Positions 1 to 64,000 of a stretch of 64,000 bases of DNA are shown here, one piece after another. The first letter of the stretch is position 1, and each line of letters opens with the position of its first letter. Both the position numbers and the translations under genes were made by a program. Where the stretch lies: assembly GCA_944332705.1 (NCBI GenBank), contig CALVKM010000003.1, positions 28,046 to 92,045 of the forward strand, given 5' to 3'. Below the pieces are notes generated by a model. The model ran no database searches, had not been told where the DNA came from, and worked only from the letters and a program-made list of their open reading frames with translations. This DNA comes from an uncultured Bacilli bacterium (GTDB lineage: Bacteria > Bacillota_I > Bacilli_A > RF39 > UBA660).

Positions 1-2
1 TC

Positions 3-347
3 ATTACTAGGGGAATTGAAAAATGCTTGTATGTCTATTCTAAAGCAGAATGGGAAAAACTAGTTGCTAAATTAAATACTCTACCTTTCACTAAAAAAAA
101 TGCCCGTACATTTTCTAGATCCTTCTTCTCTGGTGCTACTGTTTGTGAGTTCGATAAAAGTGGTCGAATAAACATTACCTCCCCGTTGGTTAGTTACGCC
201 GGTTTAACAAAAGAATGTGTTATTATCGGCGTGAATGACCGATTAGAAATATGGAGTGAAGATGCCTTTAATTCATTTATGGAAGATAATGCTTCAGAAC
301 TAGAAGAAATTGCAGAACATTTATTTGAGGTTAATGATGCATTATAG
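3..347 (+). CDS. mraZ: Transcriptional regulator MraZ (5' end outside window)
   Basis: This is the C-terminal about three quarters of MraZ, the DNA-binding regulator that heads the division and cell-wall (dcw) cluster. The reading frame is open from base 3 and begins with ITRGIEKCLYVY, the conserved linker between the two AbrB-like MraZ repeats; the second repeat follows. The family is usually about 143 residues, so roughly 33 residues lie before the window. It overlaps the start of rsmH, as in other Bacilli. A start codon inside the window is not expected: the apparent TTG at 27 is just an internal Leu codon. Confidence 0.93.
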   Translation: MTRGIEKCLYVYSKAEWEKLVAKLNTLPFTKKNARTFSRSFFSGATVCEFDKSGRINITSPLVSYAGLTKECVIIGVNDRLEIWSEDAFNSFMEDNASELEEIAEHLFEVNDAL

Positions 348-1248
348 TGTTTTAAAAAATGAATTAATTGAGTCACTCAATATAAAAGAAGATGGTATTT
401 ATGTTGATGCCACTTTAGGCTATGCGGGAGATAGTGCTGAAATTTTAAAAAGAATAAAAAAGGGTTGCCTGGTATCATTTGATCAAGATAGTGAAGCTTG
501 TAAGTATTCCGATAAAGTCTTAAAAGATATCGGGTCAAATTATAAGATATTTAATACAAATTTTTCTAATATGGTAGAGTGTTTAGAAGGTATGGATATT
601 AAAGAGGTTGATGGAATAATCTTTGATTTAGGTTTTTCTTCTCCCCAAGTAGATAATGCTAAAAGAGGATTTTCCTTTATGCAAGATGGATCACTAGATA
701 TGAGAATGAGTAGTAAGGGAATTAGTGCTAAAGATGTAATTGATACTTATAGTGTAGAAGATTTAAGTAAGATTTTCTTTCTATATGGAGAAGAAAAAAT
801 GAGCAGAGTGATTGCTAAGAAAATAGTTAGTGAAAAAAAGAATATTAATAGTACTTTAGAATTAGTGGAAGTTATAAAGTCTTCAGTTGGAGCTAACTAC
901 TTTTATAAGCATCATCCGGAACGTAAGATATTTCAAGCTTTAAGAATTGAAGTTAATAATGAGCTTGGAGTACTTGAAAGTATTTTACCTAAAGCTATTA
1001 AACTGCTTAAAAAAGGTGGTAGAATGAGCGTTATAACATTTCATTCAAAAGAAGATAGGGTAGTAAAACAAATATTTAAAAAATATAGTGAAGTGGATGA
1101 AATGGTAAGAGGAGAACGTAATATACCAGATGAATATAAACCACTAATTAAGCTCGTTAATAAAAAGCCAATTGTGGCAAGTGAAAAAGAACTAGTGGAA
1201 AACTCAAGAAGTGCTAGTGCAAAGTTAAGAATAATAGAAAGGATATGA
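337..1248 (+). CDS. rsmH: 16S rRNA (cytosine1402-N4)-methyltransferase RsmH
   Basis: RsmH (MraW) methylates N4 of C1402 in the 16S rRNA P site using S-adenosylmethionine. Visible family motifs are the SAM loop DATLGYAGDS near the N-terminus, DLGFSSPQ...RGFSF, RIEVNNEL, and VITFHSKEDR near the C-terminus. The length, about 303 residues, is normal. ATG 337 (or 334) is chosen because GAGG at 327-330 sits just upstream and the protein then starts MHYSVLKNE as in relatives. It overlaps mraZ by 11 bases, so translation is probably coupled. Confidence 0.96.
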   Translation: MHYSVLKNELIESLNIKEDGIYVDATLGYAGDSAEILKRIKKGCLVSFDQDSEACKYSDKVLKDIGSNYKIFNTNFSNMVECLEGMDIKEVDGIIFDLGFSSPQVDNAKRGFSFMQDGSLDMRMSSKGISAKDVIDTYSVEDLSKIFFLYGEEKMSRVIAKKIVSEKKNINSTLELVEVIKSSVGANYFYKHHPERKIFQALRIEVNNELGVLESILPKAIKLLKKGGRMSVITFHSKEDRVVKQIFKKYSEVDEMVRGERNIPDEYKPLIKLVNKKPIVASEKELVENSRSASAKLRIIERI

Positions 1249-1252
1249 TAGT

Positions 1253-1558
1253 GTGGCTAGTAAGAATAAGAAAAGATTAAAATTACTTAAAGGAGAAAAA
1301 TTTATGTATGGTTTAGTAATTGTGTTATTACTAGCTATACCAATGTTTAATGTTTATACATCATCGCTTTTAAGTGAAACAAATAATGAAGTAGAAAAAT
1401 TAAAAAATAATATAGAAAGTCAAGAACTAGTTAATCAAAGCTTATCTATGCAAATAGATGAACTTGCTAGTTTAGAAAATATTGAAAAAATAGCTGAAGA
1501 ATATGGACTTTCTTATGTTAATGATAATATAAAAATAATATCAAGTGAAGGTGAATAA
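1253..1558 (+). CDS. ftsL: FtsL-like septum protein
   Basis: This small bitopic membrane protein of 101 residues has a basic N-terminus, one membrane span at about residues 17-38 and a coiled-coil tail, the architecture of FtsL/DivIC. Sequence similarity in this family is always weak, so the call rests mainly on its place between rsmH and the division transpeptidase. It would act in the FtsQ(DivIB)-FtsL-DivIC complex that activates septal peptidoglycan synthesis. The start is GTG. The next gene begins two bases after its stop, so they are one operon. Confidence 0.8.
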   Translation: MASKNKKRLKLLKGEKFMYGLVIVLLLAIPMFNVYTSSLLSETNNEVEKLKNNIESQELVNQSLSMQIDELASLENIEKIAEEYGLSYVNDNIKIISSEGE

Positions 1559-1560
1559 AG

Positions 1561-3675
1561 GTGAAGAAAAAAGCAACTGTTAAAATATCTAAAATTATAA
1601 TGTTTTTGGTTGCTTTTTTATTTGTGGCGGCGATTATTAAACTTTCATATATCGTTTTAAGCAATGAAGTTGATGGTATTAATCTTCAAACCATGGCGGA
1701 ATCTATTACTACTGTTGAAAGGCCACTTTTAGCAAGTCGGGGTGGAATATTTGATGTAAATGGTGAAAAGTTGGCAACTACAGTTAACTCTTATAATGTT
1801 ATAGCTTATCTTGATTCATCGAGAACGACGGATTCTGATAATCCTAGACATGTAGTAGATAAAGAAACTACTGCTGAAGCTTTAGCGCCACTTTTAGGTA
1901 TGACTAAGGAGCGAATATTAGAACTTTTAAATAAAGATTTGTATCAAACACAATTAGGACCTGGAGGAAATGATATAACAGAGGTTTTAAAAAATGCTAT
2001 TGAGTCTTTAGAGCTTCCAGGGATAGGTTTTGAAAGTAATTCTAAAAAAAGGTATTATAGCAATTCTTCTTTTGCCTCATATATAATTGGGTATGCCAAG
2101 AAAAATGAAGAAGGAAAATTAGTTGGTGAACTTGGTATTGAAGGTTATTTTGATGATGTATTATCAGGAACAGATGGCTATACAAAGTATTTAAAATATA
2201 CATCGAGCAATTATCAAATACCTAATACGCCAGAAGATACTTTTGAAGCTATAGATGGTTCTGATATTTATTTAACTATTGATTTTGATATTCAAAAACT
2301 TGCAGAAAATGCTGTTAGTACTATGGCTAGTGAATATAATACTGAGTGGGCAATATTTACTGTAATGGATGCTTCTACTGGAGCAATTGTTGCAAGTGCT
2401 ACAAGTCCTAATTTTGATCCTAATGATACTAATACCATTACTAGTTATATGAATCCTTTAGTAAGTTATCAATATGAACCCGGTTCAGTTATGAAAATAT
2501 TTTCTTTCGCGGCAGCTATAGAAGAAGGTTTATATGATGGTGATGAAATATATACATCAGGTTCTATTCAAGTAGATAGTGAAACAATTGTTAATGATGC
2601 TGAAAAAGGTGGTTGGGGTGATATTTCTTTTGATACAGGATTTGCTAATTCCTCAAATGTTGCTGCTACAATACTTGCTTTTCGGATGCTAGATAATGCT
2701 GATAAAAAACTACCGGATTATTATTCAGAATTAGGTTTTGGACAAAAGACTGGTATAGAGCTTTCTAATGAGGTAACTGGAGATATAGGAATTGTTTATA
2801 AATCTGAATTATCTAATGCATCATTCGGTCAAGGAATAAGTGTTACCCCAATTCAAATGTTGCAAGCATTATCTAGTATGACTAATGATGGTAACATTAT
2901 AAAACCTTATATAGTTGATAAAATAGTAGATAGTGAAGGTAATGTAACTTACGAAGGTAAAAGAGAGGTCGTAAACAATGTTTATAGTACAAGCACAATT
3001 GAAGAAATGTATGAACTTATGCATAAAGTAGTTTACGAAGGAACTGGTAAGGCTTATGGTGATTCTAGTAATGTAAGTTTAATGGGAAAAACCGGTACAG
3101 CTCAAATAGCATCATCTACTGGTGGCTATATGACTGGAGAATATGATACAATTCGTTCTTTTGCAGGTATTTTTCCTGAAGACAATCCGGAATATATTGT
3201 TTATGTTGCTGCTAGACACTTTGAAGGAACTTCTACTAACTTTGCTCACATTAACACGTCTGCTATTAATGAAATAGCTAAATATGCTAAACTAACTGAA
3301 GAAAAAAATGAATCAGATTTAAGTAAAGTATATAATGTAACTAATTATTTAAGTAAAGATATAAATAATATAACTAGTATATTAGCTAGTACTCCTATTA
3401 GTATTATAACTATTGGTAATGGTAAATACATTATTAATCAATATCCCTTAAATGGGGGTATAGTTCTTGAAGGCGGTAAGTTGTTTTTAGTAACTAATAG
3501 TAATGATATAAATATGCCAAATATAATAGGTTGGAGTCTCAATGAAGTTAAAACATACTGTGACTTAGTAGGAATAAATTTGGAATACAGCGGTTATGGT
3601 TATGTTACTAGTCAAAGTATAGCTGAAGGAACATTAATTGATAACACTATGACTTTAACTGTTCAACTAGAATAA
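1561..3675 (+). CDS. pbpB: Division-type class B penicillin-binding protein (PBP2B/FtsI)
   Basis: This is the septal D,D-transpeptidase that cross-links peptidoglycan. It has a membrane anchor at about residues 12-33, the dimerisation region beginning around RGGIFDVNG, and the transpeptidase domain with all three active-site motifs: S309-V-M-K312 (SxxK), S364-S-N366 (SxN) and K510-T-G512. The C-terminal about 55 residues (NMPNIIGWSLNEV...) form one PASTA-like domain, as in the PBP2B/SpoVD group. The length of 704 residues is typical. GTG start; last gene of the operon, followed by a terminator. Confidence 0.94.
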   Translation: MKKKATVKISKIIMFLVAFLFVAAIIKLSYIVLSNEVDGINLQTMAESITTVERPLLASRGGIFDVNGEKLATTVNSYNVIAYLDSSRTTDSDNPRHVVDKETTAEALAPLLGMTKERILELLNKDLYQTQLGPGGNDITEVLKNAIESLELPGIGFESNSKKRYYSNSSFASYIIGYAKKNEEGKLVGELGIEGYFDDVLSGTDGYTKYLKYTSSNYQIPNTPEDTFEAIDGSDIYLTIDFDIQKLAENAVSTMASEYNTEWAIFTVMDASTGAIVASATSPNFDPNDTNTITSYMNPLVSYQYEPGSVMKIFSFAAAIEEGLYDGDEIYTSGSIQVDSETIVNDAEKGGWGDISFDTGFANSSNVAATILAFRMLDNADKKLPDYYSELGFGQKTGIELSNEVTGDIGIVYKSELSNASFGQGISVTPIQMLQALSSMTNDGNIIKPYIVDKIVDSEGNVTYEGKREVVNNVYSTSTIEEMYELMHKVVYEGTGKAYGDSSNVSLMGKTGTAQIASSTGGYMTGEYDTIRSFAGIFPEDNPEYIVYVAARHFEGTSTNFAHINTSAINEIAKYAKLTEEKNESDLSKVYNVTNYLSKDINNITSILASTPISIITIGNGKYIINQYPLNGGIVLEGGKLFLVTNSNDINMPNIIGWSLNEVKTYCDLVGINLEYSGYGYVTSQSIAEGTLIDNTMTLTVQLE

Positions 3676-3759
3676 TTAAGATTTTTCTTGACAAATGTTT
3701 AAAACTATGTTCTAAATTTTCGGAAAATATTAGCTAAAATTAAGAAAAAAATCTTGTAA

Positions 3760-3797
3760 AATAATGTAAATGTGCGTAAACTTTACATTATTTTTTT
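3760..3797 (+). terminator. Terminator of the mraZ-pbpB operon
   Basis: An 11-bp perfect stem (AATAATGTAAA / TTTACATTATT) with an 11-nt loop is followed by a run of T. It lies 85 bases after the pbpB stop. Apart from this hairpin the stretch 3676-4022 holds only the tiny ORF at 3923. Confidence 0.8.
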
Positions 3798-3922
3798 ATA
3801 CCCATTTTTTGGCGTACTTTAGCCAAAAAATGAATGTTAATAAAAATTTGTGAAAAAATTTAGTATAAAAAAAAGAATTTGGGGTATTTTTGTTGAAGTT
3901 ATATAGTGAAGGGAGGAAAATT

Positions 3923-3964
3923 ATGCAAAAAATTTTCTTATTAGATTTATGTTTATTAATTTGA
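3923..3964 (+). other. Possible 13-codon leader ORF
   Basis: An ATG preceded by a strong Shine-Dalgarno sequence (GGGAGG, 3911-3916) opens a 13-codon frame (MQKIFLLDL...) ending at TGA, 59 bases before the broken Rpn-family gene. It may be a leader peptide or a decayed start of a gene. No family can be assigned and the call is weak. Confidence 0.25.
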
Positions 3965-4022
3965 TATTCTTTTAATTTTTTAAAAATTTTTTTATCATTG
4001 TTATGAAGGAGGTATATAGTAA

Positions 4023-4873
4023 ATGATTGATAAAAAGATAGTAAATATTCATTATCCATTACTTAATGATAAGGTATTTAAATTTGTATTTGCTAATTGC
4101 TTATTACAAAAAGCACTTTTAAAATCTATTGCAAAATTCATTGATAATGAAAAAATAAAACATGATATAGAAAATATTAATGTTCAAGGCTTATTAATGC
4201 ACCATTTTATAATACTAAAGATTATTATGGCGATGTTCTAACGACACTTAAAAATGGTACTATAGTTTCACTAGAAGCCTATAATTTATTTGGATATGAA
4301 GAATTTGTTAAAAGTTTATGTTATGTATGTAGAATATTTGGTAATCAATTAAAAGTAAATGAAAAATATTCTAGTGCGAGTGATGTAGTAGGAATAACAT
4401 TATTTCGTAAGAAAACAGATTTTATTATGGATAATGTTATGGAAGAATATAAACTTTCCGAACAGATATATAAGTTGAAAGTAAGTAACAAAATCACTTT
4501 ATATTTAATAGACCTTGACAAAGCAGCTGGGTTTACATATAATAAAAGTGAAATATTTTATGAATTTGCAAATATTATGAAAAAGGAGTGGCTAAGTGAT
4601 ATGGAAGAATACATAAAAGATAAGGAGGATGAAATGTTAGAGAAAACGGTAGCTTATGTACGCGAATTTTTAGGAGACCCTAAAAACCAAGATTTACTTA
4701 ATCATTTTGATTCTGAAGTTCGTAATGCCAAATATGAGGGTAGGACTGAAGGACGAGCTTTAGAAAAAAAACAAACAGCAATTAATATGTTTAAACTTGG
4801 TATAACTAAAGATTTAATAATGAAATCTACTGGTTTAAACGATGAAGATTTACATGAATTAAGTATTAATTAG
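4023..4873 (+). pseudogene. Frameshifted Rpn/PD-(D/E)XK nuclease-family transposase-like gene
   Basis: Two frames join to make one protein: the first covers MIDKKIVNIHYPLLNDKVFK to about 4200, and the second runs from about 4202 (FYNTKDYYGDVLTTLKNG) to 4873. The joined product resembles the Rpn / PD-(D/E)XK nuclease family, including the C-terminal tail with an EGRxEGR segment, a KLG repeat and a TGL...DLH helix. Family members are recombination-promoting nucleases or mobile-element-like proteins. The shift lies near 4190-4205. A strong SD (GGAGG) precedes ATG 4023. A related tail fragment is at 54602 and a possible relative at 30069. The interpretation as a pseudogene is an inference from the frame change. 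Confidence 0.65.
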
Positions 4874-4915
4874 ATATTAAAATTGTTGAAATAGTGAGCT
4901 TTTTAAAAAAAATGA

Positions 4916-4943
4916 TAGAATGTTTATTGCATTCTATTTTTTT
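4916..4943 (+). terminator. Terminator after the Rpn-like pseudogene
   Basis: Seven-base stem TAGAATG / CATTCTA with a 7-nt loop, followed directly by eight T. It overlaps the promoter of the next operon. Confidence 0.75.
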
Positions 4944-4955
4944 GTTTGGTATAAT
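4927..4955 (+). promoter_or_regulatory. SigA-type promoter of the 4985-9948 operon
   Basis: TTGCAT (4927-4932) and TATAAT (4950-4955) with a 17-bp spacer, 30 bases before the GTG of the first gene. The -35 box lies in the 3' arm of the preceding terminator hairpin. Confidence 0.65.
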
Positions 4956-4984
4956 TTATTAAGATAGGTTAGGTGACATAGATT

Positions 4985-6058
4985 GTGAGTTTGAATGTTA
5001 TCGATAAATATGTAGAAAAGAAGAAAAAAGATTTATTTGAGTATGCTAAAATATTAGAACAAATTATTATGGTTGATGATAATAAACTGTGGAAGAATAA
5101 GGAAGAATTTAAAGGGTTAGCTAAAGGTGTAATTGAAAAGTATACTAGTTTATATTATTTTGAAAATAATGTAAATCGTGATAATCCTATCAAATATTCT
5201 AATGATAACATTAATAACGTTTTAAAGTCTATTATTGCATATTTTCAAGATAATAATAATTTAAGTTCTTTAAAAACTTATAAAAATGAAACATTTTTGT
5301 TGTCAGTAATTATTTGCAGTGCATGTTATTTAGATTTTGCATGTAATGTTATTGATGGTAATTATGTAGATACTAAAAATAAATTTAAATATCTTTTACT
5401 ATATTTAAAGAAAACAAATATTTTAAAAGTTTATAATAATGATAAAATAAATATTAATGATTTATTTGAACAAATTAAGAAAAATATTAAAGAAGATGAA
5501 AAAGCTTTTGAGTATTTTAAAAGTGATTCTTGGCAAAATAAATACTATTTATATACTGGTGAGCCACTTTATTATAAATTCGATTTCAAATATCAAATTA
5601 CCGGACTTAATGAATTTGATGAAAAACTAGTAAATGAGGTTGCTAAAGATTACGAAATTAAATTTCTTAATATGTCTTATGAACTTCTTACTGTTGATAT
5701 ATTAGAAGAGTTAGTAAGTAATAGGGAGATGATTAATTATTTAGTACCTATTAATAAGATATTAAAGAAAAAGCCAGGATTGCTTAAAAATTTTGATAAT
5801 GGATATATTAAAGGTTATATGAAGTTGTTAGTAAATACAAACGAAGAAGCTGAGTATAATGATTTGTTAAATGAAGCTCAGAAAATGGGACTTAGAATTA
5901 TTTATGAGTACGATGGAGTAGATAATGTTAATAGTGACATATTTACCTATGATATGGAAATAATTGTTAAAAAAGAATTTTTGAAAAATAATGAAGAAAA
6001 CTTATATGAATGGCAAAAAAATAATATAAAATTTGTAATAAAGAATAAGGAGGATTAA
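4985..6058 (+). CDS. Unknown protein, first gene of the AAA+/DUF2357 operon
   Basis: I do not recognise this 357-residue protein. It is rich in Lys, Asn and acidic residues, has no clear signal peptide, and the only hydrophobic stretch (around residues 105-118, SVIICSACYLDF) is too short to be a confident membrane span. A likely two-domain layout is helical in the first 180 residues and mixed after YYKFDFKYQITG. GTG start with AGGTGA eight bases upstream. The next gene starts two bases after its stop, so it is very likely a partner of the AAA+ ATPase encoded there. Confidence 0.7.
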   Translation: MSLNVIDKYVEKKKKDLFEYAKILEQIIMVDDNKLWKNKEEFKGLAKGVIEKYTSLYYFENNVNRDNPIKYSNDNINNVLKSIIAYFQDNNNLSSLKTYKNETFLLSVIICSACYLDFACNVIDGNYVDTKNKFKYLLLYLKKTNILKVYNNDKININDLFEQIKKNIKEDEKAFEYFKSDSWQNKYYLYTGEPLYYKFDFKYQITGLNEFDEKLVNEVAKDYEIKFLNMSYELLTVDILEELVSNREMINYLVPINKILKKKPGLLKNFDNGYIKGYMKLLVNTNEEAEYNDLLNEAQKMGLRIIYEYDGVDNVNSDIFTYDMEIIVKKEFLKNNEENLYEWQKNNIKFVIKNKED

Positions 6059-6060
6059 TT

Positions 6061-7566
6061 ATGAATGTATATGGAGAATTTTTTACACAGTTTATGGAAC
6101 CTTTCTTTGAAGGTTTACTAAATATTTTGAAAGGAATTGCTAGTGGAATTGGCCAAATGTTTAATTTTGTCAATTACATTACGGTAATTAATGATTATCG
6201 AAGTGAAATGACTGGTATGGGTCTAGTAGTAATGATTTTATCAGTTATTTTGTTACTAGGTTTATTTGCTTTAATTATATTTTTGATTTACAGATGTATT
6301 AAAACATATGTAAAATACCGTAGAAATGTTAAGAAAGAAGATCGTTTAATAGAAGAAATTGAAAATTTAAATGGCGAAATATTAAAATTAAAGAAACAAA
6401 ATGCTAAATTTGCTGAAATTACGGATGAAGAAGGTAATGTAGAATATGATGAAGAAGGTAATATTAAAAATGAATTAAAAGAAGGAGAAAGTAGATTCTT
6501 TAAATTAAGTAGTGTAGATGCTAAATTTAAAGATAGTACACCAGAAGAAATTCATAATGATTATAAATTAGATGAATTATGTGAAAGATTTAGAAATTTC
6601 TCAGCTTCACGCCTACATCTTTATTATGATATCCATTTAATAAGATTGTTTATTGCTTCATTTGCATCAAATAAGTTAATAATATTGGAAGGTATTTCTG
6701 GTACTGGTAAAACTTCACTTGCTTATGCTTTCGGAGAATTTACTAAAAATGAAACAACTGTTGCTAGTGTTCAACCATCATGGAGAGACTCAACTGAAAT
6801 TTTTGGATATTTCAATGAATTTACTAAGAAATTTAATGAAACAGAAATTCTTGAAAAAATGTATGAAGCACAATATACTGATGAAGTGTATATTACATTA
6901 CTTGATGAAATGAATATTTCTCGTGTTGAATATTACTTTGCGGAAATGTTATCTATTTTGGAACTGCCAAATAAAAAGGATTGGGTAGTTGAACTTGTTC
7001 CTAATGTTTGGCCACATGATCCTGAAAAACTAGATGAAGGAAAACTTAAGATACCGGAAAATATGTGGTATATTGGGACAATCAATAACGATGACTCAAC
7101 ATTTATGATTACTGATAAAGTGTATGATAGAGCTATGCCAATAGCAATTGATGATAAATGTGAAGAATTTGAAGCTCCAGATACTGAACCTCTTAAGATG
7201 AGTTATAAATATTTTGAAGAACAATTTATTAAAGCTTCAGAAGAACATCCAGTAAGTGATGAAACTCTAGAAAAAGTTGCTCAACTTGATAGATATGTAA
7301 TTGATCACTTTAGACTAGCTTTTGGTAATAGAATTGTTAAACAATTAAAAGAATTTGTTCCAGCATTTGTTGCTTGTGGGGGAGATGAAGTTGCTGCAAT
7401 AGATTACTTGATTGCTCATAAGATTTTAAGAAAATTTGAACAATTAAATTTAGCATATATTAAAGATCAAATTGATGGACTTATTGCTTATCTTGAAAAA
7501 TTATTTGGTACAGATAAAACTCCAGAATGTAAAGCATATTTACTTCGTTTGAAAAAAACTATTTAG
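6061..7566 (+). CDS. Membrane-anchored McrB-like AAA+ ATPase
   Basis: A 501-residue protein with a hydrophobic N-terminal region, a clear membrane span at about residues 57-81 (MGLVVMILSVILLLG), an acidic linker, then one AAA+ domain. Walker A is GISGTGKTS (about residues 213-221) and Walker B is ITLLDEMN (about 279-286); sensor-like INND follows. The DEMN pattern and the ISGTGKTS loop resemble the McrB branch of AAA+ proteins. McrB itself is a cytosolic GTPase with a DNA-binding domain; here that domain is replaced by a membrane anchor. It is followed ten bases later by the DUF2357-like gene, its probable partner. Function unknown. Confidence 0.8.
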   Translation: MNVYGEFFTQFMEPFFEGLLNILKGIASGIGQMFNFVNYITVINDYRSEMTGMGLVVMILSVILLLGLFALIIFLIYRCIKTYVKYRRNVKKEDRLIEEIENLNGEILKLKKQNAKFAEITDEEGNVEYDEEGNIKNELKEGESRFFKLSSVDAKFKDSTPEEIHNDYKLDELCERFRNFSASRLHLYYDIHLIRLFIASFASNKLIILEGISGTGKTSLAYAFGEFTKNETTVASVQPSWRDSTEIFGYFNEFTKKFNETEILEKMYEAQYTDEVYITLLDEMNISRVEYYFAEMLSILELPNKKDWVVELVPNVWPHDPEKLDEGKLKIPENMWYIGTINNDDSTFMITDKVYDRAMPIAIDDKCEEFEAPDTEPLKMSYKYFEEQFIKASEEHPVSDETLEKVAQLDRYVIDHFRLAFGNRIVKQLKEFVPAFVACGGDEVAAIDYLIAHKILRKFEQLNLAYIKDQIDGLIAYLEKLFGTDKTPECKAYLLRLKKTI

Positions 7567-7575
7567 GTGATATAG

Positions 7576-8664
7576 ATGAATATTACTGATTATATAAATA
7601 ATTTAAATAAAGATAATGTTACAAAGTTTATTGAAACAACTAATTCGGATATTAGAATTGTACAAGATATTGAAAAAAAGGTAAGTGATACATCTTGGAT
7701 GGATATGATTGAAGAATGTATCCCTTACCTTGATAATATTATTCGTAATCCGAGAAGATTTATTGTGCAAGAAGAAAACATTGTACCAATAGAAAAAGCT
7801 AAAGTTGTAACTGAAGAATCTATTAGACATTTAGCTCAAAATACAAATTTAATTCAAGAAGTTCATGATGATGGAACTGTAATTCCTCTTAAACTATTAA
7901 ATGTATATCGGGAAGAAACAGTAGATTTATATGAAAATAGATTTATTAAATCACTTGTTGATAATTTGTATATGTTTGTTCAAAATAAATTAAATGAATC
8001 AGATCAAAAATCCTATGCGAAAATTAATAGTACTGTTACATATAGTGGTGTTGCTAAAACAAAAAGTGCTGAATACAAAGTTACTTTGAATTTGGAAGGT
8101 AAAATAGATGATGAAGTTAATGAAAAGAAAGATGGACATACTATAGAAGAGAGAATAGAACATATTAGAGATGTCCTTGGAGCTTTTCGTAATTCAACAT
8201 TTATTAAAAGCTTAAAAGAAAGTAGTCCTGTTAGAAGTCCAATTAGAAAGACTAATGTTATTTTAAAAGAACCAAATTTTATTAAAGCTTTAGAATTATG
8301 GGAATATTTGGAAAAAAATAACATTGTACCGATGACATCAATTGTTAAAGAAACTAAAGAAAGTAAAGATGTTAATATTAAAGATAAATATGATTTAGCA
8401 TTCTTTATTGAAAGTGATGCTTTAAGTGAACATAAAGATAAAGAAGATACAGTTTATAATGAAGCTATTATAAGTAAATTGATTAATGATTTTGTATTCT
8501 CTGGTAATATTTCAACAAAAGAATTTAAAACATTAGTTAATAAAGAATTCAAAGAAGCAAATAAGAGAAAAGAAAAAATTATTAATAATATTGATAGTTT
8601 ATATAAAAATTTCTTTGAAAATTACGAAAAGAAAAGCAAAAAAGCATTTGCATTATTAAAATAG
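7576..8664 (+). CDS. DUF2357-like protein paired with the AAA+ ATPase
   Basis: A soluble 362-residue protein. The segment VYREETVDLYENRFIKSLVDNLY resembles the conserved region of DUF2357 proteins, which often lie next to McrB-like ATPases and are suspected to be McrC/nuclease-like effectors. I cannot point to a complete PD-(D/E)XK active site, so nuclease activity is not claimed. The C-terminal third is Lys-rich and helical. It is sandwiched between the ATPase gene and the Ca-binding-repeat membrane protein gene with gaps of 9 and 12 bases, so the three products probably act together. Confidence 0.6.
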   Translation: MNITDYINNLNKDNVTKFIETTNSDIRIVQDIEKKVSDTSWMDMIEECIPYLDNIIRNPRRFIVQEENIVPIEKAKVVTEESIRHLAQNTNLIQEVHDDGTVIPLKLLNVYREETVDLYENRFIKSLVDNLYMFVQNKLNESDQKSYAKINSTVTYSGVAKTKSAEYKVTLNLEGKIDDEVNEKKDGHTIEERIEHIRDVLGAFRNSTFIKSLKESSPVRSPIRKTNVILKEPNFIKALELWEYLEKNNIVPMTSIVKETKESKDVNIKDKYDLAFFIESDALSEHKDKEDTVYNEAIISKLINDFVFSGNISTKEFKTLVNKEFKEANKRKEKIINNIDSLYKNFFENYEKKSKKAFALLK

Positions 8665-8676
8665 GAAGGTGAAATT

Positions 8677-9948
8677 ATGGCCAAAAAGAAAAAAGATGAT
8701 GAAGTTAAGGTTGAAAAAGCTAATCGTCGTGAAGAAGTTGATTTAAAAGAGTTTTTGCTACTTGATAGTAAAAAGCAAGACGCTAAAATTAAAGAAACTC
8801 TAGATTTAATGTATGAAGGAAGTATTGGGGTAACTAAAAAACATATTGATAAAGTATTAAATATTGCTTTTGATGCTAAAGATAATGAAGTTTATTTGCC
8901 GGCGTCCCTTCGTGTTGAAAAGATTGGTAGTAAATTAATTTTTACATTTAAAAAAAGTAATAACGCGGCTTTATTCATTCTTTTTGCCTTATGTTTCTTA
9001 CTTATCGGGGGATTTGCTACTTATATGGGTGTTCATTATTTAGCTAGACTTGAACTTAACCAAGATTTAGATGGCGATGGTATTGCTGATTTAAATATTG
9101 ATTTAGATGATGATGGTATTTGTGATATAAATTGTGATACAGATAAAGATGGTAAACCTGATCAAAATATTGATTATCATAATAATCGTAGACCAATATT
9201 TAATATTTTAATGGAAGATGGTTCAATATTTAATCCATCTAATCAAGATACTGATGGTGATGGAGTTTGTGATATAAATTGCGATACAAATGATGATGGT
9301 TGGCCAGATTTAAATATTGATATTGATGGTGATGGTGTAGTTGATTTTGATAGAGATATTGATGGCGATGGAATAAAAGATTTAGATTTAGATCTTGATG
9401 GTGATGGAGTTTGTGATATAAACTGTGATGAAGATAAAGATAATATCTGTGATTCTAATTGTACCAATGCAAATATTAACGGTAATGGCGGGGGAACTAG
9501 TGAAGATGGTGATGGTACATCAGACTTTACTACAGCTAGCCTAATAGTTATATTTGATAGTACTGGAGAAGTTGTTGCGGAAAATGTTTATCCCGATGAT
9601 CAAGCAGGACAACCAGGAATAAATACTACAATACCAAATATTGGTTTTACAATTCAAAATACTACTAATAGAACAATATATTATAATATTAGTTGGACAG
9701 TATTTGAAAATACATTTACATCAACTAATTTCTGGTATCAAGTATCTAGTGATAATGATGGATTTAATCAAGAATGGACAACAGTTCCAACAAGTGATTA
9801 TGTATTTGCTGAAAGAATTGCAATAGCACCAAATACTACTCAAGAATATGTAGTAGAATTCACCCTACATGGTACTGGAGAAGAACAAAACGAAGATCAA
9901 GGTAAGATATTTAATGCTGAAGTAAATGTAGATTTAATTGAAGAATAG
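8677..9948 (+). CDS. Membrane protein with calcium-binding Asp repeats
   Basis: A 423-residue protein: a charged cytosolic N-terminus (about 95 residues), one membrane span (NAALFILFALCFLLIGGFATY), then an extracellular part. The extracellular part begins with many DxDxDGxxD units (DLDGDGIAD, DLDDDGICD, DTDGDGVCD...) like thrombospondin type 3 or dockerin/EF-hand loops, interspersed with paired Cys (ICDINCD). After a Gly-rich linker the last about 140 residues look like a beta-sandwich. It should bind calcium outside the cell. It ends the AAA+/DUF2357 operon; directly after its stop lies a decayed DGR target tail. Confidence 0.75.
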   Translation: MAKKKKDDEVKVEKANRREEVDLKEFLLLDSKKQDAKIKETLDLMYEGSIGVTKKHIDKVLNIAFDAKDNEVYLPASLRVEKIGSKLIFTFKKSNNAALFILFALCFLLIGGFATYMGVHYLARLELNQDLDGDGIADLNIDLDDDGICDINCDTDKDGKPDQNIDYHNNRRPIFNILMEDGSIFNPSNQDTDGDGVCDINCDTNDDGWPDLNIDIDGDGVVDFDRDIDGDGIKDLDLDLDGDGVCDINCDEDKDNICDSNCTNANINGNGGGTSEDGDGTSDFTTASLIVIFDSTGEVVAENVYPDDQAGQPGINTTIPNIGFTIQNTTNRTIYYNISWTVFENTFTSTNFWYQVSSDNDGFNQEWTTVPTSDYVFAERIAIAPNTTQEYVVEFTLHGTGEEQNEDQGKIFNAEVNVDLIEE

Positions 9949-9956
9949 TTCATCTA

Positions 9957-10043
9957 TTCTTCCGCCCTGTCTTCTATCTAAACTCTTATGTAGAATATAC
10001 CGGGGGAATTGGAACAAGTTCTGATCCATTTAGAATTAATTAA
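9957..10043 (+). pseudogene. Remnant of a DGR variable-protein C-terminus
   Basis: Out of any complete gene, this stretch reads FFRPVFYLNSYVEYTGG then IGTSSDPFRIN and a TAA stop. It matches the end of the three variable-type proteins in this window (VRPVFYLTS...RIN at 34.3 kb, ARPVFYLKS...FRIN at 49.8 kb, VRPVFYLKS... at 51.2 kb). The 5' part (CGCCCTGTCTTCTATC, 9963-9978) corresponds to the GC-rich end of the variable region. Nothing upstream matches the rest of such a gene, so this is the leftover of a deletion or recombination. Confidence 0.75.
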
Positions 10044-10077
10044 TTTAGATAGTATATAATCTAGTTTGAATAGTGTT

Positions 10078-10106
10078 AAACAGTGTAAAGTTTACACTGT
10101 TTTTTC
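10078..10106 (+). terminator. Terminator after the AAA+/DUF2357 operon
   Basis: Inverted repeat ACAGTGTAAA / TTTACACTGT followed by six T. It would end both the operon and any transcript through the variable-protein remnant. Confidence 0.75.
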
Positions 10107-10192
10107 ATTTTTGGTTTTAGTTAAATAAAAATAATGGAAAATAGTTATAAATTTGGGGGAATTTATTGTATAATTATATCAAGGTGATTGGT

Positions 10193-11272
10193 TTGAAAAT
10201 TATTATTTCAGCTGGAGGAACAGGTGGACATATTTATCCAGCTTTAGCAATTTTAAAAAAATTTCAAGAAAAAGAAAAGAATTTAGAAGTTATATATATT
10301 GGGACACATGATAGAATGGAAAAAGATATTATTCCAAAGATGGGGATTAAATATATACCAATTGAAATATATGGATTTAGTAAAACTAAGATTGTTAGAG
10401 ATTTTAAAAATATATTTTTAATTAAAAAGGCAATTAATAAATGTATGGATATAATGAAGGATTTTAAGCCTGATGTAGTAATTGGTACTGGTGGTTATGT
10501 AACTTATCCTGTGATTCGGGCTGCACATAAGCTGGGAATTAAAACATTTATTCATGAACAAAATAGTGTTGCTGGTAAATCTAATATTACACTTGCTAAG
10601 TATGTTGATTTAGTTGGGGTATCTTTTAAAAATTCAGAAGATTATTTTAAGACTGCTAAACGGGTAGTTTATACGGGTAATCCATGCGGAGAAAATGCTT
10701 TGTTAGTACCTAAAGTACCTAAAAGTACTTATGGATTTAAAGAAAGTGATAAATTAATCATTATTGTTGCGGGATCACTGGGTAGTAGTTCCCTAAATGA
10801 AAAGTTTAAGGCATTTTTGAAATTGGTTGGTAATGAAGAATATAAGATAGTATATATAACAGGTAAAAATTTATATGATGATTTTGTTAAAGATATGGTA
10901 TTTCCTAAAAATGTTAAAGTTGTACCATATATAGACAATCTTGCAGGTTTAATGAAAAATGCATATCTTGTAGTATCAAGAGCAGGGGCTAGTACGATTA
11001 GTGAAATTTTGGCTTTAAAAGTGCCTTCGATTTTAATTCCTAGTCCATATGTTGCTAATAATCATCAATATTATAATGCCTTAGATTTAGTAAATATGCA
11101 TGTTGCAGAATTAATTGAAGAAAAACAAATGGATGCTAATTTAATTCAAGTAACAATTAATGAATTAATAAATACTAAAAAATATGAAGAGTTTAAGAAA
11201 AATTTGGAACATTTGAATATTACTCCAGCTTCAACAATAATTTATGAACAAATAAAGGAATTAGTAAAATGA
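10193..11272 (+). CDS. murG: UDP-GlcNAc:undecaprenyl-PP-MurNAc-pentapeptide GlcNAc transferase MurG
   Basis: MurG adds GlcNAc to lipid I to make lipid II at the inner face of the membrane. The N-terminal glycine loop ISAGGTGGHIYPALA, the lipid-acceptor region GTGGYVTYPVIRAAH, HEQNSVAGKSN, and the UDP-GlcNAc site SRAGASTISEI are all present. Length about 359 residues, normal. TTG 10193 is chosen: AAGGTGAT lies just upstream and the protein then starts at the conserved strand before GGTGGH; an upstream ATG (10166) would add nine poorly conserved residues. Overlaps murB by four bases. Confidence 0.96.
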   Translation: MKIIISAGGTGGHIYPALAILKKFQEKEKNLEVIYIGTHDRMEKDIIPKMGIKYIPIEIYGFSKTKIVRDFKNIFLIKKAINKCMDIMKDFKPDVVIGTGGYVTYPVIRAAHKLGIKTFIHEQNSVAGKSNITLAKYVDLVGVSFKNSEDYFKTAKRVVYTGNPCGENALLVPKVPKSTYGFKESDKLIIIVAGSLGSSSLNEKFKAFLKLVGNEEYKIVYITGKNLYDDFVKDMVFPKNVKVVPYIDNLAGLMKNAYLVVSRAGASTISEILALKVPSILIPSPYVANNHQYYNALDLVNMHVAELIEEKQMDANLIQVTINELINTKKYEEFKKNLEHLNITPASTIIYEQIKELVK

Positions 11273-12177
11273 AAGAATATGGAGAAGTAAAAGAGTTTGT
11301 TGATTTAAAAAAATATAATACTTATGGTATTGGAGGTATCTCTAAGTATTTAGTTATGCCTGAAGATATTGATGAACTTTCTAGTTTAATTAAGTATTTA
11401 AATAAAGAGGGTATACCTTGGTATGTTTTAGGTGGAGGTTCTAATGTGATTTTGCCTGATGAAGACTTTGATGGGGCCATAATTAAACTTGATAAATTAA
11501 ATAGAGTAGTAATAGATAATGATATTATAACAGCTGATGCGGGAATATCTTTAGGGATGTTTGTAAATACTTTACTTGACCGGGGATTTGTTGGTTATGC
11601 CTCATTAATGGGAATACCAGGTACTCTCGGGGGAGCAATTGTTGGTAATGCTGGAGCATATAATGTAAGTATATTTGATTATTTAATAAGTGTTAGTATT
11701 ATAGATGCTGATGGTAATAAAAAAATATTAAATAAAGAAGATATCAAGTATGATTATCGTTATACGGAATTTAAGGGGAAAAATAGTATTGTGGTAACTG
11801 CTAGTTTTAAAGGAATTTATGGCGATGTTGCTCTTGTGCGGGAACAAATACAGCTAAATTTGGAAAAAAGACGCAATACTCAACCTTTAGAATATAAAAA
11901 TGCCGGATCAGTGTTTAAAAATCCACCAGAGTATTCAGCAGGATATTTAATTGAGCATGCTGGATTGAAAGGACTAATTGTTGGAGGAGCTCAAGTATCT
12001 AATAAACACGCCAATTTCATAATTAATTATGATAATGCTAAAAGTCGTGATATAATAAAGTTGATTGAAATTATTAAAAGCACTGTGAAAGATAAATTCA
12101 ATATAGAATTAAACCTAGAACAAGTTGTAGTTAAATGGGAGAAAGTATATGACGAAAGTAAAAAGGAGATTAAATAA
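11269..12177 (+). CDS. murB: UDP-N-acetylenolpyruvoylglucosamine reductase MurB
   Basis: MurB reduces UDP-GlcNAc-enolpyruvate to UDP-MurNAc with FAD and NADPH. Visible are the FAD-binding motifs YVLGGGSNVILPD and GIPGTLGGAIVGNAGAYN, the catalytic-Ser segment NAGSVFKNP, and the C-terminal HAGLKGLIVGGAQVSNKHANFI. Length 302 residues, the short Firmicute type. ATG overlaps the murG stop; the 3' end overlaps divIB by 29 bases, indicating a tight murG-murB-divIB operon. Confidence 0.96.
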   Translation: MKEYGEVKEFVDLKKYNTYGIGGISKYLVMPEDIDELSSLIKYLNKEGIPWYVLGGGSNVILPDEDFDGAIIKLDKLNRVVIDNDIITADAGISLGMFVNTLLDRGFVGYASLMGIPGTLGGAIVGNAGAYNVSIFDYLISVSIIDADGNKKILNKEDIKYDYRYTEFKGKNSIVVTASFKGIYGDVALVREQIQLNLEKRRNTQPLEYKNAGSVFKNPPEYSAGYLIEHAGLKGLIVGGAQVSNKHANFIINYDNAKSRDIIKLIEIIKSTVKDKFNIELNLEQVVVKWEKVYDESKKEIK

Positions 12178-12889
12178 AAAAGCGTTAGTAGTTATTATAT
12201 TAATATTATATTTAATTATAATGATTTTTTATTATTGTTTAAATATGCCCGTTAAAAACATAGTTATAAGTGGGAATAATTTAGTTAAGGATAGTGAAAT
12301 AATAACCCAAGCGGGTTTAAGTAATTATCCTAAAGTTTTTAAAATTAGTACTAGTAATATAAAGAATAAGTTAGAAAATATGGATTTAATAGATAGTGTA
12401 AGTGTGCATAAAAATTTTCTTGGTACAGTTACTATTGAAATTAATGAAGCTAAAATATTATTTTTAAATCAAACTAATAATTTAGTAGTATTATCAAATG
12501 GTGAAGAAGTAGAAAATAAAAATTATTTAGGTATACCTATACTTATTAATTATGTTCCTAGTGATATATATAATAATCTAATTGAAAAAATGAGTGCAAT
12601 AGATATAGATATAATTCAATTAATTAGTGAAATAGAGTATAATCCAGATATCAAAGATGATGTAGTTATAAATGATTCCAGATTTATCTTAAAAATGAAT
12701 GATGGTAATACTGTTTATATTGATAATGTTAATTTTGCTAATCTAAATATGTATAAAACTATTTATTCGAATTTAGATGAATCTGGGGTAATTCATTTAG
12801 ATAGTGTATATGGAGGATCTGATACTATTATATTTACATCATATGCTAAATTGAACGAAGAGAGTGATGAAGATGAATTATCAGAATAA
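12149..12889 (+). CDS. divIB: Cell division protein DivIB/FtsQ
   Basis: A 246-residue bitopic protein with a basic start, one membrane span (about residues 12-33) and an extracellular POTRA domain beginning VKNIVISGNNLVKDSEI, followed by the beta domain. DivIB/FtsQ bridges FtsL and DivIC at the septum. The place after murB is the usual one for this gene. The protein ends in an acidic tail. The ATG lies inside murB, so translation is coupled. Confidence 0.9.
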   Translation: MTKVKRRLNKKALVVIILILYLIIMIFYYCLNMPVKNIVISGNNLVKDSEIITQAGLSNYPKVFKISTSNIKNKLENMDLIDSVSVHKNFLGTVTIEINEAKILFLNQTNNLVVLSNGEEVENKNYLGIPILINYVPSDIYNNLIEKMSAIDIDIIQLISEIEYNPDIKDDVVINDSRFILKMNDGNTVYIDNVNFANLNMYKTIYSNLDESGVIHLDSVYGGSDTIIFTSYAKLNEESDEDELSE

Positions 12890-13469
12890 ATTATTAGAAT
12901 TAATCAATTCTTTAGATTATAGACCAAAACTATTTTTACATAGTTGCTGTGGACCTTGTTCAACAACAGTTATTACAATGTTAAAAGAATATTTTGATAT
13001 AACGGTTTTTTATTATAATCCTAATATAGAACCAAGAGAAGAATATGAAAAAAGAAAAAGTGAACAAATTAGATTAATAAAAGAATTAGATAGTGAATTT
13101 GTTAAGTTTTTAGATTGTGATTATGCTAATGAAGAATTTAGAAGTGTAGCTAAAGGATTAGAAGAGGAAAAAGAAGGTGGAGCTAGGTGTAGTGTGTGTT
13201 TTAAGTTAAGACTAGAAAAAACGGCATTAAAAGCTAAGAAATTGGGTTTTGAATATTTTGGTACTACTCTAACAGTTAGTCCTTATAAAAATAGTAAAGT
13301 AATTAATGCAATTGGGGCTATGCTAGAAGATAATTTTGGTGTAAAATATTTATATAGTGATTTTAAAAAAAATGATGGATATAAAAAAAGTATTGAATTA
13401 AGTAAAAAATATGATTTGTATCGTCAGAATTATTGTGGATGTTTATATGGGAGAGATAATCATGTATGA
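12867..13469 (+). CDS. queH: Epoxyqueuosine reductase QueH
   Basis: QueH (DUF208) carries out the last step of queuosine synthesis, epoxyqueuosine to queuosine in tRNA, and replaces QueG. The diagnostic cysteines are all visible: HSCCGPCSTT near the N-terminus, ARCSVCFKLRL in the middle and NYCGCLYGRD at the end, which bind an iron-sulfur cluster and a metal. GTTLTVSPYK is another family motif. Length about 200 residues. ATG 12867 or 12873 are both possible starts. No other queuosine biosynthesis gene is in the window, so the cell may salvage a precursor. Confidence 0.93.
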   Translation: MKMNYQNKLLELINSLDYRPKLFLHSCCGPCSTTVITMLKEYFDITVFYYNPNIEPREEYEKRKSEQIRLIKELDSEFVKFLDCDYANEEFRSVAKGLEEEKEGGARCSVCFKLRLEKTALKAKKLGFEYFGTTLTVSPYKNSKVINAIGAMLEDNFGVKYLYSDFKKNDGYKKSIELSKKYDLYRQNYCGCLYGRDNHV

Positions 13470-13938
13470 AGCTGTAGAATATGTTGGAATAATTTTATGG
13501 GTAATATATTTAATATTATTAATGAATAGAGAAATTAAAAGAAAAAATAAATATAATAAAGAATATAATCTTAAAATGATTATTAATGAACCTTTTCATT
13601 TAATTAGAATAGATAGTGTGTTCTTTTTAATTGTTTATATATTTTATAGTAATTTATCGGATGTAAGAGCATTACCATATTTATATGTCATAATAATGAT
13701 TACTAATATTGTTTATGTTTTATATGATATTGCTGATAATTATAAAGATAATAAAATTAGTTTTAAAAAAGAATTAATTAATTATTTTGGGGTAATAATA
13801 ATATTATTAATAGCTTTAATTTATATGCTAATAAATAAAAATGTTGATGGCTTATGTTTATTAACTTTAATATTAAATTTATTAATACCAATATATATTT
13901 GGGTTGTAAATATGATTAAAAATAATGGAAATACTTGA
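13462..13938 (+). CDS. Small polytopic membrane protein
   Basis: About 158 residues with four to five hydrophobic spans (for example VGIILWVIYLILLM and LYVIIMITNIVYVLY) separated by short charged loops. I recognise no family. ATG 13462 is chosen because GGGAGAG lies seven bases upstream; it overlaps the queH stop by eight bases. A longer frame opening at 13411 would lie inside queH and is unlikely. Confidence 0.7.
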   Translation: MYEAVEYVGIILWVIYLILLMNREIKRKNKYNKEYNLKMIINEPFHLIRIDSVFFLIVYIFYSNLSDVRALPYLYVIIMITNIVYVLYDIADNYKDNKISFKKELINYFGVIIILLIALIYMLINKNVDGLCLLTLILNLLIPIYIWVVNMIKNNGNT

Positions 13939-13992
13939 TTTTTTTAGGCTTATTTGATATGCTTAAAATGTAGTAATAATGGTGGTGGCGAT

Positions 13993-14631
13993 ATGAGCAA
14001 AAAAACGAAAAGAATATTATTAGGGATATACATTGTAGCATTATTTTCAATAGTATCTAGTGCTACTTTAGCATATTTTACTTATGTAGAAGTTTCTAAC
14101 GTGTCTCCAAGTATTAAAAGTACAACAGCAACTATAATGGATTGGCTAATATTTGATATTGGTAAACCTATTTATATTTATGCCGATAATGAAAATTTTG
14201 GGGAAGGTATGAGTAGTTTAAGTGATGAAACTATAGCATCAGCAAATCTTAGAGTTGTAAATAATGAAGGAAGAAATAAAACTTATTATTATAATGTGTT
14301 ATTAAATATAAAAAATAATGAGTTTAGTTATTCAACTAATAGTAATATAGCAGAATTATTGATTAAAATATATAATCCTGATGGTGAAGAAGTAAAAGAA
14401 ATAGAAGGACTTAATTATACAACAAGTGATGGTTATAGTGGCTTTGATATAACTACAGCTAGTGGAGAATATTATATTGCTCAGAATTATGAAATAACTA
14501 CTAACGATGAAATAGAACAAAATTGGCAAGTAGAAGTTATATTTGTCAATTTAGATACATCGCAAGATATAAATGCGGGAGTTGAATTTGATGCAGCTTT
14601 AGAAATGAAAAGTGTTTATACGATTAGTTGA
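13993..14631 (+). CDS. Exported surface protein related to the N-terminal part of the DGR target VP2
   Basis: A 212-residue protein with a signal anchor (ILLGIYIVALFSIVSSATLAY) and a beta-rich extracellular part, broadly like CalY/TasA-type surface proteins. The segment GLNYTTSDGYSGFDITTASG...YEITTNDEIEQNW aligns well with GLTYGTYNGVAGFDITTITG...YAITSNSSENATIQDW of the variable protein at 48.3 kb. So the same surface domain occurs here alone and there fused to a variable lectin-like domain. ATG 13993 has the SD-like GGTGGTGGCG upstream; earlier starts would precede the signal sequence. Function unknown. Confidence 0.7.
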   Translation: MSKKTKRILLGIYIVALFSIVSSATLAYFTYVEVSNVSPSIKSTTATIMDWLIFDIGKPIYIYADNENFGEGMSSLSDETIASANLRVVNNEGRNKTYYYNVLLNIKNNEFSYSTNSNIAELLIKIYNPDGEEVKEIEGLNYTTSDGYSGFDITTASGEYYIAQNYEITTNDEIEQNWQVEVIFVNLDTSQDINAGVEFDAALEMKSVYTIS

Positions 14632-14639
14632 GGTATAAT

Positions 14640-14999
14640 ATGAATAAGTATCAAGAATATTTAAATGATGAATATCGTAAGAATTTTGAGGATGCCAATC
14701 TTTTGACGGATGAAGAAGTAGCGTTGATGAATCCTAAAGAAGCGTTAGATGAAGATGGATATTGGTATCAACATAATATGAGTAGAGTAGTAGATGCCAA
14801 GAGAAAAGTTGATTTATTAGTTCAATATATTTGGTATCATAAACAATTATTAAATAATCCTGAGTTAACATATGGCGAAAGAGAAAAGATGAATTCTAAA
14901 ATAGGTTATTTAGTTCAAGAATTAAATAAGGCTAAAAGAGAACTTAATAATGCTAGATACCAAAGTGATGAATTAAACACTTTGTTTAATCGTAGGTAA
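14640..14999 (+). CDS. Small charged protein of unknown function
   Basis: About 119 residues, soluble, rich in Glu, Asn and Tyr, with a helical C-terminal half (MNSKIGYLVQELNKAKRELNNA) likely to be coiled coil. No family recognised. ATG 14640 follows the GAGGT at 14630-14634. One base separates its stop from the Xer recombinase gene, so the two are co-transcribed. Confidence 0.65.
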   Translation: MNKYQEYLNDEYRKNFEDANLLTDEEVALMNPKEALDEDGYWYQHNMSRVVDAKRKVDLLVQYIWYHKQLLNNPELTYGEREKMNSKIGYLVQELNKAKRELNNARYQSDELNTLFNRR

Positions 15000-15000
15000 T

Positions 15001-15855
15001 ATGGAAGATTTAAGGAAATTTTTAGAATATTTGACTAAAGAATTGAATTATTCAGAGAATACAGAAATTAGTTATAGGGAAGATATAACTAATTTCTTAA
15101 ACTATTTAGAGAAAAAGCAGTTAAATTATAAAAAAATAGATGGAGAAATAATTCGGGATTATTTAAAATATTTAGATGAAGCTAAATTAAAAAATAGTAC
15201 TATAGCTAGAAGGATTAGTGCCCTTCGTACTTTTTATAATTATTTGCTAGATAAAAATATTGTTGATACTAATCTTTTTAATAGTATTAGAAATCCTAAA
15301 TTAGAAAAAAAATTGCCTAATTATTTAAGTTATGAAGAATTAGCTAAAATTTTAGATAATATTGATATTTCTACTAAAGTTGGTCTAAGAAATAGATTGT
15401 TAGTTGAAATGTTTTATGCAACTGGATGTCGGGTTAGTGAAATGATTAACATTAAAGTAAGAGATATTAATAAATCTAATAATTCGATTAGAATTATGGG
15501 TAAAGGTAAAAAGATGCGTATTGTATATTTTGGGGAATATGCCAGAGATTACTTAGATAGATATTTACCACTAATTGCTACGGATTATTTATTTACTCAG
15601 GAATCTGGGGATAAATTAAGTATTCATGATGTCGAATATATTATTAGTGATTTAGTTAAGAATTTGGCTTTAAAAACGCATGTAACACCTCATACACTAA
15701 GGCATACTTTTGCAACGCATTTACTTAATAATGGTGCAGATATTAAAACTGTCCAAGAATTACTGGGACACTCTAGCTTAAATACCACAGGTATTTATAC
15801 ACATGTTTCAAATGAACGTATAAAGGAAGTTTATAGGAAGACTTTTAATAGATAA
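15001..15855 (+). CDS. Tyrosine recombinase of the XerC/XerD type
   Basis: A 284-residue site-specific recombinase with an N-terminal SAM-like core-binding domain (LRKFLEYLTKELNYSENT) and a C-terminal catalytic domain. The catalytic set is visible: Arg in ATGCRVSE, Lys in GKGKKMRI, HTLRH, GH in ELLGHSS and the nucleophile Tyr in GIYTHVS. Length and the full catalytic set fit a housekeeping Xer for chromosome dimer resolution at dif. Whether it is XerC or XerD cannot be told from the sequence. It does not sit next to the DGR or the T7SS, so it is not an obvious element integrase. Confidence 0.9.
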   Translation: MEDLRKFLEYLTKELNYSENTEISYREDITNFLNYLEKKQLNYKKIDGEIIRDYLKYLDEAKLKNSTIARRISALRTFYNYLLDKNIVDTNLFNSIRNPKLEKKLPNYLSYEELAKILDNIDISTKVGLRNRLLVEMFYATGCRVSEMINIKVRDINKSNNSIRIMGKGKKMRIVYFGEYARDYLDRYLPLIATDYLFTQESGDKLSIHDVEYIISDLVKNLALKTHVTPHTLRHTFATHLLNNGADIKTVQELLGHSSLNTTGIYTHVSNERIKEVYRKTFNR

Positions 15856-15869
15856 TAGAAAGGATTACA

Positions 15870-16754
15870 ATGAAAAAATTATTAGAATGTATTAATTTAT
15901 GTAAGAGTTTTGGAAAAAAACAAATACTTAAAAATGTTTCTTTTTCCATAAATGAAGGGGATATACTAGCTTTTATTGGACCTAATGGTAGTGGTAAGAC
16001 TACTACCATTAAATTGATACTAGGATTACAAAAAATTGATTCTGGAGAAGTTTTAATTAATGGTAAAGATATTACTCAAGATTTTGAAGATGCGATAAGA
16101 AAAGTCGGAGCAATTGTGGAAAATCCTGATTCTTATATGTATCTAACAGGATGGCAAAATTTAAGATTAATTGCTGATTACTATGGAAATATTAGTGATG
16201 AAGATATTAATGAGTTAGTTAAATATGTGGGGCTTGAATCAAGAATTAATGATAAAGTAAATAAATATAGTTTAGGAATGCGTCAAAGGTTAGGTATTGC
16301 TCGTGCCTTACTTAATAAACCAAATATTTTAATATTAGATGAACCAACTAATGGCTTGGATCCTGAAGGTATAAAAGATTTAAGAGTACTTTTAAAGCGT
16401 CTTGCTAGTGATGGAATGGGTATTTTAATTTCAAGTCATAATCTAGCAGAATTAGAAAGTTTTTGTAATAAAGTTTGTATAATTGATAATGGAAAAATTA
16501 TTGAATCTAGTGAGGTTACTACTTTAAAGAATAATGAAAATATTGTAGTGTTTAAAGTTAGTGATACAACGAATGTTGCTATTAAAGATATATTTGATGT
16601 AAATAAAACTTCATTTAAAGTAAGTGCTAGTAAAGAAGATATAGCTAAAATAATTAAAAAATTAGTTAAAGATGGCATTGATATTTATGAAGTAAAAAAT
16701 GAAGAATTAACTTTAGAAGAAGCATTTTTAAAGAAAACTAAAGGGGGTAAATAA
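15870..16754 (+). CDS. ABC transporter ATP-binding protein (BcrA/LanF-like)
   Basis: A 294-residue ATPase with Walker A GPNGSGKTTT, the Q-loop region, signature YSLGMRQRLG, Walker B ILILDEPTNGLDP and the H-loop ISSHNL. The C-terminal extension (about 80 residues) is typical of the bacitracin/lantibiotic-immunity exporter group. It overlaps by one base the permease gene that follows, its membrane partner. The substrate cannot be deduced; peptides or antibiotics are usual for this group. Confidence 0.9.
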   Translation: MKKLLECINLCKSFGKKQILKNVSFSINEGDILAFIGPNGSGKTTTIKLILGLQKIDSGEVLINGKDITQDFEDAIRKVGAIVENPDSYMYLTGWQNLRLIADYYGNISDEDINELVKYVGLESRINDKVNKYSLGMRQRLGIARALLNKPNILILDEPTNGLDPEGIKDLRVLLKRLASDGMGILISSHNLAELESFCNKVCIIDNGKIIESSEVTTLKNNENIVVFKVSDTTNVAIKDIFDVNKTSFKVSASKEDIAKIIKKLVKDGIDIYEVKNEELTLEEAFLKKTKGGK

Positions 16755-18178
16755 TGAAATTAGTAAAAAATGAATTATATAAAATATTACATAAAAGAAG
16801 TACTAAAATATTTTTAATTATCGCTGCTATATTTGTTATACTTACTAATTTAATATATCGTTATTCTGATGATTTACTAATCTTTAGTACAACTTACTAT
16901 GAAGATTATGATACAGCCTTAAGTTATGTAAATGATTATGAAAACAGTGATATTGGGGATAAAGAATTATATAATTACTATAAATCTTTTATTGAAACCC
17001 ATGATTTAGCAAGTAATTATGATAGCAATTCTTGGCAGTATCAAAAATATATGGAAGATTATTGGATTCTTTTACAAGATTATTATAGAGCCCAAGATGA
17101 AGGATTAGATATTACTAATCTATTTAATGAACTTGAAGAGATAAAAAGTAATATTGATAATGGTAATTGGGAGTATTTTGTTAAAGAAGATATAAATAAT
17201 ATTAATGAAAATATTCAAGGTATTCAAAATACTTTAAATGATCCAAGTTTAAATAATAATGAACGATTAAATTATGAAAAAGAGTTATTTATTTTAGAAG
17301 AACAAGTTAAGTTGAATGAATACCGCTTAGAAAAGGATGTAGAGTTTGGTGATGATTATTTAAATGCGGCTATAGGTGCAATTAATAATTCATTATATGG
17401 TATGGCTGAGTATAAATATAGTAATGATACTACTTCTAGTGAAATGGTTAAGAGTTATTATGAAAACTGGTATATTTTAGATGAAGAAGTTGATACTAAT
17501 AATGCTAATACTTTAAGAAGTGTATTTGTTAATTTCTTTAGTGAATATTCTTTCTTAATATTAATTTTTAGTATAATGATTGCTGGTGGTATTGTAAGTG
17601 ATGAATTTAATAAAGGTACCATAAAAAGCTTACTTATAGTGCCTCACAAAAGAAGTAAAATATTACTTGCTAAATATATTAGTGTTTTAATTTTGATACT
17701 ATTAATTATTGGAATATTTATAGTTAGTGAATTACTTATCGGTGGTATACTTATGGGCTTTGGTAGTCTTGGTATTCCAGTAGTAGTTTATAATATGAGT
17801 GATTCTGTTTTAGAAATAGTTAATGTATTTAATTATTTAGGATTACAAATTCTAGCTAATCTACCACAAATTGTATTACTTACAACTTTGGCTTTTGCTT
17901 GTAGTGTTATTGTTAATTCGACAGCATTCTCAATTGTTATACCATTCTGCGGTATAATTGCTGCAGAGTTAATTAATGGTTTTGCTCTTGCGTATGATAT
18001 TAAAATATTAGATTATTTTGTAACCACTAATTGGGATTTTACAATGTTTCTTTTCGGGGGAACATCAATTTTTGATAATAGTCTACTTCATGCGATAATT
18101 GTATGTTTAGTTTATTTACTAATTATGTTAGTAGTAACATTTATTGTATTTAAGAGAAAGGATATTAAAAATATTTAA
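16754..18178 (+). CDS. ABC-2 type permease, partner of the upstream ATPase
   Basis: A 474-residue permease: one N-terminal span (STKIFLIIAAIFVILTNLIY), a long extracellular loop of about 220 residues with Tyr/Asn-rich and coiled-coil character, then five to six spans in the C-terminal half. This matches ABC-2/BcrB-like permeases with a large loop between the first and second spans, as seen in peptide-antibiotic exporters. ATG overlaps the ATPase stop. Confidence 0.85.
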   Translation: MKLVKNELYKILHKRSTKIFLIIAAIFVILTNLIYRYSDDLLIFSTTYYEDYDTALSYVNDYENSDIGDKELYNYYKSFIETHDLASNYDSNSWQYQKYMEDYWILLQDYYRAQDEGLDITNLFNELEEIKSNIDNGNWEYFVKEDINNINENIQGIQNTLNDPSLNNNERLNYEKELFILEEQVKLNEYRLEKDVEFGDDYLNAAIGAINNSLYGMAEYKYSNDTTSSEMVKSYYENWYILDEEVDTNNANTLRSVFVNFFSEYSFLILIFSIMIAGGIVSDEFNKGTIKSLLIVPHKRSKILLAKYISVLILILLIIGIFIVSELLIGGILMGFGSLGIPVVVYNMSDSVLEIVNVFNYLGLQILANLPQIVLLTTLAFACSVIVNSTAFSIVIPFCGIIAAELINGFALAYDIKILDYFVTTNWDFTMFLFGGTSIFDNSLLHAIIVCLVYLLIMLVVTFIVFKRKDIKNI

Positions 18179-18192
18179 AGGAAGTATTTAAA

Positions 18193-19413
18193 ATGAAGTT
18201 TAAGTTGAAGAAAAATAAATTATTTGTTAATGTTTTTTGGACCTTTATATTTGGTTTAGCTTTAATTGTGACTTCAATTAGTTCTAATTATATGCAGGTT
18301 TTATCTGATAAAAATAGTATAATAACTCCAGTGGTTAAAACTGATGATGAAGAAATTACAAGAAGTGATAAAATTGCTAACTATATTGATAGTATAGAAG
18401 AAGGTTCTTTAGTTGATGTAATCGATATTAAAAAAGAAGTAACATCAATTCTTAAAATCAATAATAATAGATATGAAAGTATTTTATTTGATTATGAAAC
18501 TGGTACAGAAGTTACAATTGATACATTAATAAAGGATGATAAAAAAGAAGATTTTAAAGAAAAAATAACTGAACTATTGTATTTAAAATATCCTAAATTT
18601 ATTGCTGATGTTCTAAGTAATTTTGATAAAACTAATGTCTATTTTATGAAGGATAATGAACTTATTATCTATTATTATGATTATGATATTACTCCAGCAG
18701 TAAAAGAAGACTTATATTTAACAGTTAATTATAATGAAATCAAAGATTATTTAGATATAACAGTTGATTTAGATAGTGAGTATTCTAATGAAGATGGTAG
18801 CGTTATTAATCCTGCGAAAAAACAGATTGCTATTACTTTTGATGATGGGCCAGGTGCTTATACTGAACGCCTGGCAGGAATACTTGAAGATAATCATGCT
18901 CATTCAACATTTTTTATGTTAGGTAAGAATATGAGCTATTATAAAGATGTAATACAAACATTATATCAAAATGGTAATGAAATAGGCTATCACTCTTATG
19001 CTCATAAGAATTTCTTGCGACAAGAAATAAGTGATATAGAAAGGGAATTTAAGGAATCAAATGAAATACTAAAAAGTATTATTGGTGAAGAAATTACTTT
19101 AACTCGTCCACCATATGGCTCAATTAATAATGAAGTAAAAGAATCTTTAGATACGACATTTATTTTATGGAATATTGATACCGAAGATTGGCGGCATAAA
19201 GACACTGATTATTTAACAAATTATGTCATGGATAATGTTTTTGAAGGAGCTATCATTCTTTTTCATGATATTCATAAAACTAGTGTTGATACAATAGAAA
19301 AACTACTTCCCTTATTATATGTAGAGGGGTATCAATTAGTAACAGTTAGTGACCTAGCTAATATTAATGGTGTAACTTTAGAAAATCATCAAACATACAG
19401 ATATTTTAAATAA
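18193..19413 (+). CDS. Membrane-anchored polysaccharide (peptidoglycan) deacetylase
   Basis: A 406-residue protein with a membrane anchor (residues about 12-33), a middle domain of about 170 residues, and a C-terminal NodB domain. Catalytic motifs are present: TFDDGPG (general base Asp and metal Asp), HSYAHKNF (metal His pair), RPPYGSIN, NIDTEDW and ILFHDIH. Family members remove acetyl groups from GlcNAc or MurNAc in peptidoglycan, for example giving lysozyme resistance. The middle domain is like that of PgdA-type enzymes. SD AAGGAAG precedes ATG 18193. Confidence 0.9.
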   Translation: MKFKLKKNKLFVNVFWTFIFGLALIVTSISSNYMQVLSDKNSIITPVVKTDDEEITRSDKIANYIDSIEEGSLVDVIDIKKEVTSILKINNNRYESILFDYETGTEVTIDTLIKDDKKEDFKEKITELLYLKYPKFIADVLSNFDKTNVYFMKDNELIIYYYDYDITPAVKEDLYLTVNYNEIKDYLDITVDLDSEYSNEDGSVINPAKKQIAITFDDGPGAYTERLAGILEDNHAHSTFFMLGKNMSYYKDVIQTLYQNGNEIGYHSYAHKNFLRQEISDIEREFKESNEILKSIIGEEITLTRPPYGSINNEVKESLDTTFILWNIDTEDWRHKDTDYLTNYVMDNVFEGAIILFHDIHKTSVDTIEKLLPLLYVEGYQLVTVSDLANINGVTLENHQTYRYFK

Positions 19414-19777
19414 AACCAATTTCTTCTAAATCATTAGTAGATACTTCCTGAACTAAATATATTGCCCCGCCGATTAGAAATAAAAGGGCTGCAATAAGTT
19501 GTAAGAAAGTGTTACGATATTTATTATCATTAAAGTTTTTTTCCATATTAGTTAAATCTTCAGTAATAACTAAAACAAAATATAAATAAATGAAAAAAGC
19601 TACTAAAAAAATGACAATGTGAATTGTCTTTTCTTTTTGGTAGCTTTTTAAGTTTTTCTTAGTTAAAAAGTCTTTTTCATAACTATTAGCAAGTATAGCA
19701 AAGGCAGCGATAAAAAAATATATTATCCAAATTTTATTTTCACTATTAAGCCTTTGTAATCGATTAAATATATTCAT
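19406..19777 (-). CDS. Small membrane protein
   Basis: 123 residues with three predicted spans (IWIIYFFIAAFAILAN, IHIVIFLVAFFIYLYFVLV, FLQLIAALLFLIGGAIYLV). No family recognised. It converges with the deacetylase gene, overlapping its end by eight bases, and lies 16 bases after the small membrane gene at 19794 on the same strand, so it is the last gene of a minus-strand operon. Confidence 0.6.
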   Translation of the reverse strand: MNIFNRLQRLNSENKIWIIYFFIAAFAILANSYEKDFLTKKNLKSYQKEKTIHIVIFLVAFFIYLYFVLVITEDLTNMEKNFNDNKYRNTFLQLIAALLFLIGGAIYLVQEVSTNDLEEIGFI

Positions 19778-19793
19778 ATTTAATCATATGCAT

Positions 19794-20111
19794 TTATTTT
19801 TTCTTTTTTGTATCTTTGGGATTATTAATCATATAAGTATTACAATTCTTAACAGTAATATAATGTCTACCCCAAATAAATAAGCTTGCAAATATTAAGC
19901 AAAATATTGCAACTGCAATTTGTGAAACACTAAAATCCCCAATAAAGGAATCAATAAAAAAGCAAATAGTACAAACTATAAGAAGAATACTATAAATCAG
20001 TAAACGATTAAGACGTACTTTGATGCTTTTGCCATAATCTGTTTGAAAAAAGGCTGTTTGTACTTCCTTTTTAGTGTTTTTACTAGCTCTTTGATATTTG
20101 TTTTTTTCCAT
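19794..20111 (-). CDS. Small membrane protein
   Basis: 105 residues: a basic N-terminus, then two spans (LLIYSILLIVCTICFFID and QIAVAIFCLIFASLFIWG) and a Lys-rich tail. No family recognised. AGGTGATTTAA precedes its ATG, a good SD. It follows the broken DHH gene by 20 bases and is likely transcribed with it. Confidence 0.6.
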   Translation of the reverse strand: MEKNKYQRASKNTKKEVQTAFFQTDYGKSIKVRLNRLLIYSILLIVCTICFFIDSFIGDFSVSQIAVAIFCLIFASLFIWGRHYITVKNCNTYMINNPKDTKKKK

Positions 20112-20131
20112 TTAAATCACCTGATAATATT

Positions 20132-20909
20132 TTATATTAAATATTTACATTTAGCAAGATATTTTAAACTTTCTTCTTTATTTAATGTTTTAGCTTTATT
20201 CATTTGTTCTTTACTTATCTTTACTGATGCTGCATTCATGTGACTACCGCCGCCATGAAATTCCGCAATTTTAGAAACATCAAAGCCATCAGTAATACTA
20301 CGATATGATTTTTGCAAGTGAAAAGCATTCATAGCAACAATTACGATATATTTGATATGCTCGGGATTACCTAAACCTCTAATAAATTCGGCGATTTCAT
20401 TACGATATTCATAATCAGCAATAAGAATACCAAATTTATTATTAAATTCATCATTTAAATAAATAATAGAATCATAATACTTTTTCAAAGTTTGAAGATA
20501 TTCTTCCCTTTTAGTATTGATTTTTCTTAGTTCCTCATTGGTATAATTAAATTCTTCAGGGTTATTTTTTAATTTATCAATCATCGTAGTAATATAAGTA
20601 GGTATTTGTAAAATACTAAAAAGAACAGCTAAATCATGGGCTTTTTCTCCATTTATTTTATCTTTTAATGGCGTGTTAGCTACCTTTGTTAATGTTGAAT
20701 CTTGCAGTGCTAAATCAGTAATATAAATTTGATCATATTTAAAAAATAAATTACTGTTTAAATAATTATTAAATATAGTATCAAGTATCAAGTTCCTTAA
20801 AACCGGGGCATAATTCATAGTCCAAATCATTAAAAGCTAATTTAGCTAAAACTAAAGCATTTATGCCATCAATGTCATTTTTGTGCGTAAATAATATAAT
20901 TTTTTTCAT
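20132..20909 (-). pseudogene. DHH-family phosphoesterase, frameshifted by a 7-bp duplication
   Basis: The frame that opens at 20909 (SD AGGTGA; MKKIILFTHKNDIDG...) carries the first DHH-type motif. It ends in a stop just after GFKELDT. The rest, RNLILDTIF... to the DHHA1-like GGGSHMNAAS motif, is in another frame down to 20132. At the join, the + strand reads GTATCAAGTATCAAG (about 20778-20792), a 7-bp tandem repeat. Removing one copy restores one open frame of about 256 residues. The protein would be a phosphoesterase of the NrnA/NrnB or cyclic-dinucleotide type. Only the shifted remainder could be made now. Confidence 0.75.
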
Positions 20910-20980
20910 GATTCACCTATAAATAAGTCTATCACAAACTAAAAAAATATGATAGACTATATTTAATGGGAGATGTGCTT

Positions 20981-21568
20981 ATGCATAAAATTGTCATAGA
21001 TTATCAAGTATTAATTAAAAAAGAATATCTCTTTGCGGATTTACAAACTATGTTTTTACAAGGAGAAATTCCTGATGAGGATTTAGATTATCAAGTAGTA
21101 TTAGATGATCGATTAGTCAAAGTTTTTGATAATCCTAAACTTGATGAAACTAATACTTTTGAATTAGAAATGATTTTATTGGTTGATGATACCAAATATA
21201 AAAATATTGCAAAATCTTTAATTCATGGCTGTTATGAATTAGATGGAGTAGAAGTAGAACTTAATGATTTTCAGTTACTTACAATAAAATATAATATAGC
21301 AATATATCATAGTAATTGTCACTATTACATGGTAAAAAGTGATTTTACACCATTTACAGAAGAAGATTTATTTTATATGGAAGATACATGGGATGCATTT
21401 TTAATGTGGTATATTGATACTTTTGGACCGATTTCTGCTAAAAATAGGCGTATTATCGCTTATGTGAATGATGATTGTACAATTATTAAAATAATTAGTG
21501 ATTTAAAATTATCACTTGAAATACCTATAAATGATTATGGCGACATATTTAGAAGAATTCCATCTTAG
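20981..21568 (+). CDS. Unknown soluble protein
   Basis: About 195 residues, acidic, without membrane spans. I recognise no family. Noticeable are clusters of aromatic and acidic residues (EEDLFYMEDTWDAFLMWYIDTFGPIS). ATG 20981 is preceded by GGGAG. It is divergent from the DHH pseudogene, with about 70 bases between them that hold the promoters of both. Confidence 0.65.
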   Translation: MHKIVIDYQVLIKKEYLFADLQTMFLQGEIPDEDLDYQVVLDDRLVKVFDNPKLDETNTFELEMILLVDDTKYKNIAKSLIHGCYELDGVEVELNDFQLLTIKYNIAIYHSNCHYYMVKSDFTPFTEEDLFYMEDTWDAFLMWYIDTFGPISAKNRRIIAYVNDDCTIIKIISDLKLSLEIPINDYGDIFRRIPS

Positions 21569-21617
21569 TAGTAGTAAAAAAAGTTTTATTGTGATAGAAT
21601 TATATTGAGGAGTAGTT

Positions 21618-22247
21618 ATGAAGAAGTTTTTAATTATTGTTATTATTTTATTAGTTATTGCTGGTGGTATTGGAGGTTATTTTTATATTAAAGATGCCAA
21701 GGAAAAAGCAAGAATTGCAGAAATTAAGGAAGGTTGGTATGTTGAAGTTTTAGAAGACGATGTAAATATCAGAGCTAAAGGTAGTGCTAATGGGACAATT
21801 TTAGGTAAGACTAAAAAAGGAGATATATATGCTGTTAATGATGTTGATGTTGCAGGCAATACTTATTGGTATGAAATAGATTATGATGGAACTCCTGCAT
21901 TTATATTCTCATCTACTAAATATAATTATTTAAAAGATGTTAATAATCCTAATGATATAGCAACCCCAACAATAAAATTTTTTGATAAAATTTATTATGT
22001 TGATTCTATTGATGATATTAATTATGATCATTTAGAAGTGTGGGATGATAGACCAGGCGCAGAAGTAACGCATCAAGTTTATCATGAAACTGGGGTTGAT
22101 ATTAATGGGATTACTATTGATCAATATTGGATTCAATATACGGTAACTGATAAAGAAGGAAAAAGCTCATCAAAGGTCCAAAAAATAGAATTTAATAAAA
22201 GACCTAGTGAAGATAGGGTATTAGATTTTAAAGATTTACAACGTTAA
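21618..22247 (+). CDS. Membrane-anchored SH3-domain protein
   Basis: 209 residues: an N-terminal membrane anchor (FLIIVIILLVIAGGIGGYFY), then a bacterial SH3 domain (YVEVLEDDVNIRAKGSANGTILGKTKKGD), then an Ig-like or cadherin-like beta domain with VTDKEGKSS. SH3b domains bind cell-wall peptide or help surface targeting. GAGGAG precedes ATG 21618. A terminator follows at once, so it is monocistronic. Confidence 0.75.
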   Translation: MKKFLIIVIILLVIAGGIGGYFYIKDAKEKARIAEIKEGWYVEVLEDDVNIRAKGSANGTILGKTKKGDIYAVNDVDVAGNTYWYEIDYDGTPAFIFSSTKYNYLKDVNNPNDIATPTIKFFDKIYYVDSIDDINYDHLEVWDDRPGAEVTHQVYHETGVDINGITIDQYWIQYTVTDKEGKSSSKVQKIEFNKRPSEDRVLDFKDLQR

Positions 22248-22250
22248 AAA

Positions 22251-22272
22251 AACTCGCAATTGCGAGCTTTTT
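22251..22272 (+). terminator. Terminator
   Basis: Perfect palindrome CTCGCAATTGCGAG flanked by A and T runs, right after the SH3 protein gene. It may work in both directions. Confidence 0.85.
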
Positions 22273-22320
22273 TAATACACACCTCTGATTAACATTATCC
22301 ACATAACGCTTAATTTTAAT

Positions 22321-22396
22321 TGGTGTCCCCTTAGGGATTCGAACCCTAGACCCACTGATTAAGAGTCAGTTGCTCTACCAACTGAGCTAAGGAGAC
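22321..22396 (-). tRNA. tRNA-Lys (anticodon CTT)
   Basis: Cloverleaf on the minus strand: acceptor GTCTCCT/AGGGGAC, D arm GCTC...GAGC, anticodon loop CTCTTAA giving CTT, T arm TAGGG-TTCGAAT-CCCTA, and an encoded CCA end. Confidence 0.95.
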
Positions 22397-22529
22397 ATTT
22401 CATAAAGACAAGAAGATTATAGCATTTTCTAATAATATTTGCAATACTTTAAGTAAAATTTTTGTCAACTAGTTATGAAAATCTTTAAACTTGTAATTAT
22501 ATTATATATAATTAAATTAGGTGGTACTG

Positions 22530-23507
22530 TTGAGAAAACGAAAAGTGTTAATCATTATTATTGCTATATTACTAATCATTATTGGGGGATTTTTGTTACT
22601 AAGACCAATATTTTTTAATAATGATTTAGAAGTTATAAATAATAATGTAAATAAAATAGATATAACTTTAGGTGGTAATCATACATCTAGTGATGATTCT
22701 GTAAAAATAAGTAATAATAATATTTATTTAAATAAAGGAGGAATATATAATATAAAAGGAATTTTAAATAATGGAACTATATATATAGATACCAGTGATG
22801 ATGTAACATTAAATTTAAATAACGTTACTATAGTTAATGAAACTAATAGTGTAATAGATAATAGGAAATCTCAGAAAGTTATTATAAACTTAAACGAAGG
22901 AAGTAATAATATATTAAGTGATGGGAATAATTCTGTTGCTGCTATTAAATCTGTTGGGGATTTATATATTGAAGGTAGTGGTAAATTATTAATTTATGCA
23001 AATAACAATAATGGTATAAATACTAATGGTAATTTAATAATAGATGGCGGGTTTATTTATATTGCTGCTTTAAATGATGTTTTTAATGTTTTAAAAGAGC
23101 TATTAATTAATAATGGATATGTAATAGGTATTGGTAATAATACAATGAAAGAACCAAATGAATTATCTAAACAAAATACATTCTTATTTAATTTTAATGA
23201 AACTTTTAGTGAAAATACAACATTATCTATAAGTAGTAGTACTAATGATTATTTACTTAATTTTATAGCTTTAAGAGATTTTAAAACTTTAATTATTAGT
23301 CATTCTGTTTTAAAGAAAGGTAATTATCATATCTTAAGAGATATAGAGTGTAGTGGTAAATTAGTAAATGGTATTTATATCGATGGTGAAGTAACTGGAG
23401 GAGAACGTATTGTACTAAGTTTAGCAGATACGTTTAGTATAAATGGTAAAAGTAATTGGTATGGGAAAAAAACAATAAATATTACCAAACCTGATAATTT
23501 TATTTAA
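22530..23507 (+). CDS. Membrane-anchored beta-helix protein (DUF4353-like)
   Basis: About 325 residues: an N-terminal anchor (KVLIIIIAILLIIIGGFLLL) and an extracellular right-handed beta-helix type region. The pattern of short repeats with NLNNVTI, IINLNEGSNN, GDLYIEGSGKLLI and NTNGNLIIDGG resembles DUF4353 carbohydrate-binding proteins (Cthe_2159 type). A role in binding polysaccharide outside the cell is likely but unproven. TTG 22530 is chosen because AGGTGG lies about seven bases upstream; GTG 22521 is the alternative. Confidence 0.7.
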   Translation: MRKRKVLIIIIAILLIIIGGFLLLRPIFFNNDLEVINNNVNKIDITLGGNHTSSDDSVKISNNNIYLNKGGIYNIKGILNNGTIYIDTSDDVTLNLNNVTIVNETNSVIDNRKSQKVIINLNEGSNNILSDGNNSVAAIKSVGDLYIEGSGKLLIYANNNNGINTNGNLIIDGGFIYIAALNDVFNVLKELLINNGYVIGIGNNTMKEPNELSKQNTFLFNFNETFSENTTLSISSSTNDYLLNFIALRDFKTLIISHSVLKKGNYHILRDIECSGKLVNGIYIDGEVTGGERIVLSLADTFSINGKSNWYGKKTINITKPDNFI

Positions 23508-23598
23508 AAAATTCTTTACTTTACTAGAAATTTATTGTATAATCTAAATACATTGATTGTTAAGCAGTCAATAAATTGAAAAAAGTTTGAAAAAACTA

Positions 23599-23627
23599 TT
23601 GCAAAAACCTTTTAAATATTATAAAAT
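23599..23627 (+). promoter_or_regulatory. Promoter of the tRNA-Glu/tRNA-Ile operon
   Basis: TTGCAA (23599-23604), 17-bp spacer, TAAAAT (23622-23627), about 20 bases before tRNA-Glu. Confidence 0.6.
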
Positions 23628-23646
23628 TAAAGAGGTTTGCCAATAT

Positions 23647-23723
23647 GGCCCGTTGGTGAAGTGGTTGAACACACATGCCTTTCACGCATGCATTCATGGG
23701 TTCAAATCCCGTACGGGTCACCA
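23647..23723 (+). tRNA. tRNA-Glu (anticodon TTC)
   Basis: Acceptor GGCCCGT/ACGGGTC, anticodon stem CATGC/GCATG with loop CTTTCAC giving TTC, T arm with GGTTCAAATCC, CCA encoded. Confidence 0.95.
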
Positions 23724-23727
23724 TATT

Positions 23728-23804
<77 letters not shown>

Positions 23805-23814
23805 TGTTAAAATT

Positions 23815-23838
23815 AAGTCTGATAATTCAGACTTTTTT
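23815..23838 (+). terminator. Terminator of the tRNA operon
   Basis: AAGTCTGA / TTCAGACTT stem-loop followed by seven T. Confidence 0.85.
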
Positions 23839-23852
23839 TAATACTTTGGGGG

Positions 23853-23881
23853 TTGACAATAAGTAATATTATTAGTATAAT
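23853..23881 (+). promoter_or_regulatory. Consensus SigA promoter
   Basis: Perfect TTGACA (23853-23858), 17-bp spacer, perfect TATAAT (23876-23881). It drives the small gene at 23907. Its presence shows that the TTG at 23853 is not a start codon. Confidence 0.85.
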
Positions 23882-23906
23882 TAATATAGATAAAGAGAGG
23901 TATAAT

Positions 23907-24164
23907 ATGTATATTGATAATGATGAAAAATATGTTACTATAGGAAAGACAACTTTCGAATTTGATAACGTTCCTGAAAATGATTTGGATATTAAAATGA
24001 TTGTAAATAGAACTAGATTTTATGCTGATATGGATGAATTAGCATGCTTTCGCAATCAGTTATACAAAGATGACTCAAGAAAAGAAATACCTAAAGAAGA
24101 AATCATTAAAAAATTGGATGAAATTATCTTAAATGATTTTAATAATTTGCTAGAAAACTATTAA
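23907..24164 (+). CDS. Small unknown protein with a strong promoter
   Basis: 85 residues, acidic, soluble (MYIDNDEKYVTIGKTTFEFDNV...). No family recognised. It has its own consensus promoter and its own terminator, and AGAGAGG as SD, so it is probably well expressed as a single gene between tRNA genes. Confidence 0.65.
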   Translation: MYIDNDEKYVTIGKTTFEFDNVPENDLDIKMIVNRTRFYADMDELACFRNQLYKDDSRKEIPKEEIIKKLDEIILNDFNNLLENY

Positions 24165-24168
24165 AAAA

Positions 24169-24196
24169 AATCTCTTCAATAGAGATTATTTTTTTT
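24169..24196 (+). terminator. Terminator
   Basis: AATCTCT / AGAGATT stem-loop followed by a T run, right after the small gene. Confidence 0.8.
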
Positions 24197-24197
24197 A

Positions 24198-24288
24198 TGG
24201 CGGAGTAGGAGAGATTTGAACTCTCGCACCAGTTTCCCGATCTACACCCTTAGCAGGGGCGCCTCTTCAGCCTCTTGAGTACTACTCC
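24198..24288 (-). tRNA. tRNA-Ser (anticodon GCT)
   Basis: Minus-strand class II tRNA: acceptor GGAGTAG/CTACTCC, anticodon loop CTGCTAA giving GCT, a long variable arm (TAGATCGGGAAACTGGTGC region), T arm GAGAG-TTCAAAT-CTCTC, and an encoded CCA. Confidence 0.93.
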
Positions 24289-24407
24289 AAAGTGCTTAAT
24301 TTAGCTTACCCTTTTTCCAAAGGACAAATTAATTTTATCATATATAAATAAAATATTCAAGAAATTTCTATCACTTTTTTTAAAAGCTCGGGAATTGAGT
24401 GTTTTTA

Positions 24408-25268
24408 TTATTCTGTTAATGTTAAATTGCGAATGTTATCAATGAATGTTTGCATGTTTGCTAAACAATCATTGTTTATCTCATCATAAGTAATCATGGA
24501 ATTTATATCGATGACATTTGCTTCATAATCTTCTATTATTCCATTTATAGCATTGGTATAGTTATTATCTAAAACAATTATTGTATCATATAATTCATCA
24601 TCAAAATAACTACGAATATTTTCTAAACTACTTTCGGTTAAAGTTTCTTCATCCAAAGATATTATTTCAAATCCATAATTTTCTAAAAAACGAAATGCAT
24701 TATCACTTACAACTAAAGTATTATTACCTAAAGTATCAGCTTCTTTACCAATTGCTCTTAAATCAGCATCTTTAAGTGATAAATCTTGAGCTAGTTCGTC
24801 ATATCTATTATTAACATAATCTATAATGGTTTTGCTTTCCAAATATTCTGTTAAATAATCTCGAATATTTTTAGCTAGCATTAAATAATTATTAGGACTC
24901 ATCCATAATTCTTCCATGCCATAAGTATAATTTAGGCCATTAGATACATCAATTATTAATAAATTATCATTTTCATTGATTAAATCTTTAGCAATGTTTT
25001 TTTCGTTACCTAATCCATTATAAATAAACAAATCACTATCAGCATAATTCCTTATTTGGCGTTCAGTTAATTCATAACTTGAAACATCAGCTCCACTTGG
25101 ATAGATAGATTCAATTGTTGCATATTCGCTATATAACTGCTCAGCTAAATATTCGATTGGATAAATGGTTGTATAAATAGTAGCATCTTCTAAAGAATCT
25201 TTAGTTAAACTACAACCTCCTAAAAATAAACAACAAAGACTAATTCCTATTATTTTTGTTAATTTCAT
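24408..25268 (-). CDS. Lipoprotein of the ZnuA/AdcA (cluster A-I) fold lacking the usual metal ligands
   Basis: 286 residues with a lipobox (LFLGGC, Cys20) and the layout of metal ABC-transporter binding proteins (TTIYPIEYLAEQL at the mature start, as in TxYPl). In this family zinc or manganese is held by His residues. Here the expected places read GADVSSYELT (usually ...HxYEpT), ELWMSP (usually HxWLdP) and VSDNAFRFL (usually sHxAFgY), so all three His are replaced. No permease or ATPase gene is next to it. It may bind another ligand or be structural. Start overlaps the yidD stop (TAATG). Confidence 0.7.
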   Translation of the reverse strand: MKLTKIIGISLCCLFLGGCSLTKDSLEDATIYTTIYPIEYLAEQLYSEYATIESIYPSGADVSSYELTERQIRNYADSDLFIYNGLGNEKNIAKDLINENDNLLIIDVSNGLNYTYGMEELWMSPNNYLMLAKNIRDYLTEYLESKTIIDYVNNRYDELAQDLSLKDADLRAIGKEADTLGNNTLVVSDNAFRFLENYGFEIISLDEETLTESSLENIRSYFDDELYDTIIVLDNNYTNAINGIIEDYEANVIDINSMITYDEINNDCLANMQTFIDNIRNLTLTE

Positions 25269-25495
25269 TAATTTTTTTCTTCACTCCTTACTGGGTCATA
25301 CCCAAATCCTCCTTTAGGATGGCATTTAAGTAATCTTTTAACCCCTAATTTTATTCCTTTTATTACACCATATTCATTAATAGCCTCTGCCATATATTCA
25401 CTACATGTTGGCATAAAACGACACATTGAATGACTATGCATTGGTGTAACTTGATAAGCGCGAATTAAAAAAATACATATCTTTTTCAAATTCAT
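25268..25495 (-). CDS. yidD: Membrane protein insertion efficiency factor YidD
   Basis: YidD is a small membrane-associated protein that helps YidC insert proteins. The 75-residue product has the family core: amphipathic helix with RAYQ, MPTCSEYMAEAI and KRLLKCHPKGGFGYDPV. Normally it lies near rnpA and yidC; here it stands alone before a lipoprotein gene. ATG 25495 or GTG 25498 are possible starts. Confidence 0.92.
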   Translation of the reverse strand: MNLKKICIFLIRAYQVTPMHSHSMCRFMPTCSEYMAEAINEYGVIKGIKLGVKRLLKCHPKGGFGYDPVRSEEKN

Positions 25496-25603
25496 CACCC
25501 ATTAAAATTTTACTATAATTTTTGTGTTTTGTAAATTGTTTTAGTAATTACTACCCAAAGTTCTAAAAATTTGATATAATTATTAAAGATTGGATTTGAT
25601 AAG

Positions 25604-26254
25604 ATGGATTTTTTAAATAAGTTTAATATCGAGATTAAAAATAAGAAACTAATGCAGACGGCTCTTACACATAGTAGTTATTCTAATGAACATAAAGGTG
25701 TTAAGAACTATGAACGTTTAGAGTATCTTGGAGATGCTGTTTTAGAACTTGTAACTAGTGAGTATTTTTATTTACATACTGATTTTAAAGAGGGAAAAAT
25801 GACAAAACTAAGGGCTAGTTATGTTTGTGAAAAAGCTTTAGCTACTTATGCTAAAGACATTGGCATTGATAAATATATTAGACTTGGTCATGGTCAACAA
25901 CACAATTTAAATGACACAATCATCGCCGATGTTTTTGAAGCGGTCCTAGGGGCTATATATTTAGATCAAGGCTTTGAAGTGGCTAAAAAATATGTTGATA
26001 AGATTATAATTCCTTATATAAATCGGCAAATAGATTTTAATGTTGATTATAAAACAAGATTACAAGAATTAGTGCAAACTGGAAAAAAATCTTTAAATTA
26101 TGAAGTGGTAAAGGAATATGAGGTTAATCATAAAAAGATTTTTGAAGTAGTTGTGAAAATTGATAATATAGTATATGGAAGAGGAAAGGGTAGTAGCAAA
26201 AAAGAAGCAGAACAAATAGCAGCATTGGATGCTTATAAAAAGAGCTACAGGTGA
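25604..26254 (+). CDS. rnc: Ribonuclease III
   Basis: RNase III cuts double-stranded RNA in rRNA and mRNA processing. The 216-residue protein has the catalytic signature ERLEYLGDAVLEL and the second acidic site DVFEAVLGAIYLD, followed by a dsRNA-binding domain (YKTRLQELVQ...GKGSSKKEAEQIAALDA). ATG 25604. Its position directly before smc is classic for Firmicutes. Confidence 0.96.
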   Translation: MDFLNKFNIEIKNKKLMQTALTHSSYSNEHKGVKNYERLEYLGDAVLELVTSEYFYLHTDFKEGKMTKLRASYVCEKALATYAKDIGIDKYIRLGHGQQHNLNDTIIADVFEAVLGAIYLDQGFEVAKKYVDKIIIPYINRQIDFNVDYKTRLQELVQTGKKSLNYEVVKEYEVNHKKIFEVVVKIDNIVYGRGKGSSKKEAEQIAALDAYKKSYR

Positions 26255-26258
26255 TAAA

Positions 26259-29189
26259 ATGTTTTTAAAAAGTATTAAAGCTCAGGGTTTTAAGTCTTTT
26301 GCGGATAAATTGGATTTAGAAATTAATCCTGGAATCACTGGAATTGTTGGGCCTAATGGCAGTGGTAAGAGTAATATTGTTGATGCTGTTCGTTGGGTTT
26401 TGGGGGAACAATCAGTTAAGTCACTTCGGGGATCTTCTTCAATGAGTGATGTTATATTTAATGGTAGTGCTTCAAGAGATGCTCAAAAAAGAGCAATGGT
26501 AGCTTTAACTTTTGATAATACTGATCATGCACTTAATAGTGAATTTCAGGAAATTGAAATCAAGAGAATAGTTTATAAAACTGGAGAAAATGAATATTAT
26601 ATCAATAATTCACGAGTTCGACTTAAAGATATTAATGATTTATTTATCGATAGTGGAGCAGGAGCTAGTGCTTTTAATATAATTTCCCAAGGTAATGTTA
26701 CTGATATTGTTAATGGTAAAGCTAGTGACAGAAGAGTTATATTTGAAAGTGCTGCAGGAGTTTTAAAATATAAAAAACGCAAAGAAGAAAGCTTAAAAAA
26801 ATTAGAGAAAACAGAAGAAAACTTAACAAGACTAGATTTAGTAATAAATGAACTTGAAAAAACTGTAAAACCTTTGGAAGAACAAAGTAGAGTTGCTAAA
26901 AAATATTTAGATATTAAAGATAATTTAGAAAATATTGATATTGCCCTAATTGTTAGTGATATTACTTCAATAAATAGTGAATATCAAAAATTAAAGAGCA
27001 GTAGTGAGATTCTAAAAGAAAAATTAAGTACTTTAAGTGCTTCTTCAACTGATACGAAGTTAGATAAATTAAAACTTGAAAACATAACTATAGAAGATAA
27101 AATAAATAAATTAAGAGAAGAGCTTACAAGTATTCAAAATAAAATAAATGAACTAGAAAGTGAAAAGAAAATAACTATTGAAAGACAAAAATATGAAGTA
27201 GATAAAAAAGCTATTGATAATAATTTATTTAGTTTAAAAGAACAACAATTAGAACTGGAAAAAAGTATTGCTATTCTTAAAAAAGATGTAGAAGATATTG
27301 AATCTAATATAAATGAAGAAAAAGAAAAATTAGAAGATGTTAAAAATAAAATTTTAGTTAAAAAAGTTAAAAGAAGTACAACTTATAATAAATTAATGGA
27401 AGAAACTAAAAAAATATATTTATGGGAAAATAAAATTGCTATTTTAGAAAATAATATCAATAATTATGAAAATACACCACTCGCCGTTAAAAATATATTA
27501 AATAATCCACGGCTTAAAGGGATTCATAATACTATTGGAAAATTAATTGATTGCCCTGATAAATATGTTATTGCTCTAGATATTGCAATGGGTGGTGCCA
27601 GTAATTATTTAGTAGTTGATGATGAAACAAGAGCAATTGAAGCAATAGATTATTTAAAGAGCCAAAAATTAGGTAGAGCAACATTTTATCCTCTAAATAT
27701 CATAAAACCTAGATATATAGAAAAAGATGTAATTGATAGCATCAGAAATATTAATGGTTTTATTGGAGTTTTATCTGATTTAGTAGAATATGATTATAAA
27801 TATAAAAATGTCATTGATAGAGAACTTGGAGCAGTATTAGTAGTTGAAAATGCTAGATGCTTAAATATTATTGCTAAACTTGTTGATTATAAATATAAAG
27901 TAGTATCTCTAGATGGGGAAATTAGTTATCCTGGTGGAGCTGTTGCGGGTGGTACTAGCAAGAGAGTTAGTATGATCAATGAAAAAAATGAACTTAATAA
28001 ATTAAAAGAAGAAAAAGAAATATTAAAAATTAATAGTGAATCTTTAAGTAATGAATTAGATAAATTTGATGAAGAATTAAAAGATTTAGAAGAAAAAGAA
28101 AATGTTATTAATAAATATATTATTCTTTTAAATGATGAATTATTTAATAAAAAGACTAATTTAAGTAGAAGTATGGAACAATATAAAAGTATTAGTAGTG
28201 AACTTAATGGGTTAGAAGACTTAAAAGAAAATAAATTAGATAAACATTTAGTTAAGTTGTTGGAAGATATCACTAATGCTAATAAAGAAAAAGAAATTAA
28301 GATGAGTGATATAAATAAGGCTAATAAACAAAAGAGTGAAATTTTAGATGAAATAAATGATTTAGAACACAAACAAAGAGAAGCTAATAGTAATTATAAT
28401 TTAGTTAATAATGAGCTTAAGAATAATGAAATAGCTATGGGTAAATTAGAAGTTAAACTAGATAATTTACTTGGAACTTTAAATGATGAATATAATTTAA
28501 CTTATGAATATGCTAGCGTATCTTATACTTTATCTATGGATGCTGATATAGCAAGAGAAAAAGTAACTAGTTTGAAAAAAGAACTAAATAAATTAGGAGA
28601 AGTCAATATTGGTTCAATAAAAGAATATGAAAGATTAAGTACGAGATATGAATTTTTAACTAGTCAAAAAAGTGATCTAGAAAATTCCAGTCAAGAATTA
28701 AAAGATATAATCCACCAAATGGATGATATAATGATTAGTAAATTTAGAGAATCATTTGATAAAATAAAAGGGGAATTTGCTGGTATTTTTAAAGCTATGT
28801 TTAAAGGTGGAAATGGAGAGCTTAGATTAAGTAATCCTGATGATATACTAGAAACAGGTGTTGATATTATTGCTATACCTCCAGGTAAGAAAATAAATTC
28901 TCCAGTACTCTTAAGTGGGGGAGAAAAAGCTTTAACAGCAATATGTCTTTTATTTGCTATACTTAAAGTTAAACCAGCGCCATTTGTTATACTTGATGAA
29001 GCTGAAGCGGCTCTAGATGAAGTAAATGTCGATATGTTTGGCAAATACTTAGAAAAGAATAAATTAGATACACAATTTATTGTAATTACTCATAAGAAAA
29101 GAATGATGGAATATTGTGATTCTTTGTATGGTATTACAATGCAAGAATCGGGAGTAAGTAAAATAGTTAGTGCAAAATTAGAAAGTTAA
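26259..29189 (+). CDS. smc: Chromosome partition protein SMC (short form)
   Basis: SMC is the ATPase of bacterial condensin. Visible are Walker A GPNGSGKSNIVDAV, coiled coil, the hinge domain (about residues 400-520, with KGIHNTIGKLID and GRATFYPLN), second coiled coil, signature LSGGEKAL and Walker B FVILDEAEAALDE. It has 976 residues, shorter than the usual about 1180, so the coiled-coil arms are reduced, as in Mycoplasma SMC. ATG 26259 starts MFLKSIKAQGFKSF after GTGAT; it follows rnc by four bases. Confidence 0.96.
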   Translation: MFLKSIKAQGFKSFADKLDLEINPGITGIVGPNGSGKSNIVDAVRWVLGEQSVKSLRGSSSMSDVIFNGSASRDAQKRAMVALTFDNTDHALNSEFQEIEIKRIVYKTGENEYYINNSRVRLKDINDLFIDSGAGASAFNIISQGNVTDIVNGKASDRRVIFESAAGVLKYKKRKEESLKKLEKTEENLTRLDLVINELEKTVKPLEEQSRVAKKYLDIKDNLENIDIALIVSDITSINSEYQKLKSSSEILKEKLSTLSASSTDTKLDKLKLENITIEDKINKLREELTSIQNKINELESEKKITIERQKYEVDKKAIDNNLFSLKEQQLELEKSIAILKKDVEDIESNINEEKEKLEDVKNKILVKKVKRSTTYNKLMEETKKIYLWENKIAILENNINNYENTPLAVKNILNNPRLKGIHNTIGKLIDCPDKYVIALDIAMGGASNYLVVDDETRAIEAIDYLKSQKLGRATFYPLNIIKPRYIEKDVIDSIRNINGFIGVLSDLVEYDYKYKNVIDRELGAVLVVENARCLNIIAKLVDYKYKVVSLDGEISYPGGAVAGGTSKRVSMINEKNELNKLKEEKEILKINSESLSNELDKFDEELKDLEEKENVINKYIILLNDELFNKKTNLSRSMEQYKSISSELNGLEDLKENKLDKHLVKLLEDITNANKEKEIKMSDINKANKQKSEILDEINDLEHKQREANSNYNLVNNELKNNEIAMGKLEVKLDNLLGTLNDEYNLTYEYASVSYTLSMDADIAREKVTSLKKELNKLGEVNIGSIKEYERLSTRYEFLTSQKSDLENSSQELKDIIHQMDDIMISKFRESFDKIKGEFAGIFKAMFKGGNGELRLSNPDDILETGVDIIAIPPGKKINSPVLLSGGEKALTAICLLFAILKVKPAPFVILDEAEAALDEVNVDMFGKYLEKNKLDTQFIVITHKKRMMEYCDSLYGITMQESGVSKIVSAKLES

Positions 29190-29201
29190 CTAATAAAGAA
29201 C

Positions 29202-29230
29202 TTGCAATATTGTTTATGCTGTGGTATATT
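29202..29230 (+). promoter_or_regulatory. Promoter of the structured RNA at 29237
   Basis: TTGCAA (29202-29207), 17-bp spacer, TATATT (29225-29230). It lies 12 bases after the smc stop and points to the non-coding RNA. Confidence 0.6.
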
Positions 29231-29236
29231 AATACC

Positions 29237-29363
29237 AACGGGAGTTGGTAGCCCCAGCCTATCTTCGGCGGTTCATAACATAGTTATGATACACAAAATA
29301 GAAGGCAGTTTGCCTATATTAGGCGCTACCAAGTTGAGTTTATGCTTATAAACTCACTTTTTT
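29237..29363 (+). ncRNA. Unidentified structured small RNA
   Basis: A stretch of about 127 nt with no ORF, its own promoter and a strong terminator (GAGTTTAT-GCTT-ATAAACTC then T). The outer stem pairs TTGGTAGC (29245-29252) with GCTACCAA (29325-29332). Inside are CATAAC-ATA-GTTATG and GGCA-GTT-TGCC hairpins. The 5' ACCAAC (29234-29239) can pair instead with GTTGGT (29244-29249), so two folds exclude each other. It lacks the SRP RNA loop, tmRNA and RNase P signatures. No same-strand gene follows (def is on the other strand), so it is probably a trans-acting RNA and not a riboswitch. Confidence 0.6.
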
Positions 29364-29370
29364 AATTAAA

Positions 29371-29399
29371 AAAATCTCAGTTTTAAACTAAGATTTTTT
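29371..29399 (-). terminator. Terminator of def
   Basis: AATCTTAGTTT / AAACTGAGATT stem with one mismatch followed by T on the minus strand, at the end of the deformylase gene. Confidence 0.65.
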
Positions 29400-29949
29400 A
29401 TATTTCGCGCAATTTATTTTTATTCTTGTAAGGATTTTTAGGATCAATTTTATCGGTAAATAAAATACCATCTAAATGATCAATTTCATGTTGGAAAGCA
29501 ACTGCTAAATCTTCTCTTACTCTAACAGTCTTTTTATTTCCTTCATAATCATAATATTCCACTGTTACTCTGGCATGTCTTGGAACAATTCCTTCAACTG
29601 GCCGATTAACACTTAAACATCCTTCGCCCTCACCAACATAAATTAGTTCTTCACTTTGACTAATTATTTTAGGATTAATGATAACATATTCATCAAATGT
29701 CCCATCATCCTTTTCATTGGCAATAACAAATATTCTTTTAAGTTTACCAAGTTGAACAAAAGCCATTCCCATACCAGCTCGTAAGTTGTATTTTTCAGCA
29801 ATTTCTTCATCTTGACTCATTTTTAAATATTTAATTGTATCTTCAGCAAGTTTTTGGTCTTCCTTACTTACTGGAAATGTTACATCCTTACTTACTTGAT
29901 GTAATATTTTATCAAATTCATCATAAATTTTAATTTTTGGTAGTTCCAC
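29398..29949 (-). CDS. def: Peptide deformylase
   Basis: Removes the formyl group from the N-terminal Met of new proteins. All three metal-site motifs are visible: GMGMAFVQ (motif 1, GxGxAAxQ in most), EGCLSV (metal Cys) and QHEIDHLDG (metal His pair and catalytic Glu). The 183-residue length with an inserted loop fits the type 2 enzymes of Firmicutes. SD AGGTGA lies before the ATG at 29949. Confidence 0.96.
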   Translation of the reverse strand: MELPKIKIYDEFDKILHQVSKDVTFPVSKEDQKLAEDTIKYLKMSQDEEIAEKYNLRAGMGMAFVQLGKLKRIFVIANEKDDGTFDEYVIINPKIISQSEELIYVGEGEGCLSVNRPVEGIVPRHARVTVEYYDYEGNKKTVRVREDLAVAFQHEIDHLDGILFTDKIDPKNPYKNKNKLREI

Positions 29950-30068
29950 TTCAAATCACCTAGACATATTTTAGCAAAAATTGAGTAAAAATGCAATTTT
30001 TTAATTTGTGTTTACAATTACAAAACTTTATGTTATCATATTTACAGAAAGTAATAGAGGTGAAATTG

Positions 30069-30653
30069 TTGAATACAATAGATAAAGAGTTATTTAAAAC
30101 TATAGTTGAAGATCCTACTTATGGAAAGATGATACTTAAAGCATTAATTTTTCAAATATTAAATGTACCAATAAAAAAATTAAGATATATAAATAATACT
30201 GATGGCATAATTGTGGAAACAAGTAAATCATATATTAATATCATGTTTAATTCAAGTGATTATAGTCGCACTAAAAGAATGCAAAATTTTATTTTTTTTG
30301 CTTCATTTTATAGTGATATGGCTAAAATGGGGAAAAAATACATTCAAATTAATTTAAATTATGGAAATATTTGTGATTTAAATACCGATGAGGGAATAGT
30401 AAAATATTATTTTCAAACAAATGATTTAGAAAAGTTAGTTTCTAATATAAGTATTATTGATGTTAATGTAGATAACTTGAGAACAGAGTGTTTAAACGGG
30501 TATAGAAATAAATATGATTATAGATATATATTTATGTTTGATTTGGAAAAAGAAGATTTAAAGAATTTTTATCCAAACGATAAACTAAAAAATGCTTTTG
30601 AATATGTACTTTTAAAAAATAGCACTGATGAAGCTCTAAAAAAAATAAAATAA
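30069..30653 (+). CDS. Rpn/PD-(D/E)XK transposase-like protein, short form
   Basis: About 194 residues. The pattern DPTYGKMILKALIFQILN, IIVETSKSYINIMFN and KKYIQINLNYG resembles the N-terminal half of Rpn-type PD-(D/E)XK nuclease-family proteins, which normally have about 280-300 residues. The usual C-terminal KxG/TGL tail is missing, so it may be a truncated or derived copy. TTG 30069 (or 30066) is the likely start, after AGAGGTG. It has relatives at 4023 and 54602. Nuclease activity is not certain, since the acidic active-site residues cannot be placed with confidence. Confidence 0.5.
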   Translation: MNTIDKELFKTIVEDPTYGKMILKALIFQILNVPIKKLRYINNTDGIIVETSKSYINIMFNSSDYSRTKRMQNFIFFASFYSDMAKMGKKYIQINLNYGNICDLNTDEGIVKYYFQTNDLEKLVSNISIIDVNVDNLRTECLNGYRNKYDYRYIFMFDLEKEDLKNFYPNDKLKNAFEYVLLKNSTDEALKKIK

Positions 30654-30695
30654 AAGCAACGATTAATTCGCAGCTTTTATTTTATTTAATTTTTA

Positions 30696-30878
30696 TTAGT
30701 TACCTCTGTTATTAAAACTCCAACCGGCACCTAAAATTATAACTAGTAAGATAAATAATACAATCCATATTGCTCCACCAATTCCATATCCACTTGTATA
30801 TCCGGCATATCCACCACAGCATGGGTTTTGATATCCATAACCGCCGCCATAGTAGCCATTGTTTCCATAGTAATACAT
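30696..30878 (-). CDS. Tiny Gly/Tyr-rich membrane protein, YjcZ-like
   Basis: 60 residues: a Gly-Tyr-Asn-rich head with a CC pair (YGYQNPCCGG), then one membrane span (AIWIVLFILLVIILGAGW). This is the design of the YjcZ family, small proteins of Bacilli often linked to sporulation or envelope stress. SD AGGAGGTATATAT precedes the ATG. There are no other sporulation genes in the window, so the function here is open. Confidence 0.7.
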   Translation of the reverse strand: MYYYGNNGYYGGGYGYQNPCCGGYAGYTSGYGIGGAIWIVLFILLVIILGAGWSFNNRGN

Positions 30879-31011
30879 ATATATACCTCCTTTTTGTATC
30901 TACTATAATTTATTACTAATTACTCTTTTTTGACATTAAAAATACCTAAATTTTATATTTTTTTATAAAATTTACAATATTTGTGCTAAAATTATATGTA
31001 GGAGAGTAAAT

Positions 31012-32169
31012 ATGCGAAAACTATTATCTAAAATGGATATACCACTACTTTTAATAATGCTTATATTTATAGTTTTAGGTCTTACTATGATTTATAGTGC
31101 ATCAAGTGTATCTAGTGTAGTTAGATATGGTTATGCGCCATATCATTTCTTTGTGAGACAAGCAATATTTGTTGGTGTTTCTTTATTTGTTGGTTTTACC
31201 CTTATTATAAGGCTACCTACTAGAACTTATGGAGCACTTGCTTGGCCACTATTAATAGCAATTATTCTAGCTTTAGTATTATTGTTTATTAAAGGAGAAG
31301 TTACTAATAATGCTCAAAGTTGGTATGATTTTGGCTTCTTTAGCTTACAACCATCAGAGTTTGCTAAATCTATATTAATTGTTTTTATGGCAGTATTTTA
31401 TAATAAATTACAATATAAAAAATCCAAAAACATATATTCATATTTAATACCACTGGCTGCTGGTGCTCTAATTGCAGGTTTAGTTATTATGCAACCAGAT
31501 TTAGGTAGTGCCGCAATAATTGCAGGTATAGTATTTTTAACTTTTATTAGTATTCCTTTAGTTAAAAATAATATGATTCGTTTTATTAAGATTATTGCTA
31601 TTGGTCTAGTTATTGGCTTAATTGTATTACTTTATTCTGGAGCAGATTTTTTAAATAGTATGCAAATAGATAGACTTACTTTTCAAAATCCGTGCTCAAG
31701 ATATACAGAAACTACCGGATACCAAGTATGTAATGGTTTTATTGCTATAAATAATGGTGGTTTATTTGGAGTAGGGCTTGGTAATTCTACCCAAAAATAT
31801 TTATATTTACCAGAATCTCATACAGATTTTATATTTCCAATTATAGTTGAAGAATTAGGTTTAGTAACAGGTATATTAATAATACTAGGCTATATATTTA
31901 TGTTATATCGTATTTTAAAAATAGCTAAGTCATCAGAAAACCTACGATGTTCAGTACTCGCTTATGGAACATTTTGGTTTTTAACATTGCATATTTTAGT
32001 AAATTTATTAGGAATACTTGCTCTAATACCTTTAACAGGTGTTCCACTACCATTTCTATCTTATGGTGGAACATTTACCGTAAATGTTATAATAATGCTA
32101 TTTGTAGTTGAAAGAGTAAATATTGAAAACAATATTAATAAAACTAAAAGAGAAATTAAAGCATTATAA
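31012..32169 (+). CDS. ftsW: Lipid II polymerase of the FtsW/RodA/SpoVE family
   Basis: A 385-residue SEDS glycosyltransferase with about ten spans. Family marks are YSASS after the first span, LQPSEFAKS, QPDLGSA, ESHTDFIFPIIVEELG (with the catalytic Asp) and GVPLPFLSYGG near the end. FtsW works with a class B PBP such as the pbpB product at 1561. FtsW, RodA and SpoVE are hard to separate by sequence; FtsW is favoured because no other division SEDS gene is seen, but this is not certain. Confidence 0.88.
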   Translation: MRKLLSKMDIPLLLIMLIFIVLGLTMIYSASSVSSVVRYGYAPYHFFVRQAIFVGVSLFVGFTLIIRLPTRTYGALAWPLLIAIILALVLLFIKGEVTNNAQSWYDFGFFSLQPSEFAKSILIVFMAVFYNKLQYKKSKNIYSYLIPLAAGALIAGLVIMQPDLGSAAIIAGIVFLTFISIPLVKNNMIRFIKIIAIGLVIGLIVLLYSGADFLNSMQIDRLTFQNPCSRYTETTGYQVCNGFIAINNGGLFGVGLGNSTQKYLYLPESHTDFIFPIIVEELGLVTGILIILGYIFMLYRILKIAKSSENLRCSVLAYGTFWFLTLHILVNLLGILALIPLTGVPLPFLSYGGTFTVNVIIMLFVVERVNIENNINKTKREIKAL

Positions 32170-32179
32170 AACTAGGAGT

Positions 32180-32419
32180 TTAACGCACTCCTAGTTTATT
32201 TTTGGGACAAGATAATTCTTCATCGGTAAGACCTATTATATAATCTGATGAAATATCTAAATATTCACATATTTTAGCTAAATATGTTATTGGCATAATA
32301 TTAATTCCTTTTTCGTATCTGGCATATTGTTGTTGCTTTATTTCAAGAAAGTCTGCCAGTTCTTTTTGAGTTACATTCCTACAATTTCTAATCCACTCAA
32401 TCCTATCTGTATAATACAT
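32180..32419 (-). CDS. XRE-family regulator next to the DGR target gene
   Basis: 79 residues: a complete Cro/CI helix-turn-helix (RIEWIRNCRNVTQKELADFLEIKQQQYARYEKG) and a short tail ending DYIIGLTDEE. ATG 32419 is chosen since GGTGA lies seven bases upstream; the frame also extends further 5' but without an SD. It diverges from the DGR variable protein gene. A long inverted repeat lies between them, so it may control itself and the DGR target. Confidence 0.85.
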   Translation of the reverse strand: MYYTDRIEWIRNCRNVTQKELADFLEIKQQQYARYEKGINIMPITYLAKICEYLDISSDYIIGLTDEELSCPKNKLGVR

Positions 32420-32451
32420 ATTTTTCACCAATAACTTTATACCATTTTTTG

Positions 32452-32485
32452 CAACAGATGTGTTGACTATTGAACACATCTGTTG
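32452..32485. promoter_or_regulatory. Inverted repeat, probable operator
   Basis: Perfect 13-bp arms CAACAGATGTGTT / AACACATCTGTTG separated by 8 bases, in the region shared by the divergent XRE gene and the variable protein gene. A further half-site-like ACATCTGATAC is at about 32532. The size and symmetry fit a dimeric HTH regulator. Confidence 0.65.
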
Positions 32486-32570
32486 TAAAATAATTAATGT
32501 AGTATACAGAATCCAACAAAAATTTCAAAGTACATCTGATACAATTTATACTGAAAGGGATTGATTTTTA

Positions 32571-34313
32571 ATGAAAATAACCAAGAAAAAAGTAGTTTTA
32601 TGTAGTATTATAAGTCTTATTTTAATCGGAGGTATTATTCTAGCTTATAGCCTAGGTAAGAGTGATTCTCCAACACTTGCAGAATCAAAACCTAATAAAC
32701 TCATTAACAATTCATTTCTAACATTAATGTTAGAACAAGAAGATGGAACATATCAAGAAAGTACATCAAATACATGGCCAAGTGGAAATTATGCATTTAA
32801 TGAAAGTTTAAGTAGATGTGAAAATGGTGGAGAACTAAGATGGAATAGAGAAGAAGGTATAGTAAATCTATTATCTAATAAGTCTGATGCCTGTTATGTG
32901 TACTTTGATTTATATAATGTAGTTACTATTACAAATGTACAAGCCACTAAAACAACAAATAGTGTAACATTAACAGTAACAGTAGATGCTGGAGAAAATC
33001 CAGTAGCTACATATTACTTTAGTATGGATGGAGGAAGAAGTTATGAGACAAGTACAAGTCCTAATTATACCTTTAGTGAATTAACACCAAATACAGCATA
33101 TACATTTCAAGTATATGCAGTAGATACAGAAGGTTATGAATCAAATGAAGAAACAATAGAAGTAACAACAGATAATTATGTAAATCCTGTTGTTAATAGT
33201 GTAACAGCAACAAATGTAAGTAATGATTCAATAACAGTAAGTGTAAGTGCATCTGCAGGAACAAATAATATTCAAACATATTATTATTCAATAAATAATG
33301 GAAGTTACCAAAGTAGTAGTTCAAATACCCATACTTTTAGTGGACTTTCTGCAGGAACAAACTATAGCATAAAAGTATATGTAAGAGATACTAATGGAGT
33401 AGATTCAAATGTATATTCAATAAATGCCGAAACAGAAAGTGTAGTACTACTTGCAGATTATATAAAAGGATTATATACAAGTCAAGGAGCAAATGGTTTG
33501 TATTATCATACAAGTAGTTTAGCAAATAGTGCAGCGGATAATAGTTATCGTTATGCAGGAGCAAATCCAAATAATTATGTATGTTTTGGAAGTACTGCAA
33601 GTACATGTCCGAGTGATAACCTATATCGAATAATAGGAGTATTTGGAAACCAAGTAAAATTAATCAAAGCCGATTATACAACAACAACAATGACAGGTTC
33701 AGGAGGAGACTATTACAATAATTATCAATCAGCTAATGGTTCTTCAAGCTATTATAAAGGAAGTATGAGTACAAGTAATATAGCAAGTTATTACTGGAAT
33801 AGAAGTAATGGAACAAGCTCAACAAATACATGGAGTGAATCAAGATTAAATACAACAAATTTAAATAGTTCGTATTTGAGTTATATAGGGTCAACCTGGA
33901 GTAATAAAATAGCAAGAACAACATGGTATGTAGGAGGACATTCTGGAAACGAAGTAACACCAGCAACATTCCAAGATGCGGAAAGTACAGGAACAACATA
34001 TAGTGCAAAAATAGGATTAATGTATGTATCAGATTATGGCTTTGCGGCAAGTCCAAGTGCATGGACAACAAAGATGAGTACTTATAGTAGTGCTAGGGAT
34101 AATAACTGGATGTATATGGGACTTTACGAATGGACAATTTCTCGCGACTCGTATGATTCCGATTACGCCTTCAGGGTGAACACTACGGGTTACCTGAATT
34201 TCGACCCTGTGTATAATAACTACCGCGCGGTCCGGCCAGTCTTTTATCTGACATCTTCGATAACCTATAATCGGGGAAGCGGCACAGCCGCTGATCCCGT
34301 TAGGATAAACTGA
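32571..34313 (+). CDS. DGR target: surface protein with FN3 repeats and C-terminal variable lectin-like domain (VP1)
   Basis: 580 residues. An N-terminal signal anchor (VVLCSIISLILIGGIILAYS), a Cys-containing domain to about 115, two fibronectin type III repeats (about 116-205 and 206-290), and a C-terminal domain of about 285 residues of the kind diversified by DGRs (CLec/FGE-like fold is inferred). The last 60 residues contain the variable region (523-556), followed by VRPVFYLTS and VRIN at the end. The core ANSAADNSYRYAGANPNNY and DNLYRIIGVF is shared with the proteins at 48.3 and 50.0 kb. The anchor places the variable tip outside the cell, so it is a likely ligand or adhesin display protein. 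GGGA precedes ATG 32571. Confidence 0.88.
   Translation: MKITKKKVVLCSIISLILIGGIILAYSLGKSDSPTLAESKPNKLINNSFLTLMLEQEDGTYQESTSNTWPSGNYAFNESLSRCENGGELRWNREEGIVNLLSNKSDACYVYFDLYNVVTITNVQATKTTNSVTLTVTVDAGENPVATYYFSMDGGRSYETSTSPNYTFSELTPNTAYTFQVYAVDTEGYESNEETIEVTTDNYVNPVVNSVTATNVSNDSITVSVSASAGTNNIQTYYYSINNGSYQSSSSNTHTFSGLSAGTNYSIKVYVRDTNGVDSNVYSINAETESVVLLADYIKGLYTSQGANGLYYHTSSLANSAADNSYRYAGANPNNYVCFGSTASTCPSDNLYRIIGVFGNQVKLIKADYTTTTMTGSGGDYYNNYQSANGSSSYYKGSMSTSNIASYYWNRSNGTSSTNTWSESRLNTTNLNSSYLSYIGSTWSNKIARTTWYVGGHSGNEVTPATFQDAESTGTTYSAKIGLMYVSDYGFAASPSAWTTKMSTYSSARDNNWMYMGLYEWTISRDSYDSDYAFRVNTTGYLNFDPVYNNYRAVRPVFYLTSSITYNRGSGTAADPVRIN
34136..34239 (+). repeat. DGR variable region VR1
   Basis: 104 bp near the 3' end of the VP1 gene, homologous to the template at 34534-34637 without gaps. 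They differ at 15 positions; 14 lie opposite TR adenines (of 36 A in the TR) and one opposite a TR G (AGT to TAT codon). Changes go to all three other bases, for example AAC to GAC, TAC, TTC or CGC, and AAT to GAT or ACT. This is the signature of adenine-specific mutagenic retrohoming. The segment is far more GC-rich than the rest of the gene. Confidence 0.95.
34272..34299. repeat. GC-rich hairpin inside the VP1 3' end
   Basis: CGGG-GA-AGCGGC-ACA-GCCGCT-GAT-CCCG, a perfect 6-bp plus 4-bp stem, 33 bases after the end of VR1. DGRs often need a hairpin just after the variable region for retrohoming; this is one of two candidates here. Confidence 0.6.
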
Positions 34314-34326
34314 AGGTAGGACAAAT

Positions 34327-34358
34327 GCTCGTCTAGGGCCCTTGCGGTCCAGGCGAGC
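34327..34358. repeat. GC-rich hairpin downstream of the VP1 stop
   Basis: GCTCGTCT / AGGCGAGC outer stem with GGGCC / GGTCC inner stem and loop CTTGC, 13 bp in all. It lies just after the sequence AGGTAGGACAAATG. An equivalent hairpin follows the VP2 gene after AGGGGAGGACTTATG at a nearly identical distance. Confidence 0.7.
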
Positions 34359-34483
34359 GGGGTGAATTTTTAGCAATTGGAAGAAAAAATAATCCAGCAG
34401 TGAAGAACTGTGCTACAGGAATGTCTGAGCGGCTGCAGTGCAGTTGCAGGCGCTCAGGTTTGGCATTTTCAAAGTTATCAACA

Positions 34484-34512
34484 TCCGCTGGTATAGCGGA
34501 TAATAATACTAT
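34484..34512 (+). repeat. Repeat flanking the TR, upstream copy
   Basis: TCCGCT-GGTA-TAGCGGA hairpin followed by TAATAATACTAT. A close copy is at 34793-34820, so the pair brackets the template repeat. Confidence 0.7.
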
Positions 34513-34533
34513 ACTTGGGTAATCTTGTGATAA

Positions 34534-34637
34534 AATTTCTCGCAACTCGAGTAATTCCAATAACGCCTTCAGGGTGAACAATACGGGTAACCTGAATAAC
34601 AACACTGTGTATAATAACAACAACGCGGTCCGGCCAG
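34534..34637 (+). repeat. DGR template repeat TR
   Basis: 104 bp, non-coding, with 36 adenines mostly in AAC and AAT triplets in register with VR1 codons (reading NNTGN, NNNT and NNNN in the VR frame). It ends in CGGCCAG, shared with VR1; beyond that TR and VR diverge (ACCTTTACAG against TCTTTTATCT), as expected for IMH* and IMH. It lies between the VP1 gene and the accessory genes, and would be transcribed into the RNA template copied by the RT. The surrounding 34640-34981 is rich in hairpins (for example GGAGTGTTA/TAACGCTCC and TTGATTAA/TTAATCAA), likely part of the structured template RNA. Confidence 0.93.
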
Positions 34638-34792
34638 ACCTTTACAGTTCCAGTAATATAAGATTAAGGTTTTATGATTGAGTGAAGTAAAGGACAAAGA
34701 TTATCCAGGAAAATATTCCGAACATGAAATATGGATGGAGTGTTATAAGTAACGCTCCTGTACACCATATTAAATTATTGTATTAAAATTAT

Positions 34793-34820
34793 TCCGCTAG
34801 CATAGCGGATATAATACTAT
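34793..34820 (+). repeat. Repeat flanking the TR, downstream copy
   Basis: TCCGCT-AGCA-TAGCGGA then TATAATACTAT. Same hairpin and tail as at 34484, with a changed loop, suggesting a conserved RNA or protein-binding element of the template transcript. Confidence 0.7.
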
Positions 34821-34981
34821 GCTAAAATTAAAGCATCTAAATATTACATATAAATAATTACTGTGAACTTTGATTAATAATGGATGCTAGTTAATCAAGA
34901 CCGAGTATAACGGGTTATATTATATAAATAGGTGCAGGATAAACAATAATTATTTATTAAAGATTTTAAATGGAGTAAAGA

Positions 34982-35356
34982 TTGAATAAATATGGTGTAA
35001 GACTTTATAAGTCTGGTAAGTTTTATAATGCCTTTGGGGATGAAGGAATGATTTTGCATGAATTACTTGGTTATAAATATATTGAATATAAAAATTCTGT
35101 TGGTTTTCCAGAATCAGCAATTAATAAAGTTAAAGGTAAATTAGATAGTGTAAACATAAGTTATAGTATATATGAAAAAGATAACTTATTAGAAGAACAT
35201 AAAGGTATAGATAAAAACTATAAAATAGTTTTATCTAAAGCTTTAAAGAATTATGATATAGAAAAGAGATTAACAAGATTAAAAAGTAAAATAAATAATT
35301 TAAGTACAGAAGAATTAGAAAGAGTTATTGATAGCTTAGAGGATGGAAGCATATGA
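34982..35356 (+). CDS. DGR accessory protein with a MutS N-terminal-like domain (MSL)
   Basis: 124 residues. The segment RLYKSGKFYNAFGDEGMILHELLGY and VGFPESAINKVKGKLDS matches the pattern of MutS domain I (mismatch-recognition domain: xGxFYExFxxDA...GFPxxxLxxYxxxL). Stand-alone MutS-like proteins are one of the known accessory families of DGRs. It could bind mismatched or RNA-DNA intermediates; that is inference. The C-terminal 40 residues are coiled coil. TTG start after GGAG. It overlaps the next gene by four bases. Confidence 0.75.
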   Translation: MNKYGVRLYKSGKFYNAFGDEGMILHELLGYKYIEYKNSVGFPESAINKVKGKLDSVNISYSIYEKDNLLEEHKGIDKNYKIVLSKALKNYDIEKRLTRLKSKINNLSTEELERVIDSLEDGSI

Positions 35357-35697
35357 ATAACGATAGATTTTTAATTGTTAAAAATATTAAAAGTTTTATA
35401 ATATCTCTAGAGAATATTTTAGTTACTATTCCTAAAAAAGATTATTTATCTAGAGAACTTATTTATCAAGAAGCATTAATACTTCTTGATAATGTTATTA
35501 AAGCTAATTATGAAGTAGATAAAGATAAAAAGAAAGATTATCAAATAGTAGCTTTAGCAAAAGTAAATTTATTAGATTTCTTTTTAGAAAGGGCATATAA
35601 GCTTAAATACATTAGTGAGAAACAAGCAACAAGCAAAGCAAATGAATTATTAAAGATTAATAAGATGTTATATGCTTGGTGCATGAATGAAAGATAA
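35353..35697 (+). CDS. avd: DGR accessory variability determinant (Avd-like)
   Basis: 114 residues, all helical, predicted four-helix bundle. The C-terminal half (NLLDFFLERAYKLKYISEKQ...ELLKINKMLYAWCMNE) fits the Avd/S23-like family, whose last helices read LxxLLRLAxDLxxLS...LxEIGRMLGGW in relatives. Avd forms a basic pentamer that binds the RT and the template RNA and is needed for mutagenic retrohoming. Overlaps MSL by four bases and the RT gene by 11. Confidence 0.8.
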   Translation: MNNDRFLIVKNIKSFIISLENILVTIPKKDYLSRELIYQEALILLDNVIKANYEVDKDKKKDYQIVALAKVNLLDFFLERAYKLKYISEKQATSKANELLKINKMLYAWCMNER

Positions 35698-38660
35698 TAT
35701 AACTTTTGTTAATTTACTTAATATTTATGAACAGGAAATATCTAAGAATGTTAAGAATAAGAAAAAATTAGTTAAGTTTGAAATAAATAAAGTACAAAAT
35801 ATAACTAATATAATTGATATGTTAAATAGGGGTAAAATAGGACATGAACATTATAATATATTTTTAATATATGAACCTAAGTGTAGATTAGTAATGTCTT
35901 TAAGTGTTAGAGATAAGATAATTAATCATTTTGTTACTAGATATGCTTTAGAAGCAAAGCTTACTAAATATTTAGATTTAAGAAATGTTGCTACAAGAAA
36001 AGGCATGGGAAATGATTATGGAATAAGATTAGTAATAAAATATTTAAAAAAGTTAAAGAGTAATAAATTTTATATATTAAAAATAGATATAAGTAAATAT
36101 TTTTATTCCATAGATCATGAAGTATTAAAGAGTTTATTAATTGATAAATTAGATAGTTATGAATATGATTTAATTTGTAAGATAATAGATAGTACTAATA
36201 AAGAATATATTAATTCAACAATTAATAAAATAAAAAAAGATAATAAAGCGGAAGTACCACTTTATTATCATGGACTAGGGCTTCCGATTGGTAATATGAC
36301 AAGTCAATTTCTATCTATATTTTATTTATATAAATTAGATCACTATATCGTCCATGATTTAAAGCTTAAGTATTATGTGCGGTATATGGATGGTGCGACT
36401 GTGTAGGTCGAATAAATTAATGAGTGGAAATCTCATCTAGAAAGTAATACCCATTACATCTAGTAGCGAGTCTTGGAGCTATATTGGTAACAATATAGTT
36501 TAAGCGTAGATAGTCAGGTATTAGGGCTAGTATTGAGCTTCGAAATGTATAATTTCAAGAGCGCAGACATAATCGTCCAGATGGAATGCTATATTTAATA
36601 TTGCGATATGGGAAGTGATATTAAACTCTTGCGGAGTCTGAAAGACCTAGCCATGATATACAATGTTTATTCGATGAACAGTGAGGACCTATGTTTTCTC
36701 AGCTTAATAGAAAGACAGAAGTGCTAATATTAAGAAAAGAGAGTATGATAAACTTAAGAATATCAAAAGAAACATAGGTAGTCAGATAAACTCATAGTAC
36801 CGATGATAATATATTAATAAATATATTGGAGGGAAGGGTTTTACATAACATAGCTCTTATTAAAGCAAACATTATCACTATTCAAGGAGTGGAGAAATAA
36901 TGACAAGTAAAATAATAAGAATAAATCAAATAGTCAAAGAAAAGCCAGATGAAGTATTTACATCGGTCTATCATTTAATAAATAAAGAATTGCTAATGCA
37001 ATGTTTTGAAAAGTTAGATGGTAGTAAAGCTAGTGGGATAGATTCAGTAACTAAGGATATTTATTATATGAATTTAGATGAAAATATAAATAACTTAGTT
37101 AAACGACTCAAAAACAAGAGTTATAAACCACAACCAGCCAGAAAAGTAAAAATACCAAAAGGAAATGGAAAAATGCGAGAACTGGCAATATCAAACTTTG
37201 AAGATAAAATAGTTCAATTGGCTTTAAAGAGTATAATTGAAGCAATATTTGAACCAAAACTTAGTAATAATATGTTTGGTTTTAGACCAAGTAGAGGATG
37301 TCATGAAGCATTAAGACAAATATCTATAGATATTGAACGAAACTTTACTAACTATGTAGTAGAAGCAGATATCAAAGGATATTTTGATAACATAAATCAT
37401 GAAAATCTTATAAAATGTCTAGAGCTACATATAAAGGATAAAAACATAATTATGTTGATTAGAAAATTACTAAAAGCGGGAATACTAGAAAGTGATAACC
37501 TCTATATAGGAGATGATGGAACACCGCAAGGTTCAATATTAAGTCCAGTATTAGCCAATATATACATGTATTATGTATTAGTGAGATGGTTTGATGAGAT
37601 AGTAAGACCAAACTGTCATGGCTTTGCAAGTATAATAAATTATGCAGATGATTTTATATGTTGTTTTCAAAGAAAACAAGATGCAATAGTTTTCTATAAG
37701 AAATGGTTGCCTGAAAGATTAGCAAGGGCTAAATTAGAACTTGCCAAAGATAAAACAAGAATAATAAGTTTTGGAAGATTTGCAAAAGAAAATTGCAAAG
37801 GCAAGAAACCACAAACATTTGAATTTTTAGGTTTTGTACATTATTGTAGTACAAATAGAAATGGCAAATTTAGAGTAAAGAGGAAAACATCCAGTAAGAA
37901 ATTTACTAAGAAATTAGTAGAATTTAACGACTGGTGTAGTAGAAATAGGACCTTGGATATAGATGAACTTATGAACGCATATAAAAAGAAAGTAATAGGA
38001 CACTTCAATTACTATGGAATAACTGATAACTTTCACATGATACAGAAATATAAATTTAGAACCATGCAAATACTATTTAAATGGTTAAATAGGAGAAGTC
38101 AAAGAAAGAGTTATACATGGGAAGAATTTAATAAGTTATTAGAACAATACCAAATTCCTAAACCACGAATATGTGTAAAAATATATGACGATTGATGAAT
38201 AAATGCTATGTTATGAAGAGCCGTATGCGGGAAAGCTGCATGTACGGATCTGTGAGGGGAATATATAGTGATATATATTTCTACTCGATATTTCATTATT
38301 ATGGATAGTGATTTAGAAAAATTAAAAAAAGCAAAAGATATTATAATAGATAAATTAGATAAAAAATATAAGTTAAAAGTAAATACCAAGAAAACTAAAA
38401 TAGTCAGTTGTAGGGAAGGTTTTAGTTTTCTAGGTTATGTATTTAAAGTAATAGATAAAAGAATAGTTATAAAGATAAAAAGAAGTAATTTAGATAAAAT
38501 AAAGAAAAGAGTAAAAGAAGTAAGATATTTACTAGATAATAATAAAATAAGTCATAATAGAGCATTTTGCTCAATTATGACTTATAGTAATTGTTATAAA
38601 TATGCTAGTAATATTAAAGTATTAAAATTAATAGATAGGTATTTTTATCATGAAAAATAG
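35687..38660 (+). CDS. DGR reverse transcriptase, split by a group II intron
   Basis: Two exons, 35687-36392 and 38290-38660, join to a 358-residue RT. Exon 1 has the first catalytic Asp (ILKIDISKYF, D134) and the DGR hallmark IGNMTSQ (residues 201-207) where group II and retroviral RTs have QGxxxSP. Exon 1 ends YVRYMD plus one base; exon 2 begins AT TTC ATT, so splicing makes codon GAT and the motif YMDDFII (Y233-D236). The thumb region with FSFLGYVFKV follows. Without splicing the protein stops 14 bases into the intron (36406) and lacks the second catalytic Asp. ATG 35687 overlaps avd. So the active RT depends on intron removal. Confidence 0.92.
36900..38195 (+). CDS. ltrA: Group II intron-encoded reverse transcriptase/maturase
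   Basis: 431 residues, LtrA-type. It has RT motifs RxLAISNFEDKIVQLAL, FGFRPSRGCHEAL, the first Asp in VVEADIKGYFDNINH, PQGSILSPVLANIY and YADDFICCF (catalytic Asp pair), then the maturase X domain (FEFLGFVHYC...). After the X domain the protein ends near RICVKIYDD; no HNH endonuclease motif is seen, so it is an En-minus type which would need a nick or replication fork to insert. It should promote both splicing and mobility. AAGGAG precedes the ATG. It is clearly different from the DGR RT around it. Confidence 0.95.
   Translation: MTSKIIRINQIVKEKPDEVFTSVYHLINKELLMQCFEKLDGSKASGIDSVTKDIYYMNLDENINNLVKRLKNKSYKPQPARKVKIPKGNGKMRELAISNFEDKIVQLALKSIIEAIFEPKLSNNMFGFRPSRGCHEALRQISIDIERNFTNYVVEADIKGYFDNINHENLIKCLELHIKDKNIIMLIRKLLKAGILESDNLYIGDDGTPQGSILSPVLANIYMYYVLVRWFDEIVRPNCHGFASIINYADDFICCFQRKQDAIVFYKKWLPERLARAKLELAKDKTRIISFGRFAKENCKGKKPQTFEFLGFVHYCSTNRNGKFRVKRKTSSKKFTKKLVEFNDWCSRNRTLDIDELMNAYKKKVIGHFNYYGITDNFHMIQKYKFRTMQILFKWLNRRSQRKSYTWEEFNKLLEQYQIPKPRICVKIYDD
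38218..38289 (+). ncRNA. Intron domains V and VI
   Basis: Domain V: lower helix GAGCCGTA / TACGGATC, 2-nt bulge TG, upper helix TGCGG / CTGCA, GAAAG loop. The catalytic AGC triad is present; opposite its G there is A where most introns have U or G, and the domain has 33 nt and not the usual 34. Domain VI: GAGGG / CT-A-CTC with branch-point A38283 and the AT-rich hairpin AATATAT / ATATATT. Confidence 0.8.
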
Positions 38661-38898
38661 ATATTGGTTTTTTAAAAAGTTATATAAAGATTATGTAATT
38701 ATATTAGATGATAAAGGAATAAATAAAAGTTATTATTATGATAAATTACTTATGAAATACATTAGTAATAATGATATTAATTATATAATAGTTTATAATG
38801 ATTTTGATATTAAAAAAGTTAGTTATAAAGTAAATAATTATAGAAGATATTTAATTATTGAATTTTTAGTTAAATTGATACATACTTGTTTTAAGTAA
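38650..38898 (+). CDS. Small unknown protein, last gene of the DGR operon
   Basis: 82 residues, basic and Tyr-rich (WFFKKLYKDYVIILDDKGINKSYYYDKLL). It starts inside the end of the RT gene (11-base overlap), so its translation is coupled to that of the RT. I recognise no family. It could be a further DGR accessory protein. The following 80 bases hold the promoter of essC. Confidence 0.55.
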   Translation: MKNRYWFFKKLYKDYVIILDDKGINKSYYYDKLLMKYISNNDINYIIVYNDFDIKKVSYKVNNYRRYLIIEFLVKLIHTCFK

Positions 38899-38978
38899 TA
38901 AATTATTAGTTTTTATTATTGAAGAAATACAAAGAATTTGTTATAATTAATTATATAATAAAAGTGGGTTAGATAAGT

Positions 38979-41900
38979 ATGAAAGTATTTTTGATTGATA
39001 ATAATAAAATAATTAAATATATACTACCATCTAAAATAGATGATTCTTTTTTGATTACTTATAATGACCCAGAAGTAAAAGATTGTTTAATTAGTTTTGA
39101 AGGTGCTAATAATAAGTGGTATTTAAAAAGTAATGGGAATGTTAATATAATTGAAAAAGGTGAAGAAGTAGATAATATTGAAGTAATAGAATATCGAAAA
39201 TATATTTTAAAGGTAGTTGGTAAGAAAAATTATTTAGAACTTTTCTTTTTGCCAAGTAAAGAAACTTTGTTTAAACTAAGTTTTAGTGGTTTAGATAGTT
39301 TTTCTGTTGGGGCTGATCCATCATGCCAAATATATTATGATTCTAGTGATTTAACTAAAGTTGAAGCAATATTTAAAGTAATTGATGGTAATTGGACAAT
39401 ATCATGTATTAATGATGATAATTATAAAGTGTTTTTAAATAATTTTAGAATAAGTGTTAAGAAATTAAAATCTGGTGATGTTATATTTATCGGTGGCCTT
39501 AAAATTGTTTGGATGAAAGAATTTATTTGTGTTAATAATCCAAGAAATTCTTTAAAGATCACGGGAATGAAGTTAATTAGTGATGATAATACTTCTAATG
39601 GGGAAATATTACCTGTTAGTGAAGATGAAAAATCAGTTGAATTATATGACAAAGATGATTATTTTGTGCATTATCCATCAATTAGAGAAACATTAGAAGA
39701 AAAAGAAGTAGTAGTAGATGCTCCCCCTAATGAAGAAAAAGATAATTCAATGCCCTTTATTTTATCAATGGGTACATCTATCATTATGTTATCTTCATCA
39801 TTTATGATGACTTATAATGTATTTTATGGTTTTTCTCAAGGAAGAACTATTTGGAATGTTTTACCTCAACTTGTAATGGGTGTATCGATGCTTATCGGGG
39901 GACTTATTATGCCTAGGATTACTAGAGCATGGCAAAAAAAACAAAAAAAGAAAAGAGAAGCTCTAAGACAAGAGAAATATAGTAAATATTTGGCTGATAA
40001 AGATAGAGAACTACAATTAATTATTAAAAATGAATTACAAATATTAAATGATAATTATTTAAATGCTGATGCTTGTTTAGTAGCATTAGATAAAAAAAAT
40101 AAAAACTTCTGGTGGCGAGAAATAGAAGATGATGCTTTTTTAGCTATTAGAGTTGGTAATGGGAAAATTGATTCTAAAGTAGAGGTTAAAGCTCCAGAAG
40201 AGCATTTTACACTTGATGAAGATAACTTATTAGAAGAATCATATAAAATAAAAGATAAGTATGATCATGTAGATGGGGCACCAGTAGTTGTATCACTTAA
40301 AACTAGTGATGTTACATCTTTAATAACAGAAGTAAATAATAAAGATTCTTATATTAATGAACTTGTTTTACAATTAATAATTTTACATAGTAGCCTAGAT
40401 TTAAAACTTGTTTTAATGACTAAAGAAGAAAATATGAGCAGATGGGAATTTATGAAGTATTTGCCTCATATATTCTCGGAAGATAAAAGTATTAGATTCT
40501 TTGGTACAAATGAAAAAGAATGGAAAAATATATCAAATTTCTTGGAAGAAGAATTAAAAAGAAGAAAAGAAATAGCTGGTGATAATTCTGATAAAGGATA
40601 TGTAGGAATACCATATTATTTAATTATTACAGATGATTATAAGAATACAAAATCTATTCAAATAATTGATGACTTAGTAAATAAAAATGGTGGAATGTAT
40701 AGTTTTTCTTTACTTATTCTCGAAGATAACATTAAAAATGTACCATCTAATAGTAAAACATTTATTGAAGTTCGTGGTAAAGATGGTGTAGTTATTGAAA
40801 AAAGTACTGGTTTAAATAAACAATCAATATTTTATTTAGATAAGATAAATAATGATATTGATATGAACAGTATTGCTAAAAGACTTGCTGATATTCCTGT
40901 TATGAGTAAAGAAGGAGCATCAGTTCTTCCAACAAGCCTTAAGTTTCTAGATATGTTTGGAGTATCTAAAATCGAACAATTAAATATACTTAATCGTTGG
41001 CAAACTAATAATCCTGTAGTTTCACTTGACACTGTCATTGGTGTTCATCCAAATGGCGATAAATTTACATTAGACTTACATGAAAAGTTTCAAGGGCCTC
41101 ATGGTTTAATTGCAGGTTCTACTGGTTCTGGTAAATCAGAATTCATTATTACTTATATTTTATCAATGGCGATTAATTATCACCCATATGAAGTCCAATT
41201 TGTTTTAATTGACTATAAAGGTGGTGGCTTAGCTGGAGCTTTCGAAAATAAAGAAACTGGCATTAAAATTCCCCATTTAGCAGGTACTATAACTAACCTT
41301 GATACTCATGAAATGAACCGTAGTTTAGTATCTATTCAAAGTGAACTAAAAAGGCGCCAAAGGATATTTAATGAAGTAAGAGAATCTTTAGGTGAAGGAA
41401 CAATAGATATTTATAAATATCAAAAGTTATATAGAGAAGGTGTAGTTAAAACACCATTATCGCATTTATTCATCATCTGCGATGAATTCGCGGAATTAAA
41501 ACAACAACAACCGGATTTTATGCAAGAGTTAATTTCTACATCGCGGATTGGACGTTCCCTAGGTATTCATTTAATACTTGCAACTCAAAAACCAAGTGGG
41601 GTTGTAAATGATCAAATTTGGGCAAACTCTAGATTTAAAGTGTGCTTGAGAGTTCAAGAAAAATCAGATAGTATGGAAATGCTAAAACGCCCTGAAGCGG
41701 CTTCAATTAAAGAAACAGGTAGATTTTACTTACAAGTTGGTTATGATGAATTATTTGAAATTGGTCAAAGTGGATGGAGTGGAGCAAAATACACTCCAAG
41801 TGATAAAATTCAAAAGAAAATTGATGAATCAATAAATTATATAGATAATACTGGTTATGTTATAAAAAGTATTAAAGATATTGATCCAAATGAAGTAAAT

Positions 41901-43535
41901 GTTAAAGATTATGGTGATGAACTTACTAATGTAGTTAAATATATTTATGATTTAGGAAATAAAGAACAAATAGCGACTACTAAATTATGGCTTGATTCTA
42001 TACCAGAAGTTATTTATATTAGTAATTTAAAGAAAAAATACAATTATACACCAGAAAGTTACTATATTAATCCTGTTATTGGTGAATATGATGATCCAAT
42101 AAATCAAGTTCAAGGACTATTAACTGTTGACTTATCAAGAGTTGGTAATTTAGTTATATATGGTATACCTGGTAGTGGTAAAGAAAACCTAGTTACTAAT
42201 GTCATTCGTTCAAGTATTGTTGAGCACACTCCTGATGAAGTAAATATTTATATTCTTGATTGTGGTTCAGAGTCTCTTAAGATATTTAATTCATTTCCTC
42301 ATGTTGGTGATGTTTTAACAATTGATTCCGAAGAAAAAATTACAGATTTAGTTACAATGATTTCTAGTGAAATTGAAAGAAGAAAAGATTTATTTACGGA
42401 ATACGCCGGAAGTTATAATGATTATATTAAAAATAGTGGAAATAAATTACCACTTATGCTTATTGTCATTAATAATTATGATGTATTTAATGAAACTTAT
42501 TCTACTGTTGCTGATAGCTTGCAATCCCTATTTAGAGATGGCTATAAATATGGTGTAGTATTTGTTGTAAGTTGTATTAGTGTTAATGCTATAAAAACAA
42601 GAAGTGTATCATATTTTAACAATAAAATATGTTTACATCTAAATGATCCTATGGATTATCGCTCTATTTTAGCATCTCCAAGAGATTTAACGCCATCTGA
42701 TTATTTTGGACGAGGTCTTGCTGTAGTTTCGGGAAGAGTTTTAGAATTCCAATCAGCATTATTTGCACCAAGAAAAGATTATACCAACTCTTTAAGAGAA
42801 CTAGCAAATACTCTAAATAACGCTTATACAACTAAAGCTAGTAAAATTCCATCAGTACCAGATATAGTAGGTGTTGATAGTTTAATAGAAAAAGTTGAAA
42901 GTAAATTACTTATTCCAATTGGTTATAACATTCGTAATAAACAAATTAATTATTATAACTTTAAAATTAATAATATCATTCCAATAGCATTTAGTCAAAC
43001 CGACAACATTAAGTTATCTTTCGTAAAATCTATAGCTAAAATTATAGCTAAAGTAGCTACAATTAATATCCTTGATTTATCAAATACATTCAAAGAAAGT
43101 ACTAATAATTTAAATTTATCTAATAAAGATAATTGTATAGAATTTATTGATAAATTAAAAGAAGAAGTAACTACTGATACATATTATTTGTTAATAGGTA
43201 TGGCAAATATAAATAATTTAATTGACAAAGACTCTTATAAGGAACTTATAAATTTGTTAACTAACCAAAGTAGTGATACATTAAAACATATTATTGTAGT
43301 TGGTTCAACTGAAGTAATAAAAACCCTTAAAGCGGAAAGTTGGTTTAAAAATAATGTTAGTGATAAAAGCTATATTTGGTTAGGGGATGATATAGCTAAT
43401 CAATTTGTTTTAAGTCCACCGAATATTCCATTTGAACAAAAGAAAATTAATTTTGAATATATGGGCTTTGCTATTTATAAAGGTAGTTATGAAATAATTA
43501 AATATGTAATAGATAAGGGGGATTTAGATGAATAA
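38979..43535 (+). CDS. essC: Type VIIb secretion ATPase EssC
   Basis: 1518 residues. N-terminal FHA-like domains (about 1-190; SVGADPSCQIYYDSSD), two membrane spans at about 260-315 (FILSMGTSIIMLSSSFMM and VLPQLVMGVSMLIGGLIM), then three FtsK/SpoIIIE-type domains. D1 is complete: Walker A GSTGSGKS (K719) and Walker B FIICDEF (D835, E836). D2 has GIPGSGKE (K1068), where the Ser/Thr after Lys is Glu, and a weak Walker B (LIVINNYD). D3 has no Walker A. This is the usual EssC layout, with D1 as the motor. It is the only T7SS core ATPase seen and overlaps esaB by eight bases. Confidence 0.93.
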   Translation: MKVFLIDNNKIIKYILPSKIDDSFLITYNDPEVKDCLISFEGANNKWYLKSNGNVNIIEKGEEVDNIEVIEYRKYILKVVGKKNYLELFFLPSKETLFKLSFSGLDSFSVGADPSCQIYYDSSDLTKVEAIFKVIDGNWTISCINDDNYKVFLNNFRISVKKLKSGDVIFIGGLKIVWMKEFICVNNPRNSLKITGMKLISDDNTSNGEILPVSEDEKSVELYDKDDYFVHYPSIRETLEEKEVVVDAPPNEEKDNSMPFILSMGTSIIMLSSSFMMTYNVFYGFSQGRTIWNVLPQLVMGVSMLIGGLIMPRITRAWQKKQKKKREALRQEKYSKYLADKDRELQLIIKNELQILNDNYLNADACLVALDKKNKNFWWREIEDDAFLAIRVGNGKIDSKVEVKAPEEHFTLDEDNLLEESYKIKDKYDHVDGAPVVVSLKTSDVTSLITEVNNKDSYINELVLQLIILHSSLDLKLVLMTKEENMSRWEFMKYLPHIFSEDKSIRFFGTNEKEWKNISNFLEEELKRRKEIAGDNSDKGYVGIPYYLIITDDYKNTKSIQIIDDLVNKNGGMYSFSLLILEDNIKNVPSNSKTFIEVRGKDGVVIEKSTGLNKQSIFYLDKINNDIDMNSIAKRLADIPVMSKEGASVLPTSLKFLDMFGVSKIEQLNILNRWQTNNPVVSLDTVIGVHPNGDKFTLDLHEKFQGPHGLIAGSTGSGKSEFIITYILSMAINYHPYEVQFVLIDYKGGGLAGAFENKETGIKIPHLAGTITNLDTHEMNRSLVSIQSELKRRQRIFNEVRESLGEGTIDIYKYQKLYREGVVKTPLSHLFIICDEFAELKQQQPDFMQELISTSRIGRSLGIHLILATQKPSGVVNDQIWANSRFKVCLRVQEKSDSMEMLKRPEAASIKETGRFYLQVGYDELFEIGQSGWSGAKYTPSDKIQKKIDESINYIDNTGYVIKSIKDIDPNEVNVKDYGDELTNVVKYIYDLGNKEQIATTKLWLDSIPEVIYISNLKKKYNYTPESYYINPVIGEYDDPINQVQGLLTVDLSRVGNLVIYGIPGSGKENLVTNVIRSSIVEHTPDEVNIYILDCGSESLKIFNSFPHVGDVLTIDSEEKITDLVTMISSEIERRKDLFTEYAGSYNDYIKNSGNKLPLMLIVINNYDVFNETYSTVADSLQSLFRDGYKYGVVFVVSCISVNAIKTRSVSYFNNKICLHLNDPMDYRSILASPRDLTPSDYFGRGLAVVSGRVLEFQSALFAPRKDYTNSLRELANTLNNAYTTKASKIPSVPDIVGVDSLIEKVESKLLIPIGYNIRNKQINYYNFKINNIIPIAFSQTDNIKLSFVKSIAKIIAKVATINILDLSNTFKESTNNLNLSNKDNCIEFIDKLKEEVTTDTYYLLIGMANINNLIDKDSYKELINLLTNQSSDTLKHIIVVGSTEVIKTLKAESWFKNNVSDKSYIWLGDDIANQFVLSPPNIPFEQKKINFEYMGFAIYKGSYEIIKYVIDKGDLDE

Positions 43536-43782
43536 TAAAGTTTTAGTAAAAGTATTAATACCTGAAATAGATGAAGTTTATGATGTATTTATTCCAATAA
43601 ATATTAGGATAGGGATGGTTATAAAACTTTTAAATGAATCATTAAGTGAAGTATCTAATGGGCTTTATGTGGTTAAGAATAACCGTAAAATATATAATAC
43701 AGTAGATGCTAATCCTTATCCTTTTAATAAATTGGTAAGAGAAACTAATATTAGAAACGGAACTACAGTAGTATTTATGTAA
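43528..43782 (+). CDS. esaB: EsaB/YukD-like ubiquitin-fold protein
   Basis: 84 residues (VKVLIPEIDEVYDVFIPINIRIG...LVRETNIRNGTTVVFM), matching the small ubiquitin-like EsaB/YukD proteins of type VIIb loci, which regulate or assist secretion. It overlaps the end of essC. The genes for EsaA, EssA and EssB are not seen in this window. Confidence 0.8.
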   Translation: MNNKVLVKVLIPEIDEVYDVFIPINIRIGMVIKLLNESLSEVSNGLYVVKNNRKIYNTVDANPYPFNKLVRETNIRNGTTVVFM

Positions 43783-43810
43783 AAATTTATGTAAAATTTT
43801 GTAAAATGCC

Positions 43811-43839
43811 TTGCTATTAAATAAAATGTTTGATAGAAT
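43811..43839 (+). promoter_or_regulatory. Promoter of the first WXG100 set
   Basis: TTGCTA (43811-43816), 17-bp spacer, TAGAAT (43834-43839), 27 bases before the first small gene. Confidence 0.55.
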
Positions 43840-43865
43840 TATGTTAAAGATAAGGAGTGATGAAC

Positions 43866-44150
43866 TTGGCTACATTAGAAGTAGGAAATACAACTTTTGT
43901 TAAGAATAATATGGCTAGTTTAATACAAGTCAATCAAAGTATTTTAGATTCTTGTGAAAAATTAAATGAATCATTAGGACAAATTAAAAGTCATTGGCGG
44001 AGTGAAGGAGCGAGCGATAATACTGATTATATTACTAAGTTAAATGAAAACATTGAAAAAATGTATAGCTTAACTTATATTATCAGTGATTTAGCAGAAC
44101 ATGTAAATAAATACATAGATGATGCAACTGCTGCTAGCAATAATATTTAA
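43866..44150 (+). CDS. WXG100-like small secreted protein, set A gene 1
   Basis: 94 residues, helical hairpin size, with SHWRSEG at the turn in place of a strict WxG. TTG 43866 is chosen: AAGGAG (43852-43857) is eight bases upstream, while the ATG at 43860 would be too close. The length then equals that of the set B gene at 45846, its closest counterpart by position and by features. Such proteins are exported as helical dimers by EssC. Both sets share the same order of four genes. Confidence 0.75.
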   Translation: MATLEVGNTTFVKNNMASLIQVNQSILDSCEKLNESLGQIKSHWRSEGASDNTDYITKLNENIEKMYSLTYIISDLAEHVNKYIDDATAASNNI

Positions 44151-44164
44151 AGGATGGTGATAAA

Positions 44165-44470
44165 ATGACAGCAGAACAAATATCTTCAGAACTTGAAACA
44201 ATTCAAATAAGTCCAAATGAAGCTAAAGAATACTGTTCAGAATTAATCAGTAATGCAAGTAAAATAGAAAGTGTTAAACAATCTCTCAATTTTATTGCAG
44301 GAACTGATTTGCCAAACATTTGGCAAGGCCAAAATTCCGATGTTAATTCAATAATTACTGAGTTAAATGAAAATGTCGAATTTTTAGATAATTTGATTAG
44401 ATTTACTAGAGAATTTGCAACAACTCTTCAAGATTATGCTACAGCAATGGAAAGTAATGCTAGTAAGTAA
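44165..44470 (+). CDS. WXG100 protein, set A gene 2
   Basis: 101 residues with a clear WxG turn (LPNIWQGQNSD) between two helices, the best WXG100 signature in this locus. Probable EsxA-like substrate or core component of the secretion system. SD GGATGGTGA before ATG 44165. Its counterpart in set B is at 46141. Confidence 0.85.
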   Translation: MTAEQISSELETIQISPNEAKEYCSELISNASKIESVKQSLNFIAGTDLPNIWQGQNSDVNSIITELNENVEFLDNLIRFTREFATTLQDYATAMESNASK

Positions 44471-44481
44471 GGAGGATAATA

Positions 44482-44829
44482 ATGATTAGTATTGAAAGTT
44501 TCGAAAGAATTAGAGAATTAATAAATAGAATAGTCGATTTAAAAGAACAATTAGCGGGAGCTTTTAATGAAAATAGAGAGATGTACTCAGGTATTCAAAG
44601 TGCAATAAAGGTTGATGGCTTATCTTCAATTATTACAGAGTTTTCTAATAGTATATATAATCAAAATGGAGATATTCAAAGAAATCTTGATACTCTTTTT
44701 GAATTTTTAAGTAATCAAGTTAAAGAATATGAAGAACTAAATCAAAATGCTGAGACAAGATTTCAAACTACTCAAGGTCAACTTGATAGTGTAGTTAGTG
44801 ATACTTCAAGTGATTTAGGCCAAATATAG
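44482..44829 (+). CDS. WXG100-like helical protein, set A gene 3
   Basis: 115 residues, all helical, no WxG. The last third (LFEFLSNQVKEYEELNQNAETRFQTTQGQLDS) has the same pattern as the set B protein at 46450 (LFDSVDAFLTNQINAYTEANTTAGDNLTHLQGML). Strong SD AAGGAGGATAATA. Likely an Esx partner protein of the system. Confidence 0.75.
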   Translation: MISIESFERIRELINRIVDLKEQLAGAFNENREMYSGIQSAIKVDGLSSIITEFSNSIYNQNGDIQRNLDTLFEFLSNQVKEYEELNQNAETRFQTTQGQLDSVVSDTSSDLGQI

Positions 44830-44844
44830 TAAGGAGTTGTGTTT

Positions 44845-45774
44845 ATGTTTATAGATTTAGATCCGAATGAGTTAAAGAAAATTAGCATTGATATTGAAGG
44901 ATATGATGATGCATTAAATAATGATTATTTTCCTAATGCTTTACAATATGTATCAGATTTAATTGCTAATACAAATGGCATTAAAACAGAGGAAGTAGTA
45001 AGCATTTTAAGAAGTATTTATGATAAATTAATATTTTATAGTGATGATATAAAAAGTAATTTAAATGGTTTAGAAGAACAAATTGCAGAATCTCTAGAAG
45101 CTTATAGAATTAGTACGGAAGACGCCAGAGAAAAATTAGCTCAATTATTCTTAGTTATGCAAGAGTTTGTTAAGAGTGGAAAAATTGATATGTCTATAGT
45201 TAGTTCTGATGGTTATATGACTGAAGATACTGGCGAAGAACTAACTTCAAATGATACAACAGCTCAAGAACAAGCTGATTTAAATTTGGATAGTGATTTT
45301 AAAAAATATTTAGAAGAAAAAGGTGAATGGCAAGATTATTTAAAAGAACTTAATAGTCCTTATGCCCCAAAAAATACAGATCATTTTGTTAATGAATATA
45401 TTAATCAATTTGATGGAGTATTAAACGATGAAACTAAACCATTATTAAAAGAGTTTTATGACGATTTGACTTACTACTACCACATTGATAGTGAAGCTCC
45501 TGGTTCACCATTTGATAATCTTGATGCGTTTTTAGCAAGTGAAGACGGTCAAAAATGGGCAAAATACATGCCATCTGAAGATTATGTGAGAGATTTCTCT
45601 GAAATATTAAGCAATCCTGAAGCGGCATTAACAGATTATTTATATATGAGGGGTGTTGAAAATTCTCCAAAGGGGTATTTTTTAAGTTCTGATTATAATA
45701 GTTATATTTCTGAATTACAGGGGGATGTTAGAAGTAAAATAAATTATGAACTTTCTGATAGTTATAAAACATAA
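44845..45774 (+). CDS. Large Esx-like protein with C-terminal extension, set A gene 4
   Basis: 309 residues. The first about 130 residues are helical and align with the whole 135-residue set B protein at 46786 (MFIDLDPNELKKIS against MFVNLDIETLKAIS). After an acidic, Thr-rich linker (TEDTGEELTSNDTTAQEQ) comes a further domain of about 160 residues, unknown, rich in Tyr and Asp (DYLKELNSPYAP, YYYHIDSEAPG). So it has the plan of an LXG-like effector: an Esx targeting part and a cargo domain. No immunity gene or known toxin motif is recognised. ATG 44845 chosen, SD AAGGAG. Confidence 0.7.
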   Translation: MFIDLDPNELKKISIDIEGYDDALNNDYFPNALQYVSDLIANTNGIKTEEVVSILRSIYDKLIFYSDDIKSNLNGLEEQIAESLEAYRISTEDAREKLAQLFLVMQEFVKSGKIDMSIVSSDGYMTEDTGEELTSNDTTAQEQADLNLDSDFKKYLEEKGEWQDYLKELNSPYAPKNTDHFVNEYINQFDGVLNDETKPLLKEFYDDLTYYYHIDSEAPGSPFDNLDAFLASEDGQKWAKYMPSEDYVRDFSEILSNPEAALTDYLYMRGVENSPKGYFLSSDYNSYISELQGDVRSKINYELSDSYKT

Positions 45775-45790
45775 TAATTTTCAAAATCAA

Positions 45791-45820
45791 TTGACGAGTT
45801 AACTATAAATATGGTAAAAT
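45791..45820 (+). promoter_or_regulatory. Promoter of the second WXG100 set
   Basis: TTGACG (45791-45796), 18-bp spacer, TAAAAT (45815-45820). It gives set B its own transcription start. Confidence 0.65.
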
Positions 45821-45845
45821 TTATATATAATAAGGAGGATATTAA

Positions 45846-46130
45846 GTGAATTTAGATATTAGAAATCCAGAACAAGTTATAAGTGATAGTAGTGAGCTCT
45901 TAGCTCTTGCTAGTAAAATTGAAGGTGAAGTAAGCAATTTACAAGCCCAAAAAGCAAAAATTGAAGGTAGTTGGACAAGTGATACAACAGATAGAGAATC
46001 TACTGTTGCAGGTTTAACTAAAAATATTAATAATTTAAATGCTTTAGTTGCGGGTATTAGAAAAGTTGCTAATGATGCCTCATACTATGCGGAACGTAGT
46101 ATAGAAATTTCTAGAAATCAAATAAATTAA
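45846..46130 (+). CDS. WXG100-like small protein, set B gene 1
   Basis: 94 residues with IEGSWTSDTTD at the turn of the helical hairpin, a near-WxG. GTG start with TAAGGAGGAT upstream. Counterpart of the set A gene at 43866. It heads the second four-gene set. Confidence 0.78.
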   Translation: MNLDIRNPEQVISDSSELLALASKIEGEVSNLQAQKAKIEGSWTSDTTDRESTVAGLTKNINNLNALVAGIRKVANDASYYAERSIEISRNQIN

Positions 46131-46140
46131 GGAGGAAATT

Positions 46141-46440
46141 ATGAATTTTACAATTAATAACACAAGTGAAGTTAAAAATTTAGCTAATGAACTTATTGAT
46201 AATGGAGCAAATATTAATAATATTGTTCAAGAATTAACAACTATTTTAACAACTTTTTCTTCATCTTGGGAAGAAAGTCAAAGAGATGCTCAAGCATTTA
46301 GAACTCAGTTACAAAGCGAAGTAGATTTTGCAACTAAATCAACAAATGTTAATAATGCTTTTGCTAATTCATTAATAAGTTATATTGATTTTATTGAAAA
46401 AACTGGAAGTACTTCTGCTAGTACTAATGGTTCTATTTAG
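46141..46440 (+). CDS. WXG100-like small protein, set B gene 2
   Basis: 99 residues, helical hairpin with SSSWEESQRDA at the turn. Strong SD AAGGAGG. Counterpart of 44165. The tail is Ser/Thr-rich (TGSTSASTNGS). Confidence 0.78.
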   Translation: MNFTINNTSEVKNLANELIDNGANINNIVQELTTILTTFSSSWEESQRDAQAFRTQLQSEVDFATKSTNVNNAFANSLISYIDFIEKTGSTSASTNGSI

Positions 46441-46449
46441 GGAGGAATT

Positions 46450-46770
46450 ATGGATAATACAATTAGATTTAATATAGATGAAGTTAAAAGAATACAGACA
46501 GAACTTGTAGAAATAAAAACACAACTTAGAAATAAATATGATAATGATGCTAGAATCATCAATGATATTGCTGCTAATATAAAGAGTAGTGAATTTAGTG
46601 CTACTATTCAAAATTATATAACTGCTAATGAAACTAAAAGTACACAAATAATAACATTATTTGATTCTGTTGATGCGTTTTTAACTAATCAAATTAATGC
46701 ATATACTGAAGCTAATACTACTGCTGGAGATAATTTAACACATCTTCAAGGTATGTTAGATAATTTATAG
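46450..46770 (+). CDS. Esx-like helical protein, set B gene 3
   Basis: 106 residues, helical, no WxG. Similar in pattern to 44482, including the TNQINAYTEAN segment near the end. SD GGGAGGA. Probable partner within the secreted complex. Confidence 0.72.
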   Translation: MDNTIRFNIDEVKRIQTELVEIKTQLRNKYDNDARIINDIAANIKSSEFSATIQNYITANETKSTQIITLFDSVDAFLTNQINAYTEANTTAGDNLTHLQGMLDNL

Positions 46771-46785
46771 AAAGGATGATTATAA

Positions 46786-47193
46786 ATGTTTGTTAATTTA
46801 GATATTGAGACACTTAAAGCAATAAGTAGAGAAATTGATTCAACTAATAGCACTTTAGTTGGAAGTTTATATCCACAAGTGAGGAATGCCTTAGTTAGTA
46901 TTAATGAAAATATTAAAACAAGTGGTCTTACAGCATTACTTAATTCTTGTGTTGATGTAATTGATGAAACAAGTCAAACCTTGGGTAAGAATATTACTAA
47001 TTTAAATGCATTTTTAGATAGTCAAATGCGGGCATACCAACAAACACTAGAAGAAATGGTAGGTAATATTAGAACATCTGTTAATCATATGGAAGAATTA
47101 ATATCACAAATGAGTGGTGTTAATAGATTGGAAGTTAATACTACTAGATTAGGTAGTGTATATCAAACTTTAGCAAGTAATGGAGGTATTTAG
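46786..47193 (+). CDS. Esx-like helical protein, set B gene 4
   Basis: 135 residues, all helical. It equals the N-terminal domain of the larger set A protein at 44845 but has no C-terminal extension. SD AAAGGATG. Its stop is one base before the start of the next gene. Confidence 0.72.
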   Translation: MFVNLDIETLKAISREIDSTNSTLVGSLYPQVRNALVSINENIKTSGLTALLNSCVDVIDETSQTLGKNITNLNAFLDSQMRAYQQTLEEMVGNIRTSVNHMEELISQMSGVNRLEVNTTRLGSVYQTLASNGGI

Positions 47194-47194
47194 T

Positions 47195-47539
47195 ATGGAT
47201 CAAAATGTAGAAATGCAATTTAATTCAATAGTACAACTTCTTATTGATGGTTATTTAAGGAAAAAAAATCGCCCTAAAATGGCTGATATTATGAAAAGCC
47301 AAAATAAAGAAGAACAAAAAGGTGTACTTACCGAAGATCATATAAAATTAATTCAACAAATGATTCAAGAAGAGGCTTCTGCTATTGGGGTTAATGTATC
47401 TGATGAAGTAAGAAAAAGCGGTGAAGAATATATAATTGGTAAGTTATCTAATGTAGAAAGACAATATTTATATGTATTAGTAGATGATATGCTAGGTGTA
47501 CTTGATGTAATAAATGAAAGGCAAAGCGCCAAAGCATAA
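47195..47539 (+). CDS. Unknown T7SS-linked protein
   Basis: 114 residues, soluble, charged and helical (MDQNVEMQFNSIVQLLIDGYL...VLVDDMLGVLDVINERQ). No family recognised. ATG 47195 with GGAGG upstream. It sits between the Esx sets and the DUF4176 gene, so a role as chaperone or accessory of secretion is plausible but unproven. Confidence 0.6.
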   Translation: MDQNVEMQFNSIVQLLIDGYLRKKNRPKMADIMKSQNKEEQKGVLTEDHIKLIQQMIQEEASAIGVNVSDEVRKSGEEYIIGKLSNVERQYLYVLVDDMLGVLDVINERQSAKA

Positions 47540-47559
47540 AATAGAAAAGGGTGAGACTT

Positions 47560-48216
47560 GTGAAAGATAAATATTTACCAATAGGTAGTATTGTAACAAT
47601 TAATGAAACAAATAAAAACATTATGATTGTAGGATACTATGCTATAAAGTATCAAAATGTTGTTAAAATGTATGATTATGTAGGAATAAGTTATCCAGAA
47701 GGTTCTTTACTTGATGCTTCTTTTGCTTTCAATCATGCCGATATAACTAATATTTTATTTGAAGGCTATAAGGATGATTCATTTAATGTTTTAAATAAAA
47801 ATATGTTGGGTCAAAACGAAAATAAGAGCATTGATGCTAAAAAAGATAGCAATTTTGTTAATGTAAAATATGATGCTAATGGTGTTGTTCAATATGATGA
47901 ATTTGAAGACAAAAGTGTTGATAAGTTAGTTGAATTATTAAATGAAGATATAAAAAATCCTTTTGAAGCTCAAGTATCTCAAGAAAAGATTCCTGATGCT
48001 ATTCCTGTTGTGGAAGAACAAGCAAGTGCTAGTCCGGTAAATCCTGAAGCTCGTGATGATACACAAAGCATAATTGATAATTTGAATGCTATTTTGGAAG
48101 AAAATAAACAAGATAGTAATACAAATAATAAAGATGATGCTATTAAGCTAGATGAAGTAAATATAGATTTACCTACATATAAATTTACCGAAGATGGCAT
48201 TATTATAAATGAATAA
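47560..48216 (+). CDS. DUF4176-type T7SS accessory protein
   Basis: 218 residues. The N-terminal part (VKDKYLPIGSIVTINETNKNIMIVGYY...YDYVGISYPEG) matches DUF4176, a domain common in type VIIb loci of Firmicutes. The C-terminal 110 residues are acidic and likely disordered with short helices. GTG 47560 is chosen since AAAGGGTGAG lies just upstream. A strong terminator follows and ends the locus. Confidence 0.8.
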   Translation: MKDKYLPIGSIVTINETNKNIMIVGYYAIKYQNVVKMYDYVGISYPEGSLLDASFAFNHADITNILFEGYKDDSFNVLNKNMLGQNENKSIDAKKDSNFVNVKYDANGVVQYDEFEDKSVDKLVELLNEDIKNPFEAQVSQEKIPDAIPVVEEQASASPVNPEARDDTQSIIDNLNAILEENKQDSNTNNKDDAIKLDEVNIDLPTYKFTEDGIIINE

Positions 48217-48240
48217 TCTCAAAATCTGAGATTTTTTTTA
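48215..48240 (+). terminator. Terminator of the T7SS locus
   Basis: AATCTCA / TGAGATT stem-loop with a T run. A second hairpin, AAAGAC-TAT-GTCTTTT, follows at about 48256-48274. Confidence 0.85.
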
Positions 48241-48320
48241 TATAAATAATAAAAAAAGACTATGTCTTTTTTTTAATTTATGTTATACTAATTATAGTAA
48301 TGAATAGTAGGGTGAAACGA

Positions 48321-49841
48321 GTGAAGAATATTATTAATAGAATTAAAAATGATAAAGTATTATTTTTCTTAAGTATTTTAATAATAGGAGTATTTCTTGT
48401 ATTAGTTATAAGAATAACATACTCTTATTTGGCGGCCTATATTAATGAGGCTAGAGAAAATGTATCATTAAGTAGTGATACTGTTGATGAATTTAAGTTT
48501 ATTGAAGGTGATAAACTTGATTTAAATGTTACACCAACTACACTACCTGAAGGCGGAGGAAATTATTCTCAAAGTACCACATATAAAGCATCATTACTTG
48601 CTAATTCTACAAATAATAGTGCAGAAGAATCTTATTATGTATACTTTAATATAACTGAAAATACTTTGCAATATATTGAAGAAGGTAGTCCTGAGGTAAT
48701 ACTTTCTGTTTTTCAAGGGGAAACAGAAATAACTAATATTGATGGTCTTACTTATGGAACATATAATGGTGTAGCTGGTTTTGATATTACTACTATAACT
48801 GGTTTATATACTATAGCTAGTGATTATGCAATCACTTCTAATTCTAGTGAAAATGCAACAATTCAAGATTGGACATTTACTCTAACTTATTTAAATCAAT
48901 CATATGATCAATCTGCAAATTACGGTAATAAGATGAATGTAGAAATAATTATGAGTAAAGAAGCAAGAGAAGTAACTTTAGCGGATTATATAATTAATGA
49001 TGTCTATGATGAAGCAAATGAAGAGATAACTGGCTTATACTATCATGATGCAGATTTAGCAAATAGTGCTGCAGATAATTCATACAGATATGCGGGAGCA
49101 AATCCAAATAACTATGTATGTTTTGGAAGTGATGCAGCAACATGTCCAAGTGATAACCTATATAGAATAATTGGAGTATTTGCTGGTGAAGTAAAAGTAA
49201 TTAAAGCTGATTATTTGTCTACTGAATATGGTGCTATAGATAATTATGAAAATTCTGTTGGGGATACAGGAACATACAAAGGAAATATGAATTTATCGGA
49301 TATAGGTGTTTATGCATGGGATTCAGGTATTAGTAATATATGGAGTACATCAGATATAAAAAACACATTAAATACAACATACCTAAGTTCATTAAGTGAA
49401 ACATGGCAAGACAAAATAGCAACTCACACATGGAAAGTAGGAGGAATGTCAACCGATAATTCGTATACAGCAAAACAATATTATGATGTAGAAGTAGGAA
49501 ATAGTTCAAGTAGTACACCAGATAGCATGAAAATAGGATTAATGTATGTAAGTGATTATGGATTTTCATCAGACTATAATGATTGGGCAATTGCATTATT
49601 AGATTATTTTTATGATAGTTCATATAGTGGTAATAATTGGTTATATATAGGTAATGTTGAATGGACAATTTCTCCGTATTCGTCGGACAGTAACAGTGTG
49701 TTCTATGTGGGCTACAGCGGCTTCTTGAGCAGCAGCAGCGCGAACTACGGCTGGGCTGCCCGGCCTGTCTTTTATCTAAAATCTAATGTCACATATGTAA
49801 GTGGAGATGGAACACAAAGTAATCCATTTAGAATAAATTAA
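48321..49841 (+). CDS. Second DGR-type variable surface protein (VP2)
   Basis: 506 residues: signal anchor (VLFFLSILIIGVFLVLVIRI), a beta-rich domain (to about 220) related to the surface protein at 13993, then the same lectin-like domain as VP1 (LANSAADNSYRYAGANPNNYVCFGS is nearly identical) and an end with ARPVFYLKS...PFRIN. The segment before the end is GC-rich and VR-like. GTG 48321 is chosen: AGGGTG is upstream, and a -10 box TATACT at about 48283 would leave almost no leader before the ATG at 48300. It follows the T7SS terminator. Confidence 0.82.
   Translation: MKNIINRIKNDKVLFFLSILIIGVFLVLVIRITYSYLAAYINEARENVSLSSDTVDEFKFIEGDKLDLNVTPTTLPEGGGNYSQSTTYKASLLANSTNNSAEESYYVYFNITENTLQYIEEGSPEVILSVFQGETEITNIDGLTYGTYNGVAGFDITTITGLYTIASDYAITSNSSENATIQDWTFTLTYLNQSYDQSANYGNKMNVEIIMSKEAREVTLADYIINDVYDEANEEITGLYYHDADLANSAADNSYRYAGANPNNYVCFGSDAATCPSDNLYRIIGVFAGEVKVIKADYLSTEYGAIDNYENSVGDTGTYKGNMNLSDIGVYAWDSGISNIWSTSDIKNTLNTTYLSSLSETWQDKIATHTWKVGGMSTDNSYTAKQYYDVEVGNSSSSTPDSMKIGLMYVSDYGFSSDYNDWAIALLDYFYDSSYSGNNWLYIGNVEWTISPYSSDSNSVFYVGYSGFLSSSSANYGWAARPVFYLKSNVTYVSGDGTQSNPFRIN
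49667..49767 (+). repeat. Variable-region-like segment VR2
   Basis: About 100 bp, strongly GC-rich against the rest of the gene, at the same place as VR1. It begins ATGGACAATTTCTC and ends CGGCCTGTCTTTTATCT as in VR1, but the middle does not fit the local TR: many non-adenine positions differ and it is one codon shorter. Many codons have the form NNC (TAC, GGC, AGC, TTC, AAC, GAC), as expected if made from AAC codons of another template. Confidence 0.7.
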
Positions 49842-49857
49842 GGGGAGGACTTATGAT

Positions 49858-49887
49858 CCCCCGCTGGCGGCAGTAACCGCCCGGGGG
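49858..49887. repeat. GC-rich hairpin downstream of VP2
   Basis: CCCCCG-CT-GGCGG-CAGTAA-CCGCC-CGGGGG, 11-bp stem with a 2-nt bulge, 16 bases after the VP2 stop and 97 bases after the start of CGGCC in VR2. VP1 has an equivalent hairpin 94 bases after its CGGCC. The rest of 49889-50024 shows no gene. Confidence 0.8.
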
Positions 49888-50024
49888 GCGCGAGTTATCA
49901 ACAAATGTATAAATGTAATATATAAAGTGATGTTAAGTTAGAGGCACATCTTTAGTGTGGCGTCCCTCGGATAGTGGATTTAGAAAATTATTAACATAAA
50001 ATATCTTATAAAGGAGTAGGATGT

Positions 50025-51221
50025 ATGAATTTAGTAGAAAGGATAAATAAAGATAAAAGATTAAAATTATTATTGTTTTTAATATTACTTGTTACAGTTA
50101 TTTTATTTATGAAGATATTTTATGAATATTATGTATATTCTAAAGATAGGAAATTAGAAGAAACTAAAGTGGTATTAAATAATGATAAAGATATAGATGT
50201 AATAGAATATAGTGATGTATTAAAACTTGATAATGGGAAATTAGATAGTACTAATAAAGTAGTTAGTGTAAGTGCTGAATATAATAATAGTGCTAATTAC
50301 AATGTCTATGTTAAAGTTAATAATAATGTAAGTAATTTAGTACTTAAAGTAATAGATAATAGGGGTACAAGTAATATAATATATTTAAGTAATAAGAGTG
50401 GATTATATTTAGTAAAAAGTGATTGTAGTATAAATAATAGTAAAGATGAATGGACATTTGAAGTAAGTGGAGATACTACAAATGTAGATATTGATGTAAT
50501 TTTAAGAGAAGATAAAGTAAAGATTAGTGATTATATAAAAGAAATGAGCAGTAATAATTTATACTATTTAGATAGTGATAATACTTATAGATATGTAGGA
50601 AGTAATCCTAATAATTATATAAGTATTAATAATGAATTATATAGAATAATAGGTATATTTGATGATAGATTAAAAGTAATTAAGAATGATTATGCTACTA
50701 GTGATATGTTAGGGTTAGATGGCGCATATTTTGCTAGTTATCAAATTGGTGATACTTATTATAAAGGAAGTATTTATGATGATGTAAGTACTTATTATTG
50801 GAATAATGAAAGTAGAGTAAATAATTGGGAAGAATCTAATTTAAATAAAATAAATCTAAATGTTAATTTTAGAAATTATTTAGGTAGTAGTATTAGTTTA
50901 GTTGATGGGGATATAATACTTATGGATGTTAGTGATTATTATTATTCCTCTTATCCGGAGTTTTGGGGTAAAGATAACTATTTAAATGGAATAAGCACTA
51001 ATTATTTATATATGGGGTTAGATGAATGGACCATAAGTAAGGTTGAAGGTACAAGTGATTATGTTTATTTTATCTTTAGTAATGGTCATGTAAATGATAG
51101 TAGTAGTTATGGTAAAGTAGATAATATTAGTGCAGTAAGACCAGTGTTTTACTTAAAAAGTGATTGTGTATTTATAAGTGGTAATGGTAGTGTTACAGAA
51201 CCATTTATTGTTAGTATATAA
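50025..51221 (+). CDS. Variable-protein paralogue without a diversified tip (VP3)
   Basis: 398 residues: membrane anchor (LLLFLILLVTVILFMKIFY), a short beta domain, and the same C-terminal domain as VP1 and VP2 (YRYVGSNPNNYISINNELYRIIGIF; end VRPVFYLKSDCVF). The part that would be the VR (KVEGTSDYVYFIFSNGHVNDSSSYG) has the normal AT-rich codon use of the genome, and no GC-rich hairpin follows. It looks like an ancestral or retired relative of the target proteins. AAGGAG precedes ATG 50025. Confidence 0.78.
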   Translation: MNLVERINKDKRLKLLLFLILLVTVILFMKIFYEYYVYSKDRKLEETKVVLNNDKDIDVIEYSDVLKLDNGKLDSTNKVVSVSAEYNNSANYNVYVKVNNNVSNLVLKVIDNRGTSNIIYLSNKSGLYLVKSDCSINNSKDEWTFEVSGDTTNVDIDVILREDKVKISDYIKEMSSNNLYYLDSDNTYRYVGSNPNNYISINNELYRIIGIFDDRLKVIKNDYATSDMLGLDGAYFASYQIGDTYYKGSIYDDVSTYYWNNESRVNNWEESNLNKINLNVNFRNYLGSSISLVDGDIILMDVSDYYYSSYPEFWGKDNYLNGISTNYLYMGLDEWTISKVEGTSDYVYFIFSNGHVNDSSSYGKVDNISAVRPVFYLKSDCVFISGNGSVTEPFIVSI

Positions 51222-51239
51222 TGAAAGGATTGATTATTA

Positions 51240-52265
51240 ATGAAAGTTTTATGTATAGGACATACTAGTTGGGATATGACAGTTCCAGTTGATGAATACC
51301 CTGTGGAGAATGCTAAATATCGTTTTAATGAAAAATATTCTAGTGGGGGTGGTCCCGCTTCGAATGCGGCATATTTGCTGGGTAAATGGGGTGTTGATAC
51401 CATTATTGCTACAAATGTAGGTAGTGATGATTACGGCGCAAAGATAAAAAAGGAATTTCAAGATGTTCATGTTAATACTGATTATATTGAAACTAGTTAT
51501 GAAAAAGATACATCTTTCTCATTTATTATGGTTAATAAGAAAAATGGATCTAGAACTGTATTTAATGTAGCAACAGAATATCCAGCTTTAAAGAAATATA
51601 ATTATGAATTTACACCAGATATAATATTTACTGATGGACATGATTATGGAGCAACTCAAAATGCTATAACCAAGTTTCCTGAAGCAGTAACAATAATTGA
51701 TGCAGGTCGTGTTACGCAAGAATTGCTTGAACTTTGTAAATATATTAAATATATTGTTTGTTCTAAAGGTTTTGCGGAAAACTTAACAGGTTTAAAATTT
51801 AACTTTGAACAACCTCAAAGTTTAGTAAATATTTATAATAAATTACAAAATAGATATCCTAATGCTACAATTGTAGTAACACTAGAAGAACACGGAGCTT
51901 TGTATCAAGCGGGAAACCAAATAAAGATTATGCCTGGACTAAAATGCAATGCAGTAGATACAACTGGGGCAGGGGATATATTCCACGGGGCATTTACTTA
52001 TGGAATTGCTAATGGTTTTGATATGGAAAAAACAGTAATGATTTCTAACATTGCAGCTGGTTTATCAGTGCAAAAAATGGGTTCAAGATTATCTATTCCT
52101 AGTTTATCAGAAGTACTTGATTATTATGCTAAAAAGGTAAATGGAGGATCTGTAAGTAATCAAAATCAAGTAAATCAAACACAGCAACAAGTAACGCCAC
52201 AACCCCAAACCCAAGTACAACCTGAGCAACCAGTGCAAACAGAACAACCAAGTAATCCTCAATGA
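51240..52265 (+). CDS. PfkB-family carbohydrate kinase
   Basis: 341 residues. Ribokinase-like fold with the N-terminal GGGPASNAAYLLGKWG motif and the C-terminal PfkB signature DTTGAGDIFHGAF with the catalytic Asp. The substrate is a sugar or nucleoside, not more precisely known. The last about 40 residues are a Gln/Pro-rich, low-complexity tail (QQQVTPQPQTQVQ) unusual for a cytosolic kinase. It overlaps the Smr gene by four bases. Confidence 0.88.
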   Translation: MKVLCIGHTSWDMTVPVDEYPVENAKYRFNEKYSSGGGPASNAAYLLGKWGVDTIIATNVGSDDYGAKIKKEFQDVHVNTDYIETSYEKDTSFSFIMVNKKNGSRTVFNVATEYPALKKYNYEFTPDIIFTDGHDYGATQNAITKFPEAVTIIDAGRVTQELLELCKYIKYIVCSKGFAENLTGLKFNFEQPQSLVNIYNKLQNRYPNATIVVTLEEHGALYQAGNQIKIMPGLKCNAVDTTGAGDIFHGAFTYGIANGFDMEKTVMISNIAAGLSVQKMGSRLSIPSLSEVLDYYAKKVNGGSVSNQNQVNQTQQQVTPQPQTQVQPEQPVQTEQPSNPQ

Positions 52266-52510
52266 TAACTAGTAAAACTCCCAAACTTGATTTGCATGGG
52301 GAAATTGTTGCAATGGTTGATGCTTTAGTAAGTAGTTTTATCCATGATAATAAAATCCAAAAAAATGAATATATTATTATTATCCATGGTAAAAGTACAA
52401 ATATTCTTACTAAAGAAGTGCATAGAATACTAAGAAATAATAAAGATGTATTAGAATATAAATTAAATAATTGGAATTTAGGTGAAACAATAGTAAGACT
52501 TAAACTTTAA
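52262..52510 (+). CDS. Small Smr-domain protein
   Basis: 82 residues forming one Smr domain: LDLHG near the start and IIIIHGKSTNIL in the middle, as in the C-terminal domain of MutS2. Such domains bind and cut nucleic acids or act on stalled ribosomes. The stand-alone form is coupled to the kinase gene by a four-base overlap. Confidence 0.8.
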   Translation: MITSKTPKLDLHGEIVAMVDALVSSFIHDNKIQKNEYIIIIHGKSTNILTKEVHRILRNNKDVLEYKLNNWNLGETIVRLKL

Positions 52511-52536
52511 CCAATTATTTTTTTAATGGGGGTTTT

Positions 52537-53115
52537 ATGGGAGATTTTATTTTAAATGTTATGGGAACTTATGGTTATGTAGGTATATTTTTGCTAATAG
52601 CAATCGAAAATATATTTCCACCGATTCCATCAGAAGTAATACTCACTTTTGGTGGGTTTATTACAAAAAGTACAGATTTAATCCCAGTTGGAGTAATACT
52701 TGCATCCACAATAGGATCTTTACTTGGAGCAATTATTTTATATAATGTTGGAATTTTTGTAACAAAATTTAAATGGTTTAAGAAAAGTAATCTTGATGAA
52801 ACTAATAATTGGTTTGATAAATATGGGGAAAAAGCCGTACTTTTTGGTAGATGTGTACCTATTATCAGGAGTTTAATATCTATTCCTGCCGGAATAAAGC
52901 ATATGAATATGCGCTTATTTTTAATATATACTACAGTAGGTTCTATAATTTGGAATACAATTCTTGTTTATGCTGGGGTAATACTGGCTGATAATTGGCA
53001 TATTTTTGCAGAGATAATTAGTAAATATTCTAAAATAATATTGGTAATAATTACCATTTATATATTTTGGAAAGTTTGGCAATTTTGTATACATAGAAGA
53101 AAAAAGGTGTTATAA
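52537..53115 (+). CDS. DedA-family membrane protein
   Basis: 192 residues with five or so spans. DedA signatures are ENIFPPIPSEVILTFGGFI and FGRCVPIIRSLISIPAGI. DedA proteins flip lipids such as undecaprenyl phosphate or phosphatidylethanolamine. Length and motifs are complete. SD-like GGGGG before ATG 52537. Confidence 0.92.
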   Translation: MGDFILNVMGTYGYVGIFLLIAIENIFPPIPSEVILTFGGFITKSTDLIPVGVILASTIGSLLGAIILYNVGIFVTKFKWFKKSNLDETNNWFDKYGEKAVLFGRCVPIIRSLISIPAGIKHMNMRLFLIYTTVGSIIWNTILVYAGVILADNWHIFAEIISKYSKIILVIITIYIFWKVWQFCIHRRKKVL

Positions 53116-53147
53116 TACATTTATTAAAGAAGTGGAGTGGAATTTAT

Positions 53148-53882
53148 ATGGAAATTACGAGAAAAAATATTTTATTAGCAGACAAAGTTAATGCTAATTT
53201 GTTTCAAGTTGATGGACCACAACTGTGGGATGAATTTAAAAGTGGAGTTTGTATATATTTACAAATGATTTATAGCCTACTAAATACTGATATTGCTACT
53301 TTAAGTGATGCTGAATTTTTAGAGTATTTTAATATGCTATATGATGTTAATTTAACTAAGAAAGATGAGCTAGAGTTATTATCTATGAAATATGCTCAAA
53401 AGTTTGATAGAATTGCTGAAATTAATACAACAATGGTTATTAATGATGATATTGGCCAAAAAAAGAGACTTAATTGGGAACAATTATTTCAAGTTAAATA
53501 TATTGTTGCTGTAGCGGCAGGAAAAAATATTGATTTAACTAAAGTTTATTCTAAAGATGAACTGGATTTAATGTTAGAAGATAACGATATAGTAATTTTA
53601 GATAGAATAATTGAAAAAATAGATTTTTGTGATTTTGATAGAGAAGTGGTTGAAAATTTTCCTATTGAAAATATATCAAGTATTTTAGTGAAATTTATAA
53701 GAAGTAGAGTAAATAAAGAAGATATAGATAAAGATATTAATACTTATTTTAATGAATTAATAGAACACATTAAAGATGTTGCTTGTATTTGTAGTAAAAT
53801 GGAAAGATATGAATTAGTAGATGAACTAAAAGATACTATAGATAGATTTTTATCTTATGATAATGGTTTAAAAAGGTCTTAA
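53148..53882 (+). CDS. Unknown helical protein
   Basis: 244 residues, soluble, mostly helical and acidic (MEITRKNILLADKVNANLFQVD...). No family recognised. GTGGAGTGGAAT upstream of ATG 53148 serves as SD. A terminator (53872-53896) overlaps its stop codon. Confidence 0.6.
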   Translation: MEITRKNILLADKVNANLFQVDGPQLWDEFKSGVCIYLQMIYSLLNTDIATLSDAEFLEYFNMLYDVNLTKKDELELLSMKYAQKFDRIAEINTTMVINDDIGQKKRLNWEQLFQVKYIVAVAAGKNIDLTKVYSKDELDLMLEDNDIVILDRIIEKIDFCDFDREVVENFPIENISSILVKFIRSRVNKEDIDKDINTYFNELIEHIKDVACICSKMERYELVDELKDTIDRFLSYDNGLKRS

Positions 53883-53896
53883 AAAGACTTTTTTTC
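53872..53896 (+). terminator. Terminator
   Basis: AAAGGTCTT-AAAA-AGACTTTTTTT, overlapping the last codons of the unknown gene. Confidence 0.8.
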
Positions 53897-53914
53897 TGCT
53901 TCAATCGACAAAAT

Positions 53915-53943
53915 TTGACAAAGCTAAAATTTTTTGGTATAAT
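53915..53943 (+). promoter_or_regulatory. Consensus promoter P1
   Basis: Perfect TTGACA (53915-53920), 17-bp spacer, perfect TATAAT (53938-53943), preceded by TGG. Confidence 0.85.
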
Positions 53944-53993
53944 TTAGTCCCATTGTGGAAATGCTATGAACGATATGAAAAATTTACACAAAT

Positions 53994-54022
53994 TTGACAA
54001 AAATAGTAGTTTGTGGTATAAT
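53994..54022 (+). promoter_or_regulatory. Consensus promoter P2
   Basis: Perfect TTGACA (53994-53999), 17-bp spacer, perfect TATAAT (54017-54022), again preceded by TGG and by AAATTTGACAAA as in P1. The two promoters are 79 bases apart and both point to the gene at 54056. Confidence 0.85.
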
Positions 54023-54055
54023 GATATTGTTCGAGTAATTAGGGGGTATGGAAAA

Positions 54056-54475
54056 ATGAAAGGATATGTTTTAGAATACGTTTGTGAAAACGAATTTAAA
54101 AAGTTGGAAAGGGCATTAAAAAAATATAATATGCTTGCATTTAAAAAGTTAAATTTTGATTATTATCCAGCTTTAAGAAATGGTAAATTCGTTGGTGAAC
54201 TAGTTTCTGTAAATAAGAAAAATGGTACAGAAACATATGAGCTTAAATTGCCAAGTGATAAGATGTTTGCACAAATTCACGGTGATGTTAAGTTAATATA
54301 TACAGTTCATAAAAAAGATGAAGTAGTAGTACTTGAAACTATTACACCATCTGATATCTTGCTTGAAGGACATAGATCAGAACTTACAACTTATAAGGGC
54401 ATAATGATATCTAAAGCAAATGCATCTAAAGACATGTTTAAAATCGATTTATTAAATATGTTGCAAGATAAATAA
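54056..54475 (+). CDS. Unknown protein driven by tandem promoters
   Basis: 139 residues, soluble, alpha/beta (MKGYVLEYVCENEFKKLERALKK...). No family recognised. ATG 54056 is chosen, since both consensus promoters lie inside the longer frame that opens at 53966, and GGGGG is just upstream. Two perfect promoters and an own terminator suggest high expression. Confidence 0.7.
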   Translation: MKGYVLEYVCENEFKKLERALKKYNMLAFKKLNFDYYPALRNGKFVGELVSVNKKNGTETYELKLPSDKMFAQIHGDVKLIYTVHKKDEVVVLETITPSDILLEGHRSELTTYKGIMISKANASKDMFKIDLLNMLQDK

Positions 54476-54488
54476 TTGATAAAGATTT

Positions 54489-54519
54489 AAGATTTAAGGG
54501 GGTTCTTAAATCTTTTTTT
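54489..54519 (+). terminator. Terminator
   Basis: AAGATTTAAG / CTTAAATCTT stem-loop and a T run, just after the unknown gene. Confidence 0.85.
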
Positions 54520-54538
54520 GCTTTTTAAATGATTTTTG

Positions 54539-54587
54539 ACACAGATTTAAGTCCTCGAAGTTTCACAATTCGACCTTAAATCTGTGT
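54539..54587. repeat. Long inverted repeat
   Basis: Perfect 13-bp arms ACACAGATTTAAG / CTTAAATCTGTGT with an inner TCGAA / TTCGA stem. There is no T run, so it is not a simple terminator. It lies next to a transposase-like remnant and may be a mobile-element end or a miniature element. Confidence 0.6.
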
Positions 54588-54601
54588 AAAGAACTTGGAA
54601 A

Positions 54602-54697
54602 GTTGAAACCGCTAAGAATATGTTTAAAAAAGGAATAGGCTTAGAAGAAACAGCAGAACTAACTGGTTTAAGTCTTGAAGTATTAAAGAAACTATAA
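54602..54697 (+). pseudogene. C-terminal fragment of an Rpn-type transposase-like gene
   Basis: The frame reads VETAKNMFKKGIGLEE and then TAELTGLSLEVLKKL, stop. This is the KxG/TGL tail typical of Rpn and PD-(D/E)XK transposase-like proteins, comparable to the end of the pseudogene at 4023. Nothing of the rest remains. 54698-54791 shows no gene, only the likely promoter region of the tRNAs. Confidence 0.7.
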
Positions 54698-54791
54698 TAT
54701 GCCGTATTGCTCTAACCCTGAGCTAAAAGTGTAAAAAATTAATAAAAGTACTTGAAACAAATTTAGTAATGTGATATTATTATTGTGTCAC

Positions 54792-54868
54792 GGACCTCTA
54801 GCTCAGTTGGTTAGAGCATCCGGCTCATAACCGGGCGGTCGAAGGTTCGAGTCCTTCGAGGTCCACCA
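54792..54868 (+). tRNA. tRNA-Met (anticodon CAT)
   Basis: Acceptor GGACCTC/GAGGTCC, anticodon loop CTCATAA giving CAT, T arm GAAGG-TTCGAGT-CCTTC, CCA encoded. The paired acceptor end suggests the elongator (or Ile2) and not the initiator form. Confidence 0.93.
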
Positions 54869-54880
54869 TTTTTTATTTGT

Positions 54881-54965
<85 letters not shown>

Positions 54966-54976
54966 AATTAAGGATT

Positions 54977-55003
54977 AAAAGAGATTGAAAAATCTCTTTT
55001 TTT
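54977..55003 (+). terminator. Terminator of the tRNA-Met/Leu operon
   Basis: AAAAGAGATT-GAAA-AATCTCTTTTTTT. Confidence 0.85.
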
Positions 55004-55148
55004 GTGGTGGACATCATCGCCCGGGTTATGATTAAACATAAAAGTATGTAAAATAGTAAAAAAATAAAAAAATTTGCATTTGCTCCCTTAATTCGACAAA
55101 ATATGCGCTTAAGTTGTGGTAAGATACATCACTTAAGGAGGGCGGTTT

Positions 55149-55874
55149 ATGAATTGTATAGAAGAATTAATCGCAGAATTTGAAAGAATAAAAAGTTTTG
55201 GGTATGTACCAACAGTGGTAGATAATAGCATTAATGGAGGTGGTTTAACTTTCGAGAAATTGCTAGGTAAAGAGATTGATAATCTCTATACTCCAGATTA
55301 TAAGGGAATAGAGCTTAAAACCAAATCGCGTTTTAGTCATTTTCCTTTAAAATTATTTGCTTATGCTTTTGATGGTCCAAAAGAACATGAATCACTTGAT
55401 ATAGCTAGTCTTTATGGCTATAAAAATAGTTATAGTTACTTTTTAAAAGTTGCTCTTAAGTATAATGAATTAGTATATTTTAATAGACATTATTTTGAGC
55501 TTACAAGTGATAATGAAAAGTTTTATATTAATATTTATAATAAAAACAAAAAATTATTAGAACAACGCGGGTTTATTTATTTTGATGATCTAATTAAAAG
55601 ATGTGTTTTTAAATTAAGTGATATGGCTCTCATTAGATATAGTAAGAAGATGATAAAAAATATAATGCATTATAGGTATTATCAAATGACTTATTATAAA
55701 TTACAAGAAGATAAATTAATTAAATTAATAAAAGAAAATAAACTAACATTATTTATTCATTTGTATTTTTATAAAGTAAACGGTATGTTTGAAAATAGAA
55801 GTAAAAACATTGAACTCCAATTAAAAGAAGAGGCAATACCAGAGTTATTTGAATCTATTAGGGAGATAGAATGA
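55149..55874 (+). CDS. MvaI/BcnI-like restriction endonuclease-family protein
   Basis: 241 residues. The N-terminal segment NGGGLTFEKLLGKEIDN...PDYKGIELKTKSRFSHFPL fits the MvaI/BcnI restriction endonuclease family, with the PD...E-L-K active-site pattern (Asp in PDYKG, Glu-x-Lys in IELKTK). MvaI and BcnI cut single strands of pseudosymmetric sites. No DNA methyltransferase gene is nearby, so it is an orphan: a nicking or repair enzyme, a solitary defence nuclease, or a homing remnant. Strong SD AAGGAGGGCGG before ATG 55149. Confidence 0.75.
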   Translation: MNCIEELIAEFERIKSFGYVPTVVDNSINGGGLTFEKLLGKEIDNLYTPDYKGIELKTKSRFSHFPLKLFAYAFDGPKEHESLDIASLYGYKNSYSYFLKVALKYNELVYFNRHYFELTSDNEKFYINIYNKNKKLLEQRGFIYFDDLIKRCVFKLSDMALIRYSKKMIKNIMHYRYYQMTYYKLQEDKLIKLIKENKLTLFIHLYFYKVNGMFENRSKNIELQLKEEAIPELFESIREIE

Positions 55875-55986
55875 AGGAATTTGATTAAAAGAATAAAATA
55901 TATTAGTTAAAGAAAAATTACAACAACACAAACAAATGATTGTGTTAAGTCAAATTTTATGATATACTTTAATTGGAGATGATTTC

Positions 55987-56844
55987 ATGATTTATTTAAG
56001 AGATTTTAAGTTATTAGACGAGGAAGAGGAAAATAATTTAATGTTTGGTGAACGAAGAACTTATGTTAAAAATGGTTATCCTTGTCACATATTTCCTGAA
56101 AGAGGTTTTGAAAAAATTGAGTTTGATACCATTACCTTTATTTATGGGGGAAACGGTTCGGGAAAATCTACGGCATTAAATATTATTGCTGAGGCGATTA
56201 ATGCTAGAAGGGAAAGAGAATATGGTACATGTGAGATGTTTATAAATTATGTTGCTAACTGCAAATATGAATTTAATAAAAGACCATGGGAGATAAAAAT
56301 TATTAGTAGTGATGATATATTTGAATATTTATTTAATGTTCGCCGAGTTAATTATGGTATATATGGTAAAAGAGAAGAAATGTTTGAAGAGTATTTTGAT
56401 AAGAAATATAAAAGTGCTGATAGTATAAAAACTTATGAAGAATTAGTTAATGCTGTAGATGCCAAAAAAATGAGTTTATCTAAATTTGTGAAATCAAGAG
56501 TAGGAGTTACTGAAATGCCTGAGCAATCTAATGGAGAGTCGGCTTTAATGTATTTTGCTTCAGTTATTAAAGAAAATGGGCTATATATTTTAGATGAACC
56601 AGAAAATAGTATGTCTGCTAGTACGCAAATTAAGCTTGCTCATTTTTTAGAAGATTCAGCCAGATTTTTTAATTGTCAATTTATTATTGCCACTCATTCA
56701 CCGTTTTTACTAAATATTAAAGATGCTAAAATATATGATTTAGATTCATATCCTGCTAGAGTAAAAAAATGGTCAGATTTAGAAAATGTAAGGGTTTATT
56801 ATGAATTTTTTAAAGAAAATGCTAAAGATTTTGCAGAAAAATAA
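55987..56844 (+). CDS. AAA ATPase (ABC/SMC-like, AAA_21 type)
   Basis: 285 residues. Walker A GGNGSGKSTALN (near residue 56), signature-like region NGESALMYFAS, Walker B GLYILDEPENSMS and H-loop IATHSPFLLN. The design is that of a small SMC/RecF-like ATPase without coiled coil. Such proteins appear in DNA repair and in defence. It follows the MvaI-like gene by 112 bases on the same strand; a joint function is possible but not shown. Confidence 0.85.
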   Translation: MIYLRDFKLLDEEEENNLMFGERRTYVKNGYPCHIFPERGFEKIEFDTITFIYGGNGSGKSTALNIIAEAINARREREYGTCEMFINYVANCKYEFNKRPWEIKIISSDDIFEYLFNVRRVNYGIYGKREEMFEEYFDKKYKSADSIKTYEELVNAVDAKKMSLSKFVKSRVGVTEMPEQSNGESALMYFASVIKENGLYILDEPENSMSASTQIKLAHFLEDSARFFNCQFIIATHSPFLLNIKDAKIYDLDSYPARVKKWSDLENVRVYYEFFKENAKDFAEK

Positions 56845-56896
56845 AAAAACTTCACGAAAATAACACATTTATTACATACTTTTCTCAAAAATATGT

Positions 56897-57139
56897 TATA
56901 ATATTATTACGGAGGGAAGGAGATACGCGCGGTCGTTCGGACAGACCGGTATAAGTTTAAGTTTTCTTAAATATGTTCGTTATTGATCATTAACTCTTTT
57001 ACAAACCTTTCTATAATATAAATTATAGTCTTATAGTTCCTACAATATTAAAGTATTAAGTTTTCTTTTAAATATAAACAATTTAAATACTGCTGTTAGT
57101 ATCTCCAACCTCCGAGATAGATTAATATCTATCTTTTTT
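56897..57139 (+). ncRNA. Structured RNA with long closing stem, 6S-like candidate
   Basis: This intergenic region of about 360 bases has no ORF. It has a -10 box TATAAT (56897-56902), an RNA of about 205 nt bounded by the closing stem CGGAGG-GAA-GGAGATAC (56910-56926) with GTATCTCC-AA-CCTCCG (57099-57114), inner hairpins (CGGTC / GACCG; TTTAAG-TTTT-CTTAAA), and a terminator AGATAGAT / ATCTATCT with T (57115-57139). A long terminal stem around an AT-rich interior of this size recalls 6S RNA, but identity is not proven. It lacks tmRNA, SRP and RNase P signatures. Confidence 0.65.
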
Positions 57140-57151
57140 CATGCTTAAATC

Positions 57152-57180
57152 TTGATTAATGTAGTATTTTTTGATATCAT
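57152..57180 (+). promoter_or_regulatory. Promoter of the ireB operon
   Basis: TTGATT (57152-57157), 17-bp spacer, TATCAT (57175-57180), 24 bases before ireB. Confidence 0.5.
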
Positions 57181-57203
57181 TAATATGATGATGGGAGTAT
57201 ATT

Positions 57204-57452
57204 ATGGATTATAGTAAAACAAGTATATTTAATGTCCAAGAATTAAGACAAGAATTAATATTAATGATGCTTAATGAAGTAATTGAAGCATTAGAATTTA
57301 AAGGATATAATGCCACTAATCAATTGGTGGGTTATCTAATCACTGGAGATTTGAAATACATTACAACATTTAATAATTCCAGAAAAAAGATTAGTGAATA
57401 TGATAGAAGTGAAATTTTAAGAGCAATAATCAATGGTTATTTGGGGGTATAA
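57204..57452 (+). CDS. ireB: IreB-family regulatory phosphoprotein
   Basis: 82 residues of the IreB/YrzL (DUF965) family: FNVQELRQELILMMLNEVIEALEFKGYNATNQLVGYLITGDLKYIT. IreB is a target of the PASTA-domain Ser/Thr kinase IreK in enterococci and affects cephalosporin resistance. The Thr near the start (T6) may be the phosphorylation site. Normally alaS precedes it; here an RNA gene does. One-base overlap with ruvX. Confidence 0.92.
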   Translation: MDYSKTSIFNVQELRQELILMMLNEVIEALEFKGYNATNQLVGYLITGDLKYITTFNNSRKKISEYDRSEILRAIINGYLGV

Positions 57453-57862
57453 TGCGTTATTTAGGTTTGGATTTAGGTACAACTACTTTAGGAGTGGCAA
57501 TTAGTGATAAAACCAATACTTTAGCAACTCCGCTAGAATTAATAAAGTTTGCAAGAGAAAATTATGAAGAAGCACTAGATAAGTTACTTAAAATTGTAAG
57601 TGAATATAATATAAAGGAAGTTGTATTAGGACTTCCTAAAAATATGGATAATTCTTTAGGGTTTGCAAGTAACAGAAGTCTAAATTTCAAGAGTATGCTT
57701 GAAGATAAAGGGTTGGTTGTTCACTTAGAAGATGAAAGACTTACAACAGTTGAAGCAATAGGTATATTAAAAAACAATAATGTAAAAAAAATAAATAAAA
57801 GTGCTAAGACGGATATAGTATCGGCAGTCTTAATATTAGAAAGTTATTTGAGGAAGCTATGA
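57452..57862 (+). CDS. ruvX: Holliday junction resolvase-like / pre-16S rRNA nuclease (YqgF)
   Basis: 136 residues, RNase H fold: YLGLDLGTTTLGVAISD at the start (first catalytic Asp), VVLGLPKNMDNSLGFAS, LEDERLTTVEA, and the final DIVSAVLILESYL with the last acidic residue. It matures the 5' end of 16S rRNA. Part of the ireB-ruvX-DUF1292-mltG operon found in Bacilli. Confidence 0.95.
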   Translation: MRYLGLDLGTTTLGVAISDKTNTLATPLELIKFARENYEEALDKLLKIVSEYNIKEVVLGLPKNMDNSLGFASNRSLNFKSMLEDKGLVVHLEDERLTTVEAIGILKNNNVKKINKSAKTDIVSAVLILESYLRKL

Positions 57863-58131
57863 AAAATAATAAATTAGTAATTGAAAATGGCGATTCATGC
57901 GAAAAATATGATATTTTGTTAAATATTGAAGTTAACAATAACAATTATGTTATTTATACCAAAAGAGAACAAAATGAATATGGGGATATTATCGCCTATG
58001 CGGGAAATTATGAGTTTTTGGATGGAGTGCAATCTATAAAACCTATTGAAGATGAAGAAATATTAGAATTTTTGGATAGAGTTTTATTAAATATTCAATC
58101 TAAGATGAATGGAAGTGAGATAGATGAGTAA
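57859..58131 (+). CDS. DUF1292 protein (YrzB-like)
   Basis: 90 residues, acidic (YDILLNIEVNNNNYVIYT...YAGNYE...IEDEEILEFLDRVL). It fits DUF1292 in pattern and in place between ruvX and mltG, as yrzB in Bacillus. Function unknown. Overlaps both neighbours. Confidence 0.82.
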   Translation: MKNNKLVIENGDSCEKYDILLNIEVNNNNYVIYTKREQNEYGDIIAYAGNYEFLDGVQSIKPIEDEEILEFLDRVLLNIQSKMNGSEIDE

Positions 58132-59176
58132 AAAGGGTAAAATTATTTTAATAATAAGTGCAATTGTTATTGCTCTAATTGCTATTTTTGTTGGTGTTTA
58201 TTTTTATTTATTATCTTCTGTATCTAGTGGTAGTACTAAAGTTTCTTTTACTGTTAATCAAGGGGATAGTAAAATGGAAATTGTTACTAATTTAAAGGAT
58301 GCTGGGTTAATTAGAAATAAATATGCGGCCTTAATTTATATTGTTTTAAGTGGTAATACCAATATCCAAGCGGGCTCTTATGAGTTAAACCGCAATATGA
58401 GCACGGAAGATATCATTAAATCTTTAGCAAATGGCGATATAATTAATACCGAAAGAGATAGTGTTAGCTTAACTTTTAGAGAAGGCATTACTCTAGAAGA
58501 ATATTTAGAACTTTTAAGTGAAAATACTAATTTAGAGTATGATACAATGATTACTGAAATAAATGATCCTGAGTTTTTAAATAATTTAATTAATGATTAC
58601 TGGTTTTTAACAGATGATATTCTAAATAATGATTTATATTACGGTTTAGAAGGTTATTTATATCCTAATACTTATCAAGTACATACTGAGACCACTTTAG
58701 GAGAAGTAGTTAGAAAAATGCTCGATGAAATGACTAAACAATTAGAACCATTAAGAAGTGAAATTGAGGAAAGTAGTTATTCAGTTCATGAAATACTTAC
58801 AATGGCTAGTATTGCTGAAAAAGAAGCAATGAATTATGAAGATAGGACTAAAGTTGCCCAAGTTATATATACGAGACTTGATATGGGAATGAACTTAGGA
58901 ATGGATGTTACAACCTATTATGGTGTGGGCAAAAGTATGACAGAAACACTTACAGCTCTTGACTTAGCGGACGATAACCCTTATAATACTCGTAATGCAT
59001 CTTTAATTGGCTTACCAGTTGGACCGATATGTAATCCAAGTAGTGAAAGCATTCGGGCCGTACTTAATCCTGCTAATACAAATTATATTTACTTTTTTGC
59101 AGATATTGTAACTGGTAATGTTTATTTTACAGATGATTATAATGAATTTTTAGAATTTCAAAGGTTATATGGATAG
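58124..59176 (+). CDS. mltG: Endolytic murein transglycosylase MltG
   Basis: 350 residues: one membrane span (IILIISAIVIALIAIFVGVYFYL), a LysM-like domain and the YceG catalytic domain with ASIAEKEAMNYEDR (catalytic Glu in EKEA), NLGMDVTTYYGVG, and NTRNASLIGLPVGPICNPS. It cuts nascent glycan strands and ends their synthesis. Length is normal. Confidence 0.94.
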   Translation: MSKKGKIILIISAIVIALIAIFVGVYFYLLSSVSSGSTKVSFTVNQGDSKMEIVTNLKDAGLIRNKYAALIYIVLSGNTNIQAGSYELNRNMSTEDIIKSLANGDIINTERDSVSLTFREGITLEEYLELLSENTNLEYDTMITEINDPEFLNNLINDYWFLTDDILNNDLYYGLEGYLYPNTYQVHTETTLGEVVRKMLDEMTKQLEPLRSEIEESSYSVHEILTMASIAEKEAMNYEDRTKVAQVIYTRLDMGMNLGMDVTTYYGVGKSMTETLTALDLADDNPYNTRNASLIGLPVGPICNPSSESIRAVLNPANTNYIYFFADIVTGNVYFTDDYNEFLEFQRLYG

Positions 59177-59186
59177 GTGAGAAAAA

Positions 59187-59786
59187 TTGAAAGAACTAAA
59201 AGAAAATATCCTCGCGATGGAGGAATATGCTAAAGAAAATAATGTGCCAATAATTGAGAAAAAATCAATTGTCTACATTATGAAGTATATTAAAGAACAT
59301 AATGTTGAGGCAATTTTAGAAATTGGTAGTGCTATAGGATATTCAGCCATACTTATGGCATCAAGTAATAGTAAAGCACAAGTTACAACAATTGAGCGTG
59401 ACGAAGCAAGATACATGGAATGCCTTAAAAATGTTAAGAAATGTGGCATGGAAAAACGCATTAATGTTGTGTATCAAGATGCTTTAGAGCTTAATTTAAG
59501 TGAAGAATTAAAATATGATTTAATCTTTATTGATGCGGCGAAAGGTCAATATATTAAGTTTTTTGAGAAATATAAAAACTTTTTAAAACCTGGAGGGGTT
59601 ATTATAACTGATAATATTAAATTCCATGATTATGTTGGAAAGTCAAATATGCTTGATAAAGGTAATTTAAAAAGTTTAGTAGAAAAGATTGAAAGTTATA
59701 TTGAATTTTTGAAAAATAATCCAGAATTTGATACCAAATTTTTAAATATTGGTGATGGACTTTCTATAAGTAGGTGGAAAAATTGA
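59187..59786 (+). CDS. trmR: O-methyltransferase, tRNA 5-hydroxyuridine methyltransferase TrmR
   Basis: 199 residues, SAM-dependent class I methyltransferase: ILEIGSAIGYSAILMA, TTIERDEARYMEC, YDLIFIDAAKGQY and GGVIITDN. In Bacillus this gene (yrrM) in the same place methylates 5-hydroxyuridine at tRNA position 34. It lies before the two U32 genes that make the 5-hydroxyuridine. TTG start after AGGTGAG. Confidence 0.9.
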   Translation: MKELKENILAMEEYAKENNVPIIEKKSIVYIMKYIKEHNVEAILEIGSAIGYSAILMASSNSKAQVTTIERDEARYMECLKNVKKCGMEKRINVVYQDALELNLSEELKYDLIFIDAAKGQYIKFFEKYKNFLKPGGVIITDNIKFHDYVGKSNMLDKGNLKSLVEKIESYIEFLKNNPEFDTKFLNIGDGLSISRWKN

Positions 59787-60544
59787 TGAAATTAATTACA
59801 GTTACAAGTAATACAATATCAGATAAATTAAAGAATAATGAGGATATAATGCTATTATATCCTCTTAAATCATATACTGTAGGATACCCGATAACTTTTG
59901 ATATTAAGGATATTGATGGTTTTGTTTTAATTAATAGAATACTTGATGATTTTGATTTAGATGAATTAGATAAAGTATTACATAAAAAAAATAATATAAA
60001 AGGTATAGTATTTGATGATTTAGGTATACTTGATATAGTAAGTGATTTAAATATTACTAAAATTCTTTTAATTAATCATTATGCTAATAACTATAGATCA
60101 ATTAATTATTACTTAGAATATGTGGATAGCGTAGTAGTATCTAGTGATATTACCAAAGAAGAAATAAAAGAAATAGTAAAAAATACAATAAAACCAGTAG
60201 TAGTAAATGTCTTTGGTATGAAAGATTTAATGTATTCAAGAAGATTATTACTTACAAATTATGCAAAACACTATAATATACCAAATAAAGATATGATAGA
60301 GGCAAAAATCAATGACAATGGTTTTAAAATTTTTGAAAATGAATATGGTACTTATTTTTATGCAAGTAAGTATTATAATGCTCTAGATTTACTTGATTTA
60401 GATAATGTATTATATTTTGGGTATAATCCGGTATTTTTAGATGATGAAGAGATACTAGATGTAGTCATTAATAATGATGTAAGTAACATAGATAACGATT
60501 CTTTATTTTTAGATAAAGCTACTACTTATAGGATAGGTGATTAA
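59786..60544 (+). CDS. U32-family protein, shortened TrhP1/YrrN-like
   Basis: 252 residues. It is in the place of yrrN and keeps a U32-like segment (VVNVFGMKDLMYSRRLLLTNYAKHY) but is shorter than the usual about 300 residues and diverged. In Bacillus YrrN and YrrO are needed together to hydroxylate U34 of tRNA. It lacks obvious Cys clusters. ATG 59786 overlaps the trmR stop (TGATG); AGGTGG is the SD. Confidence 0.7.
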   Translation: MKLITVTSNTISDKLKNNEDIMLLYPLKSYTVGYPITFDIKDIDGFVLINRILDDFDLDELDKVLHKKNNIKGIVFDDLGILDIVSDLNITKILLINHYANNYRSINYYLEYVDSVVVSSDITKEEIKEIVKNTIKPVVVNVFGMKDLMYSRRLLLTNYAKHYNIPNKDMIEAKINDNGFKIFENEYGTYFYASKYYNALDLLDLDNVLYFGYNPVFLDDEEILDVVINNDVSNIDNDSLFLDKATTYRIGD

Positions 60545-60545
60545 G

Positions 60546-61736
60546 ATGACTGAATTACTAGCTCCAGCCGGAGATTTTGAAAGACTTTATTTTGCATTCC
60601 TTTATGGGGCTGATGCGGTATATTTCGGAGGCCAAAATTTTGGATTACGCGCCAATGCCAAAAATTTTAACTTAGAAGAAATAAAAAAAGCTACTGAATA
60701 TGCCCATAGCTTAGGTAAAAAAGTCTATGTAACAGTTAATATCGTATTTCATGATAGTGATTTTGCAGGTTTAGATGAATATTTAAAATATTTAGATGAT
60801 ATAGGTATTGATAGCATTATTGTTAGTGATATTGCCGTGATTAAAAGAGTAAAAGAATTAGGTCTAAATCTAGCTATGTGCTTATCTACTCAAGCTAGTA
60901 CAATGAACTCAAGAGCTGTCAAGTTTTGGCGGAATCTCGGAGTTACAAGAGTTGTTTTAGCTAGAGAAGCAAGTAGGGATGCGATAAAAAGAATAAAGGA
61001 TACTGGTATAGAAGTAGAAGCATTCATCCATGGAGCCATGTGTACTTCTTTTAGTGGTAAATGTATTTTATCTAATTATATGACGCTTAGAGATGCTAAT
61101 CGTGGTGGTTGTGCTCAAGTATGTCGTTGGAATTTTGAACGAAGCGACGGAGAAGTAGATTTAACTATTACGCCGAAAGATTTAAATATGGTTAAATTTT
61201 TAGAAGATGAAATTAATATGGGTATTGATTCTTTTAAAATTGAAGGTAGAATGCGTTCGATATACTATGTTGCAACAGTTATTTGGTGTTACCGCAGGAT
61301 GATTGATGGCATAATTAATAAGACTTTAACAGAGCCAGATAAAGCATATTATTTAGCTATACTTAACCGCTGTGCAAATAGAGAATCAGCTCCCCAATTT
61401 TTTGATAAATTACCAGGAGTAGATGAACAATACTTTAATGGTAGAGATGAAGCATCTAATCAAGATTTCCTAGGTTTAGTAATAGATTATGATGAAAAAA
61501 ATAAAATAGCTACAATTGATACTAGAAATTATTTTGAAGTTGGCACAGAAGTTGAATTTTTTGGGCCGAATACGGAAACATTTAGTATAGTTTTAAATAA
61601 AATATATAATGATTCTCTAGAATCAATTGATGCATCTCGTCATCCAAAGACAATAGTTAGAATTCCAGTTGATAAAAAACTCGCAAAAAATGATTTTATG
61701 AGACTAAAAGTGATTGACAAATCAAGTATTTTATAG
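60546..61736 (+). CDS. trhP: U32-family tRNA hydroxylation protein TrhP (YrrO-like)
   Basis: 396 residues: LLAPAGDFERLYFAFLYGADAVYFGG at the start, EAFIHGAMCTSFSGKC, NRGGCAQVCRW (Cys cluster, probably iron-sulfur), and FKIEGRMRS. This matches TrhP, needed for 5-hydroxyuridine at tRNA wobble position 34, made from prephenate-derived precursors. Earlier it was called a U32 collagenase. ATG 60546 with AGGTGA upstream. Full length. Confidence 0.92.
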   Translation: MTELLAPAGDFERLYFAFLYGADAVYFGGQNFGLRANAKNFNLEEIKKATEYAHSLGKKVYVTVNIVFHDSDFAGLDEYLKYLDDIGIDSIIVSDIAVIKRVKELGLNLAMCLSTQASTMNSRAVKFWRNLGVTRVVLAREASRDAIKRIKDTGIEVEAFIHGAMCTSFSGKCILSNYMTLRDANRGGCAQVCRWNFERSDGEVDLTITPKDLNMVKFLEDEINMGIDSFKIEGRMRSIYYVATVIWCYRRMIDGIINKTLTEPDKAYYLAILNRCANRESAPQFFDKLPGVDEQYFNGRDEASNQDFLGLVIDYDEKNKIATIDTRNYFEVGTEVEFFGPNTETFSIVLNKIYNDSLESIDASRHPKTIVRIPVDKKLAKNDFMRLKVIDKSSIL

Positions 61737-61782
61737 TAATATTATGAACTGGAAATCAAAATAAAAAAGGAGAGATAAAAAA

Positions 61783-62247
61783 ATGAATGATAATAAATTT
61801 ATTATGACTGCTGAAGGATACTTGCAAGCAGAAGAAGAATTGAATGAACTTAAAAAAGTTAGAAGACCAGAAGTAATTAAGGCTTTAAAGGAAGCTCGGG
61901 CTCAAGGAGACTTATCAGAAAATGCCGATTATGATGCAGCGAGAAATGAACAAGCCCAAATTGAAGCTAAAATTCAAGAACTGGAATACAAACTTGAACA
62001 TGCGGAAATCATCGACAATAAAGATAAAAATATTGTTAATTTAGGTTCAACTGTGACTATTAGTTTTGATGATGGGGAAGTAGAAGAATATAAGTTAGTT
62101 GGTTCAATGGAAGCAGATCCATTTGAAAATAAAATTTCTAATGAATCACCTTTAGGTATAGCACTACTTTCTCACCGTATTGGAGATACCGTTTGTGTAG
62201 ATTCTCCAAACGGCGGATACAATATAAAAATTGAAAAAATCGCATAA
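61783..62247 (+). CDS. greA: Transcription elongation factor GreA
   Basis: 154 residues: N-terminal coiled-coil with KEARAQGDLSENADYDAARNEQ (the acidic tip that enters the polymerase channel) and a C-terminal FKBP-like domain ending NGGYNIKIEKI. It rescues backtracked RNA polymerase. SD AAGGAGAGAT. Confidence 0.96.
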   Translation: MNDNKFIMTAEGYLQAEEELNELKKVRRPEVIKALKEARAQGDLSENADYDAARNEQAQIEAKIQELEYKLEHAEIIDNKDKNIVNLGSTVTISFDDGEVEEYKLVGSMEADPFENKISNESPLGIALLSHRIGDTVCVDSPNGGYNIKIEKIA

Positions 62248-62273
62248 GCAATTAAAATAATTGCTTATTTTCT
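62246..62273 (+). terminator. Terminator of greA
   Basis: AAGCAATTA / TAATTGCTT stem followed by an AT-rich T run; overlaps the -35 box of tig. Confidence 0.65.
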
Positions 62274-62289
62274 ATTGAAATGATATAAT
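62261..62289 (+). promoter_or_regulatory. Promoter of tig
   Basis: TTGCTT (62261-62266), 17-bp spacer, TATAAT (62284-62289), 27 bases before the ATG. Confidence 0.65.
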
Positions 62290-62315
62290 ATTTTATAGTT
62301 AAGGAGAGAGATGTA

Positions 62316-63560
62316 ATGGAAAAAAATGTACACAAAATTGAAATTAAATTAGATAAGGAATGGGTATCTGCTCTAGATGCGGCATTCAAAAAGAAAAACA
62401 AAGAAACAAAAATTGATGGTTTTAGAAAAGGTGCTGCTCCAAAAGATATTTATTTAAAGCACTTTGGTATTGAATCACTTTATGGTGATGCAGTTGATAG
62501 CGCTATTTCGGTTGCTTATAAAAAAGCTCTTGATGAAAGTAAACTAGAACCAGTTGTAGAACCAAAAGTTGATGTAACAGGTATTAGTGATAGTAATATC
62601 ATTTTTGAATTTACTATTATTACTAAACCTGAAGTAACTTTAGGGGAATACAAAAACTTAAAAGTAAAGAAGGAAAAAATTGAAGTAACTGATGAAGAAA
62701 TTGATCATGAAATTGAACATTTAAAAGAACATATGGCAGATGTAGTTACTAAAGAAAATGGTGAAATTGTCGAAGGAGATACTGCTATAATCGATTTCAA
62801 GGGTTTTGTTGATGGCAAAGAACTTGAAGGTGGCAGTGGAGAAAACTTCCCACTTGAAATAGGAAGTCATTCATTTATACCTGGTTTTGAAGAAGGTTTA
62901 ATTGGTCTTAAAGCAGGAGAAGAAAAAGAATTAAATCTAAAATTCCCAGAAAATTATATCGAAGACTTAAAGAATAAAGATGTTACTTTTAAAGTTAAAG
63001 TAAATGAAGTTAAAACTAGAATTTTACCAGATATTAACGAAGATTTCTTTAAAGATTTAGGATATGATAATATTAAAACTGAAAAAGAATTAAGAGAACA
63101 AATTAAGAAAGATATTCATCATCAAAAGGAACACATGGCAGAAGATGCATTTATTGATGCTTGCTTAGAAGCCGCTTCTAAAAATTTAAAAGTAGATCTT
63201 AATCCAGAAATAACTGAAGAAGAAGTAAGAAGAATGCTTGATGAATATTCTAGACAATTACAAATGCAAGGTATGAATATTGATACTTATTATCAAATGA
63301 CTGGTTCAACTGAAGATGATTTAAAGAAACTTATGGAACCAGAAGCAACAAAGAGAGTTAAATATCGTTATTTAATCGAAGCTATTGCTGAAGCTGAAGA
63401 TTTAAAATTTACTAAAGAAGAAGTAGATAAGAGAGCTCATGAACTTGCAAAACAATTTGGTGTAGATGTTGAAGAAATAAATAAAGTTTATACTAAAGAC
63501 ATTCTTGAATATGATTTAAGAATGCATAAAGCATTAGAAATCTTAAAAGAAAATAATTAA
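62316..63560 (+). CDS. tig: Trigger factor
   Basis: 414 residues: ribosome-binding domain with the signature KIDGFRKGAAPKD (usually GFRxGKxP), PPIase FKBP domain (GDTAIIDFKGFVDGKELEGG...PGFEEGLIGLKAGEEK), and a long helical C-terminal chaperone domain. It is the first chaperone to meet nascent chains. SD AAGGAGAGAG. Own promoter and terminator. Confidence 0.96.
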   Translation: MEKNVHKIEIKLDKEWVSALDAAFKKKNKETKIDGFRKGAAPKDIYLKHFGIESLYGDAVDSAISVAYKKALDESKLEPVVEPKVDVTGISDSNIIFEFTIITKPEVTLGEYKNLKVKKEKIEVTDEEIDHEIEHLKEHMADVVTKENGEIVEGDTAIIDFKGFVDGKELEGGSGENFPLEIGSHSFIPGFEEGLIGLKAGEEKELNLKFPENYIEDLKNKDVTFKVKVNEVKTRILPDINEDFFKDLGYDNIKTEKELREQIKKDIHHQKEHMAEDAFIDACLEAASKNLKVDLNPEITEEEVRRMLDEYSRQLQMQGMNIDTYYQMTGSTEDDLKKLMEPEATKRVKYRYLIEAIAEAEDLKFTKEEVDKRAHELAKQFGVDVEEINKVYTKDILEYDLRMHKALEILKENN

Positions 63561-63561
63561 A

Positions 63562-63587
63562 AGCACAATTTAGTGCTTTTTTTATTT
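63562..63587 (+). terminator. Terminator of tig
   Basis: AAAGCAC / GTGCTTT stem-loop and T run right after the stop. Confidence 0.85.
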
Positions 63588-63620
63588 AATAGGAAAGTTA
63601 TACTTTTTTAAATAAAACCA

Positions 63621-63649
63621 TTGACATTCAAACGACTGTTTGGTATACT
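63621..63649 (+). promoter_or_regulatory. Promoter of the TnpB gene
   Basis: TTGACA (63621-63626), 17-bp spacer, TATACT (63644-63649). The spacer holds the small inverted repeat CAAAC-GACT-GTTTG, which could be a regulator site. Confidence 0.7.
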
Positions 63650-63673
63650 TGATTTACAAGGAGGAAATTTGGT

Positions 63674-64000
63674 ATGACTACTATTTTAAAAGGTTATCAA
63701 TTTAGATTATATCCGAGTGATGAACAAAAAAAGTTAATCAATCAAACTATTGGTTGTTCTAGATTTATATATAATCATTTTTTAGAAGAACGAATAAATG
63801 AATATAAAAAAACTGGTAGAACTTTAACTTGTTATGAACAAATAAAAGAAATACCAGAATTATATAAAAGTTATCCATGGTTAAAAGAAGTAGATAGTTG
63901 CAGTTTAAGAGCACCTATATTTAATTTGGAAAATGCATATCATAGATATTTTAGTCAAAATAGTGGATTTCCTAAATTTAAAAATAAAGATACTGGCAAT
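63674..64000 (+). CDS. tnpB: TnpB (OrfB) of the IS200/IS605 type, cut by window end
   Basis: The first 109 residues are in the window: MTTILKGYQFRLYPSDEQ, IGCSRFIYNHFLEER, LKEVDSCSLRAPIFNLENAYHRYF and SGFPKFKNK. This is the N-terminal wedge and helix-turn-helix part of TnpB, an RNA-guided DNA nuclease related to Cas12. No tnpA is upstream; the element may lack it or carry it elsewhere. The RuvC motifs would lie beyond the window. SD AAGGAGG. Its promoter is close to consensus. Confidence 0.92.
   Translation, partial: MTTILKGYQFRLYPSDEQKKLINQTIGCSRFIYNHFLEERINEYKKTGRTLTCYEQIKEIPELYKSYPWLKEVDSCSLRAPIFNLENAYHRYFSQNSGFPKFKNKDTGN

What the first reader, a model, noticed from the sequence alone, without database searches (positions are those of the whole stretch)
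35687..38660. Group II intron inserted exactly in the catalytic YMDD codons of a DGR reverse transcriptase
Seen: exon 1 ends TAT ATG GAT G, then GTGCGACT...; domain V, domain VI with bulged A38283, intron end AT at 38289; exon 2 starts AT TTC ATT ATT. Joining gives YMDDFII in one open frame of 358 residues. Known: unspliced, the RT would lack its second catalytic Asp. Inference: DGR activity depends on splicing, helped by the intron's own maturase, so one RT controls the birth of another RT's active site. It could act as an on/off switch or as addiction of the intron to a conserved target.
Basis: partly seen in the sequence, partly recalled or inferred. Interest (0 to 1): 0.95.

Follow-up and report, generated by a model that had tools for sequence, protein, structure and literature searches.

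The report
Intron targeting hypermutator enzyme's catalytic codon
A group II intron (an RNA element of a kind known to copy itself into DNA) sits inside the codon for a catalytic amino acid of a bacterium's DNA-mutating reverse transcriptase, and its near relatives sit at exactly the same codon in distantly related versions of that enzyme, so it is likely a parasite specialised on a target the host cannot easily change, and the enzyme would work only after the intron is spliced out of the RNA.

Summary
Exon 1 (35687-36392) ends TAT ATG GAT G, a group II intron with its own RT/maturase follows (36393-38289, 1897 nt), and exon 2 (38290-38660) restores YMDDFII in a 358-aa frame. The gene belongs to a DGR: SQ motif, Avd-like gene, TR/VR pair with 15 of 17 mismatches at TR adenines.

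Nine genomic loci carry introns of one clade at YMD|D of different DGR-type RT genes, and 15 of 360 listed RT relatives end in the intron read-through YMDGATV. Two of these introns are 99.1% identical while their host exons are 51-55% identical. The introns form one clade (98/98); on a quick RT tree their hosts need 19 changes, about as many as shuffled labels. By covariation, the guide bases (EBS1, EBS3) read TGGATG|A, wholly within the Met-Asp-Asp codons.

Best reading: a homing lineage specialised on DGR-RT catalytic codons, removed by splicing. Splicing, homing and any switch function were not tested. The closest precedent is Ll.LtrB in relaxase catalytic motifs; a DGR reverse transcriptase as target was not found in eight searches of an open-access library.

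The parts
32571..34313 (+). DGR target (variable) protein gene, 580 aa, Fn3 domains, VR near its C-terminal end
   Evidence: ORF; Pfam fn3; contains the VR
34136..34246 (+). variable repeat (VR)
   Evidence: 85% to TR; 15 of 17 mismatches fall on TR adenines, p 9e-7
34534..34644 (+). template repeat (TR)
34982..35356 (+). accessory ORF, MutS domain I-like
   Evidence: PF01624 E 1.5e-4, 22.4 bits over cut-off 20.6; role in the DGR inferred only
35353..35697 (+). Avd-like accessory protein
   Evidence: NF033474 DivGenRetAVD E 2e-8, 34.5 bits (curated cut-off 80 not reached); phrog_3206 'Avd protein of DGR' E 1.1e-8
35687..36392 (+). DGR RT exon 1 (235 codons plus first base of the second catalytic Asp codon)
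   Evidence: SQ motif IGNMTSQ
36387..36392 (+). IBS1 (TGGATG), inside the Met-Asp-Asp codons
   Evidence: pairs 6/6 with EBS1; register found by covariation over 23 introns
36393..38289 (+). group II intron
   Evidence: Rfam, fold, boundaries shared with the relatives
36574..36579 (+). EBS1 (CGTCCA), guide to IBS1
   Evidence: 124 of 138 possible pairs over 23 introns; next best column 92
36639..36639 (+). EBS3 (T), guide to the first base of exon 2
   Evidence: Watson-Crick match in 17 of 18 introns; next best column 15 of 18
36900..38195 (+). intron-encoded protein, 431 aa RT/maturase; no endonuclease domain among its Pfam hits
   Evidence: TIGR04416 323.4 bits over cut-off 300; Pfam RVT_1 and GIIM only
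38216..38289 (+). domains V and VI, unpaired (branch-point type) A38283
   Evidence: RF00029; fold
38290..38660 (+). DGR RT exon 2; its first base A is IBS3

Best explanation
Group II introns of a single clade sit at one and the same position, YMD|D, in nine different DGR-type reverse-transcriptase genes, and they likely get there by retrohoming and are predicted to splice out so that only spliced RNA would make an active RT. Shown: the site, the ribozyme core and open maturase frame, the repeated occupation of the same codon in far-diverged RT genes, and the covarying EBS1-IBS1 and EBS3-IBS3 positions that read TGGATG|A, that is Met-Asp-Asp coding bases. Inferred: (1) the spliced lariat with its own RT reverse-splices into empty YMDD codons; (2) because each paired base except the third base of GAT is fixed by the catalytic motif, and because EBS1 usually has a G there that pairs with T or C, the host RT can hardly mutate away without losing activity; (3) forward splicing restores the 358-aa RT, which with Avd mutagenises VR from TR. 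The maturase's own YADD is coded by bases that pair only 4 of 6 with EBS1, so the intron would spare its own RT.
For: Nine loci with clade introns at YMD|D: window, L038, L040, L041, L042, L043 (both boundaries), L039 and L116 (5' boundary), L059 (3' boundary). Seven of them came from a scan with the maturase, not with the site. Intron versus exon identity: L042/L043 99.1% versus 55.0 and 50.7%; window/L038 99.7% versus 92.2 and 89.2%. Maturase tree: the 8 YMDD-site rows of 30 are one side of a branch, 98/98. RT exon-1 tree: 22 intron-bearing of 92 rows need 19 changes, at least 11 forced by starred branches; shuffled labels 20.1 on average, 150 of 500 as low. 15 of 360 listed RT relatives end in YMDGATV. 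EBS1 covariation 124/138, next best column 92; EBS3 17 of 18, next best 15. EBS1 pairs 6/6 with GAT and with GAC, 4/6 with its own YADD site. TR/VR mismatches at adenines in 5 of 7 intron-bearing loci scanned: window 15/17, L039 11/11, L041 17/18, L042 7/8, L043 19/23. Exon 2 open in 6 of 7 loci where it can be read. dN/dS window-L038: exon 2 0.15, exon 1 0.31.
Against: No RNA or mobility data. The VR changes and the exon-2 selection may largely predate the insertions (the window intron differs from L038's at only 6 of 1897 bases). In L043 exon 2 is broken after 38 codons, so at least one intron-bearing RT looks dead. The intron is rare: 5 of 385 order genomes. Unoccupied YMDD sites remain in the same genome (contig C17, L004; contig C52, L006), so homing is not saturating. 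No EBS2 column was found (best 68% of pairs), and the EBS3 column beats the next one only by 17 to 15. The target sites read have GAT at the synonymous position (22 of 22 intact YMDD sites), so tolerance of GAC is untested. The TR/VR script kept only repeats with at least 75% of mismatches at one letter, so those counts are selected, and it found none in L038 and L040, whose contigs end close upstream; the window pair was also found without that filter. The RT tree is a quick one, 40 of 86 inner branches open, with long branches flagged (L039, L116, P0226, L040 among them).
Confidence: 0.85

Rival explanations
1. The intron is a regulator that serves the host: splicing efficiency, or attack of the excised intron on the spliced RT mRNA, sets how often the DGR mutates its target, so the intron is a throttle or switch for hypermutation.
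For: Precedent: Ll.LtrB lowers relaxase mRNA through exon-binding sequences and spliced-exon reopening (PMC6003770, passages). The excised intron would have EBS1/EBS3 complementary to the joined exons.
Against: Scattered distribution on the RT tree and high intron identity across far-diverged hosts look like invasion, not retained regulation; most listed relatives lack it (334 of 360 have intact [YF]MDD).
Confidence: 0.08
2. The intron no longer splices well enough; the interrupted RT is inactive and the cassette is retired, or served in trans by another DGR RT of the same genome.
For: The genome holds other, uninterrupted DGR-like RTs (L004, L005, L006). L043 has a broken exon 2. That a DGR RT can serve a template elsewhere in the genome is recalled, not tested.
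Against: Ribozyme domains and maturase are complete in the window; exon 2 is open in 6 of 7 loci where it can be read; zero to two non-adenine mismatches in four of the five TR/VR pairs. The sibling L005 has YMND, so it would be a poor helper, though L004 and L006 have YMDD.
Confidence: 0.15
3. Assembly artefact or chance insertion with no site preference.
For: The window lies in an assembly of 81 contigs, completeness 84%, contamination 5%.
Against: The same junction occurs in nine loci of nine different assemblies and in 15 protein clusters, one of which (P0121) is the L041 gene.
Confidence: 0.01

Closest known systems
Ll.LtrB / Ef.PcfG group II introns in relaxase genes (Lactococcus, Enterococcus)
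   Same: A bacterial group II intron that homes into a conserved catalytic motif (histidine motif) of another mobile element's enzyme; nearly identical introns (99.7%) between more diverged exons (61-72%) (PMC5072309, passages).
   Different: There the target is a relaxase; here it is the catalytic motif of a reverse transcriptase that makes targeted mutations. Here host exons range down to about 51% identity, and the maturase shows no endonuclease domain among its Pfam hits.
Group I introns and inteins in conserved sites
   Same: Choice of a functionally fixed site that makes escape and imprecise loss costly (PMC2814812, passages).
   Different: That survey found no preference of group II introns for conserved sites (combined p 0.49), so this lineage behaves unlike the group II introns surveyed there.
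Diversity-generating retroelements (Bordetella BPP-1 type)
   Same: RT with the (I/V/L)GxxxSQ motif, Avd-like protein, TR/VR with adenine-specific differences; best solved-structure match of P0001 is 8ub7, 'Reverse transcriptase', E 2.9e-23 (that this is the BPP-1 enzyme is recalled).
   Different: RT gene split by an intron in its YMDD codons. YMDD>SMAA active-site mutations are among the variants tested for BPP-1 (PMC12875486, passage).
Nested mobile introns and twintrons
   Same: One splicing element inside a gene of another mobile element; a group II intron inside a reading frame of a group I intron is described (PMC4801052, seen only in the search listing).
   Different: Here the interrupted enzyme is a DGR RT, and the site recurs across far-diverged RT genes.

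Membership tests
mobile group II intron | catalytic RNA core (domain I and D5-D6) | tested here: met
   RF02005 140.6 bits and RF00029 55.8 bits, full model length
mobile group II intron | branch-point A unpaired in domain VI | tested here: met
   A38283 unpaired in the minimum-energy fold; use as branch point not tested
mobile group II intron | intron-encoded RT/maturase | tested here: met
   TIGR04416 323.4 bits over cut-off 300; GIIM 23.2 bits over cut-off 23
mobile group II intron | EBS-IBS pairing with the flanking exons | tested here: met
   EBS1 and EBS3 by covariation; EBS2 not found
mobile group II intron | splicing and retrohoming | not testable with these tools
   inferred
diversity-generating retroelement | SQ motif in RT domain 4 | tested here: met
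   IGNMTSQ; 22 of 22 intron-bearing RTs with readable exon 1 have [IVL]GxxxSQ (motif from PMC3521204, passages)
diversity-generating retroelement | TR/VR pair with adenine-specific differences | tested here: met
   15 of 17 at TR adenines, p 9e-7
diversity-generating retroelement | Avd accessory protein | tested here: inconclusive
   matches NF033474 and phrog_3206 at about 1e-8 but below NCBI's curated cut-off
diversity-generating retroelement | mutagenic retrohoming in the cell | not testable with these tools
   no wet data
class C (terminator-seeking) group II intron | insertion at a transcription terminator motif (definition from PMC4424553, passages) | tested here: not met
   insertion is inside the coding YMDD motif in the nine loci; the RNA class was not otherwise determined

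The most novel reading that the evidence does not exclude
A parasite of hypermutation: a group II intron lineage whose RNA guide is the antisense of a catalytic motif (Met-Asp-Asp), with a wobble-proof base at the one synonymous position, so it can enter any YMDD reverse transcriptase and its host cannot escape by silent mutation; once excised, the ribozyme can reopen the spliced RT mRNA and so sets the rate at which the bacterium diversifies its target protein, one RT governing another's active site.
Probability: 0.2. Interest if true: 0.92.

Novelty: new variant of a known kind. Interest (0 to 1): 0.77.

Why it matters
It would be one retroelement specialised on the catalytic heart of another. 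It gives a natural series of empty and occupied sites for asking how group II introns choose and hold a target, against a survey that found no taste for conserved sites in group II introns (PMC2814812). Genome annotation and DGR surveys that require an uninterrupted RT gene would record such loci as truncated or dead. Its guide, which reads a protein motif at the DNA level across a synonymous codon position, would be a model for motif-level targeting.

Tried and rejected
Phage carriage: 18 viral contigs stretches match TAYATGGAYGGTGCGAC, but 0 of 18 show an RT frame before the match; 13 of 18 share one frame that looks terminase-like (by eye). A scan of viral contigs with the maturase gave two distant hits, 26-27% identity.

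EBS2: searched over seven exon offsets in 19 introns; no column stands out.

EBS1 alignment: the script mis-set the start of L050 by 5 bases, and L047 and L065 align badly in this part; all three stayed in the count of 138 and lower it.

Co-conversion: window and L038 are identical from -43 to +4 around the insertion, with many mismatches beyond; suggestive only.

Relaxed selection on exon 2 after insertion: not seen, but the test is weak because the insertions look recent.

Loci dropped from the count of nine: L063, L065 and L070 have maturases 65-69% identical over partial or broken frames but fall outside the YMDD-site clade and sit at other sites. L010, L011, L105, L106, L112, L114 and L115 are the same contigs as L038, L040 or L041. 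I asked whether L116 (5' part) and L059 (3' part) could be two ends of one insertion: the genome of L116 holds no further maturase match (the tool warns that an empty answer alone shows nothing), so I count them apart.

Literature: eight searches of the held open-access library and passages of eight papers. No paper describing a group II intron in a DGR RT was found; the library holds no preprints and lacks most subscription journals.
Full report
Observation. Exon 1, 35687-36392, ends with TAT ATG GAT G; the intron runs from GTGCGACT (36393) to TACTCGAT (38289), 1897 nt; exon 2, 38290-38660, starts AT TTC ATT ATT. Joined, the exons are one frame of 358 codons with YMDDFIIMD. Unspliced, the ribosome would read YMD-GATV-stop, losing the second catalytic Asp and all that follows. 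Rfam finds the ribozyme core (RF02005, 140.6 bits) and domains V-VI (RF00029, 55.8 bits), both over the full model. The D5-D6 stretch folds with z = -5.33 and leaves A38283 unpaired. The intron's own protein (36900-38195, 431 aa) passes the curated cut-off of the group II RT/maturase model, with RVT_1 and the maturase domain but no endonuclease domain among its Pfam hits.

The host gene is a DGR RT. It carries IGNMTSQ, the SQ motif that characterises DGR RTs (PMC3521204, passages), while the maturase has QGSILSP and YADD. An Avd-like gene overlaps its 5' end (below NCBI's curated cut-off). A repeat pair found without any bias filter lies upstream: VR 34136-34246 near the end of a 580-aa Fn3 protein and TR 34534-34644. 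They differ at 17 positions, 15 of them adenines in TR (38 of 111 TR bases are A; p 9e-7). The best solved-structure match of the intact relative P0001 is 8ub7, 'Reverse transcriptase', E 2.9e-23.

It is not a single event. A scan of the species-genome collection (84,980 species; contigs under 3,000 bases not held) with the maturase, blind to the insertion site, gave 65 loci. Six with full-length maturase at 65-100% identity (L038-L043) and one fragment (L059) sit at YMD|D of RT genes; three partial or broken ones at 65-69% (L063, L065, L070) do not. A site-pattern search of 385 genomes of the order found 5, one of them new, L116. The intron's first 27 bases, searched with up to 2 mismatches, occurred in 4 of 386 family genomes and in 1 of 395 class genomes, the latter the window's own; by their coordinates these places are the known YMDD sites. 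So nine loci are known: six with both boundaries, L039 and L116 with the 5' one, L059 with the 3' one. Three protein searches, each listing the best 120 hits (of 3161, 1642 and 5015), hold 15 proteins ending exactly in YMDGATV (P0121 among them is the L041 gene), 334 with intact [YF]MDD and 11 others. Of 146 relatives' genomes, 44 have a match to the RT at E 1e-20; three of those (G000, G019, G063) carry the interrupted form.

Intron and host genes have different histories. L042 and L043 introns are 99.1% identical over 1920 nt, while their exons are 55.0% and 50.7% identical; window and L038 introns are 99.7% identical against 92.2% and 89.2%. In the maturase tree the 8 YMDD-site rows of 30 are one side of a branch with support 98/98 (three other rows were broken frames with stops as X, and L063 and L070 are under half filled). 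In a quick tree of 92 RT exon-1 proteins (22 intron-bearing ones, 70 sampled from the intact ones) the label needs 19 changes, at least 11 forced by starred branches; shuffled labels need 20.1 on average and 150 of 500 shuffles are as low (40 of 86 inner branches open, long branches flagged). Intron presence is thus not clustered on the RT tree: one intron lineage, many hosts.

How it finds the site. Over an alignment of 23 introns of this and the sister lineages, one register pairs with the last six exon bases, whatever those are: 124 of 138 possible pairs, the next best column reaching 92. This EBS1 is CGTCCA at 36574-36579 in the window; in the 7 YMDD-site introns that hold this part it is CGTCC or, in L040, CATCC, and pairs 6/6 with TGGATG. 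A second column, 36639, matches the first base of exon 2 in 17 of 18 introns, the next best column 15, which fits EBS3. Together they read TGGATG|A: bases 2-3 of ATG, GAT, and the first two bases of the second Asp codon. Only the third base of GAT could change silently, and there six of seven introns hold a G, which pairs with T and C; the hexamer scores 6/6 against both, 4/6 against the maturase's own YADD site and 5/6 against YMND. The intact YMDD sites I read in relatives have GAT there (22 of 22), so the tolerance is a prediction. No EBS2 was found. Sister introns outside the clade carry other EBS1s and sit elsewhere, two of them (L046, L070) after near-identical bases, in L046 within an open frame that looks like a nicotinate nucleotidyltransferase (gene name recalled).

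Does the interrupted RT still work? Of seven intron-bearing loci scanned, five hold TR/VR pairs with mismatches mostly at TR adenines: window 15/17, L039 11/11, L041 17/18, L042 7/8, L043 19/23; none was found in L038 and L040, whose contigs end close upstream (that script listed only repeats with at least 75% of mismatches at one letter). Exon 2 is open in 6 of 7 loci where it can be read; in L043 it stops after 38 codons. Exon 2 of window and L038 differs with dN/dS 0.15, exon 1 0.31. All this fits a working spliced RT, but the introns look young (6 differences in 1897 bases), so mutagenesis and selection before insertion, or another RT in trans, are not excluded. A sibling RT of the genome (L005) has YMND where YMDD should be, yet its cassette shows 19 of 19 mismatches at one letter, which would fit help in trans or recent loss.

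What is known. [quoted passage not shown] Excised Ll.LtrB lowers relaxase mRNA through its exon-binding sequences (PMC6003770, passages), which is the ground for the throttle reading. [quoted passage not shown] this lineage is an exception to that. The large DGR survey PMC8144416 has the word intron once, for RTs added to its tree (passages). Eight searches of the held library found no group II intron in a DGR RT.

Verdict. What raises it is the repeated, lineage-specific occupation of one catalytic codon across far-diverged RT genes and a guide that lies wholly inside that motif. Splicing, homing and regulation remain predictions.

Noticed in passing
L005 / L107 (G000 contig C8): A sibling DGR RT of the same genome (89% identical to exon 1 as P0017) has YMND instead of YMDD, though its TR/VR pair differs at 19 of 19 positions of one letter; possibly an inactive RT served in trans, or a costly escape from the intron.
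   Followed up: partly
L046 and L070: Sister introns sit after near-identical 5' exon bases (AAAATAATCG / AAAATAACCG); in L046 this is inside an open frame resembling a nicotinate nucleotidyltransferase (name recalled): perhaps a second codon-targeting lineage.
   Followed up: partly
L052, L053, L063, L065: Another group of related introns shares the 5' exon TTACAATT, with a matching EBS1 in three of the four.
   Followed up: no
window 34982-35356: MutS domain I-like ORF inside the DGR cassette; an upstream ORF of L040 (208 on) looks similar by eye.
   Followed up: no
window 38979-48216: A 1518-aa FtsK/SpoIIIE protein resembling EssC, followed by many about 100-aa proteins, looks like a type VII secretion cluster directly beside the DGR (T7SS naming recalled).
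   Followed up: no
window 48300-49841 and 50025-51221: Two genes with stretches similar to the DGR target gene but without a TR-like match (best 46 of 111 bases).
   Followed up: partly
P0054: A 245-aa RT relative (23 member sequences) ends RYMDYFR, i.e. broken at the same place in another way.
   Followed up: no
window / L038 / L135 RT genes: Synonymous divergence differs strongly between exon 1 and exon 2 (window-L135 dS 0.32 versus 0.09; window-L038 0.19 versus 0.43), suggesting recombination among RT genes.
   Followed up: no
G109: Twelve equal-scoring copies of a group II RT (34% identical to this maturase) in one genome.
   Followed up: no
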